Part shown: in pieces, positions 1 through 64,000 of the stretch
How positions within the stretch are numbered: position 1 is the first letter of the stretch
Layout: every line of letters starts with the position of its first letter
NCBI GenBank assembly: GCA_030430575.1
Contig: JAUIKF010000013.1
Coordinates: forward strand, 1-64,000
DNA length: 64,000 nucleotides
Direction: 5' to 3'
From: Bacteroidia bacterium
Lineage (GTDB): Bacteria; Bacteroidota; Bacteroidia; J057
Position numbers and translations under genes: made by a program
Notes under the pieces: generated by a model
What the model was told of the DNA's origin: nothing
Database searches by the model: none
The model's input: only the letters and a program-made list of their open reading frames with translations

Positions 1-60
1 TTTTACGATGGGGATCATAACCAACTCGTTTTTGGAGAAGATTACGACTTTTTGACCTAA
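1..60 (+). CDS. 3' end of an unidentified gene (partial)
   Basis: The first 60 bases are open in frame 1 on the plus strand and end in TAA. They encode 19 residues ending in LVFGEDYDFLT, an acidic, aromatic-rich tail that looks like protein rather than chance sequence. The gene would converge on the TIR gene that ends 18 bases further on. The rest lies outside the window, so the function cannot be named. With only 19 codons the frame could be accidental. Confidence 0.4.
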   Translation, partial: FYDGDHNQLVFGEDYDFLT

Positions 61-78
61 ACTGAAAAATTACTTATT

Positions 79-885
79 TCATCTAATGTACTTTATCTCT
101 TGTAGATAGTTATGCAAGAGTCGAGTATTAAAAACACGAATCAACTCCCTGGCAGGTATTTCTCCCTCAAGTTCTTTTAATATCTCCCTATCAGAGAGGC
201 CCCGTTCCTGATACTTGTGCACTATACTTATAAGTTTCTTATTTGATATGGGGTAAGGGCTGTCGTCATACCTTAAAACGTGTTGCCCAAAAGTCTCTTT
301 AGATTCTATTGTTCTTAATCTTCTGTCCATTGTTCTTACGACGCCTAATACTTCAGAGAGAAGTTCCTCTTTTGATGTTTCTACCTCAATATCCTCTTCT
401 CTAGTAGTTTCTAAGATCTCCTTAAACCCAATCTTAAATTGGGGCCAATAAGTTTCAAATACTTTCTTTAAAATATTCTCTTGTAATCTGTTTTCATTTA
501 GAGAATTATTGAGTGTTCTTACCAATTGAAATATACCCTCTTCGGTAGGCATCGTGTGATTAAACTGAGCCAACGGATCTCTTATATCACGGGGCTCTAA
601 ATCAACTAACAAAGTACATACTCTGCTTGTGGATAGCCCTTTAGCCAATGCCCCTGCTTCAAACAATATCCAAGGTTTTTCTTTATTCGTTTTGGTCAGG
701 CAGACAATCCCAATTAACGTATTTGAAAGCTGATCAGTCACTTCGGAAAACCACAGAATGCCTCTGTCAACATCCTTGCTTGACACCCATGGATCGACAG
801 CTTGAATCACGCACTTCAACCAATCATTAAGTAGCTCCGCTACAAGCTTACTCCGCTCCCCTGACCAACTGATAAAGACTTTCAT
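79..885 (-). CDS. TIR-domain protein, probable defence effector
   Basis: 268 aa. The N-terminal ~150 residues look like a prokaryotic TIR domain. They open with KVFISWSG (first beta strand and loop), and a later motif KPWILFEAGAL carries the glutamate expected to be catalytic in NAD-cleaving TIR enzymes. Residues ~155-268 are a helical, charged extension with no family I can name, possibly for oligomerisation or partner binding. The ATG lies 35 bases after the stop of the OLD-type ATPase gene, so the two are probably co-transcribed. Base composition is AT-rich like the rest of this block and unlike the later window, which suggests transfer. TIR enzymes in such settings usually deplete NAD+ or make a signal nucleotide. 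Which applies here is not visible. Confidence 0.8.
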   Translation of the reverse strand: MKVFISWSGERSKLVAELLNDWLKCVIQAVDPWVSSKDVDRGILWFSEVTDQLSNTLIGIVCLTKTNKEKPWILFEAGALAKGLSTSRVCTLLVDLEPRDIRDPLAQFNHTMPTEEGIFQLVRTLNNSLNENRLQENILKKVFETYWPQFKIGFKEILETTREEDIEVETSKEELLSEVLGVVRTMDRRLRTIESKETFGQHVLRYDDSPYPISNKKLISIVHKYQERGLSDREILKELEGEIPARELIRVFNTRLLHNYLQEIKYIR

Positions 886-920
886 GATATTTTTCTTTAG
901 AAGGATTGTACATTAATTGC

Positions 921-2600
921 TTACGAATTCCACTTTCTAATCTGTAAGATAAGATTTTCCATATTTCCTCTCAGCTCTAAAACGTCAATGGATTCTGCCA
1001 TAATAAATTCTGCTATTTCAGAGGAGTACACGGTTTTATTTAGATGATATTGCAACTTTATCTTTTCATTAGAATTGGATATGCTGGCTTCAATTTTTGT
1101 GTTTTTGTCATTAATGAAATCTGATTCATATCCATGTTTTTCAAGGAGCCATTTTTTAATGGTCTCATCTGATAAGTAATTCTCTATTTCTCTCCCCTTT
1201 GTGATCCAACAGTTATCATCTCCAATCTCTTTATTGATCCGTTTTTTTGTTTCGTTTAATTTTGGAGTCATCCTTTCTCCATCTCGATCAATGACAACAA
1301 AGGCATTGGTATTTATCCTCAATAGGGGAATGAATTCTGTATTGAACCACTCATGGTCAAAGGAAAGACGAGCTAATAACCGCCCTCCATAAAACATAAT
1401 AGAATAATGGAAACCTTCTTTTAGATCTGGCGCAAGAATTTCAATCCATCTGTTTATATAATTCCGATCACTTGGCCCTTCAACCCATATGATTCCATTG
1501 CTTTGAAGAATATCACTGGCCTTTATGCCAAGATCATAGAGAATATTTTTGGTTCCATTGAAAGAGGAAATAGTTGACGTAGTTGCCTTGTCTCCATCAT
1601 GTGAAACATGGATTATCTGGGCATTCTCATAGGTGCCGAATGCATCAATAACGATGTTTGAGTGGGTGGTGAGAAAAAAGTATGCAGAATTATTTTCTGA
1701 ATATCGCCTTATGTAGTTATATAACCTCCTTTGCAAAGAAGGGTGTAAATTATTCTCAAGCTCTTCGAATGCAAAAACATATGAACCTAAATTTCTTTTT
1801 TCAATAAGTGGCCTTACTACTAGATTTAATAATACAAGTAATACAGTTTTAATCCCACTACCCATCTTTGATAATGCGACTCTTAATCCACTAGAATTAA
1901 CAAAGTATATTTCCCAAACATTACTTTTGTTTTTTTGAACCAAAATTCGAGAAAATTTAATATCTGGGTTAATAATGGTATTTAATTCATTTAATAACCC
2001 TTTTTCAATAAGATCACTATCTCGATCTTCTTCATTAATTATTGCCTGAATATAATTTGTTGCACCAATTCCATTGGGAGAGATATTCATATGATTGGCT
2101 CCCGGAATTTCTGGGACGATATCGCGTTCCGCTGTTATATGGCAAAATCTTTTTCCTCTAAATGGTTTCTCGATACTGTTAGTTACTGCTTGAAATAAAT
2201 CCTTGGTGATTAAATAAGTAGGGTCATCAACACTTAAAAACTTTTTTTGCCCATCTTCAAGTAGTAAATAATTATATTTAGTCCCAATAAATTTTATACC
2301 AAACTCCTTATCATTCTTTCGATCTATCCCTTGCCTCCTTGTAGCAACCTTAAAATATGGATCAAGTTCAGGAAGAGAAAGAGGGTGGGCAATCATAACT
2401 TCTGATTCCTGACCATCACTTTCTAATTTTAAAAAAGACGATTTGGTATTTATTAGAAATTCAACCAAGTCTATCAAGCTGCTTTTCCCCGAATTATTCT
2501 TCCCGATAATTACATTAATTGGGAGTATTCGTTCAAATCCCCCTCCTGTCGAGTCAAAGCATTTATAATTTTTGACAACTATTTTGTCGTTGATTACCAT
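921..2600 (-). CDS. OLD-family AAA ATPase with C-terminal TOPRIM domain
   Basis: 559 aa. The N-terminal ABC/SMC-like ATPase has Walker A GKNNSGKSS (residues ~33-41), a signature-like stretch SKMGSGIKT (~240s), Walker B YVFAFEELENNLHPS (~270s) and the H-loop FFLTTHSN. The C-terminal half is a TOPRIM nuclease-like domain: the acidic start is VEGPSDR (~375), the D-x-D motif is VIDRDGE (~440), and KGREIENYL follows. All key residues of both halves are present, so the protein looks intact. This is the OLD / GajA-like architecture, in which ATPase dimers regulate metal-dependent nicking. It lies upstream of, and on the same strand as, the TIR gene, with a 35-base gap. No helicase of the Gabija GajB type is next to it, so I do not call it Gabija. 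Confidence 0.85.
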   Translation of the reverse strand: MVINDKIVVKNYKCFDSTGGGFERILPINVIIGKNNSGKSSLIDLVEFLINTKSSFLKLESDGQESEVMIAHPLSLPELDPYFKVATRRQGIDRKNDKEFGIKFIGTKYNYLLLEDGQKKFLSVDDPTYLITKDLFQAVTNSIEKPFRGKRFCHITAERDIVPEIPGANHMNISPNGIGATNYIQAIINEEDRDSDLIEKGLLNELNTIINPDIKFSRILVQKNKSNVWEIYFVNSSGLRVALSKMGSGIKTVLLVLLNLVVRPLIEKRNLGSYVFAFEELENNLHPSLQRRLYNYIRRYSENNSAYFFLTTHSNIVIDAFGTYENAQIIHVSHDGDKATTSTISSFNGTKNILYDLGIKASDILQSNGIIWVEGPSDRNYINRWIEILAPDLKEGFHYSIMFYGGRLLARLSFDHEWFNTEFIPLLRINTNAFVVIDRDGERMTPKLNETKKRINKEIGDDNCWITKGREIENYLSDETIKKWLLEKHGYESDFINDKNTKIEASISNSNEKIKLQYHLNKTVYSSEIAEFIMAESIDVLELRGNMENLILQIRKWNS

Positions 2601-2791
2601 GGCTTGTTGTATTAAATTTTGATTATGGACTTACATTCAACCCTCTCAAACTTCTCCAAACTCATCAACTAAATCAGCCTAAATGCCACCTAAAGGCTGA
2701 GGAGTATCCAGAAGATGATGCCTATGTATTTGAGGAAAAGGTCCATGAGGGAGGGAGCTTAAACCCTATAACATCTAGGAGTAGATGAGTA
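2601..2791. other. Intergenic gap with a start-less open frame on the plus strand
   Basis: 191 bases between two minus-strand genes. On the plus strand a frame without ATG stays open for about 63 codons and stops at TGA 2786-2788. Its last ~30 codons read as protein-like acidic sequence (for example EEYPEDDAYVFEEKVHEGG). This could be the scar of a gene displaced by the defence block, or chance. No promoter or terminator was recognised. Confidence 0.25.
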
Positions 2792-4075
2792 TTATTTATT
2801 GAATTTGATATTTTTTAATATGAAATCGCTAGATGGCATAGTTGGTGAAGAGTCATCTTTTAACAAACCTGTGTCAGCTCGGCTGAAGAGGGATTGGAGG
2901 ATCAACTGGCGATCAAGGTCGTCTTTTACTGCATTTTCATGCTCAAGAGCGAGGTACACATAGGTGAGTTGTTCTTTTTCTTCTGCATCCCTCGCTAGGT
3001 GAAAATAACTGAAAGTTATCCTCATCGCAGCTCTTATTCCAATTACTGAAAATGAGAGAAGGGTAATAAAGATAATTGACCAGCGAATTGCTGCACTTTT
3101 GTCTTCATCAAAAAAACTCAAGAGCATCTCCTCTGGAGTTAACCACAATAAAGAAAATAGCATTGCACAGACAATACCAATAACAGCATATAATGATTTG
3201 AGGTATTTTTTCCCATATGATCTTAAGTCATTAGCTCTAGCATTCCAATACTTGACTGGTTCCTTCAGTCTGAGTAGTGAATTATAAGTTATTGATAAAG
3301 CATTCATTTTATCTCTCGTCTCCTTATCCAAAGCCACAAACTTTGCCTCTAACTGTTTAATTCTATCTTTAGAAGCTAAAAGGTCATCATCCAAATCTTC
3401 AATCGACTCATTAAGTTTAATTTTATTTTGAGCGTAGAAATCACCGATTTGAGTTTCTGCATCAGACAACTTCCCTGATAACTTTGCACTGAATTCTTCA
3501 ATGTATTCTGCTGTAAACTCTTCCTTTTTTTCTTTAGAAAAAGCTCCTCCATATTTGAAGCTATGAGCTAGGAGCGTTCCTTTGAGAAATTGATTGTTTT
3601 TCGTAAGTGTAAGATTATTTGAAACCTGACCACTTAAATATGCAATGGCAGCATTGTAGGCATCCTGACTTTCAATTCTTAAACTAAGTAAAAATTCTGT
3701 CAATGGACTATTATATGAAGTGATAGTCTTAGCGGTATTATTATTTAATCTACTTTTTAAACTACGACCAGTCCATTGGTTATTTAATTCATTCTCAGTA
3801 CTCTCTAAATTATCATTTAGGAAGCTGATTAGTTCGATCTTTAAATTCCGAAAAAACTGGATAGACTGGCCAAAAATATTGCTAACATTTTTTCCTTGTG
3901 ATTCGGCCTCTTCCCAACCATTAGCATTTCTATCAACAAACTCATAAATCACTCCAAACCCTTTTAGTTCCTCATTAAAATTTTCAAGGGTGATTTTGAA
4001 TTGAACGGTAATATTTTGGAACCATTCAGGATCATGTGCTTCTAGGATTTTCTTCCGTACTTCATCTAGGGTCAT
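2792..4075 (-). CDS. Two-TM coiled-coil protein, resembles DUF6161
   Basis: 427 aa. Residues 1-285 are largely helical and charged, with coiled-coil character around 210-260. Two hydrophobic segments follow, at ~294-316 and ~331-350. The C-terminal tail carries the motif SRADTGLLKDDSSPTMP, which I associate from memory with the DUF6161 family. No enzymatic motif is seen. The predicted topology places the long N-terminal region and the tail on the same side, presumably cytoplasmic. The gene is upstream of the OLD-type ATPase on the same strand with a 191-base gap, so it may be a membrane component of the same module or a separate insertion. Confidence 0.6.
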   Translation of the reverse strand: MTLDEVRKKILEAHDPEWFQNITVQFKITLENFNEELKGFGVIYEFVDRNANGWEEAESQGKNVSNIFGQSIQFFRNLKIELISFLNDNLESTENELNNQWTGRSLKSRLNNNTAKTITSYNSPLTEFLLSLRIESQDAYNAAIAYLSGQVSNNLTLTKNNQFLKGTLLAHSFKYGGAFSKEKKEEFTAEYIEEFSAKLSGKLSDAETQIGDFYAQNKIKLNESIEDLDDDLLASKDRIKQLEAKFVALDKETRDKMNALSITYNSLLRLKEPVKYWNARANDLRSYGKKYLKSLYAVIGIVCAMLFSLLWLTPEEMLLSFFDEDKSAAIRWSIIFITLLSFSVIGIRAAMRITFSYFHLARDAEEKEQLTYVYLALEHENAVKDDLDRQLILQSLFSRADTGLLKDDSSPTMPSSDFILKNIKFNK

Positions 4076-4365
4076 ATTGGCTTATTTACAGGTTAAACGT
4101 TTTATTAATGGCACCTGTAATTTCCTGATTTTTCGAAAAGCAAATTAGGCGAATTATCAACACACCATTATACCGAAAAAACAAGTTAACGACTTATTAA
4201 AAGCCAGAACATGCTCGTTTTAGCTTTAATGGCACTTTTTTGACCCATAATCGATGAAAAAAGAAATGTGGATAACCTAGAAATCTAGCATCAATTCTCT
4301 AGTTCAATTTCCCGTTCTTAGCAAGATATTTTCACACCCCAATAACCTACTTTCCTCTCCCCCCC

Positions 4366-4404
4366 CAAAAAAACAACCCAGCAAGCTCCAAAAAGCCTGC
4401 TGGG
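4366..4404 (-). terminator. Rho-independent terminator of first HYR gene
   Basis: On the minus strand a stem with outer arms CCCAGCA/TGCTGGG and a GC-rich interior is followed by TTGTTTTTTT. It sits 45 bases beyond the stop codon of the 4449-8204 gene. Confidence 0.75.
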
Positions 4405-4422
4405 CAAAAAACAAAAACAAAA

Positions 4423-4447
4423 CCCTCGAACAATCGAACCCTCGAAC
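4423..4447. repeat. GTTCGAGG tandem repeat
   Basis: Three imperfect 8-base units (GTTCGAGG, GTTCGATT, GTTCGAGG on the minus strand), starting one base beyond the TAA at 4449-4451. It resembles a variant of the GTTCTAGG repeats seen at many other gene ends in this window. Confidence 0.6.
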
Positions 4448-4448
4448 G

Positions 4449-7400
4449 TTACCTCTTAACGACTTTAATAAGCCTCCGCTCCGCGCCCCCCCGCACCGCC
4501 AGCATATACATGCCGGCACTCAACCCATGAAGCGCTAAGCGCTTCTCAAACACCCCGACTTCGTCGGCATCCGTCGTGTAGCGCGCCACTACCTGTCCAA
4601 GTTGATTGTACAGCTCAAAATTAACTTCTTGAGAACCAACAGGAAGCCTTCCTTCCACCAAGAGGTAATCCTCGAAAGGATTGGGAAAAGCGCTAACCGC
4701 CATGCCTGTCAGTATCACCCCGGCCCCTGAGCTTGTCGAAGGGGCCGAAGCGCCAAACCTCGGCGCCACGCCATTGATCGAAATATTATCAAAAGTGGCT
4801 GTGCCTTGCGCACCTGATGTGACAGAAACAAGGCAAAGCTCAATCGTGCCAAACAAGGTGTTGGGGTAGCTCATGATCATCGTCCAGTTGACGCCGTTGG
4901 GGGAGACGTAGCCAGTGACGGTGGAGCCGAACTTGTGCAGGCGCAGCCAGTATGGCTTGGAAACTGAAGTGCCATTGGTGGAGAGGGGGAAGCTCCCTGC
5001 TGATGGACGGAACATCATGACGGGGACACTGGTGCCCGTCAGGAGCATAGAGAATTGTGCAGCATTGGGCGCGGTGCTCTGGCGCATCATCAGGCCTGCT
5101 TGCTCATAATAGCCGATACCAGGGGGATTGACACGGGCGCGGAAGTCAATAGTGGCGTCTGAACTGGTGAGGCATGCGCCGCCTACGTTGTCGCCGGAAT
5201 TGCCGATGGTGCCTCCTGCGATCTGGATGGTCAGGGTGCCAGTCGCATTATCAAAGGTAGTTGAGGAGGTGACGCCGGTGCCGATGTTCTCAGGCGTCCA
5301 GCCTGGAGGGACGGGGGGATCTTCTTCTTCTACCGTCACGTCAAAGGCACAGGTGCCGACGTTGTTGGCTTTGTCGGTGGCAGTCCAGGTGACGGTGGTG
5401 GTACCGATGGGGAAGTAACTGCCCGTCAATGGAAAACCCGTAATGGTGAGCTTGTTGAGCGGATTGCAGTTGTCGGTGGCGGTCAAAGGCACGGGCCAGC
5501 TATGATAAGCCCCTGGCGTGAAGGCAGGCACCACGATGGTGGTTCCAGGCGGGCAGTTGTCGAAGACAGGGGCTTCGCGGTCGCGGATGCGCACGCAGTG
5601 CGTGCAGGTGTTGGTATTGCCGTGGATGTCTGTTACGGTCCAGGTGACAAAGGATTTCCCTTTGGAGAAGACGTAGCCATCGAGGCTGCCCGTGCCTGTG
5701 AGGTCATTCACTTGGGAAGCGATGGCACAGTTGTCTGTGGGCATAAGGTCCAGGTCGCCTCCAGCGGCCGTATGGGTACATACAGTGGGGTCTGTATTGC
5801 GTACCAAAGTGCCAGGGCAATTGGGCATGGGATCTTCATCATCGGTGATGGTGATGGTAAAGGAACAACTCATGGTGTTTCCTGCTACATCCGTGGCCGT
5901 ATAGGTTTGGTCGGTAGTACCAACAGGATACACCCCTCCTGACGCAATTCCTGAAGCGTCGGTTTGTGCGTGGGTCACGCCCGGGCAGTTGTCATCTGAA
6001 GAGATGGAATAGGAGATGGCAGCTCCACAAACGCCAGCGTCATTCGTCTGGGTGATATTGGCCGGACAAGTTATACCAGGTTTAGTGGTATCATTTACGG
6101 TAATGGTAAAGGTGCATGTAGCAATATTTCCACCAGTATCTTGAACTTTGAATGTGACACTTGAGGTGGTATTCCCCGGAAATGCTGATCCACTTATTAA
6201 TCCACCAGTCTGAGCAACAGGAAGATTGGGACAATTATCCATAAAAGTAGCGTCGGGAAATGTGACTACTGCCTGACAAACATCCGTGTCATTTGCCTTG
6301 ACAATATTTGCCGGGCACGTGATCGTCGGAGGTGTGGTGTCATTGATGGTGATGGTAAATGAACAAGTAGCAGTATTTCCCCCCAGGTCAGCACCTTCCC
6401 AGGTTTGCGTGGTGACGCCAACAGGAAATGCATCGCCTGAAGTGAGGCCAGAATTGTCAGTTTGGGTGACTGAAGCAGTGGGAGAGCAAGCATCACTGGC
6501 ATTGACAGTATAGTTGACAACCGCTCCACAAAGATCCGTATCGTTGTCTTGAGTGATGTTGCCAGGGCAATTGAGATTGGGAGGCGTATTGTCCCGTACC
6601 AATACGATGGCCGTGCAATCGTCCGTAAGGTCATTATTATCTGTCACGGTCACTGTGACATTATTGGGACCAGAATTGCTGCAGTTAAAGGTTAAAGGCG
6701 TTGCAGCTATTGACTTAATCCCAACTTCTGAAAAGCTGTTACTTTCTACATCTTCTGGCGTGATAGTAGCCGTCAGCGGACCTGGAGACAAGGTAACAGT
6801 GAGGTCACTACACGATGCAGAAGGTCCAAATACAGGACTACAGCCCGAAGTGCCAGAAGTTGTCTCCATACGCATCAAAATGATCACATTTGATCCGCCC
6901 ACGAGCAGCAGCTTTCCGTCTGGCTGTAAGGTGGCCTGAGTGACACTCCCCAGCCCTGGAGGAATATCGACATAAGTCTGTCCTCCCGTTCCAAATCCAT
7001 TATCTGGGGAGCCACCATTTAGGGTCCGCATGGCCCCAAAATCTCCAATGCTAGGATTGCCAAAAACCAGTATTCGATTGTTATTAGGTGAATAAGCCAC
7101 TTCAATCCCACGCATAGACTCTGACGTCCCGCTATCGTCTAGGGTAGCGATTCCGCTTGTCCCAAATGAATTGTCAATTCCGCCATCCTTGTCGCGGCGC
7201 ATGACCAGGTAGTCAGTGATGGTACTCGCTTCATAACCTATCACGAAGGCGTCGCCTTCGTGGACTCGTACGTCTTCGACACTGTAGGTATTGGTAGCTC
7301 CATTGGGCTGAAATTCTTCACGCCCATTAGTCCCGAAGGTCATATCTGGCGTAAAATCGCTGTTAAAGCGAGCAGTCACGATAAATTCGCCAGATCTTAT

Positions 7401-8204
7401 CGTTCCTGCTACGACGATTTTATTTCCCTGGAGGGTAAGGCCGCTAAAAGTCTCAGAAGGACCTGAGGTTCCATTAAACCTAGGGCGGAAATTGACGCGC
7501 CTCGTGCTCCCAGACAGACGACTTCCATCCGTCTCATATCGAACAAGCCCTGCTGTAATATCTGAATTATTTGAAGGCACCCCCCCAATGGTACCACAAG
7601 CTACTAACCTATCATCAGCTTGTAAAATGGCATCATTGAAGCTGGTAATATTCGTATTGCATCCGCCAGGGTTGAGGACAAAAAATTCATGCAATTTTCC
7701 ATCTCCACTAAAGGTATTATCAAGGCTTCCGTCTACATTGAGCCTAACCAAGGCGATTCCGGAAGAGCCGCCGCCTGCACAGCCAGGATTATCTGTATTT
7801 CCCATCAGCATGATTTTATCATCTGACTGGATCAGTACCCTATGTACATTATCATTGACCCTGATCGAGATAGGCCCCACAAATCCATCCGTCCCAAAGG
7901 TCTGGTCGACGGACCCATTGGCATTTAGGCGCACGGCACCGAAATCAGTATTGCTGCCATTGTCACAAATCGTGATTCCCACCACCATTTTCCCCTGATG
8001 TGGACCACTTTGGTAAACCGCCACATCTTTCGGCGTAAAACAGGTCCATGGTGCGCCAACGAGCAGTACGCCCCCATTTCCAAAGGTACACTCCAGCCGA
8101 GGATTGGTTTGGGCGAAAGAATTAGGAGAGGATAGAAGAAAAGCAAGTAATAGAGCAAGAAGTGAGTGGGAAAATAAGGGGTTTTTCATAAGTGAGATGT
8201 GCAA
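4449..8204 (-). CDS. Giant T9SS-secreted protein with five HYR modules
   Basis: 1251 aa. Signal peptide in residues 1-31 (start at 8204 or the internal ATG at 8189, MKNPLF), cleaved after SFAQ. Residues ~32-450 carry delta-60-type repeats of the form FGxxRLxxDGSxDxTFGxxG, probably a beta-propeller. Residues ~540-958 hold five HYR (Ig-like) modules with the pattern CPxNI...DNC...FPxGTT...DxxGNxxxCSF. Residues ~970-1145 match a concanavalin-like/DUF1349-type domain (AGLMMRQST, SPYWLRL-like). The T9SS sorting domain is at ~1171-1251 (AFPNPFEDYLL, QLGQVVARY, LSAGMYMLAV, KVVKR). It is likely a cell-surface or released adhesin-like protein. It is the shortest of three tandem paralogues and contains a repeat-derived insertion before the tail. 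Confidence 0.85.
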   Translation of the reverse strand: MHISLMKNPLFSHSLLALLLAFLLSSPNSFAQTNPRLECTFGNGGVLLVGAPWTCFTPKDVAVYQSGPHQGKMVVGITICDNGSNTDFGAVRLNANGSVDQTFGTDGFVGPISIRVNDNVHRVLIQSDDKIMLMGNTDNPGCAGGGSSGIALVRLNVDGSLDNTFSGDGKLHEFFVLNPGGCNTNITSFNDAILQADDRLVACGTIGGVPSNNSDITAGLVRYETDGSRLSGSTRRVNFRPRFNGTSGPSETFSGLTLQGNKIVVAGTIRSGEFIVTARFNSDFTPDMTFGTNGREEFQPNGATNTYSVEDVRVHEGDAFVIGYEASTITDYLVMRRDKDGGIDNSFGTSGIATLDDSGTSESMRGIEVAYSPNNNRILVFGNPSIGDFGAMRTLNGGSPDNGFGTGGQTYVDIPPGLGSVTQATLQPDGKLLLVGGSNVIILMRMETTSGTSGCSPVFGPSASCSDLTVTLSPGPLTATITPEDVESNSFSEVGIKSIAATPLTFNCSNSGPNNVTVTVTDNNDLTDDCTAIVLVRDNTPPNLNCPGNITQDNDTDLCGAVVNYTVNASDACSPTASVTQTDNSGLTSGDAFPVGVTTQTWEGADLGGNTATCSFTITINDTTPPTITCPANIVKANDTDVCQAVVTFPDATFMDNCPNLPVAQTGGLISGSAFPGNTTSSVTFKVQDTGGNIATCTFTITVNDTTKPGITCPANITQTNDAGVCGAAISYSISSDDNCPGVTHAQTDASGIASGGVYPVGTTDQTYTATDVAGNTMSCSFTITITDDEDPMPNCPGTLVRNTDPTVCTHTAAGGDLDLMPTDNCAIASQVNDLTGTGSLDGYVFSKGKSFVTWTVTDIHGNTNTCTHCVRIRDREAPVFDNCPPGTTIVVPAFTPGAYHSWPVPLTATDNCNPLNKLTITGFPLTGSYFPIGTTTVTWTATDKANNVGTCAFDVTVEEEDPPVPPGWTPENIGTGVTSSTTFDNATGTLTIQIAGGTIGNSGDNVGGACLTSSDATIDFRARVNPPGIGYYEQAGLMMRQSTAPNAAQFSMLLTGTSVPVMMFRPSAGSFPLSTNGTSVSKPYWLRLHKFGSTVTGYVSPNGVNWTMIMSYPNTLFGTIELCLVSVTSGAQGTATFDNISINGVAPRFGASAPSTSSGAGVILTGMAVSAFPNPFEDYLLVEGRLPVGSQEVNFELYNQLGQVVARYTTDADEVGVFEKRLALHGLSAGMYMLAVRGGAERRLIKVVKR
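4722..4746. repeat. REP-like hairpin inside the HYR coding sequence
   Basis: The 25-base stretch has palindromic arms GGCCCCT/AGGGGCC around GAGCTTGTCGA, the widespread CCTGAGCTTGTCGAAGG type of bacterial repeat. It is translated in frame as part of the linker SAPSTSSGAG. The two paralogues have shorter linkers here (DSAGAG and MVSAGA). Confidence 0.65.
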
Positions 8205-8337
8205 ATGAAGATGATGCTAAGGGATATGAAGGAGGTTTGATACCAAAAAATACGCAGTTAGTATTTCATATTAGTATAAGGTTATAATTTACTAAAAATT
8301 GAAACAAGTCCAAGGGCCCAAATTTGGAACCCAAAGA

Positions 8338-8365
8338 CCCAACAGGTTGAAGAAAACCTGTTGGG
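8338..8365 (+). repeat. Dispersed CCCAACAG hairpin, copy 1
   Basis: Perfect arms CCCAACAGGTT / AACCTGTTGGG around the loop GAAGAA. Copies with the same loop occur at 30709 and, inverted, at 52604. This copy has no T-tract in either direction, so it is not an obvious terminator. Confidence 0.7.
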
Positions 8366-8445
8366 CCGTTATGAGCTGTTCGCATCTTCGTAAAGTGGCA
8401 ACTAGTACAGGGTAAAAAGTTTCTGGTCTTACAACAACGTTGTCC

Positions 8446-8610
8446 CTTCGGCATACTCAGGACAGGCATTTCGACCAACGGGAGAAATCTAACAACCTTC
8501 CTTCGGCTTTGCTCAGGACATGCCTTTGTACTGGCTTTACCATTTGTATCACGCTTGCTTCGAATGTGCGACTAGACTGGCTTGTTAGATTTCTCCCTTC
8601 GGTCGAAATG
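8446..8610. repeat. REP-like cluster with 29-base inverted arms
   Basis: Positions 8467-8495 and 8582-8610 are inverted copies of a 29-base unit containing GGGAGAAATCTAACAA (27 of 29 match). Between and before them are two direct copies of a CCTTCGGC...CTCAGGACA unit (about 8446 and 8499). The same unit recurs inverted at about 49404. Confidence 0.7.
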
Positions 8611-8635
8611 ACAGCTTTGCTGAAGTGCTCATTAG

Positions 8636-11600
8636 TTACCGCCTCACCACCTTCACCTGCGCGCGCTTATTGGCACAAGTGACTTCCACGATATACATGC
8701 CGCTACTGAGGCCATCGAGTGAAAGTCGGGTATTAAATTCACCCTTCCAATCTACAGCATCTGTGGTGTGGTGGATCAATTGCCCCATCTGATTATACAC
8801 CTGAATCGTCACTTCCTCCGAACCTTTTGGGACAAATCCTTCTACATTGAGATAATCCTCAAAAGGGTTGGGGTAAGCCTTAGCGTCTATGCCCGTGAGC
8901 AGAACTCCTGCGCCTGCTGAATCGCCGAATCGCGGTGCTACCCCGTTGACAGAAATATTGTCAAAGGTCGCATTGCCCTGTGCACCAGAGGTCACAGAAA
9001 CCAGACAAAGTTCCATCGTACCAGACAAGGTGCTGGAATAGGTATAAATCATGGTCCAATTGATCCCATCGGGAGATGCATACCCCGTCACAGTAGCACC
9101 GCTCTTGTAAAGGCGTAGCCAGTAGGGGCTAGAAGCGGTAGCACCACTAGTGGCCACAGGGAAGCCGCCAGCTGTGGCGCGGTATAGCATGGTGGGAACA
9201 CTGGTTCCTGTGAGGACCATAGAGAAGGTTGCGGCATTGGGATCAGTCGATTGGCGCATCATCAGACCTGCCTGGTCATAGTAGCCAGCGCCTGGAGGCG
9301 TGACACGGGCGCGGAAATCAATGGTCGCATCACTGCTTTCTAGGCATGCGCCTACAACGTTATCAGCGGAACTGCCGATTGTCCCGCCAGAACTTTGAAT
9401 GATTAGGATTCCCGTCTGTGGGTCAAAGGTCGTCACGCCAGTAGCCCCTGTACCGATATTTTCAAACGTCCATCCATCAGGCACATCTCCGTTTTCTTCT
9501 TCCACCGTAACATCAAATTCGCAAATCCCATCATTGTTAGATCTGTCCGTTCCTAGCCATGTGACAGTAGTAGTGCCTACGCTGAAAAAACTGCCACTTA
9601 AGGGAAATCCACTGATGGTGAGCTGGTTAGGATTGTCACAGTTATCTGTGGCAGTAAGGGCAGACCACGTGTGGAATGCGCCTGTGGTGAGGCTCGGAAC
9701 AACGATAGTCGTATCGTCAGGACAATTGTCGAAGACAGGTACCTCGCGGTCGCGGATGCGCACGTCATGCACACAGGTGGAGGTATTGCCATGCATATCT
9801 TCTACTAGCCATGAGACGGTGGTGCGTCCTTTGGAAAAGACATAGCCTGCCAGGCTGCTGGTGCCCGTGAGGTCATTGGTGACACTGGCTACGGCACAAT
9901 TGTCCACGCTACCGGCTAGGTCGAGGTCAGCACCCACAGCGGTATGGTCACAGGTCCCTGGATCAGTATTTCGTACCAAAGTCCCTGGGCAGGTAATGGT
10001 AATCGGTTCATCGTCGGTTACGGTGATGGTGAAACTGCAGGTTGCTGTATTGCCACTGGCATCTGTGACTTCATAAGCTTGGTCCGTTGTCCCAACAGGA
10101 TAGGTATCTCCCGAAGTGAGGGTGGTTAGGTCAATTTGCGCCACATTGAAGGTACAGTTGTCACTGGCTGTGAGCGGATATGTCACTTCTGCACCACATA
10201 CGCCTACGTCGTTTGAGACACTTATATCAGCTGGGCAGATAATACTTGGGCGGGTTGTGTCCGTCACGGTAATCGTGAAACTACAAAAGCTTGTATTGCC
10301 GGCTGCGTCTGTGGCTTCATAAGTCACGGTTGAGGTTTCGTTCGCTGGGAAAGCGGAACCGCTTATCAACCCACCGATACGTGCATAGGTTTCGCCTGGG
10401 CAGTTGTCCGAGGTGGTCGGGTCATTATAAGAAACGAGGGCATTGCACTGATCCGTTCGATTGTCTACCGCAATATTTGCGGGACAAGTGATCACTGGAG
10501 GGGTTGAGTCATTGACGGTAATCGTAAAGCTACAAGTAGCTGTATTGCCTGCTACATCAGTGACTTCGTATACGGTTGTTTCCACAGATCCTACCTGACA
10601 GGTAGCGCCGCTAGGCTTTCCTGAGACCATTGCCAACACTTCATCTCCACAATTATCATAAGTTGTAGGCGCATCATAATTGACCACCGCTTCACAAACG
10701 CCTGGATCATTCGCCTGAATGATATTGGCAGGGCAGGTGATGGTAGGAGCTAAGGTATCCTGGATAGTTACGGTAAAGCTGCAACTGGTTGTATTGCCTG
10801 CCAGATCCGTGACTTCATAGGTAATGGTTGTTGTCTCATTGGCTGGAAAAGCTGAACCACTTGCCAAGCCTGCCGTTCGCACAGCTGTTTCTCCGCCGCA
10901 GGCGTCGGAGGTGGTAGGGGTATGGTAAGTGACTACTGCTTCACACACGCCCTGATCATTTGCCTGAAGGATATTTGCTGGACAAGCAATCGTTGGAAGC
11001 AAGGTATCGCTGACGGTGATATCAAAACTACACTGAGCGGTATTGCCTGCCACATCTGTCACTTCATAGGTGATTGTAGTGGTCGCGACAGGAAAAGCTG
11101 CGCCACTTGCCAAGCCGCCTATTCGCGCTGCAGTTTCGCCTATGCAGTTATCCGAAGTGAGCGGGACTTGATAACTCACGACTGCTTCGCAGACGCCTTG
11201 ATCATTGTCCACTTGGATATTGGCGGGGCAAGTGATGCTTGGGGCTGTGGTGTCATTCACCGTGATGGTAAAACTACAAGTAGCCGTATTGCCTGCACCA
11301 TCTGTCGTTTCAAAAATGACAGTGGAGACTTCATTAGCCGGGAAAGCAGAACCACTTGCTAAGCCACTGATTCGCGCCAATGTTTCATTCGAACAATTGT
11401 CTCCTGTAGTAGGGGCTGCATAAGTCACCACCGCCTCACAGACGCCTGGATCATTGGCCTGAACGATATGGGCAGGACAGGAAATGGTAGGAGGGGTGGA
11501 GTCATTGATCGTAATGCTAAAACTGCAAGTTGTGGTATTGCCCGCAGCATCTTCCGCTTGATAGGTGATGCCAGAAGTTATATTAGCAGGGAAAATGGAA

Positions 11601-13882
11601 CCACTTGCTAAGCCCGCAATACGTGTGAGGGTAGGAGTACCACAGTTGTCTGAGGTAGTTGGGGTAGGGTAAGTGACAGTCGCATCACAGGTATTAGGGT
11701 CGCTAGCCTGAATGATGGATGTAGGACAATTAAGCGTCGGTGGGACATCATCTACTAGGCTTATATTAAAACTGCAATCAGCAACATTTCCTGCGGCATC
11801 TCTGGCGCGCATGGTGACTACAGATGTCGTGGGACTGCGAAATAAGGCCCCACTGCTAGGCCCTGCAATGTGGCTGATGCTTGAAACCGAGCAATTATCT
11901 GTAGCAGTCGCATTGGGATAAGTGACAAAATCTGAACAGCCGTTGGCAGGAGTAGATTGAACTACGTCAGCAGGGCAAGTGATGACAGGATTTTCTGCGT
12001 CAGTGACCGTGACAGTGAAATTGCAGAAAGCTTTATTCCCATCCGTATCTTCCGCCTCATAAGATTGCTGGGTGACTCCGACAGGAAATTCATCCCCATT
12101 TGTAAAGCCTGTGCCATCAGTCTGGGAAAGGGTGACGCTAGAGCAGGCATCAGAAGCATTGATGAAATAGCTGACTACCTTCCCACAATCCCCAGGATTA
12201 TTGACCGCAGTTTGGTTTCCAGGACAAAGAATCGTGGGCGCACTCCCATCCCTCACGGTCAGGTTGGAGGTACACTGATCTGTATTGGAATTGTCATCAT
12301 ATACAGTGAGGGTCGCTTGGAGCGTGCCTACATTGGCACAACTTACGCTAAAAGGACTGACAGAAAAGCTTTGAATTCCCACTACCGCAAAACTCCCATT
12401 ATTAAACTCAGAGGCTGTCAACCCAAAGGTCGAATTAGAGTTGATGGTCACTGTGAGGTCCTTGCATGAGGCTGATATGGGAAAAATGGGATTACAAGCA
12501 GGCTTATTATTGCCTGTTTCTACCCGAACCATCGTGATCACATTATAGCCACCTGCGAGAATCAGTTGGCCATCTGGTTGTAATGCCCCGCAACTCACAT
12601 CTCCTACCTCTGAAGGCGTTTCAAGGGACATATCCCCATTGTATCCAAATTGATCATCTACGGACCCATCGTCTTCCAGACGCCTTACTTGGTAGTCCTT
12701 GTCAGGAGTAGAACCAAAAATATACAGGTCATTATTGCCGGTGACAATCTCCATGCCTACAAGCTGCTCGCTGGTAGAGTTGCCACTAATAGAGGCTATC
12801 CCACTGGTTCCATACCCATTGTCTTTCCCCCCATTGTTGTTCCTGCGTGTGATGTGGTAATCATTGGTGCTGAGGTTAGCCTGATAGCCAATTAGGAGTT
12901 TATTATTTGACTGGACATCCAAGCCTTTTACACTATAAGAGACATTCCCTTCAGGCTGGAATTCTTCTTTTCCATCTGAACTGAAGGAATTGTCGGTACC
13001 AAAGGTGGAAGTGAGGCGTGCTGTGATAATCTTATTTCCATTAAGCACCCCAGCTACTACTACCTTATCTCCCTGCATCGCTACCCGATGAAAAGCTTCA
13101 CTCTGTCCAGACTGCCCCCCATTGGTATTGCTATAATTGATGCGTTTCCTTTTATCAACAGATCCATTGGTATTGATTCGTGCCACCCCTGCTGTGATAT
13201 CAGAATGATTTCCTCCCCTGCCACCGATCGTGCCACAGGCTACAATCTTACCATCTGGCTGTAGCAAGGCATCATAGAAGTAGCAAAGATTGGTATTACA
13301 GCCGCCGGGATTCAGGATAAAATATTCGTGCATCTTTCCATCTCCGCTGAAGGTATTGTCCAAAGTCCCATCGACATTGAGTCGTACGATCATCAATCCT
13401 GCCGAAGAGCCACCAGCACAGCCATTCTGGTCTGTATTGCCGACAATGACAATCTTGTCATCGTCCTGAATAAGGACTTTCACTGCACGGTCATTGGTCC
13501 GGACATCGATAGGCCCTACAAAGCCGGCATCTCCAAAAGTCTGGTCCAGTAGGCCGTCTGGGTGAAATCGCGCCACCCCAAAGTCATAATCTCCGGATAC
13601 ATCGCAAATATCGAAGGAGACGACCATCTTTCCTTGGTGTGTCCCATTTTGATAGACTTCTATATCCGTGACTTGATAGCAACTAAAAGGGGCAGCGATG
13701 AGCCGGACCCCTTGATCCCCAAAGGAGCACTCCAGGCGAGGACCTGCCCCTGATTGCGCTTGAAGGTAAAGCGATGGGCTGAAGAGGAGAATGAGGTAGA
13801 CCAACCCGCTGAAAACGGAAAACCGATTGCCTTTTTTGATGTTGAATAGGGCGTTAGCATTTAGGTGAATTGTAAGTAACAT
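8636..13882 (-). CDS. Giant T9SS-secreted protein with eleven HYR modules
   Basis: 1748 aa from the chosen ATG at 13882. A longer frame starts at 13954, but the internal start gives a compact signal peptide ending YLQAQ. Delta-60-type repeats fill the first ~450 residues. Eleven HYR modules span roughly 547-1456. A lectin-like domain lies at ~1460-1640 (AGLMMRQST, SPYWLRLYK). The T9SS tail is YPNPFEDYLNVEG...QMGQLIHHT...LSSGMYIVEV. Several neighbouring HYR modules share near-identical cores (CPANIIQAND, GVCEAVVNY), indicating recent internal duplication. It is paralogous along its full length to the genes on both sides, most closely to the 14172-19415 gene. Expected location is the outer surface or medium, with a structural or adhesive role. 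Ligand unknown. Confidence 0.85.
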   Translation of the reverse strand: MLLTIHLNANALFNIKKGNRFSVFSGLVYLILLFSPSLYLQAQSGAGPRLECSFGDQGVRLIAAPFSCYQVTDIEVYQNGTHQGKMVVSFDICDVSGDYDFGVARFHPDGLLDQTFGDAGFVGPIDVRTNDRAVKVLIQDDDKIVIVGNTDQNGCAGGSSAGLMIVRLNVDGTLDNTFSGDGKMHEYFILNPGGCNTNLCYFYDALLQPDGKIVACGTIGGRGGNHSDITAGVARINTNGSVDKRKRINYSNTNGGQSGQSEAFHRVAMQGDKVVVAGVLNGNKIITARLTSTFGTDNSFSSDGKEEFQPEGNVSYSVKGLDVQSNNKLLIGYQANLSTNDYHITRRNNNGGKDNGYGTSGIASISGNSTSEQLVGMEIVTGNNDLYIFGSTPDKDYQVRRLEDDGSVDDQFGYNGDMSLETPSEVGDVSCGALQPDGQLILAGGYNVITMVRVETGNNKPACNPIFPISASCKDLTVTINSNSTFGLTASEFNNGSFAVVGIQSFSVSPFSVSCANVGTLQATLTVYDDNSNTDQCTSNLTVRDGSAPTILCPGNQTAVNNPGDCGKVVSYFINASDACSSVTLSQTDGTGFTNGDEFPVGVTQQSYEAEDTDGNKAFCNFTVTVTDAENPVITCPADVVQSTPANGCSDFVTYPNATATDNCSVSSISHIAGPSSGALFRSPTTSVVTMRARDAAGNVADCSFNISLVDDVPPTLNCPTSIIQASDPNTCDATVTYPTPTTSDNCGTPTLTRIAGLASGSIFPANITSGITYQAEDAAGNTTTCSFSITINDSTPPTISCPAHIVQANDPGVCEAVVTYAAPTTGDNCSNETLARISGLASGSAFPANEVSTVIFETTDGAGNTATCSFTITVNDTTAPSITCPANIQVDNDQGVCEAVVSYQVPLTSDNCIGETAARIGGLASGAAFPVATTTITYEVTDVAGNTAQCSFDITVSDTLLPTIACPANILQANDQGVCEAVVTYHTPTTSDACGGETAVRTAGLASGSAFPANETTTITYEVTDLAGNTTSCSFTVTIQDTLAPTITCPANIIQANDPGVCEAVVNYDAPTTYDNCGDEVLAMVSGKPSGATCQVGSVETTVYEVTDVAGNTATCSFTITVNDSTPPVITCPANIAVDNRTDQCNALVSYNDPTTSDNCPGETYARIGGLISGSAFPANETSTVTYEATDAAGNTSFCSFTITVTDTTRPSIICPADISVSNDVGVCGAEVTYPLTASDNCTFNVAQIDLTTLTSGDTYPVGTTDQAYEVTDASGNTATCSFTITVTDDEPITITCPGTLVRNTDPGTCDHTAVGADLDLAGSVDNCAVASVTNDLTGTSSLAGYVFSKGRTTVSWLVEDMHGNTSTCVHDVRIRDREVPVFDNCPDDTTIVVPSLTTGAFHTWSALTATDNCDNPNQLTISGFPLSGSFFSVGTTTVTWLGTDRSNNDGICEFDVTVEEENGDVPDGWTFENIGTGATGVTTFDPQTGILIIQSSGGTIGSSADNVVGACLESSDATIDFRARVTPPGAGYYDQAGLMMRQSTDPNAATFSMVLTGTSVPTMLYRATAGGFPVATSGATASSPYWLRLYKSGATVTGYASPDGINWTMIYTYSSTLSGTMELCLVSVTSGAQGNATFDNISVNGVAPRFGDSAGAGVLLTGIDAKAYPNPFEDYLNVEGFVPKGSEEVTIQVYNQMGQLIHHTTDAVDWKGEFNTRLSLDGLSSGMYIVEVTCANKRAQVKVVRR

Positions 13883-13984
13883 GGCTTTGTAATTGAGGTT
13901 AAAAATTGTGAGAAAGGCGGGGGCGGTGGAGGACTTGTCGATCGTCTGGAGCAAAGGTGGGAAAAGACGAAAAAAGAGGCTTTC

Positions 13985-14017
13985 AGTATTGTTGCAAAGG
14001 TTTGTACTATTGTTGCA
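13985..14017. promoter_or_regulatory. Paired direct repeat upstream of second HYR gene
   Basis: Two 12-base copies, AGTATTGTTGCA (13985-13996) and ACTATTGTTGCA (14006-14017), are spaced 21 bases apart, two helical turns. A matching pair with the same spacing lies upstream of the third HYR gene, so this looks like a conserved regulator site. Confidence 0.5.
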
Positions 14018-14024
14018 TGCATAG

Positions 14025-14059
14025 AAAAACGGCCTTCAGGGAAGCCGAGGGCCGTTTTT
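14025..14059. terminator. Bidirectional terminator-like hairpin
   Basis: Arms AAAAACGGCC / GGCCGTTTTT give runs of T in both directions. It lies between the second and third HYR genes and would back up the stronger terminator at 14092-14124. Confidence 0.6.
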
Positions 14060-14091
14060 TAGATGAAAAAAATAGAGAAAGGAAAGGGGGT

Positions 14092-14124
14092 AAATAAAAA
14101 ATGCTCCTTTATGAAAAAGGAGCA
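14092..14124 (-). terminator. Rho-independent terminator of third HYR gene
   Basis: On the minus strand the arms TGCTCCTTT / AAAGGAGCA with a five-base loop are followed by TTTTTTATTT. It sits 48 bases downstream of the stop codon at 14172. Confidence 0.8.
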
Positions 14125-14171
14125 TCCGATTATTGGAGGGGGAAAGCGGACTTGTGGCTTGGCGCTGAGGC

Positions 14172-17100
14172 TTATCTTTTGACTAATTTGAGTTGCTGCC
14201 TTTCTTTCCCATCAGTTACCTCCACGATATACATACCAGCACTCAGTCCGTCGAGGGTAAGCTGTGTGTCAAATGTTCCCGTCCAGTCTACCGTCTGAAC
14301 CGATTGATGAATGATCTGCCCCATCTGATTGATCACTCGGATGATCACTTCTTCTGTTCCTACAGGAACATTACCTTCTACCGAAAGGTAGTTTTCGAAT
14401 GGATTGGGGAAAGCGCGGGCATCTATGTGGGTCAAAGCGGCACCTGCACTTACCATCTCGCCAACTCTAGGCGCTACGCCATTGACAGAGATATTGTCAA
14501 AAGTGGCATTGCCTTGTGAGCCAGAAGTCACAGAGACGAGGCACAGCTCAATGGTACCTGATAAGGTGCTGGGGTAGGCATAAATCATCGTCCAAGTGAT
14601 GCCGTCAGGAGAGACATATCCTGTCACGGTAGCACCGCTTTTATACAGGCGGAGCCAGTAGGGACTGGAGACGGTAGTGCCATTAGTCGCTAAGGGAAAG
14701 CTTCCCGTGGTGGCGCGGTACATCATGGTAGGGACTTTGGTACCAGACAAGAGCATAGAGAAGGTCGCAGCATTGGGCGTGGTAGTTTGACGCATCATGA
14801 GTCCTGCTTGGTCGTAATAGCCTGTGCCAGGAGGGATAACGCGGGCGCGGAAGTCGATGGTAGCATCTGAACTTTCCAGGCAAGCACCTACGACATTATC
14901 GGTGGTATTTCCGATCGTACCTCCAGAACTCTGGATGATCAGGGTTCCCGTTTGGGGATCGAAGGTCGTCGTGCCTGTAGCTCCTGTGCCGATATTTTCA
15001 AAGGTCCAACCTGAAGGCACTCCTGCATTTTCCTCTTCGACCGTTACATCAAATTCACAGGTGCCGACATTCCCAGCTTTGTCTTCTGCGGTCCATGTTA
15101 CGGTGGTAGTACCGATGGAGAAATAGCTTCCGCTTAAGGGGAATCCATCAATGGTGATGTTGTTTGCATTATTACAATTGTCAACTGCCGTGAGTGCCGT
15201 CCATGTGTGATAAGATCCCGTGGTTTGGGCGGGTACAATAATGGTCGAATCATCTGGACAATTGTCAAAAACGGGTTCTTCCCGATCCCGAATGCGGACA
15301 TCGTGCATGCAGGTAGACGTATTTCCATACATATCCATCATCGTCCATGTCACTGTGGTTCTACCTTTGGAGAATACATAACCAGCTAGCGTGCTTGTGC
15401 TGGTGAGGTCATTGGTAGCAGAAGCTACTGCGCAATTGTCTACAAGACCATCCAGGTCAAGGTCATTGCCTACGGCAGTATGGTCACAGCTTCCTGCATC
15501 TGTATCCCTCACCAGTGTTCCTGGGCAGGAAATGTTGATAGGTTCATCGTCTGTTACCGTAACCGTGAAACTACAAGCGGTAGTATTGCCCGCAGCGTCT
15601 GACGCTTCATAAGACTGAGGCGTGATACCGATAGGGTAGGTGTCGCCTGAGGTGAGACCTGTAAGATCTGTTTGGTTGATGGAAAATGTACAATTATCTC
15701 CACCAGACATAGCATAGGTCACTTCTGCTCCACATATCCCTACATCGTTAGACACACTGATATTGGCAGGACAAGTGATACTGGGGGGAGTTGTGTCTGT
15801 CACGGTCACAGTAAAACTGCAAATGCTCGTATTTCCCGCTGCATCAGTAGCCTCAAAGGTGACTGTTGAGGTCTCATTGGCAGGGAACGCAGAACCACTT
15901 GCCAATCCCCCTATGCGTGCATAGGTTTCGCCAGGACAGTTGTCTGATGTATTTGGGTCACTATAGGTGACCAGGGCATTGCACTGGTCAAGTCTGTTAT
16001 CTACAGAGATATTTGAAGGACATGTGATCACGGGCCGGGTAGAATCGTTCACCGTGATGGTAAAGCTACAGCTAGCGGTATTTCCAGCCTGATCTGTGAC
16101 CTCATAAACGACTGTTTCTGTTGACCCCACGTCACAGGTAGCTCCACTGGCCTTCCCCGATACCATGACCAATACTTCATTTCCACAATTATCATAGGTA
16201 GTAGGGGTATCGTAATTCACTACCGCTTCACAGACACCTTGATCATTTGCCTGAACAATATTTGCCGGACATACGATAGTAGGTGCCATGGTATCAACTA
16301 CCGTGACGGTAAAACTACAATCGGCAGTATTGCCAGCAGCGTCGGTTACTTCATAACTGATGGTGGTCACTTCATTGGTGGGGAAAGCTGATCCACTCGC
16401 AGGACCTGCCGTTCGTGATAAGGTCTCGTGGCCACAGGCATCTGAAGTAGATGGGGAGGCATAGGTTACGGTGGCTTCACAGGCTCCTTGATCATTTGCC
16501 TGAATGATATTGGCTGGGCAGGTTATGCCTGGGGCTAAGGTATCATTGACGGTCACGTCAAAGCTGCATAGAGCGGTATTTCCGCCTCCATCTATCACCT
16601 CATAGGTGACGGTAGTAGTCCCAACAGGAAAGGCTGAACCGCTAGCCATGCCACTTTTCAGGGAAACCGTTTCCCCTGAACAATTATCCATGGCAGTAGG
16701 GGCTGGATAGCTAATGATTGCTTCACATGCGCCTAGATCGTTGTCCTGGGTGATGGCATTTGGACAAGTGATGGTGGGAGCTTCGGCATCAATTATGGTA
16801 ACAGAAAAGCTACACGTAGCTGTATTACCAGATCCATCTGTAGCTTCATATTCGATCATCGTAGTATAACCAGGAGATAAAGGGGCGCCACTTTGTGGGC
16901 CATTAGTTATCCTCACTGTTGCATTGGAACAATTATCAGAAGCAGTTGGCGTAGCATAATGAACTACTCGTAAACACAATCCTGGCGTATTATTCTGAAC
17001 AATATTGGCAGGACAAGAGATGGTCGGAGGCGTTAAATCGCTGACCGTAATATTAATGCTACATGAAGCAGTATTGCCATAGGTATCTGTGGCTTCATAG

Positions 17101-19415
17101 GTAACTACGGAAGTAGTTCCACCGGGAAAGACTGAGCCACTTGCAAGACCAGATGTCCGCATCACAGTGGGGGTACCACAATTGTCAGAAGCCGTTGGGC
17201 TGGCATAGGTTACTACTGCATCGCAAGATGCAGGACCGCTGGTAACGGTAGTTCCGGCAGGGCAGGTAATAGTAGGTGGCGTTCCGTCATATACGCCCAC
17301 TGAGAAACTGCAAAATGCAGTATTGTTGGCAGCGTCCTTAGCACGAAAGGTTACCGTAGCTGTATCGGGATTGGGAAACAAGTCTCCACTGATAGGACCA
17401 GAAGTCCTACTTACTGTCACGCCTGGACAGTTGTCTGTCGCTGTGGCATCCAGGTAGGTTATGATGCCGTCACAACTATTTGAAGGAGTTGGGATAAACA
17501 CATCTGCAGGACAGGTGATGATGGGGTCTTCTGTATCATTTACCCTGATCCTAAAACTACAGGAAGCAATGTTGCCATCCGCATCTTTTGCCTGATATGA
17601 GAGATTGGTATTCCCCTTGGGAAACTCATCTCCTGATGTCAGGCCTGTGGCATCTGTTTGGGTGAGCGTCACAGCAGAACAGGCATCCGTTGTTTGAACG
17701 GTATATTGAACCACCTTGCCACATTTCCCTACCTCATTATCGACAGTTATATTCCCTGGGCAAGTAATAATAGGGGTACTAGCATCTACTACTGTCAAGT
17801 TTGCCTGGCAGGTGTCTGTATTGGAATTGTCGTCGATAGCGGTTAATACGACGCCCATTTGGCCTACATCCGCGCAAGTTACACTCGAATGATTCAGGGA
17901 ATAGCCCTGTATCCCCACAACAGCAAAGCTACCATTGTTAACATCTGAAGCCACGAGGCTCACCGTAGCATTATCGGTGATGGAGACCGTCAGGTCTTTG
18001 CAGGAGGCCGAGATGGGAAAGATTGGATTACAGGGCGGCTGGTTTTTATCGGTATTGATTCGTACCAATGCAATCACATTCTGCCCTCCCGCGAGGATCA
18101 ATTGCCCGTTGGACCGCAAAGCCCCACAAGTCACATGTCCTACCTCAGGAGGGGTTTCTAAGGAAATATCGCCATTGAGACCAAGATTCGTATCTAAACT
18201 GCCATCAGATTTTAACCTCCTGACTTGATAATCCTTATTATGGGTTTTGCCATAGATATACAATTTGCCTGCATGCATTTCTGTTTCCACCATTTGCTCT
18301 TGCGATGAATTCCCGCTAATCTGAGCGATCCCATCCGTAGCATAAGTATCATCTTTCCCTCCATCTTCATCCCTGCGAATGATATAATAGTCATTACTAC
18401 TTTTGTTGGGGTCATAGGCTACGAGGAATTTTTTATCGGATTGCACCTGAACATCCAGGACATCATAGGTTCTGTTTCCACTAGGTTTAAATTTTTCTTT
18501 TCCGCTATTCCCAAACGTATTATCCACCCCAAAACCAGCGCCAAGGCGAGCAGTGATGACTTCTTCTCCATTGAGGACGCCCGCCAAAATATATTTAGTT
18601 CCCTGCATAGCAATCGCTTTGAAAGCTTCACTTTTGCCCGACCTGCCTCCTCCAGTATTGCTATAGTTGACACGGACAGCGCGGTGTCTTGCCCCGCTCG
18701 AGGTAATCACAGCAACCCCTGCTGTAATGTCAGAATGGTTTCCACTTCTTCCCCCAATCGTGCCACAGGCTACAATCCTACCATTAGGTGACAAAAGGGC
18801 GTCATAAAAGTAACATAGGTTCGTATTGCAGCCGCCAGGATTAAGGACGAAAAAATCATGCATTTTTCCATCCCCACTAAAGGTGTTATCAAAGCTTCCG
18901 TCATCGTTTAATCTCACCACCATAAGACCTGCAGAAGATCCTCCTGCGCAGCCCTTCTGGTCGGTATTCCCGACGATGACGATCTTGTTATCTGACTGGA
19001 TCAGAATTTTGACGGCTCGGTCATTGGTCTTTACATCGATAGGCCCTACAAATCCGGCGTCACCGAAAGTCTGATCCAGGTAGCCATCCGCATCAAAACG
19101 AGCTACGCCAAAATCATAATCCCAGGTACTGGCGGTATCGCATATATCAAAGGAGACAACCATTTTTCCACGGTGAGGCCCCGAGTTATAAACTTCAATA
19201 TCGGTTACCTGATAGCAAGGAAATGGAGCGTCAATCAATCGGACTCCTTGATCTCCAAAACTACAGACCAGACGTGGTCCGGGGTCTGTGCTTGATTGGG
19301 CATAACTGGAAGGTGAAAAAAGGAAAAGCCCCATGATTACGAAGGCCATTTGGACTTTCATAAAGGTTAATAACCAAGGGTGAAGGGTTGCGTTTTGTTT
19401 CTTGTTTTTTGTCAC
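14172..19415 (-). CDS. Giant T9SS-secreted protein with eleven HYR modules
   Basis: 1747 aa. The N-terminus has a basic leader and a hydrophobic stretch ending SSYAQ. An internal ATG (MKVQMAF) at residue 19 is an alternative start. Delta-60-type repeats occupy ~45-450. Eleven HYR modules run from ~545 to ~1460, each with paired cysteines (CPxNI near the start, TxxCSF near the end). A lectin-like domain follows at ~1465-1640, then a T9SS sorting domain (AFPNPFENYLSVEG, QMGQIIHQS, LSAGMYIVEV, KLVKR). It has the same module number and order as the 8636-13882 gene. The upstream region carries the same paired direct repeats, so the two may be co-regulated although each has its own terminator. Confidence 0.85.
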   Translation of the reverse strand: MTKNKKQNATLHPWLLTFMKVQMAFVIMGLFLFSPSSYAQSSTDPGPRLVCSFGDQGVRLIDAPFPCYQVTDIEVYNSGPHRGKMVVSFDICDTASTWDYDFGVARFDADGYLDQTFGDAGFVGPIDVKTNDRAVKILIQSDNKIVIVGNTDQKGCAGGSSAGLMVVRLNDDGSFDNTFSGDGKMHDFFVLNPGGCNTNLCYFYDALLSPNGRIVACGTIGGRSGNHSDITAGVAVITSSGARHRAVRVNYSNTGGGRSGKSEAFKAIAMQGTKYILAGVLNGEEVITARLGAGFGVDNTFGNSGKEKFKPSGNRTYDVLDVQVQSDKKFLVAYDPNKSSNDYYIIRRDEDGGKDDTYATDGIAQISGNSSQEQMVETEMHAGKLYIYGKTHNKDYQVRRLKSDGSLDTNLGLNGDISLETPPEVGHVTCGALRSNGQLILAGGQNVIALVRINTDKNQPPCNPIFPISASCKDLTVSITDNATVSLVASDVNNGSFAVVGIQGYSLNHSSVTCADVGQMGVVLTAIDDNSNTDTCQANLTVVDASTPIITCPGNITVDNEVGKCGKVVQYTVQTTDACSAVTLTQTDATGLTSGDEFPKGNTNLSYQAKDADGNIASCSFRIRVNDTEDPIITCPADVFIPTPSNSCDGIITYLDATATDNCPGVTVSRTSGPISGDLFPNPDTATVTFRAKDAANNTAFCSFSVGVYDGTPPTITCPAGTTVTSGPASCDAVVTYASPTASDNCGTPTVMRTSGLASGSVFPGGTTSVVTYEATDTYGNTASCSINITVSDLTPPTISCPANIVQNNTPGLCLRVVHYATPTASDNCSNATVRITNGPQSGAPLSPGYTTMIEYEATDGSGNTATCSFSVTIIDAEAPTITCPNAITQDNDLGACEAIISYPAPTAMDNCSGETVSLKSGMASGSAFPVGTTTVTYEVIDGGGNTALCSFDVTVNDTLAPGITCPANIIQANDQGACEATVTYASPSTSDACGHETLSRTAGPASGSAFPTNEVTTISYEVTDAAGNTADCSFTVTVVDTMAPTIVCPANIVQANDQGVCEAVVNYDTPTTYDNCGNEVLVMVSGKASGATCDVGSTETVVYEVTDQAGNTASCSFTITVNDSTRPVITCPSNISVDNRLDQCNALVTYSDPNTSDNCPGETYARIGGLASGSAFPANETSTVTFEATDAAGNTSICSFTVTVTDTTPPSITCPANISVSNDVGICGAEVTYAMSGGDNCTFSINQTDLTGLTSGDTYPIGITPQSYEASDAAGNTTACSFTVTVTDDEPINISCPGTLVRDTDAGSCDHTAVGNDLDLDGLVDNCAVASATNDLTSTSTLAGYVFSKGRTTVTWTMMDMYGNTSTCMHDVRIRDREEPVFDNCPDDSTIIVPAQTTGSYHTWTALTAVDNCNNANNITIDGFPLSGSYFSIGTTTVTWTAEDKAGNVGTCEFDVTVEEENAGVPSGWTFENIGTGATGTTTFDPQTGTLIIQSSGGTIGNTTDNVVGACLESSDATIDFRARVIPPGTGYYDQAGLMMRQTTTPNAATFSMLLSGTKVPTMMYRATTGSFPLATNGTTVSSPYWLRLYKSGATVTGYVSPDGITWTMIYAYPSTLSGTIELCLVSVTSGSQGNATFDNISVNGVAPRVGEMVSAGAALTHIDARAFPNPFENYLSVEGNVPVGTEEVIIRVINQMGQIIHQSVQTVDWTGTFDTQLTLDGLSAGMYIVEVTDGKERQQLKLVKR

Positions 19416-19519
19416 GGCTCTATAATTTTATGATTAATAGGTAAGGGAAAAGGTGAGCGGGCATGTATCCCGTGTGGTTGATGTGAACAAAGGTGGGGAA
19501 CCGTGCGGACAAGGGGTTT

Positions 19520-19553
19520 CACTATGTGTGCAAAGCCTGTCACTATGTGTGCA
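19520..19553. promoter_or_regulatory. Paired direct repeat upstream of third HYR gene
   Basis: CACTATGTGTGCA occurs at 19520-19532 and again at 19541-19553, 21 bases apart, separated by AAGCCTGT. The arrangement mirrors 13985-14017, including a following hairpin on the plus strand. Confidence 0.5.
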
Positions 19554-19560
19554 TACATTG

Positions 19561-19595
19561 AAAAACCCTTCATACACGCTGTATGAAGGGTTTTT
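19561..19595. terminator. Strong bidirectional terminator
   Basis: A 16-bp perfect stem (AAAAACCCTTCATACA and its complement) with the loop CGC and T-runs both ways. It lies 54 bases downstream of the anti-sigma-like gene on the minus strand. Confidence 0.8.
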
Positions 19596-19648
19596 GGGAG
19601 GGCTTTTTTCCTGCTTATTTTTTCAAATGGTAACTAAACCAGAAATAC

Positions 19649-20395
19649 CTACTTCAGCTTATCCAACAATTCTTTTGCGGGGACATGATTCCAGGACTGT
19701 TTTGCCACGATCTCTTCGAGCAATCCTTTCGCTGCTGAAGCATTTTCCTGCTTCAACATGGTCAACGCCAAATACCAACGCGCCTCATCTTTGCTAGAGA
19801 AATCTGGCGTATCCAAAATCTGCTGAAAGGCGGCCTGCGCTTTTGCATAGTCTTCCAAGTAATAGTGGCAAGCACCTGAAAGCAATGCCGACTCACTGGT
19901 GGGCGTAGGAATAGTAGCTAATATACTATGTGCATTAGCATAATCTTTTTCTGAAAATTTCGCATAGGCGTCTTGCAAAGCCTGGCTTTCAGCCGGCGGC
20001 AGGGTCGTAGAGCGTTCTGCTCCCTGATAAGTAAAATCAGCTGTCTGTTGCCAATAACTGTCGGCGAGGAGGGGCGCAGGGGTATCGCGCAATAGCGCCC
20101 AATAGATGCCAAATAACAGCAACCCCGCAGCCGCAATCGCGCTCAGCATATACAGAGGCCTTAGCCTTCTGGTCCTAGCTTCAGGAAGCGCATTTTCCGC
20201 TAAGAACGTTTTCCATTCCGCTTTCAGCTCCTCTTTTTGCATGGCAGCCAGCCGCATATCTACCTCCTGATAGAGGCTCAGTTCGGCAGCCAAAACCTCC
20301 TCTTCCTTCAGCCGCCGCTGAAAGTCTACCAAGGCTTCCCCCCCTAGTTCTCCCGCTAGGTATTGCTCGATCAATGTTGTGTCTTTCTCGTTCAT
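19649..20395 (-). CDS. Membrane TPR protein, probable anti-sigma factor
   Basis: 248 aa. The cytoplasmic N-terminus has the zinc-finger-less anti-sigma look common in Bacteroidota (IEQYLAGELGGEAL, residues ~8-21, followed by an acidic helix). One TM helix is at ~82-100 (MLSAIAAAGLLLFGIYWAL). The periplasmic C-terminal half has TPR-like helices (~140-245). It lies 33 bases downstream of the sigma factor gene and would be co-transcribed with it, which supports an anti-sigma role. A periplasmic TPR region could sense partner proteins. The family assignment rests on context and N-terminal resemblance. Confidence 0.65.
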   Translation of the reverse strand: MNEKDTTLIEQYLAGELGGEALVDFQRRLKEEEVLAAELSLYQEVDMRLAAMQKEELKAEWKTFLAENALPEARTRRLRPLYMLSAIAAAGLLLFGIYWALLRDTPAPLLADSYWQQTADFTYQGAERSTTLPPAESQALQDAYAKFSEKDYANAHSILATIPTPTSESALLSGACHYYLEDYAKAQAAFQQILDTPDFSSKDEARWYLALTMLKQENASAAKGLLEEIVAKQSWNHVPAKELLDKLK

Positions 20396-20428
20396 TAATA
20401 TCCTTTTATTACTAGAGTGACTTTTTCT

Positions 20429-21013
20429 CTATTTGGTAACACCCGATAATTTGATTTTAAACGAATCGACCAATTTCTTTTTGCAACGGTACTTGGCGGT
20501 CTTGACTGCATCGACTGATGTGAAGCCCATGCGCTGCTGCAATTCCTTCAGTCGCACATTGTGTCCAATGAATTCCATCAACAATTGTTGGCACTTTTTT
20601 TCCAACGTTTTCATCGCTTGATTGAATGCCTTCTTGCGCTGCTGGTCAGCCATCAAGGCCTGCATTTCCTCTTCTTGTTGTACCAGGCTGTCATAAGCTT
20701 CGGCTTCCCCACTTTTCATCAAATTGCCTTCATGCACATGCAGCTGTTGCGGATCGGTCGCATACTCCCGGAAAGACTTTCGGTTCTGCTTGCGCTTTTT
20801 CCCTAAGAACACATTCTTGGCCATGACAAAGAGTAGGCCCTTGAGGTTGCGCTTGTCCTTGACCTTGCCGGCTTGCAGGTCCTGCCAGAACTGGAAGGCA
20901 GCTTCCATAAAGGCGTCTTCTGCATCTGCCTTGGATTTTGTCATCCGGATGAGACGAGGCATGCAGTATTGCTGGGCACTCAGCAGCCACTGCTTGAATT
21001 CTTTTTGATCCAT
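20429..21013 (-). CDS. ECF-type RNA polymerase sigma factor
   Basis: 194 aa. Region 2-like sequence covers ~10-90 (KADAEDAFMEAAFQFWQDL, with NLKGLLFVMAKNVFLGKKRK). Region 4-like helix-turn-helix is at ~140-185 (LLMEFIGHNVRLKELQQRMG followed by VKTAKYRCKKKLV). The length is typical of an ECF sigma. The ATG at 21013 is the only sensible start. It is divergent from the lipoprotein-CHAT cassettes with a ~366-base spacer and is followed by its probable anti-sigma gene. A role in controlling the neighbouring cassettes is inference. Confidence 0.8.
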   Translation of the reverse strand: MDQKEFKQWLLSAQQYCMPRLIRMTKSKADAEDAFMEAAFQFWQDLQAGKVKDKRNLKGLLFVMAKNVFLGKKRKQNRKSFREYATDPQQLHVHEGNLMKSGEAEAYDSLVQQEEEMQALMADQQRKKAFNQAMKTLEKKCQQLLMEFIGHNVRLKELQQRMGFTSVDAVKTAKYRCKKKLVDSFKIKLSGVTK

Positions 21014-21275
21014 TACCGTTCGGAGTGTTGATAGTATTAAGGGCTGAACTTACTCAGAATAAAAAAAAGATACAACTATTTCGAAAATGGCAACATGCTT
21101 ATAATCAGGCAATTAGGATGACTAATGCATAGAAATGTACAAGCTTTCCTCTCTTTTTGTGTTACCTTTTTGAACGGTATACACTCTCATGATGTAAAGA
21201 ATTATTGATTGAATGATTATTGATTAAGTAAAAGCAAGTTGAAAGTTTTCCATCTGGAAAAAACTACCCTTTCCT

Positions 21276-21315
21276 GGCGCCAGTCCTATTTGTTGAGGGG
21301 CTGGTGCCTTTTTTT
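21276..21315 (+). terminator. Terminator in the sigma/CHAT divergent spacer
   Basis: Arms GGCGCCAG / CTGGTGCC plus CC/GG pairs, then a run of seven T. No plus-strand gene precedes it. It may insulate the cassette from antisense transcription, or act as an attenuator if transcription starts further upstream. Confidence 0.65.
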
Positions 21316-21316
21316 A

Positions 21317-21348
21317 TTTGACACATTACCCTGCAAGAATTACTTTTA
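21317..21348 (+). promoter_or_regulatory. Candidate Bacteroidota promoter for lipoprotein-CHAT cassette A
   Basis: TTTG at 21317-21320 and TACTTTTA at 21341-21348 are separated by 20 bases, near the -33 TTTG / -7 TAnnTTTG consensus. The start codon lies 32 bases further on. Confidence 0.4.
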
Positions 21349-21379
21349 CCCCGTTCCATTACCCACAATTATATTAATT

Positions 21380-21829
21380 ATGTCAAAAAGAAACCTCCAT
21401 TTTAACTTCCTCCTGCTTTTGCTGGTAGGAGTTATGATCATGCTGGCCACCTACGGGTGCAAAGATGATGACGCTGTAGCGGGCCCGCCCAAAGTGACCA
21501 AGGTCGTCGTGAAATCAGTATGTGTAATTGATACGCCTACTTATGAATGCACCTATATTTATGAAGTCACCTTTGAGGAAGACCTGCCTGCCAACTCTAC
21601 AGCTACCTTTACGGTGGTGACACCTACCGAACCCAACTGCGACTCCAGTAGCGTATTAGGAGCCATTCCTTTTCTCAATCAATTAAGTGCCAATGTCCTC
21701 AGTAGCAATGAGGTTACCCATACTGGGCCGCCTGATGCGGAAGGCTGTGTATTTACCGTTTCCTTTGTCTTAGATAGGCCAGGAGAAAGTGCCGTCCGAT
21801 TCGAAGATGAAGAAATGATCGTTGAGTAA
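21380..21829 (+). CDS. Small lipoprotein partner of CHAT protein, cassette A
   Basis: 149 aa from ATG 21380. The frame extends further upstream, but only through the terminator region, so the shorter start is chosen. Hydrophobic signal ~8-27, then a lipobox-like TYGC at ~28 followed by DDD, so it is probably a lipid-anchored protein. The mature part is rich in beta-forming residues with four further cysteines (VCVIDTPTYECTY, NCDSSS, GCVFTVSF). It is paralogous to the 25133-25642 product (both have a Cys pair spaced by ~10 residues, LSSxxxTxxG and a C-terminal ESC/EGC-type strand). The gene lies 22 bases before the CHAT gene. The repeated pairing suggests that the two products work together. 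No known domain recognised. Confidence 0.75.
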   Translation: MSKRNLHFNFLLLLLVGVMIMLATYGCKDDDAVAGPPKVTKVVVKSVCVIDTPTYECTYIYEVTFEEDLPANSTATFTVVTPTEPNCDSSSVLGAIPFLNQLSANVLSSNEVTHTGPPDAEGCVFTVSFVLDRPGESAVRFEDEEMIVE

Positions 21830-21851
21830 CTAGGGTAACAAAAGGATTAGT

Positions 21852-24800
21852 ATGACGGAAAAACTACGCTTCCTCATAGGAAGTGTGTTAATGATAACTG
21901 TATTCACTACCCCTTCTCCACTTTGTGGACAAGGGGTTTCTGATTCTGTGTTTTTTGCCCAAATGGATTCCCTTTATGCTAGCAATCAGGGAGAAAAGGC
22001 CATTCAATTGACTCAAGCTGCTCAACCGAAATTTCAATTGCAGGAGAAGTGGGAAGCGTATATCAAATGCTTTAACCAAGTCGCGCGATTCTTGGAAGAA
22101 GCCCCAGATCCTATAGAAAGGAAAAGTATGCTTAGGCAAGCTATTGAGGAGGGAACACCCTTACTAGGTCCTGACCATTTTCTCATCGGAGATGCTTATC
22201 AACAAAAAGGGGAGTTATTTATTGGGCTTGAGCAGTACGACAGTGCCTTCTTTTACCTGGATAAGGCCATCCTGATTTTTGAAAAAAACAAAAAATTGGA
22301 AAGCCACTGTTGGGCTATCATTATTAAAGCGGTTTCCCATTATCAATTAAGTGATTTTCAAGCCGCAAAAGCTTCGTTACTGGCAGCGTTGGCCATTGTA
22401 GAAAAGCATCCGACCCTCAATCCCGATGTTTCCAATACGATTTTTCAGATTCTATCTGCCATTTATTTGCAAACAGGAGCTTATGACAAATCCTTGGAAT
22501 CAGCTTTACAGGCAGTGAATATTTTTCTTACTGATACCGAATTCGATTATTCTGATAGTGTACGACTCGCCAATATGTACAATAGTTTAGGAAGCATCTA
22601 TGTAGAAAGAAAAGATTATGAACAGGCTATCCGCTATTACAAAATTGCACTTAACCTTTGCTTAAAAACGGAAGCTATTCCCTCAGATATTGTTTTATAC
22701 AATAATTGTATTGGGTACGGCCTTCGACATATGGGGCAATATGAAGCGGCACATTCTTATTTTCAGAATAGCTTGAATGTACTCCAAAACCATCCCAATG
22801 CTTGTACCTACAAGGATACCATAGAAACCTATATCTATTTATCTGGAAATCAATTGGAATTAGGAAACCCCTTCAAAAGCATTCAAACCTCATTGTATTT
22901 ATATCCGCTTATTTTAAGATATAAATACCTTGAAATCGAGTACTACTATAATTTGGGAAATGCCTATGAGGATCAACATGAATGGGATAAGGCCATTTTC
23001 TATTATAAAAAAGCCCAAAATTCTTCTCCCCTACATACCAATAATTACCAGGTAATGTATACCAAAATCCTCCAACGTTTGGGAGAAGTTTACACACGAC
23101 TAGATAGCTTGGACCAAGCCCTAACGGCCTTCCAGCAAGCCTTGGCTTATCTCAAGCCAGCCTTTAGCCCCAATTCCTCTTTTGACAATCCTACCCTGAA
23201 CGGATTCAGTGCCTATTCCCTCCTGCTGCCCATTTTGGATGCCAAGGCACAGGCATTAACAAAAAAATATACTGGGGATATCACGTCATTAACCAAAATT
23301 TTACCCACCTATCGATTAGCCGCCGAAGTCATCGAGTATATCCGTCAGGGACAGGTATCGGAAGCGTCCAAACTCCTCCTCAGTACCCATGCACGGACGA
23401 TCTACGATGGAGCGATTGGCTTGCTGTACCAATTGTATCAAGTGTCTGGTGATCCTGCCTATATGGAAGAGGCCTTTCAGTATATGGAAAAGGGAAAATC
23501 TCTGGTCCTCCTGGAAGGCATTCGTGCCTATAAGGCCATGCAGACTGATCTGCAACCAGCAGTAGCAACCGATTCCGTCTTTCAGCAACTCCTCCAACAG
23601 GAGAAGCAACTCAAGTTGGATCGTGTATTTTATGAGCAAAAATTGGCAGAGGCCCAGCAACAAAAAGACACGCTCAAGATACATACCCTGGAGAATACCC
23701 TCGCCGAGACCTATGCCGCCGAGCAAGTCCTACAAACCCAACTCAAGCAACAGTATCCCGCTTATCATCAGGTCAATTCCTCTTACGAGGTAGTCACCAT
23801 CGATCAGGTCCAGACAGCCATTTTGGGCCACGATCCTTCCAAAGCCTTGCTGGAATACTACCTGGGAGGAGACGTGATTTACGTGATTCGGATTACGAGC
23901 GCAGAGGCCCAGTTTTTCCAATTACCTTATCCCGAAGCATTTGATCAATTAATCCTCACGTATCGCAAATCCTTACGGGGATATGCTGCCGACAATTCGG
24001 AAAGTGGTCACTTTCAATCGTTTGTCCAAGCTGCGCATCAGCTCTATCAGGGCCTGATGGCCCCTGTAGTGGAAGGAATGCCAGCAGATGCTGAACAACT
24101 CTACGTCATCACCGATGGGAAACTGGGCTATATCAGTTTTGAGTCTTTGCTGACATCCTTGGAAGAAATGGATGAGATCAATTATTCCCTCAACACCCTT
24201 CATTATGTGATAGAGGACTGGATGATCAGCTATGGGTATTCCAGTACCCTATTATTGGAAAATGGGCAAAAAGTGGCTACCAAACGGCACTTGCGGTCTT
24301 ATGGCGGCTTTGCGCCTGTCTACGACCAGCATGCGGTCGTGGCTGAGCGGAGCTGCGAAAGCGGCCAGCCGCTAGGCGCCTTGCCTAGCACGGAAGAGAG
24401 TGTGCAAAGCTTACAAGCTTTGCTAGGCGGCAAGCAGTACTTGCGCGCCAAAGCCAGCAAGGAAAATTTCCTGGCTGATGCGGCCAAATTCCAAATCCTC
24501 CACCTCTCCACCCACGCCTGCGTCGATGACCAGAATCCGCTCTTCAACCGCATCTTTTTTGCCCAAGAATATTTGCCCACCTACGAGGTCTACAATATGC
24601 ACCTCAACGCCAATCTCGTGGTCCTGAGCGCTTGCGAAACGGGCTTTGGAGAATTGTCCAAAGGCGAAGGCATCATGAGCCTTGCGCGGAGCTTCATGTA
24701 TGCCGGCAGCCAGAGTGTCGTGACCAGTCTATGGAATGCCAATGACCAGGCGACCACACAGATCATGATCGATTTCCACACCTATCTGCACGAAGGGCTA

Positions 24801-25019
24801 TCTAAGGCAGCAGCCCTTCATCAAGCGAAGCTTGACTACCTCGCGAAAGCACCTTCTCGGCGATCCTCGCCCTATTATTGGTCCAATTTTGTGCTGATCG
24901 GGGATACGCAGGCGATAGAATTTGGAGGAATTCTAGGAATGAATTTTTGGCTTATTATTGGAGCCAGTTTATTGCTAGGGATAATCGCTTTTGTGTTGAT
25001 TAACAGAAGGAAAGGCTAA
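21852..25019 (+). CDS. TPR-CHAT protease-like membrane protein A
   Basis: 1055 aa. Signal peptide at ~1-27 ending LCGQ. TPR repeats from ~90 to ~540 (for example SLGSIYVERKDYEQAIRYYK). A linking coiled coil is near 575-640. The CHAT domain is at ~650-1020 with the putative catalytic dyad His888 (HLSTHACVDD) and Cys928 (VVLSACETGFGE), followed by MSLARSFMYAGSQSVVTSLW. A TM helix at ~1028-1048 is followed by NRRKG. With a signal peptide and a C-terminal stop-transfer tail, the TPR and CHAT parts should face the periplasm, unlike the cytosolic CHAT proteases of CRISPR or death systems. CHAT enzymes are caspase/separase-like cysteine peptidases. The substrate is unknown. Likely co-transcribed with the lipoprotein gene upstream. 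Confidence 0.85.
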   Translation: MTEKLRFLIGSVLMITVFTTPSPLCGQGVSDSVFFAQMDSLYASNQGEKAIQLTQAAQPKFQLQEKWEAYIKCFNQVARFLEEAPDPIERKSMLRQAIEEGTPLLGPDHFLIGDAYQQKGELFIGLEQYDSAFFYLDKAILIFEKNKKLESHCWAIIIKAVSHYQLSDFQAAKASLLAALAIVEKHPTLNPDVSNTIFQILSAIYLQTGAYDKSLESALQAVNIFLTDTEFDYSDSVRLANMYNSLGSIYVERKDYEQAIRYYKIALNLCLKTEAIPSDIVLYNNCIGYGLRHMGQYEAAHSYFQNSLNVLQNHPNACTYKDTIETYIYLSGNQLELGNPFKSIQTSLYLYPLILRYKYLEIEYYYNLGNAYEDQHEWDKAIFYYKKAQNSSPLHTNNYQVMYTKILQRLGEVYTRLDSLDQALTAFQQALAYLKPAFSPNSSFDNPTLNGFSAYSLLLPILDAKAQALTKKYTGDITSLTKILPTYRLAAEVIEYIRQGQVSEASKLLLSTHARTIYDGAIGLLYQLYQVSGDPAYMEEAFQYMEKGKSLVLLEGIRAYKAMQTDLQPAVATDSVFQQLLQQEKQLKLDRVFYEQKLAEAQQQKDTLKIHTLENTLAETYAAEQVLQTQLKQQYPAYHQVNSSYEVVTIDQVQTAILGHDPSKALLEYYLGGDVIYVIRITSAEAQFFQLPYPEAFDQLILTYRKSLRGYAADNSESGHFQSFVQAAHQLYQGLMAPVVEGMPADAEQLYVITDGKLGYISFESLLTSLEEMDEINYSLNTLHYVIEDWMISYGYSSTLLLENGQKVATKRHLRSYGGFAPVYDQHAVVAERSCESGQPLGALPSTEESVQSLQALLGGKQYLRAKASKENFLADAAKFQILHLSTHACVDDQNPLFNRIFFAQEYLPTYEVYNMHLNANLVVLSACETGFGELSKGEGIMSLARSFMYAGSQSVVTSLWNANDQATTQIMIDFHTYLHEGLSKAAALHQAKLDYLAKAPSRRSSPYYWSNFVLIGDTQAIEFGGILGMNFWLIIGASLLLGIIAFVLINRRKG

Positions 25020-25132
25020 GTTTTAACTCAATTCTTAAATTTTATCCTTGAAGAAATTTTACTTATTTAAGCCATATTTCTGCCTTATTTGTCAAAGCAC
25101 CTTAAATTTTTTTCACTTTAACTCCAAATCCG

Positions 25133-25642
25133 ATGAAAAGTAGTAATCTCCATTTTTTTCTAGTGCTATTCATTTTCAGCATGGTTATACTCGCAAGTTG
25201 TGCAGAAGAAGAATCGAATAAAGATAAATCCGTAAATCTGGCAGAACCTCCCAGTATTACCAATGTGAAAGTAGAATCTCCTTGTATATCTAATCCAAAT
25301 CAAGTAGATGAAAGTTGTGTATATACTTTTAAGGTGACATTTTCGGGAGAACTTGACCCAGGTAAGAATCCCAAGATAACTTTATCTAACTTGGCCCAAC
25401 CTGCTAGCTTGACAGATTGTAGCTCAAATAGTGTATTTGGGGGACCTTCCCCAGTTAGTTTACCTACACTGGAAAGTCTTTCAAGCGATCATATGACGCT
25501 TTCTGGAAACGTAACTGGTGGAACTGATGCGCCAGACGAAAGCTGTACCTATCAGGTAGATGTTACCTTGACTCGGGACGGAGAAGAGCCTCATACCTAT
25601 TCAAATCAAACAATGACTGTGGAGCATTCTGGTGGTGAATAA
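25133..25642 (+). CDS. Small lipoprotein partner of CHAT protein, cassette B
   Basis: 169 aa. Signal peptide and lipobox LASC (Cys at ~23) followed by acidic residues. The mature part has paired cysteines (SPCISNPNQVDESCVYTFKV; DCSSNS; SCTYQVDVTL) and looks beta-rich, like the 149-aa cassette A product but clearly diverged. The stop codon is six bases before the start of the second CHAT gene, so the two are translationally close and surely co-expressed. The same gene order in two tandem cassettes makes a functional pair likely. Function unknown: possible chaperone, inhibitor or substrate of the CHAT protein. Confidence 0.75.
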   Translation: MKSSNLHFFLVLFIFSMVILASCAEEESNKDKSVNLAEPPSITNVKVESPCISNPNQVDESCVYTFKVTFSGELDPGKNPKITLSNLAQPASLTDCSSNSVFGGPSPVSLPTLESLSSDHMTLSGNVTGGTDAPDESCTYQVDVTLTRDGEEPHTYSNQTMTVEHSGGE

Positions 25643-25648
25643 AACCTT

Positions 25649-28600
25649 ATGAGGGTGAAATTTTCATTTCAGTTAGGCCTTGTGTTCCTCAACTTGATAT
25701 TGCTGACCCCTTTTCCACTATGTGGACAAGGGGTTTTGGATTCGTTATTCTTCTCAGAAATGGATTCTCTCTATTATAATCAACAAGGAGAGCAAGCGAT
25801 CCAATTGACCACAGAAGCCCAGCAAAGATTTAAGCTAGCAGGTGAGTGGGAGTCCTATATCAACTGCTTTAATCAAATAGCTCGATATTTAGAAAACGAT
25901 CCTAATCTTGATGAAAGGAAAAAGGTTCTTCATCAAGCTGTGACTGAGGGAGGGAATTATCTGGGTACGGGTCATTCATTGATGGGAAGTGTCTATCAGC
26001 AAAAAGGGGAACTTTTTATTCAACTTAGCGAATTAGATAGCGCCAATGTCTATTTGGATAAAGCGATTTCAATTTTTGCAAAAAATCACGAGCTAGAAAG
26101 TCAGTGTTGGGCATTAATTGTAAAAGGGGTTGGATTTTACCAATATGGGAGATTTAAGGAATCTGAGTCTGTTTTGCTCGGTGCCTTATCTATTGTGGAG
26201 GCCCATCCTGAGATTTATGTACTAGTCCCTAATACGATATTTCAAATTTTAGCAGCCATATACACCCAAACTGGAGCTTATGATAAGTCGCTTGAATCAG
26301 CACTCTTGGCAGTAGAAATTTCTCTGTCTAGACCCAATAATTTACATTCCGATACGGTTCGGCTTGCCAATCAATACAATATTTTAGGGAATATTTATGT
26401 GGGACGTCATGATTATGATAAAGCTATTCGGAATTTCAAAATTGCCTTAAACCTTGGGTTAAAAGCCCAAATAGCCCCTTCAGATATTCTCAGGTATTAC
26501 ATTCATATAGGAAATGGTTTTAGAAGAATGGGCCAATATGAAGAAGCACAAACTTATTTCCTCAATAGCTTATCAGTCCTTCAAAATAATCCAACTACCT
26601 GCACCTATAAGGATACCATAAAAACGCAGATTTTTCTAGCGGCGAATCAGCTAGCTTTAGGAAATCCCCAAGAGAGTATCCTAGCCTTATTAGATTTTTA
26701 CCCGCTTATTCAAACTCATAAATACCTAGAGATAGATTATTTCTTTAACCTAGGAAAGGCCTATGCGGATAATGGGGAATTGGAGAAAGCTATTTTCTAT
26801 TATAAGAAAGCTGAAAATTCCTCTCCACTTCAAACAAATAATTATCATGAAGTATATGCGAAAACCCTCCAGCAATTGGGGAAAAATTATGCGCTGCTGG
26901 ATAGCTTAGGCCTTGCCTTAGAATTCCTCCAACAGGCATTAACACATATTAAGCCATCCTTTATTCCATCCTCAGCCTTTTCCAATCCTACGCTTATAGA
27001 TTTTAGTGCCTATGAGCTGCTCTTACATATTTTGGTGATAAAAGCACAAGTATTGGAAAAAATGTATACAGGGGAGCTCGATTCCTTGAAAAAAATCCTT
27101 CCAACTTATGAACTTGCCTTTCAGGTTATAGACCGTATTCGCCATACGCAAGATTCCGAAGCATCCAAACTCTTGCTGAGTACCAAAGCTCGTGACATCT
27201 ATGATGGGGCCATTGGATTGCTTTTCCAGTTATATCAAGCATCTGGAGATGCGCAGTATCTGCAAACAGCCTTTGGGTATATGGAAAAGAGTAAATCGCT
27301 GGTGTTATTGGAAGGAGTCAGGGAATACAAGGCACTTCAAACCCAGACTGAATCGGAATTTGGGACGGATTCGGTCTTTCAAGCCTTATTGCAGCAGGAA
27401 AAGCAATTGAACCTGGATCGTGTATTCTATGAGCAAAAACTGGCGGAAGCGGAGCGGGCAAAGGACTCGCTGAAAATGAATACCCTCAGAAACACCCTGG
27501 CAAAGGTGTACGAAAATCAGCAAATCCTCCAAAGGCGATTTGAAAAACAATACCCTGCCTATCATCAGGTGAATTTCACCGATGAAGTGGTGACCATAGA
27601 GGAGGTTCAGCAGACCATCACTACAGACCATTCGACCGCTTTGCTGGAATACTATCTGGCGTCGGATGCCATCTATGTGATTCGGATACTGCACGACCAG
27701 GTGGATTTTTATCGACTGGATTATCCCGATGATTTTGCCCAAATGATCTTGGCCTATCGTACTTCGGTGGGAGAGAGAGACGCTTATGCTTCTGAGAAGG
27801 ACCAGTTTCAGGCATTTACCCAATCAGCTTATCAGCTCTATAAAGCCCTCCTGGAACCTGCCATAGGCAATTTTCCTCAAGCGGTTCAGCACCTGTATGT
27901 GATCACTGATGGGGAAATGGGCTATATCAGCATGGAGTCATTGCTAGCGAGCTTGCCCAGTACTGACGAGGTCAATTTTTCGGCTGCCCATCTGGATTAT
28001 ATCGTTGAAAAATGGGCAATCAGTTATGGGTACTCTTGTACCTTATTGAGAGAAAATGGGCAAAAGGGGGCAGCTAAGCGGCGGCTAAAACCCTATGGCG
28101 GTTTTGCCCCCGTATATGACCAAAATCGGGTAACGGCTGAACGCAGTTGCGAAAGCGGCCAGCCCCTGGGCGCGCTTCCGGCTACGGAAGCCAGTGTCCA
28201 GCAATTGCAGGCCTTGCTCGGCGGGAAGCACTACCTCCGCGCAAACGCCAGCAAGGAAAATTTCCTGACTGATGCGGCCAAATTCCAAATCCTCCACCTC
28301 TCCACCCACGCCTGTGTCGATGATGAGAATCCCCTCTTCAACCGTATCTTTTTTGCCAATGAATACCTCCCCACCTACGAGGTCTACAATATGCACCTCA
28401 ACGCCAATCTCGTGGTCCTGAGCGCTTGCGAAACGGGCTTTGGAGAATTGTCCAAAGGCGAAGGCATCATGAGCCTTGCGCGGAGCTTTATGTATGCCGG
28501 CAGCCAGAGTGTCGTGACTAGCTTGTGGAATGCCAATGATCAAGCGACCACGCAGATCATGATCGATTTCCACACCTATCTGCACGAAGGGCTATCTAAG

Positions 28601-28816
28601 GCAGCAGCCCTTCATCAAGCGAAGCTTGATTACTTGGCGAAAGCGCCTTCTCGGCGTTCCTCACCCTATTATTGGTCCAATTTTGTGCTGATCGGCGATA
28701 CACAGGCGATAGCCTTTGATGGGTTTCCCTGGGGCTATGTGTGGTGGATGGTGATAGGCTTTGGGGTAATAGCTTTAGTAATTTACTGGTTTTTAAAAAG
28801 AAAAAAGGGGAAATAA
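25649..28816 (+). CDS. TPR-CHAT protease-like membrane protein B
   Basis: 1055 aa, the same length and layout as cassette A: signal peptide ending LCGQ, TPRs through ~540, coiled coil, CHAT domain with His887 and Cys927, C-terminal TM (WWMVIGFGVIALVIYWFL) and a basic tail RKKGK. The N-terminal two thirds have diverged. By contrast, the CHAT core is almost identical in DNA, including a 119-base perfect match (28370-28488 against 24576-24694). This is more consistent with gene conversion than with selection on protein alone. Both copies keep the catalytic pair, so both are probably active. Confidence 0.85.
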   Translation: MRVKFSFQLGLVFLNLILLTPFPLCGQGVLDSLFFSEMDSLYYNQQGEQAIQLTTEAQQRFKLAGEWESYINCFNQIARYLENDPNLDERKKVLHQAVTEGGNYLGTGHSLMGSVYQQKGELFIQLSELDSANVYLDKAISIFAKNHELESQCWALIVKGVGFYQYGRFKESESVLLGALSIVEAHPEIYVLVPNTIFQILAAIYTQTGAYDKSLESALLAVEISLSRPNNLHSDTVRLANQYNILGNIYVGRHDYDKAIRNFKIALNLGLKAQIAPSDILRYYIHIGNGFRRMGQYEEAQTYFLNSLSVLQNNPTTCTYKDTIKTQIFLAANQLALGNPQESILALLDFYPLIQTHKYLEIDYFFNLGKAYADNGELEKAIFYYKKAENSSPLQTNNYHEVYAKTLQQLGKNYALLDSLGLALEFLQQALTHIKPSFIPSSAFSNPTLIDFSAYELLLHILVIKAQVLEKMYTGELDSLKKILPTYELAFQVIDRIRHTQDSEASKLLLSTKARDIYDGAIGLLFQLYQASGDAQYLQTAFGYMEKSKSLVLLEGVREYKALQTQTESEFGTDSVFQALLQQEKQLNLDRVFYEQKLAEAERAKDSLKMNTLRNTLAKVYENQQILQRRFEKQYPAYHQVNFTDEVVTIEEVQQTITTDHSTALLEYYLASDAIYVIRILHDQVDFYRLDYPDDFAQMILAYRTSVGERDAYASEKDQFQAFTQSAYQLYKALLEPAIGNFPQAVQHLYVITDGEMGYISMESLLASLPSTDEVNFSAAHLDYIVEKWAISYGYSCTLLRENGQKGAAKRRLKPYGGFAPVYDQNRVTAERSCESGQPLGALPATEASVQQLQALLGGKHYLRANASKENFLTDAAKFQILHLSTHACVDDENPLFNRIFFANEYLPTYEVYNMHLNANLVVLSACETGFGELSKGEGIMSLARSFMYAGSQSVVTSLWNANDQATTQIMIDFHTYLHEGLSKAAALHQAKLDYLAKAPSRRSSPYYWSNFVLIGDTQAIAFDGFPWGYVWWMVIGFGVIALVIYWFLKRKKGK

Positions 28817-28838
28817 TTTAGTTTTTCGAAGAAAAAAA

Positions 28839-28855
28839 CGCCTAAATTTTAGGCG
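28839..28855 (+). terminator. Weak terminator-like hairpin after CHAT B
   Basis: CGCCTAAA / TTTAGGCG with a one-base loop as written, 23 bases after the stop codon. Only a short T-poor tail follows, so termination is uncertain. Confidence 0.4.
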
Positions 28856-28978
28856 GAATTATTTCAATTTCCTCACTCTTGATAGATTCCTTGTTACCTT
28901 TTAGCGTGTCATGCACTCTATTAGGGAAGACAATTTACTGTTAATTACGGACCTATATCTCATTAATCACATTTACCC

Positions 28979-30673
28979 ATGAATCATTTATCCAAAAAAC
29001 TATTTCTCTTTTTGCTGTTTGCATGTACGTGCACTTTTCTTTCTGCACAATCTCCTTGTTTTACAAAAGATACTTATGGACTATACGACTTTCCTGTACC
29101 TGCAGGAAAGAATACGGTAACGATTACCGTTACTGGTGCCGATGGCGGTGGGGGCAATGCTGCCCGAAGCGGATCAGGTGGAACTGTAAAGGCAACTTTT
29201 ACCGTGAAGTCTGGCGATATAATTCGGTCAATTATTGGGCAAGCGGGCCTCATCCAAAACAACCGTGGAGGAGGAGGTGGTGGTACAGGGGTCATCCTAT
29301 GTCCTTCAGGTGACTGTAGCCCCGGTACTGCAACCTTGCTCATGGTTGCTGGAGGTGGTGGCGGTGCTGGAAGCAATCTCCCAGGGCAAGAAGGGAAAGG
29401 GGCAGTCACGACAGCAGGTAGCGGTGATGGTGGAAGTGGATCCTCAGCTAGTGCTGGAGGGGGAGGCATCAATTCCAATGGGGGAAATGGTTCTTCACCC
29501 ACCATTAAAGGTGGGGAAAAAGCGTTTTTTGATAGGCTCTCCCTTGGTGGAAGAGGCTCTGGCGGATATGGTGGAGGAGATGGATTTGGGGGCGGGGGCA
29601 ATAACCAACTTTTTAAACGCGCTGGCGGTGGGGGCGGTGGATACACAGGAGGAGATGGCGTCACGGATGATAATGGAGGAAATGGAGGAAGCAATTATAT
29701 AGATGTTTCTGGAAAAGCACAAAGTAATATGCCTGGAATAGATGGCGGGGGCGGAATAGGTGGGATTCTGGTGGATGGCTCTGTAAGCATCAATTGTAGC
29801 TTTGTATGTACCCCTGGAGCGCTCGTCGGCAATGATATAGGAATTCCCATGAGTAATGCTGGCAGCTTTTCATCTACTGGTAGTACCCCTAATAGAATTC
29901 ATGATGTCGATGCCGCAGGCACAGGCATTGGAGGTGCCTCAGATGGCTTCTACTTGGTTCATAGAGGATGTGCTCAAGGGAATATTGACATCATTGCCCG
30001 AGTTAAAAGCATTCAGAATAACGCTGACCGTCAGGCAGGTGTCATGTTAAGATCTACAGAGGCCTCAAATTCCGCACATGTATCTTTGGTAATCAATGGC
30101 AAAAAACAAATCAAGCTGCTAAAACGTGCCACAGATGGTGGCTCTACCACCACTGTAGCCACAAAATCCTCCACAAAAAGGCTCAATAACTGGCTATGGT
30201 TAAAGTATAACAGCATGACAGGTTCTGTATTAGCTTACTATTCAACGAACGGGACTGTCTGGAATCTTGTGGGATTTGGGACAAGTATCACTTTACCTAG
30301 TAATTTCCTTGCAGGCCTTGCAGCAAGCAAAGGAGCCAATGGCGGAACCAAAGCCTTCAGCTTTGACAAGTTCTCCATCAATGGTACTGCCCTTCGTCAA
30401 GGCAATATGCCTATTTTGGCTACTCCCCTTGCCGTCAAAGCATTCCCCAACCCTGCCCATGACCGCCTCTCGGTCCGTGTCGAGTCTGCTAGTCAGCAAG
30501 CCGATTGGCTCATAGTGAACCAGATGGGACAGGTCGTATTGCGCAATCAAGTTCAGCTAGTAGATGGCCATGCCGAAGAAGCTATTGATATTGCACACTT
30601 GAGTGCTGGGCTATACTTCTTGCGCGTGCGCGCTGGAGAGGAAGTGACTATGGTGAAGGTGGTGAAGGAATAA
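28979..30673 (+). CDS. Glycine-rich T9SS-secreted protein with lectin-like domain
   Basis: 564 aa. Signal peptide 1-24 (FLSAQ). Residues ~30-275 form a glycine-rich domain of the ALK-receptor/Gly_rich type (many GGGG runs, YDFPVPAGKNTVTITVTGA at its start). Residues ~290-465 match the same concanavalin-like module found in the three HYR giants (AGVMLRSTE, NWLWLKYN, FDKFSING). The T9SS sorting domain is at ~480-564 (AFPNPAHDRLSV, QMGQVVLRN, LSAGLYFLRV, MVKVVKE). The product is likely surface-exposed. A good terminator follows at 30709. Sharing of the lectin-like module suggests domain exchange with the HYR genes. Confidence 0.8.
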   Translation: MNHLSKKLFLFLLFACTCTFLSAQSPCFTKDTYGLYDFPVPAGKNTVTITVTGADGGGGNAARSGSGGTVKATFTVKSGDIIRSIIGQAGLIQNNRGGGGGGTGVILCPSGDCSPGTATLLMVAGGGGGAGSNLPGQEGKGAVTTAGSGDGGSGSSASAGGGGINSNGGNGSSPTIKGGEKAFFDRLSLGGRGSGGYGGGDGFGGGGNNQLFKRAGGGGGGYTGGDGVTDDNGGNGGSNYIDVSGKAQSNMPGIDGGGGIGGILVDGSVSINCSFVCTPGALVGNDIGIPMSNAGSFSSTGSTPNRIHDVDAAGTGIGGASDGFYLVHRGCAQGNIDIIARVKSIQNNADRQAGVMLRSTEASNSAHVSLVINGKKQIKLLKRATDGGSTTTVATKSSTKRLNNWLWLKYNSMTGSVLAYYSTNGTVWNLVGFGTSITLPSNFLAGLAASKGANGGTKAFSFDKFSINGTALRQGNMPILATPLAVKAFPNPAHDRLSVRVESASQQADWLIVNQMGQVVLRNQVQLVDGHAEEAIDIAHLSAGLYFLRVRAGEEVTMVKVVKE

Positions 30674-30708
30674 TGCCTGAGCTTTGTTTCTGATTGTTTG
30701 AGGCTGAA

Positions 30709-30745
30709 TACCCAACAGATTGAAGAAAATCTGTTGGGTATTTTT
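30709..30745 (+). terminator. Terminator made of the dispersed CCCAACAG hairpin (copy 2)
   Basis: Arms TACCCAACAGATT / AATCTGTTGGGTA around GAAGAA, followed by TTTTT. It lies 36 bases after the glycine-rich gene. Confidence 0.8.
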
Positions 30746-30815
30746 GGTGCTAGTATGGGCAATTTTACGGAAATTTCTTTTGAACTTTTCCTAAGTTTGC
30801 TTTCTCTCATTTACA

Positions 30816-30844
30816 CTTAACCATTATCCATTGACAATTATCCC
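30816..30844. repeat. TTAACCATTATCCATTGACAAT-type repeat
   Basis: A short unit abutting the pyrC start codon. Related inverted sequence lies at 51284-51333 in front of the VWA gene. Confidence 0.5.
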
Positions 30845-32170
30845 ATGTCCATTCTCATCCGAAACGCCCATATCGTCAATGAAGGCCTGCAATTCGAAGC
30901 AGATGTATTTGTGAAAAATGGCCTCATCCACGAGATCGGTCACAACCTGACCGCCATCGCCGATCGCGTCATCGACGCACGTGGGCTGCACCTCTTCCCT
31001 GGCGTCATCGACGACCAGGTACACTTCCGCGAGCCAGGGCTCACGCATAAGGCCGACCTGCGGACGGAGTCGCGCGCTGCCGTGGCGGGCGGCGTCACCT
31101 CCTTTATGGAAATGCCCAACACCGTGCCGCAAGCCCTTACCCAAGAATTGCTTGCAGACAAGTACCAGCGCGCCGCAGAAGTCTCCAGCGCCAATTACTC
31201 CTTCTTCATGGGAGCGAGCAATGAGAACATAGAAGAGGTCCTGAAAACGGACCCTAAGACCGTCTGTGGTGTCAAGGTATTTATGGGTTCGTCCACAGGC
31301 GATATGCTCGTGGATGACGAAAAGGTGCTCGACCGTATCTTCAGCCAAGTGCCTATGCTCATCGCGACGCACTGTGAGAAGGAAGAGGTGATTCGGGCGA
31401 ATATGGCGGCTTATAAGGCGAAATACGGCGACGACATTCCCATCCGCTGCCATCCTGAGATTCGCTCAGAGGAGGCCTGCTATCGTTCCTCTAGCCAAGC
31501 GGTCGCTTTAGCCCAAAAGCACAATACGCGCCTGCACATTTTGCATATCTCCACCGCCAAGGAGCTTTCCCTCTTTCGCAACGATATTCCCCTAAAAGAT
31601 AAACGCATCACCGCCGAAGCTTGTATCCACCATCTTTGGTTCACCCAAGACGACTACGACCGCCTCGGCACCCGCATCAAATGGAACCCGGCAGTCAAGA
31701 CCGCTGCGGACCGAGAGGCCATTCGACAAGCGGTACGCGATCATCGCATAGACGTCGTGGCGACTGACCACGCGCCCCACACCCTAGCAGAAAAGGCCAA
31801 TCCCTACACCCAAGCCCCTTCGGGCGGGCCTTTGATCCAGCACACTTTGGTCGCGATGCTAGAGCTATTCCGTCAAGGCGTATTTACGCTGGAAGAAGTG
31901 GTGTACAAAATGAGTCACGCGCCAGCGATCTGTTTTGGGGTAAAAAATAGAGGCTATATTCGCGAAGGCTATCACGCAGACTTGGTCCTTGTGGACATGA
32001 ACGACCCGTGGACTGTGCATACGGAGAATATCCTGTACAAATGTGGCTGGTCACCGCTAGAAGGCCAGACCTTTCAAGCGAAGGTCAAGCACACGATCGT
32101 GAGTGGGCAAGAGGTGTATGCCAATGGGGTGATTGATCAGAGCATTCGAGGGCAGCGACTGGCTTTTTAG
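30845..32170 (+). CDS. pyrC: Dihydroorotase
   Basis: 441 aa, amidohydrolase fold. It catalyses ring closure of carbamoyl-aspartate to dihydroorotate in pyrimidine synthesis, in the cytosol. Seen: DDQVHFREPGLTHKA (metal site, ~57-71), GVKVFMGSSTG with the lysine expected to be carbamylated (~141), THCEKE (~176), LHILHIST (~232), and the catalytic Asp in VATDHAPHT (~305). The first His of the usual HxH is Gln here. I recall the same DDQVHFRE form in other Bacteroidota enzymes, so it is a family trait rather than damage. The gene stands alone, not in a pyr operon. Its ATG immediately follows a short intergenic repeat. Confidence 0.93.
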   Translation: MSILIRNAHIVNEGLQFEADVFVKNGLIHEIGHNLTAIADRVIDARGLHLFPGVIDDQVHFREPGLTHKADLRTESRAAVAGGVTSFMEMPNTVPQALTQELLADKYQRAAEVSSANYSFFMGASNENIEEVLKTDPKTVCGVKVFMGSSTGDMLVDDEKVLDRIFSQVPMLIATHCEKEEVIRANMAAYKAKYGDDIPIRCHPEIRSEEACYRSSSQAVALAQKHNTRLHILHISTAKELSLFRNDIPLKDKRITAEACIHHLWFTQDDYDRLGTRIKWNPAVKTAADREAIRQAVRDHRIDVVATDHAPHTLAEKANPYTQAPSGGPLIQHTLVAMLELFRQGVFTLEEVVYKMSHAPAICFGVKNRGYIREGYHADLVLVDMNDPWTVHTENILYKCGWSPLEGQTFQAKVKHTIVSGQEVYANGVIDQSIRGQRLAF

Positions 32171-32300
32171 GGAGATGAAGGCTGAGGAAAAAACAATAGC
32201 TTTGTTTCGGAGCTTCCAGAGATTGCAGAATATCGAACAAGGATTGAAGATTGCTGAAATGAAATGATCAGTTTTCTTTCCTTTAATGGTTCTTGTTAAT

Positions 32301-32377
32301 CAGTCATTTTATCATTTAGTCAGTTAATCATTTTATCATTTCATCCAATCATTCTCTCCTTCCCTCATCCTATCATT
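32301..32377. repeat. ATCATTCT-type repeat block 1
   Basis: Imperfect reiterations of TCATTTTATCATT and TCATCCAATCATTCT ending 10 bases before the SDR start codon. Related blocks occur at 33221, 37811, 49251 and 55749. Confidence 0.6.
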
Positions 32378-32387
32378 ATTTCCCGTC

Positions 32388-33143
32388 ATGAACTACTATC
32401 TCCTCACAGGCGCCTCCAAAGGCATCGGCGCAGCCCTCGCCGCCGAGCTCTTGGGCCAAGGCCACAGCCTCTACTGCCTATCGCGTACGATGAATGAAGG
32501 CCTGGATAAACAGGCCGTGGATGGGGGGTTCTCCTTGAGCTACACCCTCGGAGACCTAACTCAAACAGGTGCAGGCGCGGCATGGGTCCAGTACTGCCTC
32601 TCTGAAATTACCCCCCAAGCAGGCGACTCCGTCTGCCTGATTCACAATGCAGGCCTACTTGGCCCAGTCAGTCCCGTAGGGGCGGAAATCAATACCGCAG
32701 CCATCGAAGCCTGCATGCGCGTCAACCTCATCAGCCTGATGGAGATGGCACAAGTATTTGTGAAAGAGACCCAAACTTGGCAGGTCGACAAGCAGCTCTT
32801 GGGGATCTCATCGGGCGCAGGCCGAGGGCCTCGGGCGGCCTGGAGCATCTACTGTGCCTCCAAGGCAGGCGTAGACATGTACCTCTCCGTGCTAGCCGAA
32901 GAACAAGCAGATCAGCCGTATCCTATACGCGTTGTTTCCTTAGCGCCTGGCGTCGTAGAGACAGGCATGCAAGAATTCTTGCGCCAACAACCAGCCAGCA
33001 CTTTTCCTTCGGTAGATCGGTTTATTTCTTTGAAAGAAAATGACCAACTTTGGACCCCCGAATTGGCCGCCCAAAAAATGATAAAGCTGCTGAATCGGCC
33101 AGATTTTGGAAAAGAAGTGTTGTTGGATCTGAGGAAGGTTTAG
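32388..33143 (+). CDS. Short-chain dehydrogenase/reductase (sepiapterin-reductase-like)
   Basis: 251 aa, classical SDR length. The cofactor motif TGASKGIG is at residues ~8-15, and IHNAG at ~85 replaces NNAG. The catalytic Ser is in GISSGAG (~140), with Tyr/Lys in YCASK (~155-159). The arginine in LSRT after the second strand favours NADPH. The overall layout, with LAPGVVETGMQ after the active site, resembles the sepiapterin reductase/YueD benzil reductase group, but the substrate cannot be told from sequence. Its ATG is preceded by an ATCATTCT-type repeat, and another repeat follows the stop codon. Confidence 0.85.
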   Translation: MNYYLLTGASKGIGAALAAELLGQGHSLYCLSRTMNEGLDKQAVDGGFSLSYTLGDLTQTGAGAAWVQYCLSEITPQAGDSVCLIHNAGLLGPVSPVGAEINTAAIEACMRVNLISLMEMAQVFVKETQTWQVDKQLLGISSGAGRGPRAAWSIYCASKAGVDMYLSVLAEEQADQPYPIRVVSLAPGVVETGMQEFLRQQPASTFPSVDRFISLKENDQLWTPELAAQKMIKLLNRPDFGKEVLLDLRKV

Positions 33144-33146
33144 AAA

Positions 33147-33290
33147 AGTAAAAATAAATAACAAGAAACAAGGAATTGAAAAGTGAAGGATAACATTTCT
33201 CAAAATACGGCCCACATTTAATCATCTATTCATCTTCTCATTTTATCATTCCCCATTCCCTCATTCTATCATCCAATCATTCTATCATTG
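33147..33290. repeat. Two repeat families between SDR and membrane protein
   Basis: 33147-33190 is an A-rich unit containing AACAAGAAACAAGG, also seen in inverted form within 49381-49500. 33221-33290 is an ATCATTCT-type block. A TTG at 33288 inside the block opens the reading frame of the next gene but is unlikely to be its true start. Confidence 0.55.
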
Positions 33291-33302
33291 ATCACCCCCC
33301 CC

Positions 33303-33839
33303 ATGGAAATCCTCGAAATACTCATAGAAGGCATCAAATATGCGCTCCCAGCCGTCATTGTCTTGCTAGTCGTCAAATACATGAATGACAGCAGCCTGAA
33401 GAAGCAGCACCTTGACCAAAACATGCTCATGAAGAATGAGCTGCTCAAGCAGCATATGCCCATGAAGGTATCGGCCTATGAGCGAGCTGTTTTATACCTG
33501 GAGCGAATCAGTCCGCAGAATATTTTGATGCGGATGAGTGGTACGGTCTCGACGGCACAGGAACTGCATGCCGAACTGATGCATGAAATCCGTTCAGAGT
33601 ATGAACACAATATCGCTCAGCAGATATATATCAGCCCACAGGCTTGGTTGGCCCTGATTAAGGCCAAAGAAGAGATGATGACCATTATCAATGTCTCGAT
33701 GAGTGAGATGGAACCTGAGAGTTCAGCATTGGATTTAAGTAAGCGAATTGTCGAAAAATGTGCAAATCTAAAAGAATTTTCGACACAAAAAGCCATTTTT
33801 CTGCTAAAAAGCGAAGTTCAGGCAATTTTTAAAGTGTAA
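33303..33839 (+). CDS. Conserved hypothetical single-TM protein
   Basis: 178 aa from ATG 33303. The frame opens at a TTG inside the preceding repeat, so the ATG is preferred. A hydrophobic helix spans ~8-24 (IKYALPAVIVLLVVKYM), then a long helical cytoplasmic part with charged segments (AYERAVLYLERISP, HAELMHEIRSEYEHN). It resembles a small membrane-anchored family often found in Bacteroidota genomes (DUF7935-like, from memory). No catalytic motif. A long AT-rich spacer leading to dnaA follows. Confidence 0.7.
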   Translation: MEILEILIEGIKYALPAVIVLLVVKYMNDSSLKKQHLDQNMLMKNELLKQHMPMKVSAYERAVLYLERISPQNILMRMSGTVSTAQELHAELMHEIRSEYEHNIAQQIYISPQAWLALIKAKEEMMTIINVSMSEMEPESSALDLSKRIVEKCANLKEFSTQKAIFLLKSEVQAIFKV

Positions 33840-34326
33840 GAATTCCATCAAAAAGTACCCTTTTATACGGATAATGTTCTTTTAGCAAAAAATGCTAACA
33901 AAACTTGCAGTATAATCGGTGAAAGGTTTTTCATGAAAGTGTTAAGTCTTTCTCATAGACCTTGTCAGGCTAAGGTGTATTGAGAATCGTAATATAATTT
34001 TTTATGGAGATTATTCTGTGTGGAAGGAGCACGCAATATGATTTCATTTCCTTGTGTATGAAGGACTTAACACCGATACCTTAGGGTTTTGCTTTATGCA
34101 AGAGTGAGAAAAATGCCCTTTATAAGTGGTTGACAGTCAGTGTTTTATATGTAAATTGTTGATTATCACAGTATTAAGTAATTATTAGCTGATTGTAAAA
34201 AAAAATAAAGTGTCAAGTTTTATTTTCAGATAATTTTTCAGACTTTTAAGGTTACACAGGAAGCTGACAGCGACCATTTGATATATTTAGAGCCGCCAAA
34301 ACAAAAACTTTTAGCAAGTGAGGTTA
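33840..34326. other. AT-rich spacer upstream of dnaA
   Basis: 487 bases without a gene-like frame or recognisable repeat family. It is the longest repeat-free spacer in the window and presumably holds the dnaA promoter. No convincing TTATCCACA-type DnaA boxes were found by eye, only loose matches such as GATTATCACAG near 34160, so an origin is not called. Confidence 0.5.
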
Positions 34327-35763
34327 ATGACAACGAGTCACGTTGACATATGGAACGACTGCATTGCAGTTATTCAGGAGGAGATTGCTCCCCAAAGCTA
34401 TGATACATGGTTTCGTCCCATCAAACCTGTCAGGCTGGAGAACAATGTCCTGACAATAGAAGTCCCAAGCCAATTCTTCTTTGAATACTTAGAGGACAAC
34501 TTTGTCACTCTTCTAAAGAAAGCCATCCGTACCAGCCTTGGGCCAGACGGAAGGCTTGAATACTCTATCGTCATAGACGATTCTGGACCAGGAGAGTCAA
34601 GCAGAATCAAATTGCCTACCACGCCTAGCGCGCCAGGAGGCAATAAGCGCAATTCCCTCAACAATCCACATCTACATATAGATAGACCCATCCCTAATCC
34701 TTTTGTGATTCCTGGGATCAGGAAGTTTGAGATTGATTCCAATCTCAACCCCAACTATACCTTTGACAACTTCATCGAAGGCGATTGCAATCGTCTGGCG
34801 CGCTCCGCTGGCTACGCCGTCGCCAATCGTCCTGGCGTCACCGCCTACAACCCCCTCTTCATCTACGGAGGCGTAGGGCTAGGCAAGACCCATATCATGC
34901 AGGCCATCGGCAATGAGATCAAGGCTCAATCGCCCCGCAAGGCGGTCCTGTATGTCTCTTCCGAGCGCTTCATCAATCAGTTCATCGAAGCGGTTCGCAA
35001 CAATACCGTCAACGACTTCATGAACTTCTATCAGATGATAGATGTCCTTCTGGTCGACGACATCCAGTTTCTCTCTGGCAAGACCAAGACGCAGGATAAT
35101 TTCTTCCATGTCTTTAACCACCTTCGTCAGTCAGGGAAGCAGATTGTTTTAGCCTCTGACCGTGCGCCCCAGAAAATGGAAGGCATGGAAGAGCGTCTGC
35201 TCTCTCGATTCAAGTGGGGACTCAGCGCTGGTCTTCAGCAGCCTGACTACGGGACGCGTAAGTCCATCCTCATGACAAAGATGTACCAGAACGGCATCGA
35301 ATTGCCTGATGAGGTGGTGGATTACATAGCCCACAATATTTCTAGCAATATCCGCGAACTCGAAGGTGCTTTGATCAGCCTCCTGGCGCAAAGTTCCCTA
35401 AACCGCAAGGAAGTAGACCTCGACCTCGCCAGAGGGCTCGTCAAAAGCTTTGTGGACAAGGTCCAAAAGGAAATTACCATCCAGGCGATTCAGGAAGTCG
35501 TGAGTGAACACCTTGATGTAGAGGTAGATCTCATGAAGGCCAAAACGCGCAAGCGTGAAATCGTCCAGGCGCGTCAGATCGCCATGTTCTTCGCCAAGGA
35601 CATGACCAAGCACTCCCTGAAGTCCATCGGACTTCACTTTGGTGGCCGCGACCACTCGACCGTCATCCACGCCCTCCAAACGGTCAACGACCTCATGGCG
35701 ACAGACAAGACCTTCAACAAAAGTGTCGAAGAAATTCGGAAGCGCTTAGCGCTGGAGTCTTAA
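34327..35763 (+). CDS. dnaA: Chromosomal replication initiator DnaA
   Basis: 478 aa from ATG 34327. An in-frame GTG nine bases upstream is an alternative. Domain I is at ~1-75 (WNDCIAVIQEEIAPQSYDTW), followed by a short linker. The AAA+ domain III has Walker A GGVGLGKTH (~180s), Walker B LLVDDIQFL (~237), sensor/arginine regions (LASDRAPQKM, RLLSRFKWG) and the DnaA-specific insertion. The C-terminal DNA-binding domain carries the signature GGRDHSTVIHAL. It binds ATP and opens the replication origin. Intact and of normal length. Heptad repeats begin one base after the stop codon. Confidence 0.97.
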   Translation: MTTSHVDIWNDCIAVIQEEIAPQSYDTWFRPIKPVRLENNVLTIEVPSQFFFEYLEDNFVTLLKKAIRTSLGPDGRLEYSIVIDDSGPGESSRIKLPTTPSAPGGNKRNSLNNPHLHIDRPIPNPFVIPGIRKFEIDSNLNPNYTFDNFIEGDCNRLARSAGYAVANRPGVTAYNPLFIYGGVGLGKTHIMQAIGNEIKAQSPRKAVLYVSSERFINQFIEAVRNNTVNDFMNFYQMIDVLLVDDIQFLSGKTKTQDNFFHVFNHLRQSGKQIVLASDRAPQKMEGMEERLLSRFKWGLSAGLQQPDYGTRKSILMTKMYQNGIELPDEVVDYIAHNISSNIRELEGALISLLAQSSLNRKEVDLDLARGLVKSFVDKVQKEITIQAIQEVVSEHLDVEVDLMKAKTRKREIVQARQIAMFFAKDMTKHSLKSIGLHFGGRDHSTVIHALQTVNDLMATDKTFNKSVEEIRKRLALES

Positions 35764-35764
35764 G

Positions 35765-35839
35765 AAGTTCTAGGTTCTAGGTTTTATGTTTTAGGTTGAT
35801 TCTTTCAGCCCCCACAGGTTTGCGAAACCATCGGGGGCT
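35765..35839. repeat. GTTCTAGG heptads and a GC hairpin after dnaA
   Basis: 35765-35795 is a short heptad array (GTTCTAGGTTCTAGG then degenerate units). 35807-35839 forms a hairpin with arms AGCCCCC / GGGGGCT and inner AGGTTT/AAACC pairs. No T-tract follows, so termination is possible but unproven. Confidence 0.55.
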
Positions 35840-35862
35840 TAGCATTGTGCATGGGGTTGGAG

Positions 35863-35937
35863 TTGCGTGTACACGCCCTATATGCGGCTACACGGCAATT
35901 ATTGCCGTGAATACACAATATAGCTCGCTACACGCAA
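35863..35937. repeat. Nested palindrome cluster downstream of dnaA
   Basis: Outer arms TTGCGTGTA (35863-35871) and TACACGCAA (35929-35937) enclose two perfect palindromes: GCGTGTACACGC (35865-35876) and a 19-base one, CACGGCAAT-T-ATTGCCGTG (35891-35909). The whole spans 75 bases. Confidence 0.65.
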
Positions 35938-36088
35938 TGACCTGCCCACAAAATCATGCTTCAAACCAGAGTGGCCTTTTCTCTAAAGCCTGATCGCAAA
36001 AAAAGGAACATTGTACTTGAACTTGCGCTTGAGTTTGAACTTTTCTTCTATTTCTTTCTCTATCTTTGGAGCTTAATTAGAATTTCAA

Positions 36089-37789
36089 TTGAGCAAGGAC
36101 AACCAATACCAGATCGGTATCACTGTACTAGGTGCACTTTTCTTTATCCCATTTCTGGGAGGTGTGCATTTATTTGACTGGGACGAGATCAATTTTGCGG
36201 AATGTGCCCGTGAAATGCTCCTGACGGGAGACTACCTGCGGAGCTATATGGAGTTTAAGCCCTTCTATGAAAAGCCGCCGCTTTTCTTCTGGTTTCAAGC
36301 GTTGTCCATGAAAGTCTTTGGCGTCAATGAATTTGCCGCGCGTTTTCCCAATGCGATTTGTGGCATCGTGACCCTCCTCGTCCTATTTTCCATCGGAAAA
36401 AATCTATACGATCGACGTTTTGGCCTGGCATGGGTCGCCGCCTATATGGGCAGTATTCTGCCCTTCCTCTACTTCAAATCAGGCATCATAGATCCCTGGT
36501 TCAACTTATTTATTTTCTTAGGTCTCTATTTCTTCATCCTCCACTACTGGCGTAAAAAGCTTCCAACGCCTTCCCAGTCCCACACCCAGAACCTAGAACG
36601 TAGAACTCAGAACTTAGAACCTAGAACCCCGAACCTCGTCTGGGGCGGCTTATTCCTTGGCCTAGCCATGCTCACCAAAGGCCCCGTGGCCTTGATTGTG
36701 ACAGGCTTATGCCTGGCAGTGTATTGGGTGACCGTTCGCTTTCGTCTATATGTGAAGCCGTTCTCAGTGATCATTTATGTCATAGTCGCAATAGGGGTGA
36801 CAGGGGTCTGGTATGGCCTAGAGACCGCGGTCCACGGTCCTACCTTCATGAAAGAATTTTTCATCTACCAATACCGCCTCTTTTCCACGCCCGATGCCGG
36901 GCACGGGGGTTTTCCAGGCTACCATGTGGTTGTCCTACTCATAGGGTGCTTTCCAGCTTCCTTGATAGGGCTTCGCGCTTTCTTCAAGATGCCCTCAGAA
37001 GGCAGTATCCGGGATGATTTCCGAAAATGGATGCTGATCTTATTTGGGGTTGTCTTGGTGCTTTTTTCTATTGTCCAATCCAAGATTATCCATTATTCCT
37101 CCCTTTGTTATTTTCCCTTGACCTTTCTGGCAGCCTTGGTCCTATGGAAACTTGATCGAGGCGAGATGACAGTGCCCCATTGGTTGAAATGGGCATTATT
37201 GGGGATTGGTGGGCTGATCGGACTGGTCGTTATGGCTACGCCCATCATCGGGCAGCATATCGATTGGATAGCGCCCATACTCAAAGGGGACGTCTTTGCC
37301 TTAGCTACGTTAGAGGCAGAGGTGCCATGGGGAGGCTGGGAAGGAATTGGAGGATTGGTGCTGATAGCACTAATGGTCCGAGGGGTGAGTTGGCTGAGCG
37401 GTGGACATATCCAGCGAGGCACGATGAGCCTGTTTGGGGGAACAGCTATCTTTGTGATGCTCGTTTTGGTATTATTTATCGGAAAAATAGAGCGCTATTC
37501 TCAAGGAGAAGCAATCGATTTTTTCAAAAGATTTGAAGGGAAGGATGTTTATGTAAAAGCTTTTGGATACAAAAGCTACGCACCTCCTTTTTATTCGAAG
37601 ATGACCCCTGATCTGGTCTATAAAAGCGACTATTGGCTATTTCGAGGAGACATCGACAAGGACGTATACCTTGCCACGAAAATTCATAAAGCACCCATAT
37701 TTCACGATATTGATGGATTTGTAGAGTTATATCGCAAAAATGGATTTGTGTTCTTTAAACGGGAGTGTTCACAGATGATAAAGGATTAA
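36089..37789 (+). CDS. GT39-like membrane glycosyltransferase (ArnT/PMT type)
   Basis: 566 aa. The start is TTG at 36089, because an in-frame TAA lies just upstream and this start keeps TM1 intact. A dozen or so TM helices are predicted. The first periplasmic loop has FDWDEINFAECAREML with the acidic pair expected for catalysis, followed by YEKPPLFFW (~60s), a typical ArnT/GT39 signature. Such enzymes move a sugar from a polyprenyl phosphate to lipid A or protein. The acceptor here is unknown. Oddity: residues ~166-183, in a loop, are a 7-residue repeat (TQNLERR, TQNLEPR, TPNL) created by in-frame translation of the intergenic CCTAGAA heptad repeat. The segment next to the loop, GLFLGLAMLTKGPVAL, is normal. 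Confidence 0.82.
   Translation: MSKDNQYQIGITVLGALFFIPFLGGVHLFDWDEINFAECAREMLLTGDYLRSYMEFKPFYEKPPLFFWFQALSMKVFGVNEFAARFPNAICGIVTLLVLFSIGKNLYDRRFGLAWVAAYMGSILPFLYFKSGIIDPWFNLFIFLGLYFFILHYWRKKLPTPSQSHTQNLERRTQNLEPRTPNLVWGGLFLGLAMLTKGPVALIVTGLCLAVYWVTVRFRLYVKPFSVIIYVIVAIGVTGVWYGLETAVHGPTFMKEFFIYQYRLFSTPDAGHGGFPGYHVVVLLIGCFPASLIGLRAFFKMPSEGSIRDDFRKWMLILFGVVLVLFSIVQSKIIHYSSLCYFPLTFLAALVLWKLDRGEMTVPHWLKWALLGIGGLIGLVVMATPIIGQHIDWIAPILKGDVFALATLEAEVPWGGWEGIGGLVLIALMVRGVSWLSGGHIQRGTMSLFGGTAIFVMLVLVLFIGKIERYSQGEAIDFFKRFEGKDVYVKAFGYKSYAPPFYSKMTPDLVYKSDYWLFRGDIDKDVYLATKIHKAPIFHDIDGFVELYRKNGFVFFKRECSQMIKD
36586..36634. repeat. Heptad repeat inside the GT39 coding sequence
   Basis: Seven consecutive 7-base units (CCAGAAC, CTAGAAC, GTAGAAC, TCAGAAC, TTAGAAC, CTAGAAC, CCCGAAC). 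They belong to the same family as the tandem array at 63084-63174. Three units equal seven codons, so the protein gains a heptapeptide repeat. Confidence 0.85.
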
Positions 37790-37810
37790 AAAAACAACCT
37801 GAACCCCTTT

Positions 37811-37880
37811 CATTTAATCATATTATCATCTACTCATTTTATCATTCATTTATTCTATCATCCACTCATTCTATCATTTC
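37811..37880. repeat. ATCATTCT-type repeat block 3
   Basis: Reiterated CTCATTTTATCATTCA and ATTCTATCATCCACTC-type units starting 21 bases after the GT39 stop codon. The rest of the spacer to 38128 holds an imperfect inverted repeat (about 37908-37942, GTGTACGAC / GTCGCACAC) and AT-rich sequence that presumably includes the promoter of the GH13 gene. Confidence 0.55.
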
Positions 37881-38128
37881 TCCCTCACATTTCCCCCAAA
37901 AAAAGAGTGTACGACGCCGCACTATCGTACGAGTCGCACACTTCACCTCACTCACTACCTTAAATTATCTTTGAATTAAATGAATTTTCAATTGATTGAT
38001 TCTTAGCTCTTTTTTCTGTGTTACTTTCTTTCTTTTCAAGTATTTTTCTGTGGTCTTCGCATTTAAGATGATGGAGGAAGTAAAAGGTCACAGGGAAAGA
38101 CACTTTTTTTTTATATTTTTTTTTCATT

Positions 38129-40003
38129 ATGCTAAATATGAGAGTAAAGTTTAATGTAACTATCTGGTTATCAGTATTTTTGATTATTTTTTCACCTGAA
38201 AAAATAATTGCAAAAAAAAATCAAATTGACCGTGTTGACCCGCCATTTTGGTGGGTAGATATGCAAAATCCATCCTTAGAGCTACTGGTCTATGGTCCAA
38301 ATATCGCTCAGGCACAGCCTAAGGTGACCTACCCTGGGGTGCATATCCACAGCGTAGTTCCCGCCGAAAACCCCAATTACCTTTTTGTTACGCTTCACAT
38401 TGCGCCGGGAACTACGCCTGGCACGCTGGAACTACAGTTCCAGCAGATGAATGAAGAAAGCATTACTTTCCCCTACGAACTTCGCGCCCGACAGAAAGAT
38501 CCAAGCCGTGTCCAAGGACTCTCCAGCGAAGACTTCATCTACCTGCTCTTCCCCGACCGCTTCGCCAATGGCGATTCCAGCAATGACGTCATCGCTAGCA
38601 TGAATCAGGAAATCGAGGAAGGCGCCAAATACCAGCGCCATGGCGGCGACATTCAAGGCATAGAAAATCACCTGGATTATTTAGAAGCGCTGGGCGTCAC
38701 AGCCCTCTGGATCAATCCCCTCACAGAAAGTGATCAGCCACATGAGTCCTACCATGGCTACGCCATCACCGACCATTATGAAATCGATGCCCGATTTGGG
38801 ACGAATTCAGCCTATCGTCAACTTGTAGAGAAGTGCCACCAACGTGGCATCAAAGTCATCATGGACATCGTCCTCAACCATGTCGGGAATGAACATTGGT
38901 TCATCAAGGACCTGCCTTCCCGAGACTGGGTCAACCAGTGGGACGAATTCACCAAAACGACATATCGGGCACCTACCTTGCTCGATCCTTATGCATCTGC
39001 CTATGACAGGCAGCGCATGTCCGACGGTTGGTTTGATACGCACATGCCTGACCTCAACCAGCGCAATCCCCATGTGGCGCGCTACCTCACCCAGAACAAT
39101 CTCTGGTGGATAGAATATGCTGGCATCGATGCCTTTCGAATAGACACCTATGCCTATCCCGACCAGGCATTCAACGCTGCCTGGGCCAAGGAAATCCGCG
39201 CAGCCTATCCCAAGCTGCACATGTTTGCGGAGACGTGGGTGCATGGCGTGCCGGTTCAGGCCTTTTTCACTGAAAAGACAGGCTTCCAATCCCAGAACAA
39301 TCACATGCCTGCCGTGACGGATTTCCAATTGCATTATGCATTGAATGATGCGCTGACCAAAGATTTTGGATGGACAGAGGGCCTTGCGCGTTTGTATTAT
39401 ACCCTCGCCAAGGACGTCGTTTACCATGATGCGACGCGCAATGTCGTTTTTCTCGATAACCATGACCTGAGCCGATATTATGCAGTCGTAAAAGAGGATT
39501 TGGCTACTTACAAAATGGGCATCGGCTTCTTGCTCACCACACGTGGCATTCCCTGCATGTATTATGGGACAGAGGTTTTGCTGGGAAATTATTTTGACTG
39601 GGGCAATCACGAAAAGGTGCGCCAGAACTTCCCCGGTGGCTTTGCCGACGGTCAGCCCAATAAGTTCCGTGAGGAAAACCTCACTGAGGAGGAAAAGGAA
39701 GCCTTCCATTTTGTCCAATCCCTCGCCAACTACCGCAAGCAATCTCCTTCCCTCAAGCAGGGCAAGCTTATGCAATTTGTCCCGGAGGAGGGCGTATACG
39801 TCTACTTCCGCTACCTTCCTGACCAGACGGTCATGGTAGTCATGAATCAAAATGCAGAGGCGAAAGCCTTGGACATGGCGCGTTATGCGGAGCGGACGCG
39901 TGGCTTTGCTTCGGCCAAAGATGTGTTGACTGGGGAGTCTGTTTCGCTTGAAGGGATGCAGGTAAAGGGGCGCACGACGTGGGTGCTGGAGTTAAAACCG
40001 TAG
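38129..40003 (+). CDS. GH13 alpha-glucan hydrolase, cyclomaltodextrinase/neopullulanase-like
   Basis: 624 aa. Start at ATG 38129, or at ATG 38138, which gives a tidier signal peptide (hydrophobic ~7-25). The N-terminal beta domain (~30-130) is of the cyclomaltodextrinase N type. The catalytic barrel shows all GH13 regions: DIVLNHVGNEH (I), DAFRIDTYAYPD with the nucleophile Asp (II), MFAETW with the acid/base Glu (III) and FLDNHDLSR (IV). A C-terminal beta domain ends at 624. It should hydrolyse alpha-1,4 linkages of maltodextrins or cyclodextrins in the periplasm. The signal peptide points to export, as in SusA-like enzymes. No SusC/D pair is adjacent. The stop codon TAG is also the first bases of a GTAGAGACG repeat. 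Confidence 0.88.
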   Translation: MLNMRVKFNVTIWLSVFLIIFSPEKIIAKKNQIDRVDPPFWWVDMQNPSLELLVYGPNIAQAQPKVTYPGVHIHSVVPAENPNYLFVTLHIAPGTTPGTLELQFQQMNEESITFPYELRARQKDPSRVQGLSSEDFIYLLFPDRFANGDSSNDVIASMNQEIEEGAKYQRHGGDIQGIENHLDYLEALGVTALWINPLTESDQPHESYHGYAITDHYEIDARFGTNSAYRQLVEKCHQRGIKVIMDIVLNHVGNEHWFIKDLPSRDWVNQWDEFTKTTYRAPTLLDPYASAYDRQRMSDGWFDTHMPDLNQRNPHVARYLTQNNLWWIEYAGIDAFRIDTYAYPDQAFNAAWAKEIRAAYPKLHMFAETWVHGVPVQAFFTEKTGFQSQNNHMPAVTDFQLHYALNDALTKDFGWTEGLARLYYTLAKDVVYHDATRNVVFLDNHDLSRYYAVVKEDLATYKMGIGFLLTTRGIPCMYYGTEVLLGNYFDWGNHEKVRQNFPGGFADGQPNKFREENLTEEEKEAFHFVQSLANYRKQSPSLKQGKLMQFVPEEGVYVYFRYLPDQTVMVVMNQNAEAKALDMARYAERTRGFASAKDVLTGESVSLEGMQVKGRTTWVLELKP

Positions 40004-40217
40004 AGACGTCGATTTATCGCGTCTCTCTCCGATATGCGATTTATCGGGTATGAAGAAGCGCGATTCATCGCGTTTGAGCTGTAGAGACGCGATAAATCGG
40101 CGTCTCTACGAAGATACCCCCAAAAAAACAGCCCACCCTCAATGAGGGCGGGCCGGTAACCGTAGAGACGTCGATTTATCGCGTCTCTACCAGAAGCGAT
40201 TTATCGCGTCTCTACCA
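40000..40217. repeat. GTAGAGACG...CGTCTCTAC repeat cluster
   Basis: At least four full or partial copies of a unit with arms GTAGAGACG and CGCGTCTCTAC around GATTTATCG, at about 40000-40026, 40081-40109 (inverted), 40162-40190 and 40195-40216. They fill the 224-base spacer between convergent genes. The first copy supplies the stop codon of the GH13 gene. Confidence 0.8.
40121..40153 (-). terminator. Terminator of the Cys-rich T9SS gene
   Basis: On the minus strand the arms GCCCGCCCTC / GAGGGTGGGC are followed by TGTTTTTTT. It is embedded among the GTAGAGACG repeats. Confidence 0.75.
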
Positions 40218-40227
40218 GGTGCAATAA

Positions 40228-42732
40228 TTAATGCAGAACCACCACCTTTTTAGATTGCAGGTTCGTATGGGGGCCTTTTACCTGGAGGCAATAGATACCA
40301 TTTGGCAGGTTAGCAATGTTGATCTGTTGTTTGCCAGTATCTTCCACTACCTGAGTCAATACAATGCGTCCAGATACGTCTACCATGACCAGGGAAGCTC
40401 CTTTTTGTACATCCTGTCCTTCTACGGTCAGCTTTTGTGACGCTGGAGATGGATAGGTCTTGAGCTGGTTTTCGCCTGTCTGGAGGCTACCACGCTTTGG
40501 CGTCTGGATGACTCTACAGTGCCCATTCATGCAGATAGGAGTAGTCCAGTCAGAGAAGCCATCTTTGCAAATAGCCCTTACACTCCAAGAAGCGCAGATA
40601 TAGCTAACGTTTGGCGTCCAGAAAGTGGTGTTCCCTACATTGATGATTGGAAGCGGATTGGGGTTGGTAGATGGAGATGGACAGCAATTAGGATCATTGA
40701 CAACTACCTGAATCTGATAGCCCATCGCGCCAGGAACAGGATCCCACCAGTAGGTTGGAATATTGAATTTGCCAAGGGTGCAGCGTGGATTCTCTGGTGT
40801 CGGACAGCAGGTATAGGTAAATGATTCTTCCCATACACATCCATCACAACTGTTGGTCACGCGGACGGTGTAGTCTTCATCTACATTGGCTGGGAAGGAC
40901 CAGCCTGTGAAGAGTAGATTGCCTTGATCGTCAAACCACTCTACCGTGTAACATGGGTCACCAGGGGTGCCAACGGGGTTGCCATTTTCATCTTCTACCC
41001 ATACTGGATACCATCCGTCAATGCATGGGTCACATTCAGTAGAAGAAGTATCTCCACCGCTATAATTTAGGCTGCTTTGGTTAATAGACTTGATCGCGTC
41101 ACTGCGATTTTTTGATGTGCTTACAACGTTTTGAGCACCTGACTCAACCTCGATGGTACAACAAGAACTCAAGTTCAGTGGCGGACAGCATTCGTAAGTG
41201 AATGATTGTTCCCATACACATCCGTCGCACGTATTGGTCACTCGGACCGTGTAGTGCTCATCCACTGTAGCCCAGAAAGCCCAGCCCGTATAGATGACAT
41301 TTCCTTGATCGTCAAGCCACTCAATAGTGATACAGGGATCTGAATCATTGACATCCACAGGGGTACCAGAACCATCTTCTACCCATACAGGATAGCCACC
41401 ATCGACACAAGGATCACAGGTATCTGGGAAAGGCCCTGCAAGGCTTTGCTGAAGGGCGGCAGGGTCTAGGTAGGCCATCGCCTTCATGCGGTTTAATTTC
41501 CCGCCGATGATACCAGACTTTCCCGTCTCAATTTGAACTTCACAACAAGATCCCAGCACATAGGTAGGCGGTGTACAACAACTGTCCACATACAGGTTGT
41601 AGGTATACACATTGATCCCGTTTTGCGGACAAGCAGTATCCTGAAGGGTTACGGTAAATGAATGTTGTCCATGATCAGCGGCTGTTGGCGTCCAGGAGAA
41701 AGTCCCTGTTGGGAAAGGATTCGCAGAATTGTTGTTGACGACGGTAAATGTCGCGCCAGCGATTTCCATCCCCCAGCTCATATTTACCTCGTCATTATCC
41801 GCATCAGAAGAGGTGATAACCAAGGTATAAAGGTCATCAATGCAGATGGTGTCATCTACCGTTGTGGGGTTGGCTACAGGCAGTGCATTATTACACATAA
41901 TGATCTGCACCTGAATATCACGCATGACTGTACTGATCACATTCCCATTGGCATCGGTCTCTGTAACCAAAATGTTAATCACTGTTACATCCAGTTGAGT
42001 AGGGGTTCCAGAAAATGCGCCTGTAGCGGGATCAAAATTGAACGTACCTATATATGGATTGGTGAGCGAATAACCTGTAGCATACGTAATAGGAACACCG
42101 TTATCCCCCAAGGGATTCACCAGGGAATAGCTGAGGGTGGTGCCTCCCCCACTGTTGTTTTGACCCAGGTTATTGAAACTGAAAGGCTGTCCTACACATA
42201 GGGTTGTTGAGGGAATAGAACCAAAGGAAGGAGAGCTGTGATTGCCTCCTGTGTTATCGAGTGTGGCTTCAACATAGAGGTCATCACTCGTACTTATATT
42301 CAGCGTAGTGATATTGGCATCGTTCCGGTTATTACCTGAAACTGAAAAAACAAAATTTGCACAGGGCTGTGAAGGGAGTGTCACCATGGTGGTACATACA
42401 TACTGTTCATAGACCTGAATGGTAGCATTGGGGTTCCCACATGGGTTGTTCAAGCAGGTAGGCGTAATGGTTTGATTACTTTGTATGGCTAGGGTGTAAT
42501 CGTTTTGCCAACCACACCCTTCCACATGAAGTTCAAATGGACTATTATTCGTATTAATTGGAACACCACTACAGTCTCTAATCCAGGTGACTGTAACTTC
42601 ATAAGTATTGCCCGAAATATGGGTATAAGTCAGGTCGGCCCCTGCAAAGTGGGTAGCGTTTGCTTGGTGGAAAAAACTCGACCCTAAGGCGAGCACTAGA
42701 ACCAGAAATAGGGAGTTGAAAACATGTTTCAT
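40228..42732 (-). CDS. Secreted Cys-rich protein with T9SS sorting domain
   Basis: 834 aa. Signal peptide 1-26 (NANA). Residues ~27-280 are beta-rich (THFAGADLTYTHISGN, FNFDPATGAFSGTPTQ), a layout common in Bacteroidota surface proteins with PKD/cadherin-like folds. Residues ~290-390 look Ig-like. Two tandem ~110-residue Cys-rich repeats follow (~395-515 and ~520-640), each with SCC...E-C-D-P-C-x-D-G-x-Y-P-V-W-V-E-D, a GNx(L/I)xTGW(A/S)F strand and CDGCVWE(Q/E)SFTY. Then a fibronectin-like domain (WWDPVPGAMGYQIQV) and the T9SS tail (TYPSPASQKLTVEG, NLPNGIYCLQV). Likely surface-displayed, disulphide-stabilised. Function unknown. Confidence 0.75.
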   Translation of the reverse strand: MKHVFNSLFLVLVLALGSSFFHQANATHFAGADLTYTHISGNTYEVTVTWIRDCSGVPINTNNSPFELHVEGCGWQNDYTLAIQSNQTITPTCLNNPCGNPNATIQVYEQYVCTTMVTLPSQPCANFVFSVSGNNRNDANITTLNISTSDDLYVEATLDNTGGNHSSPSFGSIPSTTLCVGQPFSFNNLGQNNSGGGTTLSYSLVNPLGDNGVPITYATGYSLTNPYIGTFNFDPATGAFSGTPTQLDVTVINILVTETDANGNVISTVMRDIQVQIIMCNNALPVANPTTVDDTICIDDLYTLVITSSDADNDEVNMSWGMEIAGATFTVVNNNSANPFPTGTFSWTPTAADHGQHSFTVTLQDTACPQNGINVYTYNLYVDSCCTPPTYVLGSCCEVQIETGKSGIIGGKLNRMKAMAYLDPAALQQSLAGPFPDTCDPCVDGGYPVWVEDGSGTPVDVNDSDPCITIEWLDDQGNVIYTGWAFWATVDEHYTVRVTNTCDGCVWEQSFTYECCPPLNLSSCCTIEVESGAQNVVSTSKNRSDAIKSINQSSLNYSGGDTSSTECDPCIDGWYPVWVEDENGNPVGTPGDPCYTVEWFDDQGNLLFTGWSFPANVDEDYTVRVTNSCDGCVWEESFTYTCCPTPENPRCTLGKFNIPTYWWDPVPGAMGYQIQVVVNDPNCCPSPSTNPNPLPIINVGNTTFWTPNVSYICASWSVRAICKDGFSDWTTPICMNGHCRVIQTPKRGSLQTGENQLKTYPSPASQKLTVEGQDVQKGASLVMVDVSGRIVLTQVVEDTGKQQINIANLPNGIYCLQVKGPHTNLQSKKVVVLH

Positions 42733-43130
42733 AATTGATAAAAGTTAAAAGTAAGATGTTGGAAAATTGAAAAAATGAGGGGCCTGGTGCTTCTTTTCTC
42801 AACCTTTAAGGTGCCCTAAACTAGATTCAGGGCCTACTTTTACCAATTACAAATTACCAACTTTATACATTCTCCATAAGGAGATAATGACCAAAATACA
42901 GGCGTAAATACTTATTTTTAAATAATTCTGTTTATGTATTTGATGGCTGTGGCTACTTTGTGCGTGGGTATGTTGGCTTGTGTTTAACTGATTGATTATG
43001 AGTTATTTATGTTGATTTATTTTTGCTAAATATTATGGGAGATTATCACCCGAAAAGCACTTTGTGCCATCGAGATTTTGACCTAAATGGTCCATTACAG
43101 TTTTTTATTATAAAATGGAGATAGCCTATC
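42733..43130. other. Spacer between T9SS gene and TonB receptor
   Basis: 398 bases, AT-rich. It presumably holds the promoter of the 40228-42732 gene. Small palindromes are seen (GCCCTAAACTAGATTCAGGGC-like at about 42812-42832, and TCTCCATAAGGAGA at 42871-42884), but there is no gene and no certain terminator for the receptor gene. Confidence 0.4.
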
Positions 43131-45548
43131 TTACCAATCGATCTTATAATAGAACAATGGCAAAAAGCCTAACTGGTATTCCTCCCGAATTGGGTTGCCA
43201 CTTGGATGATCAGGCGCATAGGTCAGCGTCAGAATGTTCTGAATGTCGAAGACATTCACCAGGTCAATGGCGATCTCGTGGGTCACTTTGGGGCGGTTCC
43301 AGCGGTAGGAGACCTTGGCATCGGCACGGAAATACGGCCTGAACTGCTGGGAGTTGACGGTCGCATCAGCATAAACGATTTCAAGGAGGGCGGCAGATGC
43401 TAACGTGTCTACGGGCCCGTACCAGCGCCCGCCTACATAGGTCGCCTTGGCACCGAGTCCCAAGCCAGAGGCTTTCCCTATTTGGATTTCCTTCCCAAAA
43501 AGGGCATTCACCGCAAATCGACCATTAAACGTCGTATTTCGCAAGATACCATCACTGCCTTTGTATTTGGCGTCAAATAGTGAGCCTGTCAAAAGGAAGA
43601 AATAATTTTTACTGAAGAACTTCTCCAGTGTCAATTCTACCCCAAAGTTTCGGCCTGTTCCTTCATTTACAAGACTATCAGGAAAAAGACGGGCAAAACC
43701 TGAACCTGCATTGATCAAAGAGAAAGAGCCAGGCGTTTTGGATACAGGGATATTATACAAATGTTGGTAGTAGGTCTCTGCCTTTAGGCGTAGATCTTTG
43801 GAGATGCCCCAATCATAACCCAGCACAGCATGGGCACTTTTTGTGAGGCCCATTCCCAGGTTATGAGGTTGCGGTATCTGGTCAGTTACAGGTTGACCAT
43901 AGAAATAGATATACGGTGACTGGATTTGAGAATGCAAACCCGTTCCGAGGCTAATTTTTTGATTTTCAGAGAGCTGATAGCTGAAGGCGAGGCGCGGTTC
44001 TATGGGTGAAAGGCTATTATCATTAAGGCTCCAGTAGAGGCTCGTGAGGCCAGCCACCATGGTAAAGCGGTCTTTGACCCGTAATTTGTACTGCACATAA
44101 GGCTGCAAAAGCCAGGCATTGGAAGTTGCGTTCCATCGCTGCTGCCAGGGATGCAGACCAGGAGGGTCAGTCTGGAAGAGGCGCACGCTATCGATGTAGT
44201 TCATTTGATATAAATCTGCATTGATGCCTGCTTTGAGGGTATGATTGAGGCCAATTTTCTTATTGATAAAAAAGGTCCCGCTGTATTTATTTTCCCGAAA
44301 AGTATAATCTAAAATGGCAGGCAAGGAATCGACAACAAACTTGTCATCTACCACACGGCGAAAGATCTGATCATGGTGAGAAATTACCTTTTGATGGGAA
44401 GCCGCAAAGCTCACTTTGAGGTAAGTTTTGAGGTTAATGGGGTATTGGTAAGTCGCAGCGATAATCCCCATGTTTGAGGTAAAATATTGATCACGATCAT
44501 TCGATCCAAAGATCAATGTTGCCGTGTCAGGAGCTACTTGGGTATTCAGGACGATGTCTATCGTGCTTAAGCCACCAACTCCCCATATCGCGAGATTTGC
44601 GCCATTCTTCTGTGGCAAATTGACGCGAAATGCGCCATCTTGATACTGAGGCACCGCATCCGTTCCCACATCTACCCCCAAAAAGCTAAACAGCCCCAGC
44701 GTAGAGTAGCGATACATACCCAAGTAGGAAGCGCCGCTTTCCTTAGACAAGGGCCCTTCGGCCATCAGTTCTGTCCCCAAAAAGCCCAATTGCCCACTAA
44801 ACTCGTGTTTCTCATTATTGCCATTGCGCATCTTCAGGTCAAACACCCCTGCGATGCCATTGCTAAATTCGGCGGGGAAGGCCCCCGTGAAGAAGTCCGA
44901 ATTGGTGAGGAATTTATTGTTCAAAATGGTCACAGGGCCGCCTCCTGTGCCTGGGATAGAGAAGTGATTGGGGTTGGGGATATTGATGCCATCGAGTCGA
45001 TAAAGGAGTCCCTGAGGCGTATTTCCGCGAATGACGATGTCATTACGGGAATCATCGGCGCCTTGCACGCCCGCGTAGTTAGAAGCCATACGGGGCGGAT
45101 CGCCGCGACTGCCAGCGAAGCGATTGGTCTCTTCTGGGGAGAACTCCCGCGCACTGGTAATGGCCATTTCATTACCTGCATCGCCATTGGTACGCGCCGT
45201 GATTTCAATCGTCTCCACTTCTACAGAGGACGACTGCATCTCAATATTCAGGATGACCTCTTTTCCCGAAGTCACTTCTATATTCTCCAATACCACCTTT
45301 TGGTACCCGCCCACTCGAAACAACATAGCCTGCCTGCCTACCTTCACGCCCTCGATGCGGTAAGTGCCGTCGGATTCCGTGAGGGTGTTGAGCACTTGGC
45401 CGTCGGCCATCCGAAGAGCCACTTCGACAGCTTCCAAGGGATATTTGGATTCCTCGTCTACGACCTTGCCACGTACGGTTTGGGTAGGGGACTGGGCTAG
45501 TAAGCTGATGGAGAAAAGTAGGTTGATGCTGAGAAGTAAATATCGCAT
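43131..45548 (-). CDS. TonB-dependent outer membrane receptor
   Basis: 805 aa. Signal peptide 1-18 (SLLAQ). A carboxypeptidase-regulatory-like beta domain (~23-105, VRGKVVDEESKYPLEAVEV) is followed by a TonB plug (~130-250, DIVIRGNTPQGLLYRLDGI, PNPNHFSIPGTGGG). The remainder is a beta-barrel ending in an aromatic-rich strand (FLPLFYYKIDW). It imports a ligand across the outer membrane using TonB energy. No SusD partner is adjacent, so it is not a SusC-type glycan receptor by context. The gene is divergent from the small membrane protein at 45740. Confidence 0.85.
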   Translation of the reverse strand: MRYLLLSINLLFSISLLAQSPTQTVRGKVVDEESKYPLEAVEVALRMADGQVLNTLTESDGTYRIEGVKVGRQAMLFRVGGYQKVVLENIEVTSGKEVILNIEMQSSSVEVETIEITARTNGDAGNEMAITSAREFSPEETNRFAGSRGDPPRMASNYAGVQGADDSRNDIVIRGNTPQGLLYRLDGINIPNPNHFSIPGTGGGPVTILNNKFLTNSDFFTGAFPAEFSNGIAGVFDLKMRNGNNEKHEFSGQLGFLGTELMAEGPLSKESGASYLGMYRYSTLGLFSFLGVDVGTDAVPQYQDGAFRVNLPQKNGANLAIWGVGGLSTIDIVLNTQVAPDTATLIFGSNDRDQYFTSNMGIIAATYQYPINLKTYLKVSFAASHQKVISHHDQIFRRVVDDKFVVDSLPAILDYTFRENKYSGTFFINKKIGLNHTLKAGINADLYQMNYIDSVRLFQTDPPGLHPWQQRWNATSNAWLLQPYVQYKLRVKDRFTMVAGLTSLYWSLNDNSLSPIEPRLAFSYQLSENQKISLGTGLHSQIQSPYIYFYGQPVTDQIPQPHNLGMGLTKSAHAVLGYDWGISKDLRLKAETYYQHLYNIPVSKTPGSFSLINAGSGFARLFPDSLVNEGTGRNFGVELTLEKFFSKNYFFLLTGSLFDAKYKGSDGILRNTTFNGRFAVNALFGKEIQIGKASGLGLGAKATYVGGRWYGPVDTLASAALLEIVYADATVNSQQFRPYFRADAKVSYRWNRPKVTHEIAIDLVNVFDIQNILTLTYAPDHPSGNPIREEYQLGFLPLFYYKIDW

Positions 45549-45670
45549 ATGTGGTATGTTGGTGAAGGATGATGTGCTGAAAATTAAGGATAATTCTACA
45601 TTCCATGTAAGCAGCCCAACCCAATCTCCTCATAAATCACCTCATTCACCATATATCTCAAAAACTAAAG

Positions 45671-45701
45671 TTGGTTTATTTCGTAAACTAGTTTATATTT
45701 G
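45671..45701 (+). promoter_or_regulatory. Bacteroidota-type promoter with embedded palindrome
   Basis: TTG at 45671-45673 and TATATTTG at 45694-45701 are 20 bases apart, a good -33/-7 match. A perfect 12-base palindrome TAAACTAGTTTA (45684-45695) lies between them, overlapping the -7 element. It is a candidate operator, perhaps for the winged-helix protein encoded at 46955. Confidence 0.6.
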
Positions 45702-45739
45702 GTTTAATCTATTATTATTTACTATAACAAATCAATATC

Positions 45740-45913
45740 ATGAAAAACAAGAAAGTGATACCAGGGACTATTTTTGTAGCTTGTATGTTTGTGGGGATGG
45801 GCATCGGCCATTTTACTGGTCACATGACCGCGGGCATGTTTATCGGCATGGGAACAGGCTTTGCCGCCATGGCCATTTTGCGGATCTCCGCTAATGAGAG
45901 GAATGAAGAATGA
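45740..45913 (+). CDS. Small glycine- and methionine-rich membrane protein
   Basis: 57 aa: a basic start (MKNKK), then one or two hydrophobic segments, ~6-22 and ~31-48, rich in Gly and Met with GxxxG spacing (GMGIGHFTGHMTAG, GMGTGFAAM), two histidines, and a polar tail ISANERNEE. It has a good promoter 39 bases upstream and its ATG closely follows an AT-rich leader, so I think it is real despite its size. It is the first of three plus-strand genes (small protein, four- to six-TM protein, winged-helix regulator) separated by repeats. Function unknown. The His/Met content could bind metal, but that is speculation. Confidence 0.6.
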   Translation: MKNKKVIPGTIFVACMFVGMGIGHFTGHMTAGMFIGMGTGFAAMAILRISANERNEE

Positions 45914-46286
45914 ATGGTAAGAAAGTTCTATGTTCTAGGTTTTATGTTCTAAGTCAAAATGCAACCTAGAATACTAGATTCTAGTGTTCTTTCACAATTG
46001 AAATGTGGCACGAAGAGGCGCGGATTACCCTCAAGCCAGCCTCCTATCCAGAAATCCACGCCAGCTTGCATAGCAAGCAATTTGAATTGCTGGGGCGGAT
46101 TTCCGGACGCGCTGCCCTGAGTTTATCGAAGGGGTGAGTTGGCTCTTGGCGTAATCCGACCCGTTAACTCCACAATGCTAAATTGAAGGAACACTAGGTA
46201 ATAAGTTCTATGTCGCGTATTTTCCCTGAACTTAGAACCTAAAACCCAGAACTTAGAACTCAGAAATTGAACTTGACTTCACCCCC
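45914..46286. other. Repeat-filled spacer: heptads and a TIR-bounded element
   Basis: It contains degenerate GTTCTAGG heptads (about 45921-45980), a MITE-like element (45981-46197) and opposite-strand heptads (about 46218-46264). No gene is supported. Confidence 0.6.
45981..46197. mobile_element. MITE-like element, TIR core CTAGTGTTC
   Basis: 217 bases bounded by 28-base inverted ends beginning CTAGTGTTC(T/C)TTCA and ending in GTGG (21 of 28 match). Inside, two further pairs of inverted arms (GGATTACCCTCAAGCCA with TGGCTCTTGGCGTAATCC, and AAATCCACGCCAGC with GCTGGGGCGGATTT) make the whole element foldable as one long imperfect hairpin. No coding capacity. It contains a CCTGAGTTTATCGAAGG unit at 46114-46134. 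The same ends bound 49350-49860. Confidence 0.55.
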
Positions 46287-46856
46287 ATGACCGAAAAAGA
46301 AAGCCTCCTCCTCATCCAAGACATGATCCAGCAAGCCCGTTCGAACCTCCGTGACGATGGATTTTTCTATCTATTGTGGGGTTGGCTGGTGCTGATAGGG
46401 GCCGTAGGTCACTATGTGTTATTGGCCTATACCACTTTCATGTATTCTTATTTGATATGGCCCATATTGATGGGCGGTGCAGTCATTGTGACTTTGGTTG
46501 TAGCCAAAAGGAAGTATGACCGTTCCAAAGCAAAAACCCATCTGGAACGCCTGATCGGTCAGGTCTGGATGGGCATGGGAGCGGCCTTCTTTTTTGTCGT
46601 GGCCTTAGGGATTTTGGGAAAACTGACCTTCACACAGGTATACCCTATCCTGATTATGCTCTATGGGTTGGCTACCTTCGCGGCAGGCGCCGTATTGCGA
46701 TATAGACCGCTGATGATAGGCGGCGCTTTATGTTGGCCACTAGCGTTAGTAGCAAGTTTTTTTGCCTTTGACCTGCAATTATTGGTGCTTGCGGTTTCCA
46801 TTGTGATTTCATTCTTGATCCCAGGTTATATGTTGAAGAAGAAGCATGGAGGGTGA
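46287..46856 (+). CDS. Multi-pass membrane protein of unknown function
   Basis: 189 aa. A short acidic N-terminal helix (MTEKESLLLIQDMIQQAR) precedes about five TM segments (~28-47, 52-70, 92-112, 118-136, 142-182), with a basic loop KRKYDRSKAKTHLERLIG and the tail MLKKKHGG. Similar small membrane proteins are commonly found next to winged-helix regulators in Bacteroidota, as here (98 bases to the next gene). No catalytic residues. Probably co-expressed with the regulator. Role in envelope or metabolism unknown. Confidence 0.75.
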   Translation: MTEKESLLLIQDMIQQARSNLRDDGFFYLLWGWLVLIGAVGHYVLLAYTTFMYSYLIWPILMGGAVIVTLVVAKRKYDRSKAKTHLERLIGQVWMGMGAAFFFVVALGILGKLTFTQVYPILIMLYGLATFAAGAVLRYRPLMIGGALCWPLALVASFFAFDLQLLVLAVSIVISFLIPGYMLKKKHGG

Positions 46857-46859
46857 GTA

Positions 46860-46936
46860 ATTTTGAATTTTGAATGGAGAATTTTGAATGGAAAATTGCA
46901 GGGGATACTAATTTTGAATTTGAGCTTGAATTGGGG
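46860..46936. repeat. AATTTTGAATGGAGAATTTTG-type repeat
   Basis: Reiterated (A)ATTTTGAAT(GGAGA) units in the gap before the winged-helix gene. Inverted relatives lie at 55831-55900 before modB. Confidence 0.55.
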
Positions 46937-46954
46937 ATTTCATTATGGTAGGCA

Positions 46955-47245
46955 ATGTTTAAGGAATTAGACAAACATATGCACCAGCCATTGCGGCTGA
47001 AGATCATGTCATTACTGGTGTCATTAGAGTCTGCGGAATTCAATTTTTTATTGGAAAAGACAAAGGCTACCAAAGGCAACTTGAGCATCCAGCTCAAAAA
47101 GCTGAAAGAAGTGGGCTACATCCAGATCGATAAGCAGTTTCGAAATAATTATCCCCTTACGACGTGCAAGATCACGCCAAAGGGGATAGATGCGTTTGAA
47201 GCCTATGTGGAGGCTATTTCAGGGTATTTGAAGCGAGAAGAATAA
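46955..47245 (+). CDS. Winged-helix transcriptional regulator (HTH_34-like)
   Basis: 96 aa, nearly all one winged-helix domain: helix 1 LDKHMHQPLRLKIMSLLVS, helix-turn-helix NFLLEKTKATKGNLSIQLKKL, wing YIQIDKQFRNNYPLTTCKITPKG, and a C-terminal dimer helix. This is the stand-alone ArsR/MarR-like format used as a local repressor. It probably controls the membrane protein upstream. The palindrome in the 45671-45701 promoter is an attractive operator, but no link is shown by sequence alone. A repeat-built terminator follows at 47284. Confidence 0.83.
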   Translation: MFKELDKHMHQPLRLKIMSLLVSLESAEFNFLLEKTKATKGNLSIQLKKLKEVGYIQIDKQFRNNYPLTTCKITPKGIDAFEAYVEAISGYLKREE

Positions 47246-47283
47246 AGGAATTTAGGAGCTCAAATTTCTTTAAAAGAAAATTG

Positions 47284-47354
47284 GCCACGGATTTCACAGA
47301 TTAGCACAGATAAAAGAAAGAATCCGTGTGAATTCGTGAAATCCGTGGCTTTTT
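47284..47354 (+). terminator. CACGGATT-repeat hairpin acting as terminator
   Basis: Perfect 14-base arms GCCACGGATTTCAC (47284-47297) and GTGAAATCCGTGGC (47336-47349) are followed by TTTTT. The unit belongs to the CACGGATT repeat family, also at 53288 and 57653. Confidence 0.65.
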
Positions 47355-47512
47355 CATTCATTTTCCACAAAAGTCTCCTTTGGGTAATTATCTTTTGAAT
47401 AAATCCCCGCAAAGGCATCAAAATTGCCACTTATTTCCCAAAATCAGTATATTCGCAGGCTAATTCGAAAAATTAGTTTCATTCAAAATTATTCCTTTAA
47501 CATTTTCCCCTC

Positions 47513-49249
47513 ATGATAGGAGCCGAAGAGAGAAAAGTTGCCCAAACCTGGCTAGACAGCAATATTGACGAAGCCTCCAAAGCTGAAATCCGCCAAATGA
47601 TGGCTGACGAAAACCCTGAAGCCTTGATCGATGCTTTTTACAAAAACCTGGAATTTGGGACAGGAGGCCTTCGTGGGATCATGGGGATTGGTTCCAATCG
47701 GGTGAATAAATACACCCTCGGCATGGCGACCCAAGGCCTCGCCAATTACCTGAAGCAATGCTATCCGAATGAAGACATCAGCGTGGCCATCGCTTACGAT
47801 AGCCGCAACAATAGCCAATATTTCGGCGAAGTAACAGCAGGGGTATTCTCCGCAAATGGCATTCAAGTCTATTTGTTTGAAGCCCTACGCCCAACGCCAG
47901 AACTCTCTTATGCGATCCGCCACCTCGGTTGCAAGAGTGGGGTAGTGCTGACCGCATCCCACAACCCCAAGGAATACAATGGCTACAAAGCCTACTGGGA
48001 AGATGGCGCGCAGGTGACGCCACCTCATGATAAAAATATCATCGCTGAAGTGAACAAGATTCAAGGCGTTGACGATGTCAATTTTGCGGCAGATGAAAGC
48101 AAAATCACCCGCATCGGAGCAGATGTGGATGCACCATATCTTGATGCTGTTGCCCAAAATGTCGTGACGCCAGAAGCTATCGCCAATCAAAAAGACCTGA
48201 AAATCGTGTTTTCTTCGATTCACGGAACGGGCATCACCATGGTGCCAGCTATCTTGGAAAAATTGGGCTTCACGAATGTGCATAGCGTAGAAGAACAGGC
48301 TACACCAGATGGCAATTTCCCTACGGTGGTTTATCCTAATCCTGAGGAAGAAGAAGCGATGAGCATTGCCCTCAAAAAAGCCAAAGACCTCGACGCTGAC
48401 CTCGTCATGGCTACTGATCCAGACGCAGATCGCGTGGGCATCGGCGTCAAGAACCCTCACGGCGAATGGCAATTGCTCAATGGGAACCAGACAGGCGCTT
48501 TGCTGATCTACTACCTCCTGAAGCAGTGGAAAGCCAAAGGCAAACTCACTGGCAACCAGTACATCTGCAACACCATTGTGACAACGGACCTGATCGATGT
48601 GATCGCAGATCACTTTGGCGTGGAGTGTATCAATACCCTCACAGGATTTAAGTGGATTGCGGCTGTATTGAAGGAAAATGAGGGGAAAAAGGAATATATC
48701 GGTGGCGGAGAAGAGAGTTATGGGTATTTGATTGGCGATTTTGTTCGAGACAAAGATGCCGTAGCTTCCTGTGCCATGATCGCTGAGCTTGTGGCTTTTG
48801 CCAAGGACAATGGGCAATCCCTCTTTGATATGCTAACGGAGGTTTACCTACAGTTTGGCATGTACCGTGAGCATTTGATTTCGATTAAAAAGACGGGCAA
48901 AAAAGGCGCAGAAGAGATTCAAGCCTTGATGGCAAAATTCCGCCAGAATCCTCCTGCATCTTTTGCGGGATCTCCCGTCACCCATACATTTGACTACCAA
49001 ACACAGATCAGCCAAAACCTCTCGGAAAAAACTGAATCGGCCATCAATTTGCCCAAAAGCAATGTGCTCCAATTCATGACAGCTGACGGCACCAAGGTCT
49101 CAGCACGCCCATCTGGCACCGAACCCAAAATCAAATTTTACATCAGCGTCAATCGCCCCTTAGCGAGCAAAGAAGAATTTGATGCTGTCTACAATGCCCT
49201 CGGCGAGAAAATCGCCACGGTTCAGGGAGAGATTGAGGCGGTGGTGTAA
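47513..49249 (+). CDS. Phosphoglucomutase/phosphomannomutase family protein
   Basis: 578 aa, alpha-D-phosphohexomutase superfamily. Seen: EFGTGGLRGIMGIG (~47-60), the phosphoserine loop TASHNP (~148-153), the metal loop DPDADR (~304-309), the sugar-specificity loop GGEESYG (~402) and the phosphate-binding loop RPSGTEPKIKFY (~540). It interconverts glucose-1-P and glucose-6-P (possibly mannose phosphates) in the cytosol, linking glycolysis to glycogen and cell-wall precursors. The length and the GEESYG loop fit the PgcA/PGM2-like group. A perfect 20-base inverted repeat begins two bases after its stop codon. Confidence 0.93.
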   Translation: MIGAEERKVAQTWLDSNIDEASKAEIRQMMADENPEALIDAFYKNLEFGTGGLRGIMGIGSNRVNKYTLGMATQGLANYLKQCYPNEDISVAIAYDSRNNSQYFGEVTAGVFSANGIQVYLFEALRPTPELSYAIRHLGCKSGVVLTASHNPKEYNGYKAYWEDGAQVTPPHDKNIIAEVNKIQGVDDVNFAADESKITRIGADVDAPYLDAVAQNVVTPEAIANQKDLKIVFSSIHGTGITMVPAILEKLGFTNVHSVEEQATPDGNFPTVVYPNPEEEEAMSIALKKAKDLDADLVMATDPDADRVGIGVKNPHGEWQLLNGNQTGALLIYYLLKQWKAKGKLTGNQYICNTIVTTDLIDVIADHFGVECINTLTGFKWIAAVLKENEGKKEYIGGGEESYGYLIGDFVRDKDAVASCAMIAELVAFAKDNGQSLFDMLTEVYLQFGMYREHLISIKKTGKKGAEEIQALMAKFRQNPPASFAGSPVTHTFDYQTQISQNLSEKTESAINLPKSNVLQFMTADGTKVSARPSGTEPKIKFYISVNRPLASKEEFDAVYNALGEKIATVQGEIEAVV

Positions 49250-49250
49250 G

Positions 49251-49320
49251 GAATGATAGGATGAGTGAATGATAGAATGATGGGATTATTTGCTATTCAC
49301 TCATCCTATCATTCACTCAT
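49251..49320. repeat. ATCATTCT-type block forming a perfect 20-bp hairpin
   Basis: GAATGATAGGATGAGTGAAT (49251-49270) is perfectly inverted at 49295-49314 with a 24-base loop. It could stop transcription of the mutase gene, though no T-tract follows. Confidence 0.7.
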
Positions 49321-49349
49321 TTCCGCTAAGGATATGGTAAACCTAGAAC

Positions 49350-49860
49350 CTAGTGTTTATTCAAGAATGAATTGTGGGGTTAAGTAAAAATAAAAAACAA
49401 GGCATGTCCTGAGCGGAGCCGAAGGAAACAAGGAAGTAAAAAGTATTTCTATCATAAATAACTAGTTTCCTCTGCCCTTTTCACTTTTTTATTTCTTGTT
49501 CGTTATTTGTACTTATTGATAGCCTAGAATTAGGGTTGTTCACTCATTTTTCGAAATAAAAACTAGAACCCCTTTTTAAATGAAAAATAAAAAAACAGAA
49601 CGTCACCCCGGAATTTTTCGATGCTTTGGGAGAAAAATATCCGGGGACTCCCGCTCCAAAACGTTAAAAACGTTTTTTGGCGGGAGATCGCGGATAAATT
49701 TGTTCGCAAAGCCTCCAAATTTTCCGCGAAGACGATTGGGGTGGGATGAGATTTGTTCATTTTTGCCCTGAAATATTTATTTCGATTTTTGAGTGAACAC
49801 TCCTAGCCTAGAATAGTAAATGACTTTCAACTACACCTTTCAAAATTGAAAGAACACTAG
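49350..49860. mobile_element. Outer MITE-like element, CTAGTGTT ends
   Basis: 511 bases whose left end (CTAGTGTTTATTCA...ATTGTGG) and inverted right end (CTAGTGTTCTTTCAA on the minus strand) match the ends of the 45981-46197 element. CCTAGAAC heptads abut both sides. The interior holds A-rich inverted arms (49381 onwards and about 49490-49515) with a CTCAGGACA-family unit between them, and a second complete TIR element at 49531-49803. No plausible protein. Confidence 0.5.
49531..49803. mobile_element. Inner MITE with three hairpins and an 11-bp flanking duplication
   Basis: 29-base terminal inverted repeats (49532-49560 and 49776-49804; 23 of 29 match, core GTTCACTCA...TCGAAATAAA) are flanked by direct copies of TAGCCTAGAAT (49520-49530 and 49804-49814), as expected of target-site duplication. 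Inside are three successive hairpins at 49606-49646, 49648-49686 and 49689-49728. Two ~64-codon frames are present but look like shadows of the hairpins. Confidence 0.6.
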
Positions 49861-49876
49861 AACCTAGAACCCTCTT

Positions 49877-51277
49877 TCACCCCCTATCCGCGATCTCCAC
49901 CAAATCCTTATGATACGCTTTTAGGATATCCAATACACGCTGTACATCCTGATCCGTCTTGCCTGCATAGCGGTTTTCCACCCAATATATGGTGTTGCTC
50001 ACCAGCTGCTCAGCCGAACGATGTTCGCCTTTCTCATGGAGGAGTGCCATCTCCTTGAAGCTTTGCGCCATCTGAGCGATACAATGGTTTTTGCCCATTT
50101 CGAGGTCGTAATCGGCAGCGCCGTAGCGGATGTTGCGGCGCCAATGTGGAATGTCTTCGCGGACATTCATCGTCTGACGAACTTGCTGACCGCCTGCCAG
50201 GTCAAAGTAGCTGAGCGTTGCTGTGATTTCCGCACGATCCCGCTTATTTCCCCCTTCAAAACTGGCTAGAATCACCTGAGTCAGGCCGCGGTTGATATTG
50301 TTGAGCGGAAGGGTGATTTTGCCAGGAGAGAAAGTGGCGTCATAGCCGTAAAATTGCTTGAGTGTCAAGGAAGTAGGGTAGTGGATGGTAAGGGCAATGT
50401 CTTTGGCTACAGGAGCGATCAACGCTTCCACCTCATCAATAAATACTTTCTTGATATCATTAGGGTCTGCGATGAAGTGAATGGTGTTACGCCCATTTTC
50501 TGCCAGGTCACGCGCCAGGTCGTGATTGAAATGAGCGCCTACGCCGATCAGGGCAAAATCCACTTGACGATCAGCATCATAGGCTTGGGAGTTCCGAATG
50601 ATCTGGGTGGGATTCAGTTCGCCTGTATTGACCATGGCGTCTGTGAGGATGACGAGGCGGTTGGTGTGGTTAGGGGAATAGTTTTTTAATATTTCCTGAT
50701 AACCTGTGACAATACCTAGGTTAAGATTAGTTGACCCGCGCACAAAAATCCTGTCAATCACGCTCAGAACATTGGCTTCATTCTGAATCTCCTGCGCACG
50801 GAAGACTACTTCTACTGTATGGTCAAAAAGGACAATCGACAGGATGTCATCTTCCCGCAATTGCTGGACAAATGCCTTCATCGCTTCGCGCGTCTTCTCG
50901 ATGCGCTCGCCACTCATTGAGCCGCTTCTGTCAACGACAAGTGAGACATTGAGGCGCGGACGCGCATCATACTTCATCAAGTCTGGCGTCCGCAGACCGA
51001 TCTGGAGGATAGCATCCTCCGTATCTGGCTGCAAATGCCCAAAGCGCATGTCCATGCCAATGGCCTCGCCATCTTGAGGCAGCGCAATATCGTGGGTATG
51101 GTAGTTGAAGTACTCTTCAACTACGACTTCCCTAGAAGCGGGAAGGGTGCCCGTCTTAGCACGTTGCTTGCCCATGGCAAGACCTGTGGTGGAATAGCCA
51201 GCTTGGGCGAAGGTGTGGGAAAAAGGGAAGCAAATCAAGGCAATCAGGCCTGTCAGAATAATGGAAGAAAGTCTCAT
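49877..51277 (-). CDS. Secreted von Willebrand factor A domain protein
   Basis: 466 aa. Signal peptide 1-24 (HTFAQ). A N-terminal segment at ~40-105 (VVVEEYFNYHTHDIALP) resembles the region preceding VWA in von Willebrand-type YfbK-like proteins. The VWA domain is at ~110-290 with MIDAS motif DRSGSMSGER (~116), the conserved Thr in RGSTNLNLGI (~183) and the Asp in LTDAMVNTGE (~212). The C-terminal half is beta-rich, then helical (HEKGEHRSAEQLVSNTIYWV). It probably binds metal-dependently to protein partners in the periplasm. No MoxR ATPase is nearby, so it is not part of a full MoxR-VWA set. Repeats lie before its start. Confidence 0.82.
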   Translation of the reverse strand: MRLSSIILTGLIALICFPFSHTFAQAGYSTTGLAMGKQRAKTGTLPASREVVVEEYFNYHTHDIALPQDGEAIGMDMRFGHLQPDTEDAILQIGLRTPDLMKYDARPRLNVSLVVDRSGSMSGERIEKTREAMKAFVQQLREDDILSIVLFDHTVEVVFRAQEIQNEANVLSVIDRIFVRGSTNLNLGIVTGYQEILKNYSPNHTNRLVILTDAMVNTGELNPTQIIRNSQAYDADRQVDFALIGVGAHFNHDLARDLAENGRNTIHFIADPNDIKKVFIDEVEALIAPVAKDIALTIHYPTSLTLKQFYGYDATFSPGKITLPLNNINRGLTQVILASFEGGNKRDRAEITATLSYFDLAGGQQVRQTMNVREDIPHWRRNIRYGAADYDLEMGKNHCIAQMAQSFKEMALLHEKGEHRSAEQLVSNTIYWVENRYAGKTDQDVQRVLDILKAYHKDLVEIADRG

Positions 51278-51626
51278 GATAAATAATGGTTAATGATTAA
51301 TTGTCAATGGTAAATGGTCAATTGTTAATGGAGGAAAGTTTTAACTCAAGCCTTGTCCTTGACATACCAAAGGATCAAGTGCATGTGGCCTCTTTTTGAA
51401 TTTGCACTTGAGTTTGCGTTTGAATTTTCAATGGCTGTCGAGGATTTCTGGATCGTGCTTAGGCTCTTCGCGTAAACCTCGACTGTATATCTCTGACACC
51501 ACAAATAACCCTTCCTTCCCGCTCATCCTTCAGAAAAACCCTGTCAAAGCGTTTGTAAAAGGATTGTAAATCGCAAAAGCTATTTTACAAGCAGCAGTCT
51601 GAAGGATTTTTCCGTAATTTGGGACA
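51278..51626. other. Divergent spacer with ATTGTCAATGG and TTGAGTTTG repeats
   Basis: 349 bases. 51284-51333 repeats ATGGTTAATGATTAATTGTC-like units, related to 30816. 51393-51430 carries TTTGCACTTGAGTTTGCG-like units, related to the leader of the GT39 gene at about 36017-36045. No gene was found. Promoters for both flanking genes should lie here. Confidence 0.5.
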
Positions 51627-52592
51627 ATGGGAGAGGGAGCACATCCATACTTCGAGCGCCTCAAAGAGGCTGTCTGGCAGACCTACCAAGCGGCACATCC
51701 CGCTTGTGGCCCCATTCAAGAATGGCGCGGCCAGGAAATCGTCGATTTTCAGGAGGAGCTTTCGGAGAAAGTGAATGGAAGGATCAGCGAAAAGTGGTTT
51801 TACACCCACATCAAGTCCGCCAATACGGGTAAGCTACCGCGCATAGACATGCTGGACCTGCTCAGCCAGTACGCAGGTCACGCCAACTGGAAAGCATTCC
51901 AGCATGCCGAGCGAATGAATGAGCAAGCGGCAGTGCCGTCGATAGCAGAAGAGGAAGCGATTTTGGTACAAAAAAGACCTCAAAAAATCGCAGCCAAATG
52001 GTGGGGAATTGGCGCAATAGCCTTAGGAGGTATGCTCATCGTTGCCTTGCTAGGGCTCACCAGCCAAGCGACCTACACCTTTTGCTTCGTAGATGCAGAT
52101 ACAGGCAAGGCCATAGAAGCAGGCGAACAAATTGCTGTTAGCCGATTGATAGAAGGGGAGACGCCTGTGGTGAAATATGGTAACAAACAGGCATGTATTC
52201 AAATAGAGGCAGAATCTGGGAAGATGTTGGAATTGGTGGTGCAGGCGCCTTATTATCAGTCGGATACGATCCGAAGAAACTACCGAGAAGGGAGCCATGA
52301 AGAGACCATTCGCTTGAAGGTAGACGACTACGCCCTGATGATCCACCTATTCTCCACTTCCAATCTCAAGGATTGGAAGAAGCGCAGGCGTCAGCTCGAC
52401 GAGATCATCTCAGACGAAGCCCGCATCTTCCAGGTCTATGAGGGTATGGGCGTAGAGATGTATAACAAAGAAGAATTTATCAATAAACTGACTTCTCCGC
52501 TCAAAAGCCTGAAACAGATAGAAGTGATACAGACCCAATACGATGAGGACCAGCGGATCAAGGCGTTGCGGTTTATACAGAGGGGGGAGTAA
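51627..52592 (+). CDS. Single-TM protein with N-terminal helical domain
   Basis: 321 aa. Residues 1-95 form a cytoplasmic helical module with KWFYTHIKSANTGKLPRIDM and LLSQYAGHANWKAF. This pattern of SEKT..P..D.LDLLSQY.G..NW..F I recognise as a recurring Bacteroidota domain in signalling membrane proteins, but it has no clear function. One TM helix at ~124-146 (WWGIGAIALGGMLIVALLGL). The outer part (~150-321) is a mixed alpha/beta domain, partly PEGA/carboxypeptidase-like (FCFVDADTGKAIEAGE), ending in charged helices. It may transmit a signal across the inner membrane. Paired with the downstream secreted protein after a 75-base gap. Confidence 0.65.
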   Translation: MGEGAHPYFERLKEAVWQTYQAAHPACGPIQEWRGQEIVDFQEELSEKVNGRISEKWFYTHIKSANTGKLPRIDMLDLLSQYAGHANWKAFQHAERMNEQAAVPSIAEEEAILVQKRPQKIAAKWWGIGAIALGGMLIVALLGLTSQATYTFCFVDADTGKAIEAGEQIAVSRLIEGETPVVKYGNKQACIQIEAESGKMLELVVQAPYYQSDTIRRNYREGSHEETIRLKVDDYALMIHLFSTSNLKDWKKRRRQLDEIISDEARIFQVYEGMGVEMYNKEEFINKLTSPLKSLKQIEVIQTQYDEDQRIKALRFIQRGE

Positions 52593-52603
52593 AGCTCAAA
52601 AAG

Positions 52604-52635
52604 ACCCAACAGATTTTCTTCAATCTGTTGGGTCT
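52604..52635 (-). repeat. Dispersed CCCAACAG hairpin, copy 3, inverted
   Basis: Same arms as at 30709 (GACCCAACAGATT / AATCTGTTGGGTC), but the loop GAAGAA and the T-tract (TTTTTGAG) are on the minus strand although flanking genes are on the plus strand. Confidence 0.75.
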
Positions 52636-52667
52636 TCAGGCGACGCGCCATACAGATAACCAAAGCG

Positions 52668-53276
52668 ATGAAAACAAATATTCTATTTATCATCCTACTA
52701 ATGGCCATGGAGTTCACTTCTGGCCAAAGCGCCACCCCAGATATGAAACTGGAGGCAGACCATCTCGCCTATGACTTTCAGCGCACCGCGCTGAGCGAAG
52801 GGCAATTGCAGCTCTTTGAGCGGCAAGCCCAGCAAAAAGTCCAGGACTTATTCGACTACCTCTCTCTCCTCACTGATGATTCCCTGGACCAGGAGTTACG
52901 TGAATATGCCCATGAGCAGGTGCTGGAACTATTTCACGACCATACGGCGAAGGTGCCGGGGTTAGCTATTGCTACATTTTCCGCTGAAAATCTCCCCAAT
53001 TACCTCAATTTACTCCAACAGAATAGTCGAAAAGAGCATATAAAGATCACCTGGGAGGTCATTTCTTTACGCCAAAATCAATCATTTACCCCTGAAAATC
53101 TGATCTATACAGGCCAGATTCAGGCAAATGTCCGCGTAGAGATTCGGGATAAAAACCACCAACCCCAAATGGAAGAGATTGAAGTGTTGATCGATATTAA
53201 CTTGTCCTTCAAGACAAAATCTTTTGGAAAGGATCAGTTGCGTGTTTGGGAAGTTTTTTTGGGAGAGATTCATTAA
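52668..53276 (+). CDS. Secreted protein of unknown function
   Basis: 202 aa. Signal peptide ~1-19 (MKTNILFIILLMAMEFTSGQ). The mature part is helical at first (ALSEGQLQLFERQAQQKVQD, ~40-60), then contains extended strands (IYTGQIQANVRVEIRD, EVLIDINLSFKTKSF). No cysteine pair, no enzyme motif. It resembles small periplasmic proteins that follow the single-TM protein type encoded just upstream, and the short gap suggests co-transcription. I do not recognise a family. Confidence 0.6.
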   Translation: MKTNILFIILLMAMEFTSGQSATPDMKLEADHLAYDFQRTALSEGQLQLFERQAQQKVQDLFDYLSLLTDDSLDQELREYAHEQVLELFHDHTAKVPGLAIATFSAENLPNYLNLLQQNSRKEHIKITWEVISLRQNQSFTPENLIYTGQIQANVRVEIRDKNHQPQMEEIEVLIDINLSFKTKSFGKDQLRVWEVFLGEIH

Positions 53277-53287
53277 GAAAGAATTAA

Positions 53288-53437
53288 GCCACGGATTACA
53301 CGGATTTTTTGACCTCCTTCATATCTGTCAGAAATAGTTGACAGCTTTGCTGTAGGATGTTGACACTTCTCAAGTCTCAACTACTTATGAAGGATGGCCA
53401 TTTTTTCTTTAATCTGTGTTAATCTGTGTAATCGGTG
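53288..53437. repeat. Nested CACGGATT inverted repeat
   Basis: GCCACGGATTACACGGATT at the left faces AATCTGTGTTAATCTGTGTAATC at the right. Inner arms TCCTTCATA / TATGAAGGA and AATAGTTGA / TCAACTACTT make a ~150-base imperfect palindrome just upstream of the TPR gene. Confidence 0.65.
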
Positions 53438-53517
53438 GTGAATCTTATGCGCAAATGAATCCCTTTTTTTGTGTAAAATCACACGCTAAACACTCCTATG
53501 AAAAAGACCTTATCATA

Positions 53518-54942
53518 ATGAAGCACCTACTTTCCTTGATTCTCCTCTTTTCCCTCCTTCCAGCAACTTTTGCCCAAGACATGGCTTCGCTCCGCGCCAA
53601 GGCCGACAGTCTCTACGACGCCCAGGTCTACCACAAAGCTACAAAAGCCTATGATGCCTTCATCGCCCATGACAGCAGCCAGGCAGAGACCTTCCATCGC
53701 CGAGGGACCTGCTTTCTGAAAGATGGCCTGTACGTTGTTGCAGAAAAGGATTTTCGCCGAGCCATCCACCTAGATTCATCCTATGCGAGTCCTCACTATA
53801 ACCTTGCAGAAATTTTGCTAAGGAGGGAAGACCTCCAAGGCGGATTAGCGCATTTTCGGCGCTTTTCTCAGTTGGAACCTACTGACCCTGATGGCTATAT
53901 GCGAATGGGCATCCTCTATGCCCAATTGAATCAGCCAGATTCCCTGTTTAGGTGTATCGAGCAGTCCTATGCCCTTGACAGCTCCGATTGGCGGGTATTG
54001 CAAAACGCGGCGGGCGGTTATTATGCGTTTGATGAATATGAAAAAGCAGCTCAGATGGCAGCTCGTGGCCTGGCCCTTTACCCTGAAAAAACGGAATTTT
54101 ATTCCCTGGCAGGAGATATTTATAAGGCGCTCGGTCAGTATGACAAAGCCGTCGCTTGTTTTGACCAAGCCATTGAGCAATTTCCTAACGATTCTCGTTG
54201 GCATAATGAAAAATCTTCTTTTCAGCTATTGGCCAATACCCGCCAAGAGGTCTTGGTAGACGGTAGCCTAAGCAGCAAGCGCTTCCTCGATATTTACTCC
54301 GAAAACACCCCTCAATTAGATAAATGGTCCCAAGACGAGGCACATCCTTACTATTTTGAAACGCTTAAAAAGCACTTTGACAATGCACCTGAGACGTTAG
54401 GGCTTGACGAGTTTTTTATGCTGTATTATGGCAGTAAATTGCATGATTTTAAGGGGGGAGAAAAGGCGGGTGAACAATTCAAGGATGAATTGGCGGGAGA
54501 CGACTATGCCAAGGACCTGGAGACGATCCGCGATTTTGCAGCCAGTAATCCATTTGACCCAGAATTATACTACTACGAGGCGGTGTGTCATTATGAACTA
54601 AAGGACTATGAAGGTTTTGGGAAAGCCTTGGGCAAGTATTATGGGTTCATGTTGGGCATGATGTATACGGGGGACGGGGAGCTATTTGAATCTGCCTATA
54701 TCGTGGCCAATGTCAGGGATGAATACTTGATCATGGACCTGTTGGGCTTACATGTCACAGAGCAAAGCCTGTCCTCTCATAATGGCCATCATTACGATAT
54801 TCTGAAGGGAAGCTCAGCTGAGGAGGAAATGCCCAGGGAGGTTCATTTTAATATAGACAAGCATTTTGAGTCGTTGGGGGATTTGTTTGGAGGAGATTTG
54901 GGTAAAGGAAAAAAGAAGAAAAAGAAGCGGAAGAAAAAATGA
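53518..54942 (+). CDS. Secreted TPR protein with lysine-rich tail
   Basis: 474 aa from ATG 53518 (MKHLLSLILLFSLLPATFAQ, a clear signal peptide). A longer frame extends 34 codons upstream through the CACGGATT repeat and is rejected as the start. TPR repeats cover ~25-260 (for example AETFHRRGTCFLKDGLYVVA and SLAGDIYKALGQYDKAVACF). A helical region with DYEGFGKALGKYYG follows, and the C-terminus is a run of lysine and arginine (GKGKKKKKKRKKK). TPRs imply a scaffold role in the periplasm. The basic tail is unusual and could contact lipids or nucleic acid. It is probably a single-gene unit. Confidence 0.75.
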   Translation: MKHLLSLILLFSLLPATFAQDMASLRAKADSLYDAQVYHKATKAYDAFIAHDSSQAETFHRRGTCFLKDGLYVVAEKDFRRAIHLDSSYASPHYNLAEILLRREDLQGGLAHFRRFSQLEPTDPDGYMRMGILYAQLNQPDSLFRCIEQSYALDSSDWRVLQNAAGGYYAFDEYEKAAQMAARGLALYPEKTEFYSLAGDIYKALGQYDKAVACFDQAIEQFPNDSRWHNEKSSFQLLANTRQEVLVDGSLSSKRFLDIYSENTPQLDKWSQDEAHPYYFETLKKHFDNAPETLGLDEFFMLYYGSKLHDFKGGEKAGEQFKDELAGDDYAKDLETIRDFAASNPFDPELYYYEAVCHYELKDYEGFGKALGKYYGFMLGMMYTGDGELFESAYIVANVRDEYLIMDLLGLHVTEQSLSSHNGHHYDILKGSSAEEEMPREVHFNIDKHFESLGDLFGGDLGKGKKKKKKRKKK

Positions 54943-55018
54943 GGAAAAAAGTAACACCATAAAGGCTATTAACAATCCCAAAATAGCAAAAGAAAGACCC
55001 TGTTCTCATTGAAATTAG

Positions 55019-55768
55019 ATGTTCCTAAAAACCTTTCTAATTTGCATCGTATGTGTTTTTATCGCCATAAGCTGTGAAAAAAAACCAACCATACGCGTAG
55101 CCTTAGCGGCCAGCCTCCTGCCGCCGATGGAAGAAATCGCCCAGCGATTTGAAGCAGAGACAGGCCACCAAGTAGACCTAATCCCCGCCGCCTCTGGCGT
55201 GCTGAGCACACAAATTCTATCGGGTGCGCCCTACGACATATTCCTTTCCGCCAACAAAATTTATCCCGATGCGCTCAGGCAAGCGCAGAAAGGCATCGAA
55301 GCCCCAAAGTTGCTCATTAGGGGAAAACTAGCCTTCTGGAGCGCAGATCCAATAGAACCTGAAACAATTCCTTCATTTTTGCAGACGCATAAGGGCCGCA
55401 TCGCCATCGCCGATACCAGCCTAGCGCCGTATGGAGTGGCATCGGTGCATTACCTCCGCACCCAAGGCTTACTCGATACCTTACGAGGCCAGCTCGTATT
55501 TGGAGAGAACATCAGCCAAACCAATCTGATGATTGCCTCTGACGCAGTGACAGTAGGCTTTAGCGCCAGTTCCGCGCTATTTCACCCCTCCCTCAAGGAC
55601 CATGGGCATTGGCAAGTGATTGAAGGTCAGGTTGTCCCACAGTGGGCTTTATTGCTCACTGCTACGTCCTCCTCAAAGTCGTTCTGGACTTACCTTTTTT
55701 CGCCTCAAGCGAAAAAAGTATTTGAGAAATTTGGGTACGTTGAAGAAAATGATAGAATGAGTGGATGA
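55019..55768 (+). CDS. modA: Molybdate ABC transporter substrate-binding protein
   Basis: 249 aa. Lipoprotein signal with lipobox FIAISC (Cys ~20). The mature part shows the ModA pattern: VALAASLLPPMEEIAQRFE (~29-47), IPAASGVLSTQILSGAPYDIFLSAN (oxyanion-binding Ser/Thr loops, ~60-84), then IADTSLAPYGVAS and GENISQTNLM. It captures molybdate or tungstate for ModBC. First gene of a modABC order. The final residues ENDRMSG and the stop are encoded by an ATGATAGAATGAGTGG repeat, so the true ancestral end was probably near KFGYVE. Confidence 0.9.
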   Translation: MFLKTFLICIVCVFIAISCEKKPTIRVALAASLLPPMEEIAQRFEAETGHQVDLIPAASGVLSTQILSGAPYDIFLSANKIYPDALRQAQKGIEAPKLLIRGKLAFWSADPIEPETIPSFLQTHKGRIAIADTSLAPYGVASVHYLRTQGLLDTLRGQLVFGENISQTNLMIASDAVTVGFSASSALFHPSLKDHGHWQVIEGQVVPQWALLLTATSSSKSFWTYLFSPQAKKVFEKFGYVEENDRMSG

Positions 55769-55782
55769 TAGAATGATAGAAT
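55749..55782. repeat. ATGATAGAATGAGTGG repeat overlapping the modA stop codon
   Basis: Inverted relative of the ATCATTCT family. It provides the last five to six codons and the TGA of modA. Confidence 0.7.
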
Positions 55783-55830
55783 ATCGTTTCATGGTAGATA
55801 AACTTGCTTCAAAAACCTGGTACAGTTACC

Positions 55831-55900
55831 TTCATTCATTCAAAATTCCTCATTCAAAATTCAAAATTCTCCATTTTTAATTCTTCATTCTTAATTGAAT
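55831..55900. repeat. TTCAAAATTC repeat leading into modB
   Basis: Reiterated TCATTCAAAATTC and AATTCTTCATTCTTAATTG units. The TTG at 55895 within the last unit is the apparent modB start. Confidence 0.6.
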
Positions 55901-56533
55901 TTTTCCCCCTTTTTTCTCAGCGCAGAACTAGGCCTGATCACCACGATAGTCTTGTTTGTGATGGTAATCCCCATGGTGTATGGCATTCACTTTTTTAGCG
56001 GAAAATGGGCACCCATCTGGAAAGCCTTGGCAAGCCTGCCGCTGATCCTGCCGCCAACTGTCTTGGGCTATTACTTGCTGATCGCTTTGCGACCAGATGG
56101 ATGGGTGGCGCAGCTTACGGGCTTGGAACTAGCGTTTAGCTTTGAGGGGCTGGTGGTGGGATCTGCGCTGTACAGCCTGCCATTTATGCTGACACCCATT
56201 TTGACGGCTATTGAAAACTTGCCCGACTCCTATGAGGAAGCAGCCTTTACCCTCGGCAAAAACCGTTGGCAGACCTATACACGGGTGCTACTCCCTTGCG
56301 TCAAGCCCTCCCTGCTAGCTGCATCTGTCCTCACCTTCGCCCATACCATCGGCGAATTTGGCGTTATCCTGATGATTGGCGGCAATATCCCTGATGAGAC
56401 GCGTGTCGCTTCAATTGCGATTTATCATGAAGTGGAAGCACTTCATTATGCTACCGCTGATCGGTATGCCCTGATTTTGTTGGGGTTTTCATTGGTGGTA
56501 CTTTTGGGGGTATATGGGAAGAGGCTCAATTAA
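55895..56533 (+). CDS. modB: Molybdate ABC transporter permease
   Basis: 212 aa. The only workable start is TTG 55895, which gives MNFSPFFLSAELGLITTIVL, matching the usual ModB opening (M-x-[WF]-SP-LxxSLxLA). About five TM helices. The permease EAA loop is SYEEAAFTLGKNRWQTYTRVLLP (~128-150; only its core is quoted from the sequence), followed by SLLAASVLTFAHTIGEFG. It forms the inner-membrane channel with ModC. Separated from modA by 126 bases of repeats and from modC by 272 bases of repeats, unusual for an ABC operon. Confidence 0.9.
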   Translation: MNFSPFFLSAELGLITTIVLFVMVIPMVYGIHFFSGKWAPIWKALASLPLILPPTVLGYYLLIALRPDGWVAQLTGLELAFSFEGLVVGSALYSLPFMLTPILTAIENLPDSYEEAAFTLGKNRWQTYTRVLLPCVKPSLLAASVLTFAHTIGEFGVILMIGGNIPDETRVASIAIYHEVEALHYATADRYALILLGFSLVVLLGVYGKRLN

Positions 56534-56536
56534 GCG

Positions 56537-56795
56537 TTCAAAGTTCAATCCGTTCAAATCGTTCAAGTATATACCCAAGTCCGCTCCAGAAAGTCAAATT
56601 TGACTTTTCCTTCATTGCGACGGACTAAAGTCACGTCGCAATAGTTCTTTACCTGTCATTTTTTACTATTGCGACTGGGTTTCAACCCGTCGCAATTGAG
56701 CAAATTCCTTAAAAGAAATTTTCGGATTGGCCTCACCCTTTGATTACTTTGAACCTTCTTTTTTGAACGCTTGAACCCTGTTGAACCTTAGAACC
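56537..56795. repeat. TTGCGACG and GTTCAA repeat block between modB and modC
   Basis: Outer CGTTCAA units (56537-56570 and, inverted, about 56748-56795) enclose an 18-base perfect palindrome (56590-56607, AAAGTCAAA / TTTGACTTT) and two hairpins with arms ATTGCGAC(G) / (C)GTCGCAAT at 56614-56642 and 56668-56696. Confidence 0.75.
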
Positions 56796-56805
56796 ATTTT
56801 TCTCC

Positions 56806-57636
56806 ATGCTTTCCCTCTCCATCAACCATCCCCTCCAATTTGCTGGCAGCAAAGGCGCACTTACGGTGAAAATGACAATTCGCCCAGGTGAAACCCTGGC
56901 GATCATGGGGCCATCAGGAGCAGGTAAGACTAGCTTGCTTCGCGCTGTTGCAGGCTTGCTGAAGCCGAGGGAAGGCCAAGTCACTTGGCAGGATGAAACA
57001 TGGCTGGACACGTCCCAAAAGCGGTTTTTGCCCCCTTATAAACGTTCGGTCGGCTTTGCCTTTCAAGACTACGCGCTCTTTCCTCACCTGACCATCCGTG
57101 AAAATCTTCGCTTTGCACTTGCGCCAATTCGAGAGGACGCAAAAGTGGATGAACTCATCACACTGGTACAACTAACTGACTTTGCCGACCAAAAACCAGC
57201 GCATCTGTCGGGCGGTCAGCAGCAGCGCGCTGCCCTGGCAAGAGCCCTCATTCGAAAGCCTAATGTGCTCCTGTTGGACGAGCCTTTCTCAGCGTTGGAC
57301 GGTGTTTTGAGGCACAAGATGCAAACCGTTTTGCGTGATTACCTTAAACGCTTTCAGCCTGCCATGCTCTTGGTGAGTCACGATCCCAAAGAAGTGGCAC
57401 GTCTAGCGGATGGATTGATGATCATGGAAAATGGGAAAATGAGGCAAATGGGAACGCCTGGGGAACTATTAGCCCAAGACCCTATAGAAAAACTTTCAGG
57501 GAAAATCATTGAGCTAGGAGAAAATAGCATGGTGGTTCTGACCGATTTGGGGGTGGTTCGTTTGCCGTTTCGCCCCAGTAGGGGAGAGGTGGGGGATGAA
57601 ATGGAAGTGCCATTTGACCTAGAAAAGGGCCTTTGA
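56806..57636 (+). CDS. modC: Molybdate ABC transporter ATP-binding protein, short form
   Basis: 276 aa. Walker A GPSGAGKTS (~37-45), Q-loop AFQDYALFPHLT (~84), signature LSGGQQQRAALARAL (~133), Walker B VLLLDEPFSALD (~157) and H-loop LLVSHDPKEV (~190). It powers molybdate uptake with ModB. The usual C-terminal Mop domain (full-length ModC is ~350 aa) is missing: after ~residue 215 only a ~60-residue beta-strand tail remains (NSMVVLTDLGVVRLPFRPS). This may abolish trans-inhibition by molybdate, or simply be a family variant. Confidence 0.88.
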   Translation: MLSLSINHPLQFAGSKGALTVKMTIRPGETLAIMGPSGAGKTSLLRAVAGLLKPREGQVTWQDETWLDTSQKRFLPPYKRSVGFAFQDYALFPHLTIRENLRFALAPIREDAKVDELITLVQLTDFADQKPAHLSGGQQQRAALARALIRKPNVLLLDEPFSALDGVLRHKMQTVLRDYLKRFQPAMLLVSHDPKEVARLADGLMIMENGKMRQMGTPGELLAQDPIEKLSGKIIELGENSMVVLTDLGVVRLPFRPSRGEVGDEMEVPFDLEKGL

Positions 57637-57652
57637 AACTGTTGGAAAAGAA

Positions 57653-57688
57653 AAGCCACAGATTACACGGATTTTCACGGATTAATCA
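57653..57688. repeat. CACGGATT repeat, short copy
   Basis: GCCACAGATTACACGGATT and TTCACGGATTAA, 17 bases after the modC stop. Unlike the other two copies it has no opposing arm nearby. Confidence 0.6.
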
Positions 57689-57738
57689 AGGCGTTTTTTG
57701 TTATTTGAAACTCAGTTTCATTGGATAATTTTGCGCAT

Positions 57739-58764
57739 ATGATTCCCCTACAATTCAGCCTACCTACTACCCACATAATTAAAGCAGTTGTAATTATCTA
57801 CTTTTGTTTGCTAGCTGCTTGTACGCCCACTAAGCAAGACACCAGCGGTAATGAAGCGCCTAGTCAACCTGTTTTCTCCCCAGAAGCAGCCGAAGGCACC
57901 TTCCTGGCAGATGACAGCTTGGCACTCTATTTCCAGCAATTTGGAGAAGGGGAGACGACCGTGGTGGTGCCGTCGGGCATGTACCTCGCTGAGGAGCTGA
58001 AACCGCTGGCGGGGGACTATCACGTGATCTGTTATCACCAGCGAGGCCGAGGCCGCTCCGGCCTACCCAAAGGACCTGAAGCCGCAGGATTTGAGTGGGA
58101 GCTGAAGGATTTGGAGGCGTTGAGGAAAGCCTTTGAACTGGAGAAAATGGCTCTTTTGGGGCATTCTTATGCGGCAGGAGTAGTCGCCCTTTATGCGCAG
58201 CGCCATCCAGAACGCGTGAGCCGTATGGTGCTAGTAGGGGCCATTTCTCCCCGGGAATCCCCCTATATGGCCATTCGTACGGCCACCCTTCAGCAGCGTG
58301 CCGACTCGCTGGACCGCATCCGATTTGAGCAGCTAAGGCTCAGCGGAGCGGAGCAGAAAGACCCGCTTGGCTTCTGTCGTGAAGTACGGCGCATCAGCCT
58401 CAAACCCATGATGTACGACATGGCCAACTATGACCGCTTCAAGAATGATATTTGTTCCTTCCCCAATGAAAATAGCGAAAACCTCAACCTGCAATTCAGC
58501 TACCTGTTTAGCTCCCTGGGCGGCTGGGACTGGCGAGAATTGATCGCAACGATTCAGCAGCCTATGCTCCTGATCCAAGGGACCTACGATCCCAATCCCA
58601 TGGAAGGGGCCCGCGAATGGGCGCGCATGGCAGGCGACGCGAAGCTGCTCATTGCCCAGGAGGCGGGGCATTTTCCCTATGTCGAAATGCCGGACTTGTT
58701 TTTTGGAAGTGTAAAGACGTTTCTGAAAGGGCAATGGCCTGCGGAAGCGCAGAGCGTCAGATAA
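57739..58764 (+). CDS. Alpha/beta-hydrolase lipoprotein
   Basis: 341 aa from ATG 57739. A TTG at 57721 extends the frame but offers no better signal. Lipobox LLAAC at ~27-31 predicts a lipid-anchored periplasmic or outer-membrane protein. The catalytic set is complete: nucleophile elbow GHSYAA (~136), Asp in IQGTYDPNP (~286) and His in EAGHFPYVE (~314). The oxyanion region YHQRGRGRSG precedes the core, as in prolyl iminopeptidase/haloperoxidase-like enzymes. The substrate is not evident. The stop is followed by GTTCTAAG heptads. Confidence 0.82.
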   Translation: MIPLQFSLPTTHIIKAVVIIYFCLLAACTPTKQDTSGNEAPSQPVFSPEAAEGTFLADDSLALYFQQFGEGETTVVVPSGMYLAEELKPLAGDYHVICYHQRGRGRSGLPKGPEAAGFEWELKDLEALRKAFELEKMALLGHSYAAGVVALYAQRHPERVSRMVLVGAISPRESPYMAIRTATLQQRADSLDRIRFEQLRLSGAEQKDPLGFCREVRRISLKPMMYDMANYDRFKNDICSFPNENSENLNLQFSYLFSSLGGWDWRELIATIQQPMLLIQGTYDPNPMEGAREWARMAGDAKLLIAQEAGHFPYVEMPDLFFGSVKTFLKGQWPAEAQSVR

Positions 58765-58766
58765 GA

Positions 58767-58867
58767 ACGTTCTAAGTTCTATGTTCGGGGTTCTAGGTAA
58801 AAAACGACATAGATTATACCAACATAGATTGTACAACTTACTACCTAGAACCTAAAACATAAAACTT
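58767..58867. repeat. Heptad repeat pair in opposite orientation
   Basis: GTTCTATGTTCGGGGTTCTAGG (only in part, from 58767) and ACCTAGAACCTAAAACATAA (about 58842-58867) are inverted relatives that could pair as a stem between two genes. Confidence 0.6.
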
Positions 58868-58877
58868 TCTTTTCTCC

Positions 58878-60386
58878 ATGAGAATTCTCCATAATATCCT
58901 TTTTAGCACCCTCTTTCTCCTTTCCCTCCCTTCCCTCATCGCCCAGTCTGGCCCCTACCGTCAGCTTCAATTGACTTACCTGGACCAGGCCAAATTTGGG
59001 GAATTTCTCAGCTTGCAGAGTGACCTCTGGAATGGAGATTTCAGCCGCGCTACGCCGATGGCGAAGCAGATGATGCAACAGGTCAAGACCATGAAGCCGG
59101 TGGAGATCCCTACTGATGCGCCGATCCGCGCCCATTATGAAGCGGTGCAAAACGACTTCGTCTTCTGGGCCAACGGCCAAAAACAGAAGGTTCAGGACTT
59201 CCTCCAGCGGTTTTTGGAGAGCATTGAAACGGGCGGCCCTGACGCGCCCCTCATCATCGCTGTTTTGCCGATTTTCCGCCAATACCTGTGCAGTTATTAC
59301 CATAGAGATTATTGGATGCTGGATGGGAACCATTTTTTCTCCGAAGACTTCTGGGACTTTTTATCCGAAAAAAATAAGAAAGCAGATCACCTCTGGCTAG
59401 ACATGAGCTATTATGAGCCATTCCACCATTTTGACATGCCAGAGGAAGTCAAACAACAGATTTTTGGGGGATTGGACATCATGGGCATGTATAAGTATGG
59501 GGAACTGACACAGGAATCTGCTACCCAGGCCCTCACGGAGATTACCCTCCCCAAGTCTGCCGCATCTCCTGCAATCCAGGTACAATTGAACCATTTTGCC
59601 CAACTACTCAAAGATGTAAAAGCAGGCAAAGTCCTATTGATTGGGTATTATCAAAAGCAGGCCGCTCAACCGCCTGTCGTAGCAAAACCCACTTCAAAAG
59701 CCCTACCTGAATTTGCTGAGAAGCCGATTTTGAGCGTCTTTCACTTTGAGAAAGTCGTAGAAGTTCATGCCATCGCCCAGCAATTGAAGGCAGGCAATAC
59801 GTCAACGGCTTTGCCGCTGCTGGCAGAGATGGTCCGCGACCTACGTGATTTCAAAGCGCCCAAAGACAATACCTATAAAACCTATTTGAAGCTATTTGAT
59901 GGAGGAACAAAAAAGCTGGATGTGGCAAAGGCCAAGCGTAAGGAAGTCAGTGATTTTTTATTGGGGTATCTGGCAGAGGTGAAAGGGGAAAAAGGAGCCA
60001 GCGAGGCGGATACGGACAAATTTCTTTCACTGATGCTCTACTGGCGGGCAAGTGTGTATTTTCAACCCTATTGGTTTCTTCAACCCCGTGTGACATTTTC
60101 AATTGATTTCACTGCCTATATCGCTAGCAAAAACCCTTTCTGGCGGGACTTTCTGCGCGGCCTGCAGCGTGGGCAGGAACCGATGATTTCCTATTACCTT
60201 TCCCACCTCGAATCGAGTTACAACGTTATGAAAATGGCCTTGGCGAGCCAAATAGCGGGAAAGTTCACTTTCCTGGACGAAAAACATTCCCCCACCCGTC
60301 AATGGGAAATAGACTGCCTGATGACCATTTTTGAGAAGGCGAAGCAAAATAAATGGCTCTTGGTAGTGGAAGGGGTGGAGTTTTGA
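58878..60386 (+). CDS. Secreted protein of unknown function
   Basis: 502 aa. Signal peptide 1-22 (LPSLIAQ). The mature protein is largely helical, rich in aromatic residues (DYWMLDGNHFFSEDFWDFL, ~148-168; VYFQPYWFLQPRVTF, ~394), with no repeats and a single cysteine pair at most. No catalytic signature. It lies between two repeat blocks and is probably its own unit. I do not recognise a family. Helical secreted proteins of this size are common in Saprospiria without assigned roles. Confidence 0.6.
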   Translation: MRILHNILFSTLFLLSLPSLIAQSGPYRQLQLTYLDQAKFGEFLSLQSDLWNGDFSRATPMAKQMMQQVKTMKPVEIPTDAPIRAHYEAVQNDFVFWANGQKQKVQDFLQRFLESIETGGPDAPLIIAVLPIFRQYLCSYYHRDYWMLDGNHFFSEDFWDFLSEKNKKADHLWLDMSYYEPFHHFDMPEEVKQQIFGGLDIMGMYKYGELTQESATQALTEITLPKSAASPAIQVQLNHFAQLLKDVKAGKVLLIGYYQKQAAQPPVVAKPTSKALPEFAEKPILSVFHFEKVVEVHAIAQQLKAGNTSTALPLLAEMVRDLRDFKAPKDNTYKTYLKLFDGGTKKLDVAKAKRKEVSDFLLGYLAEVKGEKGASEADTDKFLSLMLYWRASVYFQPYWFLQPRVTFSIDFTAYIASKNPFWRDFLRGLQRGQEPMISYYLSHLESSYNVMKMALASQIAGKFTFLDEKHSPTRQWEIDCLMTIFEKAKQNKWLLVVEGVEF

Positions 60387-60393
60387 AAGAAAA

Positions 60394-60499
60394 TGTCTGA
60401 ACGTCTGCGTGTAGAGAAAATGTCTGAACGTCTGAGTGTCCGATTGTCTGATCGTTTTATATCTTGCAGCCCACTTTCAGACTATCAGACGTTCAGACT
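60394..60499. repeat. GTCTGAACGTCTGA repeat before glgB
   Basis: Direct copies at about 60395 and 60422-60435, and a perfect inverted copy at 60485-60498 (TCAGACGTTCAGAC). It ends 11 bases before the preferred glgB start and is readable in frame, which creates a false N-terminal extension (SERLRVEK, SERLSVRLSDR). Confidence 0.8.
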
Positions 60500-60509
60500 T
60501 TGTTCCCCT

Positions 60510-62585
60510 ATGGCAAAATCAAAAAAAGCGAACTCAAAGAAAAAAACTGCTGCTAAGAAAAAGGTTACGCCCAAGAAGGTCCTTCCGATGGTAGCGGAGG
60601 ATTCTTGGCTAGAACCTTATGCAGATGACTTGCAAGATCGTCATGACCGCTTTCAGCATGCGCTGAAAGAGATACAGAAAGCAGCTGGTAGCCTGCGACA
60701 ATTTGCCCAGGCGCACACCTGGATGGGCATCCATTACGATTTTGAGCGCAAGGGCTGGTGGTACCGCGAATGGGCACCTGCCGCCAAGGCTCTGCACTTG
60801 ATAGGGGATTTCAACAATTGGAACCGCTATACACATTCCCTGGAGAAAAATGCAGCAGGCGTCTGGGAGCTATTTATCCCGGAGTCTGACCTCGCCCATC
60901 GACTGGTCCACGGTCAGCGACTCATGGTACAAGTCACCACCGCCAAAGGCGTCACAGATCGCCTGCCTGCCTATATCCGCTACGTCGTTCAAGATCCCGA
61001 AACCCATGGTTTCTGGGGGCAATACTGGGCCTTGGATCAGCCGTATCAGTGGTCGGATGAGGGATTTGAGCTGGGCGAACTCGGTACGCCTTTCATCTAC
61101 GAGTGCCATGTGGGCATGGCACAGGAGCGAGAAGGGCTGGGCTCTTACCGCGAATTTGCCGATAAAATATTGCCCCGAATAAAGGCACTAGGCTACAATA
61201 CCATCCAGGTAATGGCCATCAAAGAGCATCCCTATTATGGCTCCTTTGGCTACCACGTCTCCAATTTCTTTGCCCCTTCCTCCAAATTTGGTACCCCGGA
61301 AGACCTCAAATACATGGTCAACAAAGCCCACCAGATGGGCATTGCCGTCATCATGGATGTCGTCCACTCTCACGCCGTGAAGAATCACGCTGAGGGCCTC
61401 AACGACTTTGACGGTTCTGGTGAGCAATATTTCCATCCAGGCGGTCGTGGCTACCACGAAGGCTGGGATTCCAAGCTATTCAATTATGGCAAATGGGAGG
61501 TCAAACAATTTCTCTTGTCCAATCTTGCCTACTGGCTCGAAGAATTCCATTTTGATGGCTTCCGCTTTGACGGGGTGACGTCTATGCTCTATTTCCATCA
61601 CGGAAATGGGGTGGGGTTTGGGCATTTTGACGACTACTTTCGCAATGATGTGGAATGGGATGCTATCACGTATTTGCAACTCGCCTCCACCCTGATCCAC
61701 GAGATCAAACCTCATGCGATCGCTATTGCAGAGGACATGAGCGGCATGCCGGGCATGTGTCGTAAGATTGCTGATGGCGGCATTGGCTTTGACTACCGAC
61801 TCGCCATGGGCATCCCCGACTACTGGATCAAGCTCCTTAAACACAAAAAAGACGAAGACTGGAACGTGCACGACATGTGGCATGTGCTGAACAATCGCCA
61901 CCACAAGGAGGCGAATATCGCTTACGCGGAGTCCCACGACCAGGCACTGGTCGGCGACAAAACCATCGCCTTCCGGCTGATGGATAAGTATATGTATGAC
62001 CAGATGCAGGTGACAGATGAGCATCCTGTCATCGACCGAGGCATTGCCTTGCACAAGATGCTGCGCTTGATTTCAGCGAGCATGGGCGGCGAAGCCTACC
62101 TCAACTTCATGGGCAACGAATTTGGGCATCCCGAGTGGATCGACTTCCCCCGCGAAGGCAACAACTGGAGCTATAAATACGCAAGGCGCCAATGGTCCCT
62201 GGTAGATCGGGAAGATTTGAAGTACCAATTCCTGAATGCGTTTGACGGGGAAATGATCAAGCTGTTGCGGGAAAATAATGTGCTCTCGGCGGGTTTTGCG
62301 CGTCAGGTATATGTCGATGAAGAAAATCAGATTTTGATCTATGAGCGTGGTGGTCTGCTGTTTATCTTTAATTTTCACCCTACCAAAGCCCATCCCGACT
62401 ACACCTTTGAACCTGGCTTGGAAGGCGAATACAAGATTGTCCTCAATAGCGATGCCGCAGCCTTTGGCGGTCATGACCGGGTCGACACTGAGATCGTCTA
62501 TCCAGTGACGGAGGAGGGGAAGATGCGGATTTATGTGCCGAATCGCGTAGCGATGGGGTTGAAGAAGGTTCTAAGTTCTAGGTAG
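60510..62585 (+). CDS. glgB: 1,4-alpha-glucan branching enzyme, eukaryotic-type GH13_8
   Basis: 691 aa from ATG 60510. A frame starting at 60393 is rejected because its first 39 codons are translated repeat. A lysine-rich N-terminus (MAKSKKANSKKKTAAKKK) is followed by a CBM48 domain (YREWAPAAKALHLIGDFNNW, ~85-104). The catalytic barrel has DVVHSHAVKN, GFRFDGVTSML with the nucleophile Asp, IAEDMSGMP with the acid/base Glu, and AESHDQALVGDKT. GVGFGHFDDYF and FDYRLAMGIPDYWIKLLK match the animal/plant/fungal GBE1 type rather than typical bacterial GlgB. It makes alpha-1,6 branches in glycogen. The C-terminal residues VLSSR and the stop TAG are read from a GTTCTAAGTTCTAGG repeat. Confidence 0.92.
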   Translation: MAKSKKANSKKKTAAKKKVTPKKVLPMVAEDSWLEPYADDLQDRHDRFQHALKEIQKAAGSLRQFAQAHTWMGIHYDFERKGWWYREWAPAAKALHLIGDFNNWNRYTHSLEKNAAGVWELFIPESDLAHRLVHGQRLMVQVTTAKGVTDRLPAYIRYVVQDPETHGFWGQYWALDQPYQWSDEGFELGELGTPFIYECHVGMAQEREGLGSYREFADKILPRIKALGYNTIQVMAIKEHPYYGSFGYHVSNFFAPSSKFGTPEDLKYMVNKAHQMGIAVIMDVVHSHAVKNHAEGLNDFDGSGEQYFHPGGRGYHEGWDSKLFNYGKWEVKQFLLSNLAYWLEEFHFDGFRFDGVTSMLYFHHGNGVGFGHFDDYFRNDVEWDAITYLQLASTLIHEIKPHAIAIAEDMSGMPGMCRKIADGGIGFDYRLAMGIPDYWIKLLKHKKDEDWNVHDMWHVLNNRHHKEANIAYAESHDQALVGDKTIAFRLMDKYMYDQMQVTDEHPVIDRGIALHKMLRLISASMGGEAYLNFMGNEFGHPEWIDFPREGNNWSYKYARRQWSLVDREDLKYQFLNAFDGEMIKLLRENNVLSAGFARQVYVDEENQILIYERGGLLFIFNFHPTKAHPDYTFEPGLEGEYKIVLNSDAAAFGGHDRVDTEIVYPVTEEGKMRIYVPNRVAMGLKKVLSSR

Positions 62586-62604
62586 TAGGTTCTATGTTGG
62601 GGGA
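62570..62604. repeat. Heptad repeat overlapping the glgB stop codon
   Basis: GTTCTAAGTTCTAGG then TAGTAGGTTCTATG. It encodes the last five residues of glgB and its stop. Confidence 0.75.
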
Positions 62605-62672
62605 AGTGTAATTTTTTGCAAAAGTTGTTCATTTAATTTGCCTGATTTCGTCTCATTAAGGCAAAAAGTAAA

Positions 62673-63080
62673 ATGACGCTAACTAATTTTGAAGAACTCA
62701 AGATGTGGCAAGTCGCAAGAGAAGTGACTAAAGAATTGTATCAAATTGTGAAAAATAGCCCATCATTTGCTCGAGACTTTGACCTAAGAAGGCAAATATT
62801 TAGAAGTGCGGGGTCCGTGATGGACAATATCGCGGAGGGATTTGAGCGAAATGGAAATCGAGAGTTTATCCAATTCCTCTCTATTGCGAAAGGTTCCGCT
62901 GGTGAGTTGCGTTCTCAACTATTCCGAATGTACGATGCTGGATATGTAGATGAAAAAACATTTCAAGCCCTTAATGAAAAAACCAAATCGGTTATTTCAA
63001 TGATTGTCAAAATGATACAATATCTTAAGAAATCGTCATATAAAGGAGTGAAATTTCCCAATAAAGATCAGAAGCCGTAA
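62673..63080 (+). CDS. Four-helix-bundle protein (23S rRNA intervening-sequence type, S23)
   Basis: 135 aa. The pattern NFEELKMWQVAREVTKELY, then RQIFRSAGSVMDNIAEGFER, then FIQFLSIAKGSAGELRSQL matches the S23/four-helix-bundle family, relatives of which include the Avd accessory protein of diversity-generating retroelements. No reverse transcriptase or template repeat is nearby, and the gene is not inside a 23S rRNA, so it is a free-standing copy. Function unclear. Heptad repeats lie on both sides (62570-62604 and 63084-63174), which hints that the repeats and this gene were moved or expanded together. Confidence 0.88.
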   Translation: MTLTNFEELKMWQVAREVTKELYQIVKNSPSFARDFDLRRQIFRSAGSVMDNIAEGFERNGNREFIQFLSIAKGSAGELRSQLFRMYDAGYVDEKTFQALNEKTKSVISMIVKMIQYLKKSSYKGVKFPNKDQKP

Positions 63081-63083
63081 CCA

Positions 63084-63174
63084 CCTAGAACCTAGAACCT
63101 AGAACCTAGAACCTAGAACCTAGAACCTAGAACCTAGAACCTAGAACCTAGAACCTAGAACCTAGAACCTAGAA
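63084..63174. repeat. Perfect tandem array of 13 CCTAGAA heptads
   Basis: Thirteen uninterrupted copies of CCTAGAA (91 bases), beginning four bases after the stop codon of the four-helix-bundle gene and ending before the convergent transglycosylase gene. It is the longest and purest member of the heptad family and is likely to vary in copy number. Confidence 0.98.
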
Positions 63175-63180
63175 CGTTCT

Positions 63181-64000
63181 TCAATTACAACAATCACACT
63201 TCATCTCATACGAATCCGTGATGAGTTGATCCAGCCGGATCATCGAAGCGAGGACGAGCTGGCTGTAGTTTTGAGAGGAATTGCCAAAATTGCGGTATTC
63301 GGTCTGCCAGATCTTTTGGATGAGGGCCATATTGCCCTTTTGGGGGCGGATTTTGTTGACGACGCCACGGACATTGCGATAGCCCGCGTGATAGACGTGG
63401 AGGACGAGTAGGCGAAACCAGATCGCCTCTTCGTCATAGCGCAAGCCCCAGTTGCGGAGGATCATTTTGGTACGAGGGATACAGACATTCTTGAGCAAAC
63501 GCGCTGCACCGCCTGCCGATTTTTCCAAATCATTGCGTTCATCTACGATGCTATTCACCTTGAGCCCTTGCTCAATCGCGACACGCTTCATCAGTTGAAA
63601 GTGCCCATGAGCACCTGCGCCAGAAGTACGGACGATGCCTGGGCTTTCGATCAGCAGAATGGCTTGCGCATACCAAGGGTCAACGCCTTCATTGATAAAT
63701 ACTTCAACGGATTTGCTGATACTGGGCAGGACTTCTTTAAACGTATAATAATCGCTTTTGCCCGAAGTCACATAGACTTTTTCTTCCTCATCAAGCCCAT
63801 GGACTTTGCGCACACTGTCCTTATAAGCTTCCAGCTCTTCCTCCTCCATCGAGTCGATAAGGGCTGTGATCGCACCTCCCAGAATCTGACGTGTAGCAGC
63901 GATATTGACGATGCTACTGTCCTTTTCCATGCACATCACAGTACACCAAAAATTGGGTTGGGCAAGGGTGTCCCACCGCTCCGTATAGAGACGGCAGTCC
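63181..64000 (-). CDS. Lytic transglycosylase (SLT domain), 5' end beyond window
   Basis: At least 272 residues. The frame is open to the window edge: codons upstream of the internal ATG/GTG at 63939 read LYTERWDTLAQPNFW, clearly protein, so the gene is cut off and not started here. The SLT domain is at roughly 80-190 of the visible part: WYAQAILLIESPG with the catalytic Glu, SGAGAHGHFQLMKRVA, DERNDLEKSAGGAARLL, and later LLVLHVYHAGYRNVRG. It cleaves peptidoglycan glycan strands in the periplasm or at the outer membrane. The C-terminus ends with three cysteines (MKCDCCN). The gene runs towards the heptad array. Confidence 0.8.
   Translation of the reverse strand, partial: DCRLYTERWDTLAQPNFWCTVMCMEKDSSIVNIAATRQILGGAITALIDSMEEEELEAYKDSVRKVHGLDEEEKVYVTSGKSDYYTFKEVLPSISKSVEVFINEGVDPWYAQAILLIESPGIVRTSGAGAHGHFQLMKRVAIEQGLKVNSIVDERNDLEKSAGGAARLLKNVCIPRTKMILRNWGLRYDEEAIWFRLLVLHVYHAGYRNVRGVVNKIRPQKGNMALIQKIWQTEYRNFGNSSQNYSQLVLASMIRLDQLITDSYEMKCDCCN

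Follow-up and report, generated by a model that had tools for sequence, protein, structure and literature searches.

Most of what is known of CHAT proteases concerns roles as effectors of immunity or cell death. The closest known system to the locus described here is Craspase, which is located in the cytoplasm. The TPR-CHAT protease Csx29 cleaves Csx30, which inhibits an ECF sigma factor; this cleavage is proposed to relieve sigma inhibition, and the system is RNA-guided with Cas7-11 (PMC10028731). The same paper describes ECF sigma factors kept in check by a membrane anti-sigma, itself the target of an envelope protease, the DegS/RseA/RpoE type (PMC10028731). In Porphyromonas gingivalis, PorA-PorXY-SigP is a reported case in which a T9SS-CTD surface protein affects an ECF sigma controlling envelope genes (PMC7712824). 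One CHAT effector of conflict systems is targeted by a DGR and has a TIR domain (PMC10907252).

We analyzed a 64,000-nt stretch of DNA from a Bacteroidia bacterium (hereafter the window) that contains two tandem cassettes, each a lipoprotein gene followed by a gene for a 1055-aa CHAT protein, divergent to sigma and anti-sigma genes. Within the literature searched, we found no description of such a sigma-linked periplasmic CHAT system. The open reading frames match the initial annotation in order and length, and the features are as follows.

19649..20395, − strand: anti-sigma gene; one transmembrane segment (TM, residues 84-102), TPR ectodomain predicted to be periplasmic
20414..20441, − strand: motif variant TGTTACCAAAT-N11-CACTCT, 18 bp upstream of the anti-sigma start
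20429..21013, − strand: ECF-type sigma gene, from the ORF and Pfam/NCBIfam model scans
21160..21187, + strand: promoter-like motif TGTTACCTTTT-N11-CACTCT, 192 bp upstream of the lipA ATG
21380..21829, + strand: lipA, 149 aa, small Cys-containing predicted lipoprotein
21852..25019, + strand: chatA, 1055 aa; signal peptide, TPRs, CHAT domain (727-1018), C-terminal TM, basic tail
24513..24635, + strand: chatA dyad span, His888 codon to Cys928 codon (chatA/chatB alignment, column conservation)
25133..25642, + strand: lipB, 169 aa, second lipoprotein with LASC lipobox and beta sandwich model
25649..28816, + strand: chatB, 1055 aa, same architecture as chatA
28307..28429, + strand: chatB dyad span, His887 codon to Cys927 codon (alignment, column conservation)
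28349..28648, + strand: chatB codons 901-1000, near-identical to chatA (synonymous-site comparison; repeat pair)
28892..28919, + strand: promoter-like motif TGTTACCTTTT-N11-CACTCT, 59 bp upstream of the T9SS gene
28979..30673, + strand: T9SS gene downstream of chatB; 564-aa secreted protein with a T9SS C-terminal sorting domain

Both large proteins matched the CHAT family PF12770 (E 3e-51 and 8e-52; 174.9 and 176.9 bits against a curated cut-off of 24) and share 67% identity. The catalytic His/Cys dyad noted at the outset was recovered in each, as H887/C927 in chatB and, by alignment, as H888/C928 in chatA; among 83 aligned proteins of at least 640 aa, the His is kept in 82, the Cys in 81 and both residues in 81. 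Full-length ORFs and conserved dyads rule out a local artefact or frameshift. Hydropathy placed a hydrophobic segment at each terminus of both proteins and a basic tail beyond the C-terminal one, in agreement with the signal peptide and C-terminal TM described before, and the CHAT domain is predicted to be periplasmic. The catalytic core (codons 901-1000) was probably homogenised between chatA and chatB by gene conversion. A CHAT structure model from four sequences reached a mean pLDDT of only 48, and a PDB sequence search with the catalytic part returned no match at E <= 0.01. This part matched the Csx29 model weakly (E 1e-5 and 3e-6), at 24.6 and 26.2 bits, far short of the cut-off of 300.

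The lipA and lipB products are 36% identical (phmmer 4e-15 and 8e-15). The initial annotation called both Cys-containing lipoproteins; in the alignment, read by eye, the lipobox is canonical in lipB (LASC) and non-canonical in lipA (TYGC), and an acidic stretch (CKDDD) follows the lipA Cys. The lipA start is the ATG, with a TTG in frame at 21239. No Pfam, PADLOC or NCBIfam model matched lipA, and the Pfam scan found no T9SS C-terminal sorting domain in either lipoprotein. Modelling lipB with the lipA sequence gave a six-strand sandwich-like fold (mean pLDDT 72). As Foldseek returned nothing at E <= 0.001 and the best VIA-align match, an S-layer protein domain, had a Z of 7.2, in the range the tool calls common, we assign lipB no structural relative; the label 'Ig-like' would reflect no more than an impression gained from the folds listed.

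A search of 59 other genomes with a lipoprotein profile gave no match, so at the sequence level the lipoprotein-CHAT pair, on whose wider conservation the first proposal had been staked, is not conserved beyond this locus. By position a counterpart is seen in another genus: the nearest CHAT relative outside the genome (L135; 42% identical across residues 30-636) is accompanied in the same slot by a lipoprotein-like protein with a lipobox-like LESC, and the gene for this protein carries the top motif match (14/17) among 667 upstream regions. We name it the lipoprotein counterpart on the grounds of its position, its LESC and the upstream motif; the profile comparison (P 0.012 over 29 columns, probability 3.6%) is suggestive only, and the comparison with the L109 partner was non-significant. 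The window lipoproteins appear to be fast-evolving occupants of a partner slot, whose other occupants are T9SS cargo or subtilases; partner lengths and families vary widely, and a C-terminal sorting domain occurs in 25/59 genes upstream of CHATs.

The window sigma scored 40.6 bits against TIGR02937, just below the curated cut-off of 42.9, and matched Sigma70_r2 (E 7e-4), with no region 4 match in Pfam. Across the 17 members of its family, region 2 was found in 12, Sigma70_r4 in 8 and Sigma70_r4_2 in 6. The anti-sigma gene starts 33 bp past the sigma gene; both lie on the − strand and the anti-sigma has one TM, in line with the original description of a divergent sigma with a TPR membrane anti-sigma. 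Its match to NF052375 is weak (16.6 bits, cut-off 100), and zf-HC2 matched 2 of 16 family members. Exactly one TM is present in every one of the 42 anti-sigmas of 180-340 aa, out of 45 profile matches overall. Among the best 26 of the 45 matches, 20 lie within 10 kb of a CHAT gene (2.5 expected), a partly circular count that is supporting only, the profile having been seeded from CHAT loci.

Three exact matches to TGTTACN16CACTCT occur in the 64 kb, all upstream of genes of the locus. In the 8.2 Mb genome, TGTTACCTTTT-N11-CACTC has six exact sites (0.005 expected from base composition), two of them upstream of lipA and of the T9SS gene that follows chatB and the rest upstream of four further genes; the T9SS gene is a candidate member of the same regulon. 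The longer motif with a fixed gap and up to two mismatches gave 10 genomic matches (6 exact) compared to 5 for the reversed control and was the only form to stand out. A comparison of ten pairs of regions yielded a single P of 0.02, of little weight alone; the motif claim rests on the exact matches in the window, the genome-wide count and the ranking of the 667 upstream regions. No copy was seen upstream of the sigma gene or lipB. With two mismatches allowed, the window has 5 matches against a shuffle mean of 3.6 (32/100 reach 5), and the weight therefore rests on the exact matches and their places. A looser genome pattern gave 11 matches, fewer than the 17 of its reversed control, and three of its 8 matches outside the window fall inside ORFs. 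A pattern with a gap one base shorter than that of the motif gave 6 matches against 12 for the control; only the exact one (C119) was kept as a lead.

For other sigma/CHAT loci, tests for a shared promoter were null or raised only in part. Shared bipartite words were more frequent within than across loci for sigma/CHAT (3.7 vs 1.8, partly hairpins), with 2.3 vs 1.8 for anti-sigma/CHAT and 0.7 vs 0.8 for sigma/anti-sigma. Inverted repeats were found in 7/31 divergent regions and 4/48 controls (Mann-Whitney P 0.49). Upstream of 47 sigma genes, a k-mer scan returned poly-T words and GGTAAC (9/47 vs 16/404, uncorrected for word number), and GTTAC or TTACC was not enriched near anti-sigma starts (5/42 vs 83/616). 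The motif could belong to another regulator. The transcriptional link to the sigma factor that had been suggested gains from the motif copies at the lipA, anti-sigma and T9SS genes and from sigma/CHAT co-segregation, while dependence on the sigma is a prediction.

The window locus is one copy of a recurrent module that is also present in distant relatives. The source genome has 39 CHAT matches, 29 of them counted as membrane-type. Of the 98 proteins that matched the CHAT profile in total, we counted the 81 that reach 800 aa and have a hydrophobic stretch at the C-terminus; the tree holds the 83 aligned proteins minus L046_4 and L134_3. Gene calls were mechanical (longest ORFs), and signal peptides and TMs are thresholded hydropathy calls. 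The sigma, the CHAT protein and the secreted partner encoded upstream segregate together in related genomes. Sigma distances correlate with CHAT distances (Mantel r 0.38 over 41 loci, leaving out window_11, which has its sigma in common with window_13), and 0/5000 permutations were as high. The nearest CHAT had a homologous partner for 20 of the 52 tree proteins with a partner, two of the 20 being the tandem window pair (permuted mean 1.5, maximum 8).

Sigma, anti-sigma and CHAT genes are adjacent or overlapping on the same strand in L069 (a Flavobacteriales MAG), L185/L186, L203, and L132 and L149. The operon order sigma, anti-sigma, anchored CHAT is found in four lineages, with the alike L185 and L186 taken as one. 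We also drew a phylum sample of 40 loci; 52 other genomes had a strong match, and 40 of them contributed one locus apiece. Sigma and anti-sigma lie near 11/21 CHATs with a C-terminal TM (here L185 and L186 count as two; the pair is absent near the remaining 10) and near 1/19 without (L182 included, although its tail is fairly hydrophobic; P 0.0015). As 16 of the 19 unanchored CHATs have an N-terminal export-like segment, the link to sigma and anti-sigma follows the membrane anchor; proteins lacking the C-terminal TM are not equated with soluble ones, and the contrast is between anchored and unanchored.

As far as sequence can show, a sigma, a single-TM TPR anti-sigma and a TPR-CHAT protein predicted to be anchored in the inner membrane, often with a secreted-type partner, form a unit that travels together. 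Most likely, the sigma drives the lipoprotein-CHAT genes, and the periplasmic target of CHAT is the anti-sigma, the partner or both. We hypothesize, with a probability of roughly 45%, that the locus is an envelope-signalling module in which the sigma drives these genes and periplasmic CHAT cuts the anti-sigma, freeing the sigma; the Csx29 precedent, in which the cut protein is likewise an ECF sigma inhibitor, supports this reading, as do the co-segregation of sigma and CHAT, the same-strand gene arrangements, the anchored versus unanchored contrast, the uniform single TM of the anti-sigmas, the exact motif sites and the conserved dyad. Against it speak the missing motif copies at the sigma gene and lipB, the promoter tests at other loci, and the many membrane-type or anchored CHATs that have no such sigma or pair nearby. 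The sigma would recognise the bipartite promoter-like motif and turn on lipA-chatA, with read-through to lipB-chatB, together with the gene for its inhibitor and a handful of further envelope genes. With its TPR arm, CHAT may sense the state of the partner lipoprotein or another periplasmic envelope cue. This would unleash the His/Cys protease on the anti-sigma ectodomain, initiating a regulated proteolysis that frees the sigma. CHAT would then provide positive feedback and new anti-sigma negative feedback, and each paralogous module would work as a channel parallel to the others, with a partner to itself. It is possible, and we put it forward tentatively, that a caspase-clan protease makes the first periplasmic cut in a transmembrane anti-sigma, so that surface partners, lipoproteins or T9SS cargo, talk to dedicated ECF sigmas; these bacteria would run up to dozens of channels in parallel, and every channel would have a separate promoter code and a fast-evolving input.

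A different, somewhat unlikely account is a feed-forward effector in which the sigma controls the lipoprotein-CHAT genes and CHAT trims, matures or sheds the partner (lipoprotein or T9SS cargo) or other exported proteins, the anti-sigma being no substrate. A same-strand upstream gene other than sigma, anti-sigma or CHAT is present for 53/81 membrane-type CHATs. By a crude signal-peptide call, 45/53 of these partners are secreted compared to 135/296 control neighbours, and T9SS-like tails occur in 23/53 against 24/296, where controls were limited to gaps of at most 250 bp and partners had no gap limit (one is 352 bp away). The co-segregation of partner and CHAT families fits such an effector, as do the lipoprotein-to-CHAT gaps of just 6 and 22 nt in the window and the motif upstream of lipA. 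However, the wide variation in partner length and family is no less compatible with a sensor input than with a substrate, and some sigma/anti-sigma/CHAT arrangements have no partner between anti-sigma and CHAT, which ties CHAT to the anti-sigma partner-free in those lineages. T9SS tails are also very common in the genome (at least 150 of 480 candidates; 150/150 of those scored), and only 42/81 membrane-type CHATs have a sigma of this family within 8 kb, which leaves about half with none. Both observations would be expected if CHAT genes had merely multiplied in T9SS- and sigma-rich genomes and shared a neighbourhood with no functional linkage, but the co-segregation tests, the same-strand arrangements in distant lineages, the anchored versus unanchored contrast and the common promoter-like motif make this very improbable.

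CHAT is a named effector domain in bacterial defence (PMC10907252), and the paralogues are many and diverse with fast-diverging partners. Both would suit a conflict or cell-death module in which an outside threat sets off CHAT as a caspase-like executioner, the lipoprotein acts as its inhibitor or as a sensor, and the sigma turns on the response. We consider this unlikely: CHAT is predicted to lie outside the cytoplasm, the Pfam scan of eight window proteins found no pore-former or nuclease, and the sole match of the PADLOC scan of six proteins was a generic TPR model in chatA and chatB. A known anti-phage defence system was rejected from the same PADLOC scan. The Pfam scan found no Cas families either. 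More doubtful still is a scaffold, in which TPR-CHAT controls the sigma by binding to the anti-sigma TPR or the partner, with no cleavage involved; the TPR regions of CHAT and anti-sigma are predicted on the same side of the membrane, but retention of both His and Cys in nearly all aligned proteins is unexpected for a pure scaffold.

If the envelope-signalling reading is true, the widespread predicted-periplasmic CHAT branch would be a new surface-to-transcription route, present in many copies in a genome. It would also offer a bacterial equivalent of caspase-type proteases that act in signalling and not in killing. The tie between CHAT and ECF sigma/anti-sigma rests on gene order, phylogeny and a promoter-like motif, and it suggests protease-based sensing of the cell surface. 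Motif, sigma, anti-sigma and protease are compact enough for joint laboratory testing.

DegS is a PDZ serine protease. The window locus resembles the DegS/RseA/RpoE type in its ECF-type sigma, putative membrane anti-sigma and candidate envelope protease, which would do the cutting, and differs from it in a candidate protease of the CHAT (caspase-like) clan and a secreted-type partner gene in the locus. PorA-PorXY-SigP works via a two-component system, and the abstract of its report names no CHAT protease or TPR anti-sigma. CHAT effectors of conflict systems have the same protease domain, PF12770; unlike the DGR-target effector, the window CHATs are predicted to be secreted, TPR-fused and sigma-linked. 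In Craspase/CASP (Csx29, Csx30, CASP-sigma; type III-E CRISPR), as in the window, a TPR-CHAT protein is genetically tied to an ECF sigma. Craspase is RNA-triggered and cytoplasmic, whereas the window CHATs, with signal peptide and TM, are predicted to be periplasmic, and the likely inhibitor in the window is, unlike in Craspase, a transmembrane TPR anti-sigma.

ORF calls confirmed the gene set proposed in the initial annotation, two lipoprotein-CHAT cassettes beside a sigma/anti-sigma pair, on an 8.16-Mb draft genome of 127 contigs, taken to belong to the Bacteroidota given its named relatives and its T9SS tails, a hallmark of that phylum:

19649-20395, minus strand, anti-sigma gene, divergent from the lip/chat genes
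20429-21013, minus strand, sigma gene, likewise divergent
21380-21829, plus strand, lipA
21852-25019, plus strand, chatA (1055 aa)
25133-25642, plus strand, lipB
25649-28816, plus strand, chatB (1055 aa)

Genes for proteins with T9SS tails lie on either side, both with a DUF1349 match below the Pfam cut-off:

14172-19415, minus strand, HYR-repeat protein (1747 aa)
28979-30673, plus strand, protein encoded after chatB

Because the HYR-repeat gene starts 233 bp beyond the anti-sigma gene, the sigma unit may extend to it. GC content is 35% in window positions 1-4000 versus 43-50% in the other 4-kb blocks, possibly marking a foreign segment.

In a Pfam scan, ChatA and ChatB both gave strong PF12770 matches together with TPRs; by this model and the catalytic His/Cys dyad, they are classed as CHAT proteases and not as Csx29. 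The two cassette copies are 3.8 kb apart and the sigma pair is single. The CHAT proteins align with 67% identity and the lipoproteins with 36%. In chatB, only 6% of the codons shared with chatA differ synonymously in codons 901-950 and 18% in codons 951-1000, compared to 27% in codons 851-900 and 35-66% in all remaining 50-codon blocks. This local depletion points to probable gene conversion of the catalytic core, alongside divergence of the TPR arm and of the lipoprotein.

By hydropathy, both CHAT proteins carry a hydrophobic segment at the N-terminus and at the C-terminus, followed by a basic tail, and the anti-sigma protein has one transmembrane (TM) segment. Under the well-established positive-inside rule, a periplasmic location is predicted for the CHAT domain as well as for the TPR portion of the anti-sigma protein. 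Directly after the lipoprotein cysteine, LipA and LipB have acidic residues (CKDDD and CAEEES, respectively), which we take to be similar to Bacteroidota surface-export signals. Neither lipoprotein matched a model in Pfam, PADLOC, or NCBIfam. LipB was modeled with moderate confidence as a beta sandwich, for which structure searches gave no decisive relative.

The initial annotation noted that the lipoprotein-CHAT pair keeps its order in both cassettes. A lipoprotein profile found zero matches across 59 other genomes; the window lipoprotein is confined to its lineage, whereas the module is not. The closest outside CHAT relative, from another genus (L135), is 42% identical over residues 30-636, its gene ending at a contig edge; the gene upstream of it encodes a 192-aa protein that has LESC as a lipobox-like sequence and a last segment similar to that of the window lipoproteins.

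Comparison of the upstream regions of the locus revealed a bipartite promoter-like element, TGTTACC...CACTCT, that precedes both lipA and the T9SS gene downstream of chatB. Exact matches to TGTTACN16CACTCT number three in the window, on both strands; the third, independent of motif discovery, lies 18 bp before the start of the anti-sigma gene. With two mismatches allowed, the window count was no higher than in shuffled sequences, and no copy was found upstream of the sigma gene or lipB. Genome-wide, TGTTACCTTTT-N11-CACTC has six exact sites versus 0.005 expected from base composition, and ten sites with up to two mismatches versus five when the pattern was reversed as a control. Outside the window, the exact sites number four, each 22-83 bp ahead of a possible start; judged by eye, the genes there encode a 537-aa secreted protein, a secreted HYR-like protein broken into pieces, a lipoprotein, and a protein with a T9SS tail. 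At L135, GGTAACCTTTT-N11-GACTCT (14/17 matches) lies 20 bp before the lipoprotein gene. Only 2 of 5000 shuffles reached this score, which ranked first among 667 upstream regions taken from outside the window. We infer that the motif is the target of the neighboring sigma.

Variant sites were also seen. On contig C119, a site with the gap one base shorter stands 7 bp ahead of a long protein that looks AsmA-like. At L215 and L231, sites with a gap of N10 or with one mismatch stand 7 and 96 bp, respectively, ahead of long proteins that have an N-terminal hydrophobic segment and likewise look AsmA-like.

General promoter tests across other sigma/CHAT loci were null or weak, which would fit if, as might be the case, each sigma had its own promoter code. 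At one own-genome locus, L042, another element, GGGTAACC-N14-CGATGAT, lies between the sigma gene and its divergent neighbor:

8945-8973, minus strand, first copy
9028-9056, plus strand, second copy

A scan of own-genome loci totaling 558 kb showed this element only at L042, and it is likely the target of the L042 sigma. The intergenic region beside the L148 sigma gene contains a further GTAAC-type element, the 11-bp inverted pair ATGTAACGCTA/TAGCGTTACAT.

CHAT matches in the own genome number 39, of which 29 were counted as membrane-type (with a C-terminal hydrophobic stretch). We read neighborhoods in the window and 36 stretches of this genome, as well as in 52 stretches from six family members that cover a subset of the CHATs of those members. 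A sigma of the window family lies within 8 kb of 42/81 membrane-type CHATs versus 3/14 of the remaining hits with 450 aa or more. For 53 of the 81, the same-strand upstream gene is a partner other than sigma, anti-sigma, or CHAT; these partners more often carry a T9SS-like tail (23/53 versus 24/296 control neighbors) and look secreted (45/53 versus 135/296). A Pfam scan of 59 upstream genes gave 25 T9SS tails, 6 subtilases, and some plain housekeeping genes.

Both dyad residues are present in 81/83 aligned CHAT proteins. In L134 (G005:C1:4184000-4196500), the membrane-type CHAT gene at 7152-10040, plus strand, lacks both in the alignment and possibly encodes a pseudoprotease. Stretches L138, L139, L115, and L143 contain two or three CHAT genes in tandem, and no family sigma was found in the sequence read; the L138 array is followed by one more TPR-like ORF, which runs off the contig. 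In L107 (G001:C53), two membrane-type CHAT genes converge tail to tail, and each is preceded on its own strand by a separate gene called as secreted.

CHAT was found at E <= 1e-30 in 53 of 118 drawn phylum genomes, including our own, and we sampled one locus each from 40 of the 52 others. Sigma and anti-sigma genes lie near 11/21 CHATs with a C-terminal TM versus 1/19 without. Those without (among L167-L206) mostly stop directly after the CHAT domain, with the sigma pair nearly absent nearby; 16/19 retain an N-terminal export-like segment, pointing to a second exported CHAT class. By eye, some sigma/TPR-anti-sigma pairs in stretches with no CHAT (L159, L160, L166) neighbor genes for large secreted proteins, which have T9SS-like tails or, in the case of L166, resemble subtilases.

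In a tree of 81 CHAT regions, partner families track CHAT clades across genera (for example, L057/L058/L121/L122, L041/L114, L130/L146, L032/L105), with many inner branches weak. In 20/52 cases, the partner of the nearest CHAT is homologous (mean 1.5 and maximum 8 over 5000 permutations). Across 41 loci, sigma distances are correlated with CHAT distances (r 0.38, exceeding all 5000 permutations). In a Flavobacteriales MAG (CC_bin18, L069), the sigma, anti-sigma, and CHAT genes share a strand and overlap; the same order occurs in L185/L186, L203, L132, and L149. In Prolixibacter (L067, L068), the sigma pair is ~2.4 kb from CHAT with another gene between. In these lineages, the anchored CHAT is thus linked directly to the anti-sigma, with the partner as the changeable element.

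Gene linkage, co-segregation, gene order, and the motif are the steps that the sequence itself shows. As the most likely reading, we propose that sigma drives the lipoprotein-CHAT genes and its own inhibitor, the anti-sigma, and that CHAT, adjoining the anti-sigma TPR ectodomain, would be the natural candidate protease for sigma release, triggered once the CHAT TPR arm encounters a suitable partner or envelope state. Here, motif recognition, topology, proteolysis, substrate, and signal are all inferred. In the principal alternative, the CHAT substrate would be the partner and not the anti-sigma. The earlier interpretation of the locus is partly supported, and its transcriptional link is strengthened by the shared motif and by sigma-CHAT co-segregation, with recognition by sigma as the presumptive part.

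The portions of the open-licence literature searched on CHAT proteases, ECF sigmas, and TPR anti-sigmas (including PMC10028731, PMC10907252, PMC11854122, and PMC7712824) held Craspase work and scattered mentions, and no description of the sigma-linked arrangement. Among these, an apparently transmembrane CHAT protein in a Bacteroides fragilis T6SS region was taken for a probable immunity protein (PMC11854122). Sigma/anti-sigma envelope signaling is already known; the window module would add to it a protease clan for which no such role was found in those sources. The nearest precedent is the TPR-CHAT protease Csx29, which cleaves Csx30 and is proposed to release an ECF sigma in this way, with DegS/RseA cited as related (PMC10028731); the window module resembles it in linking such a protease to an ECF-type sigma, but ChatA and ChatB differ from Csx29 by model.
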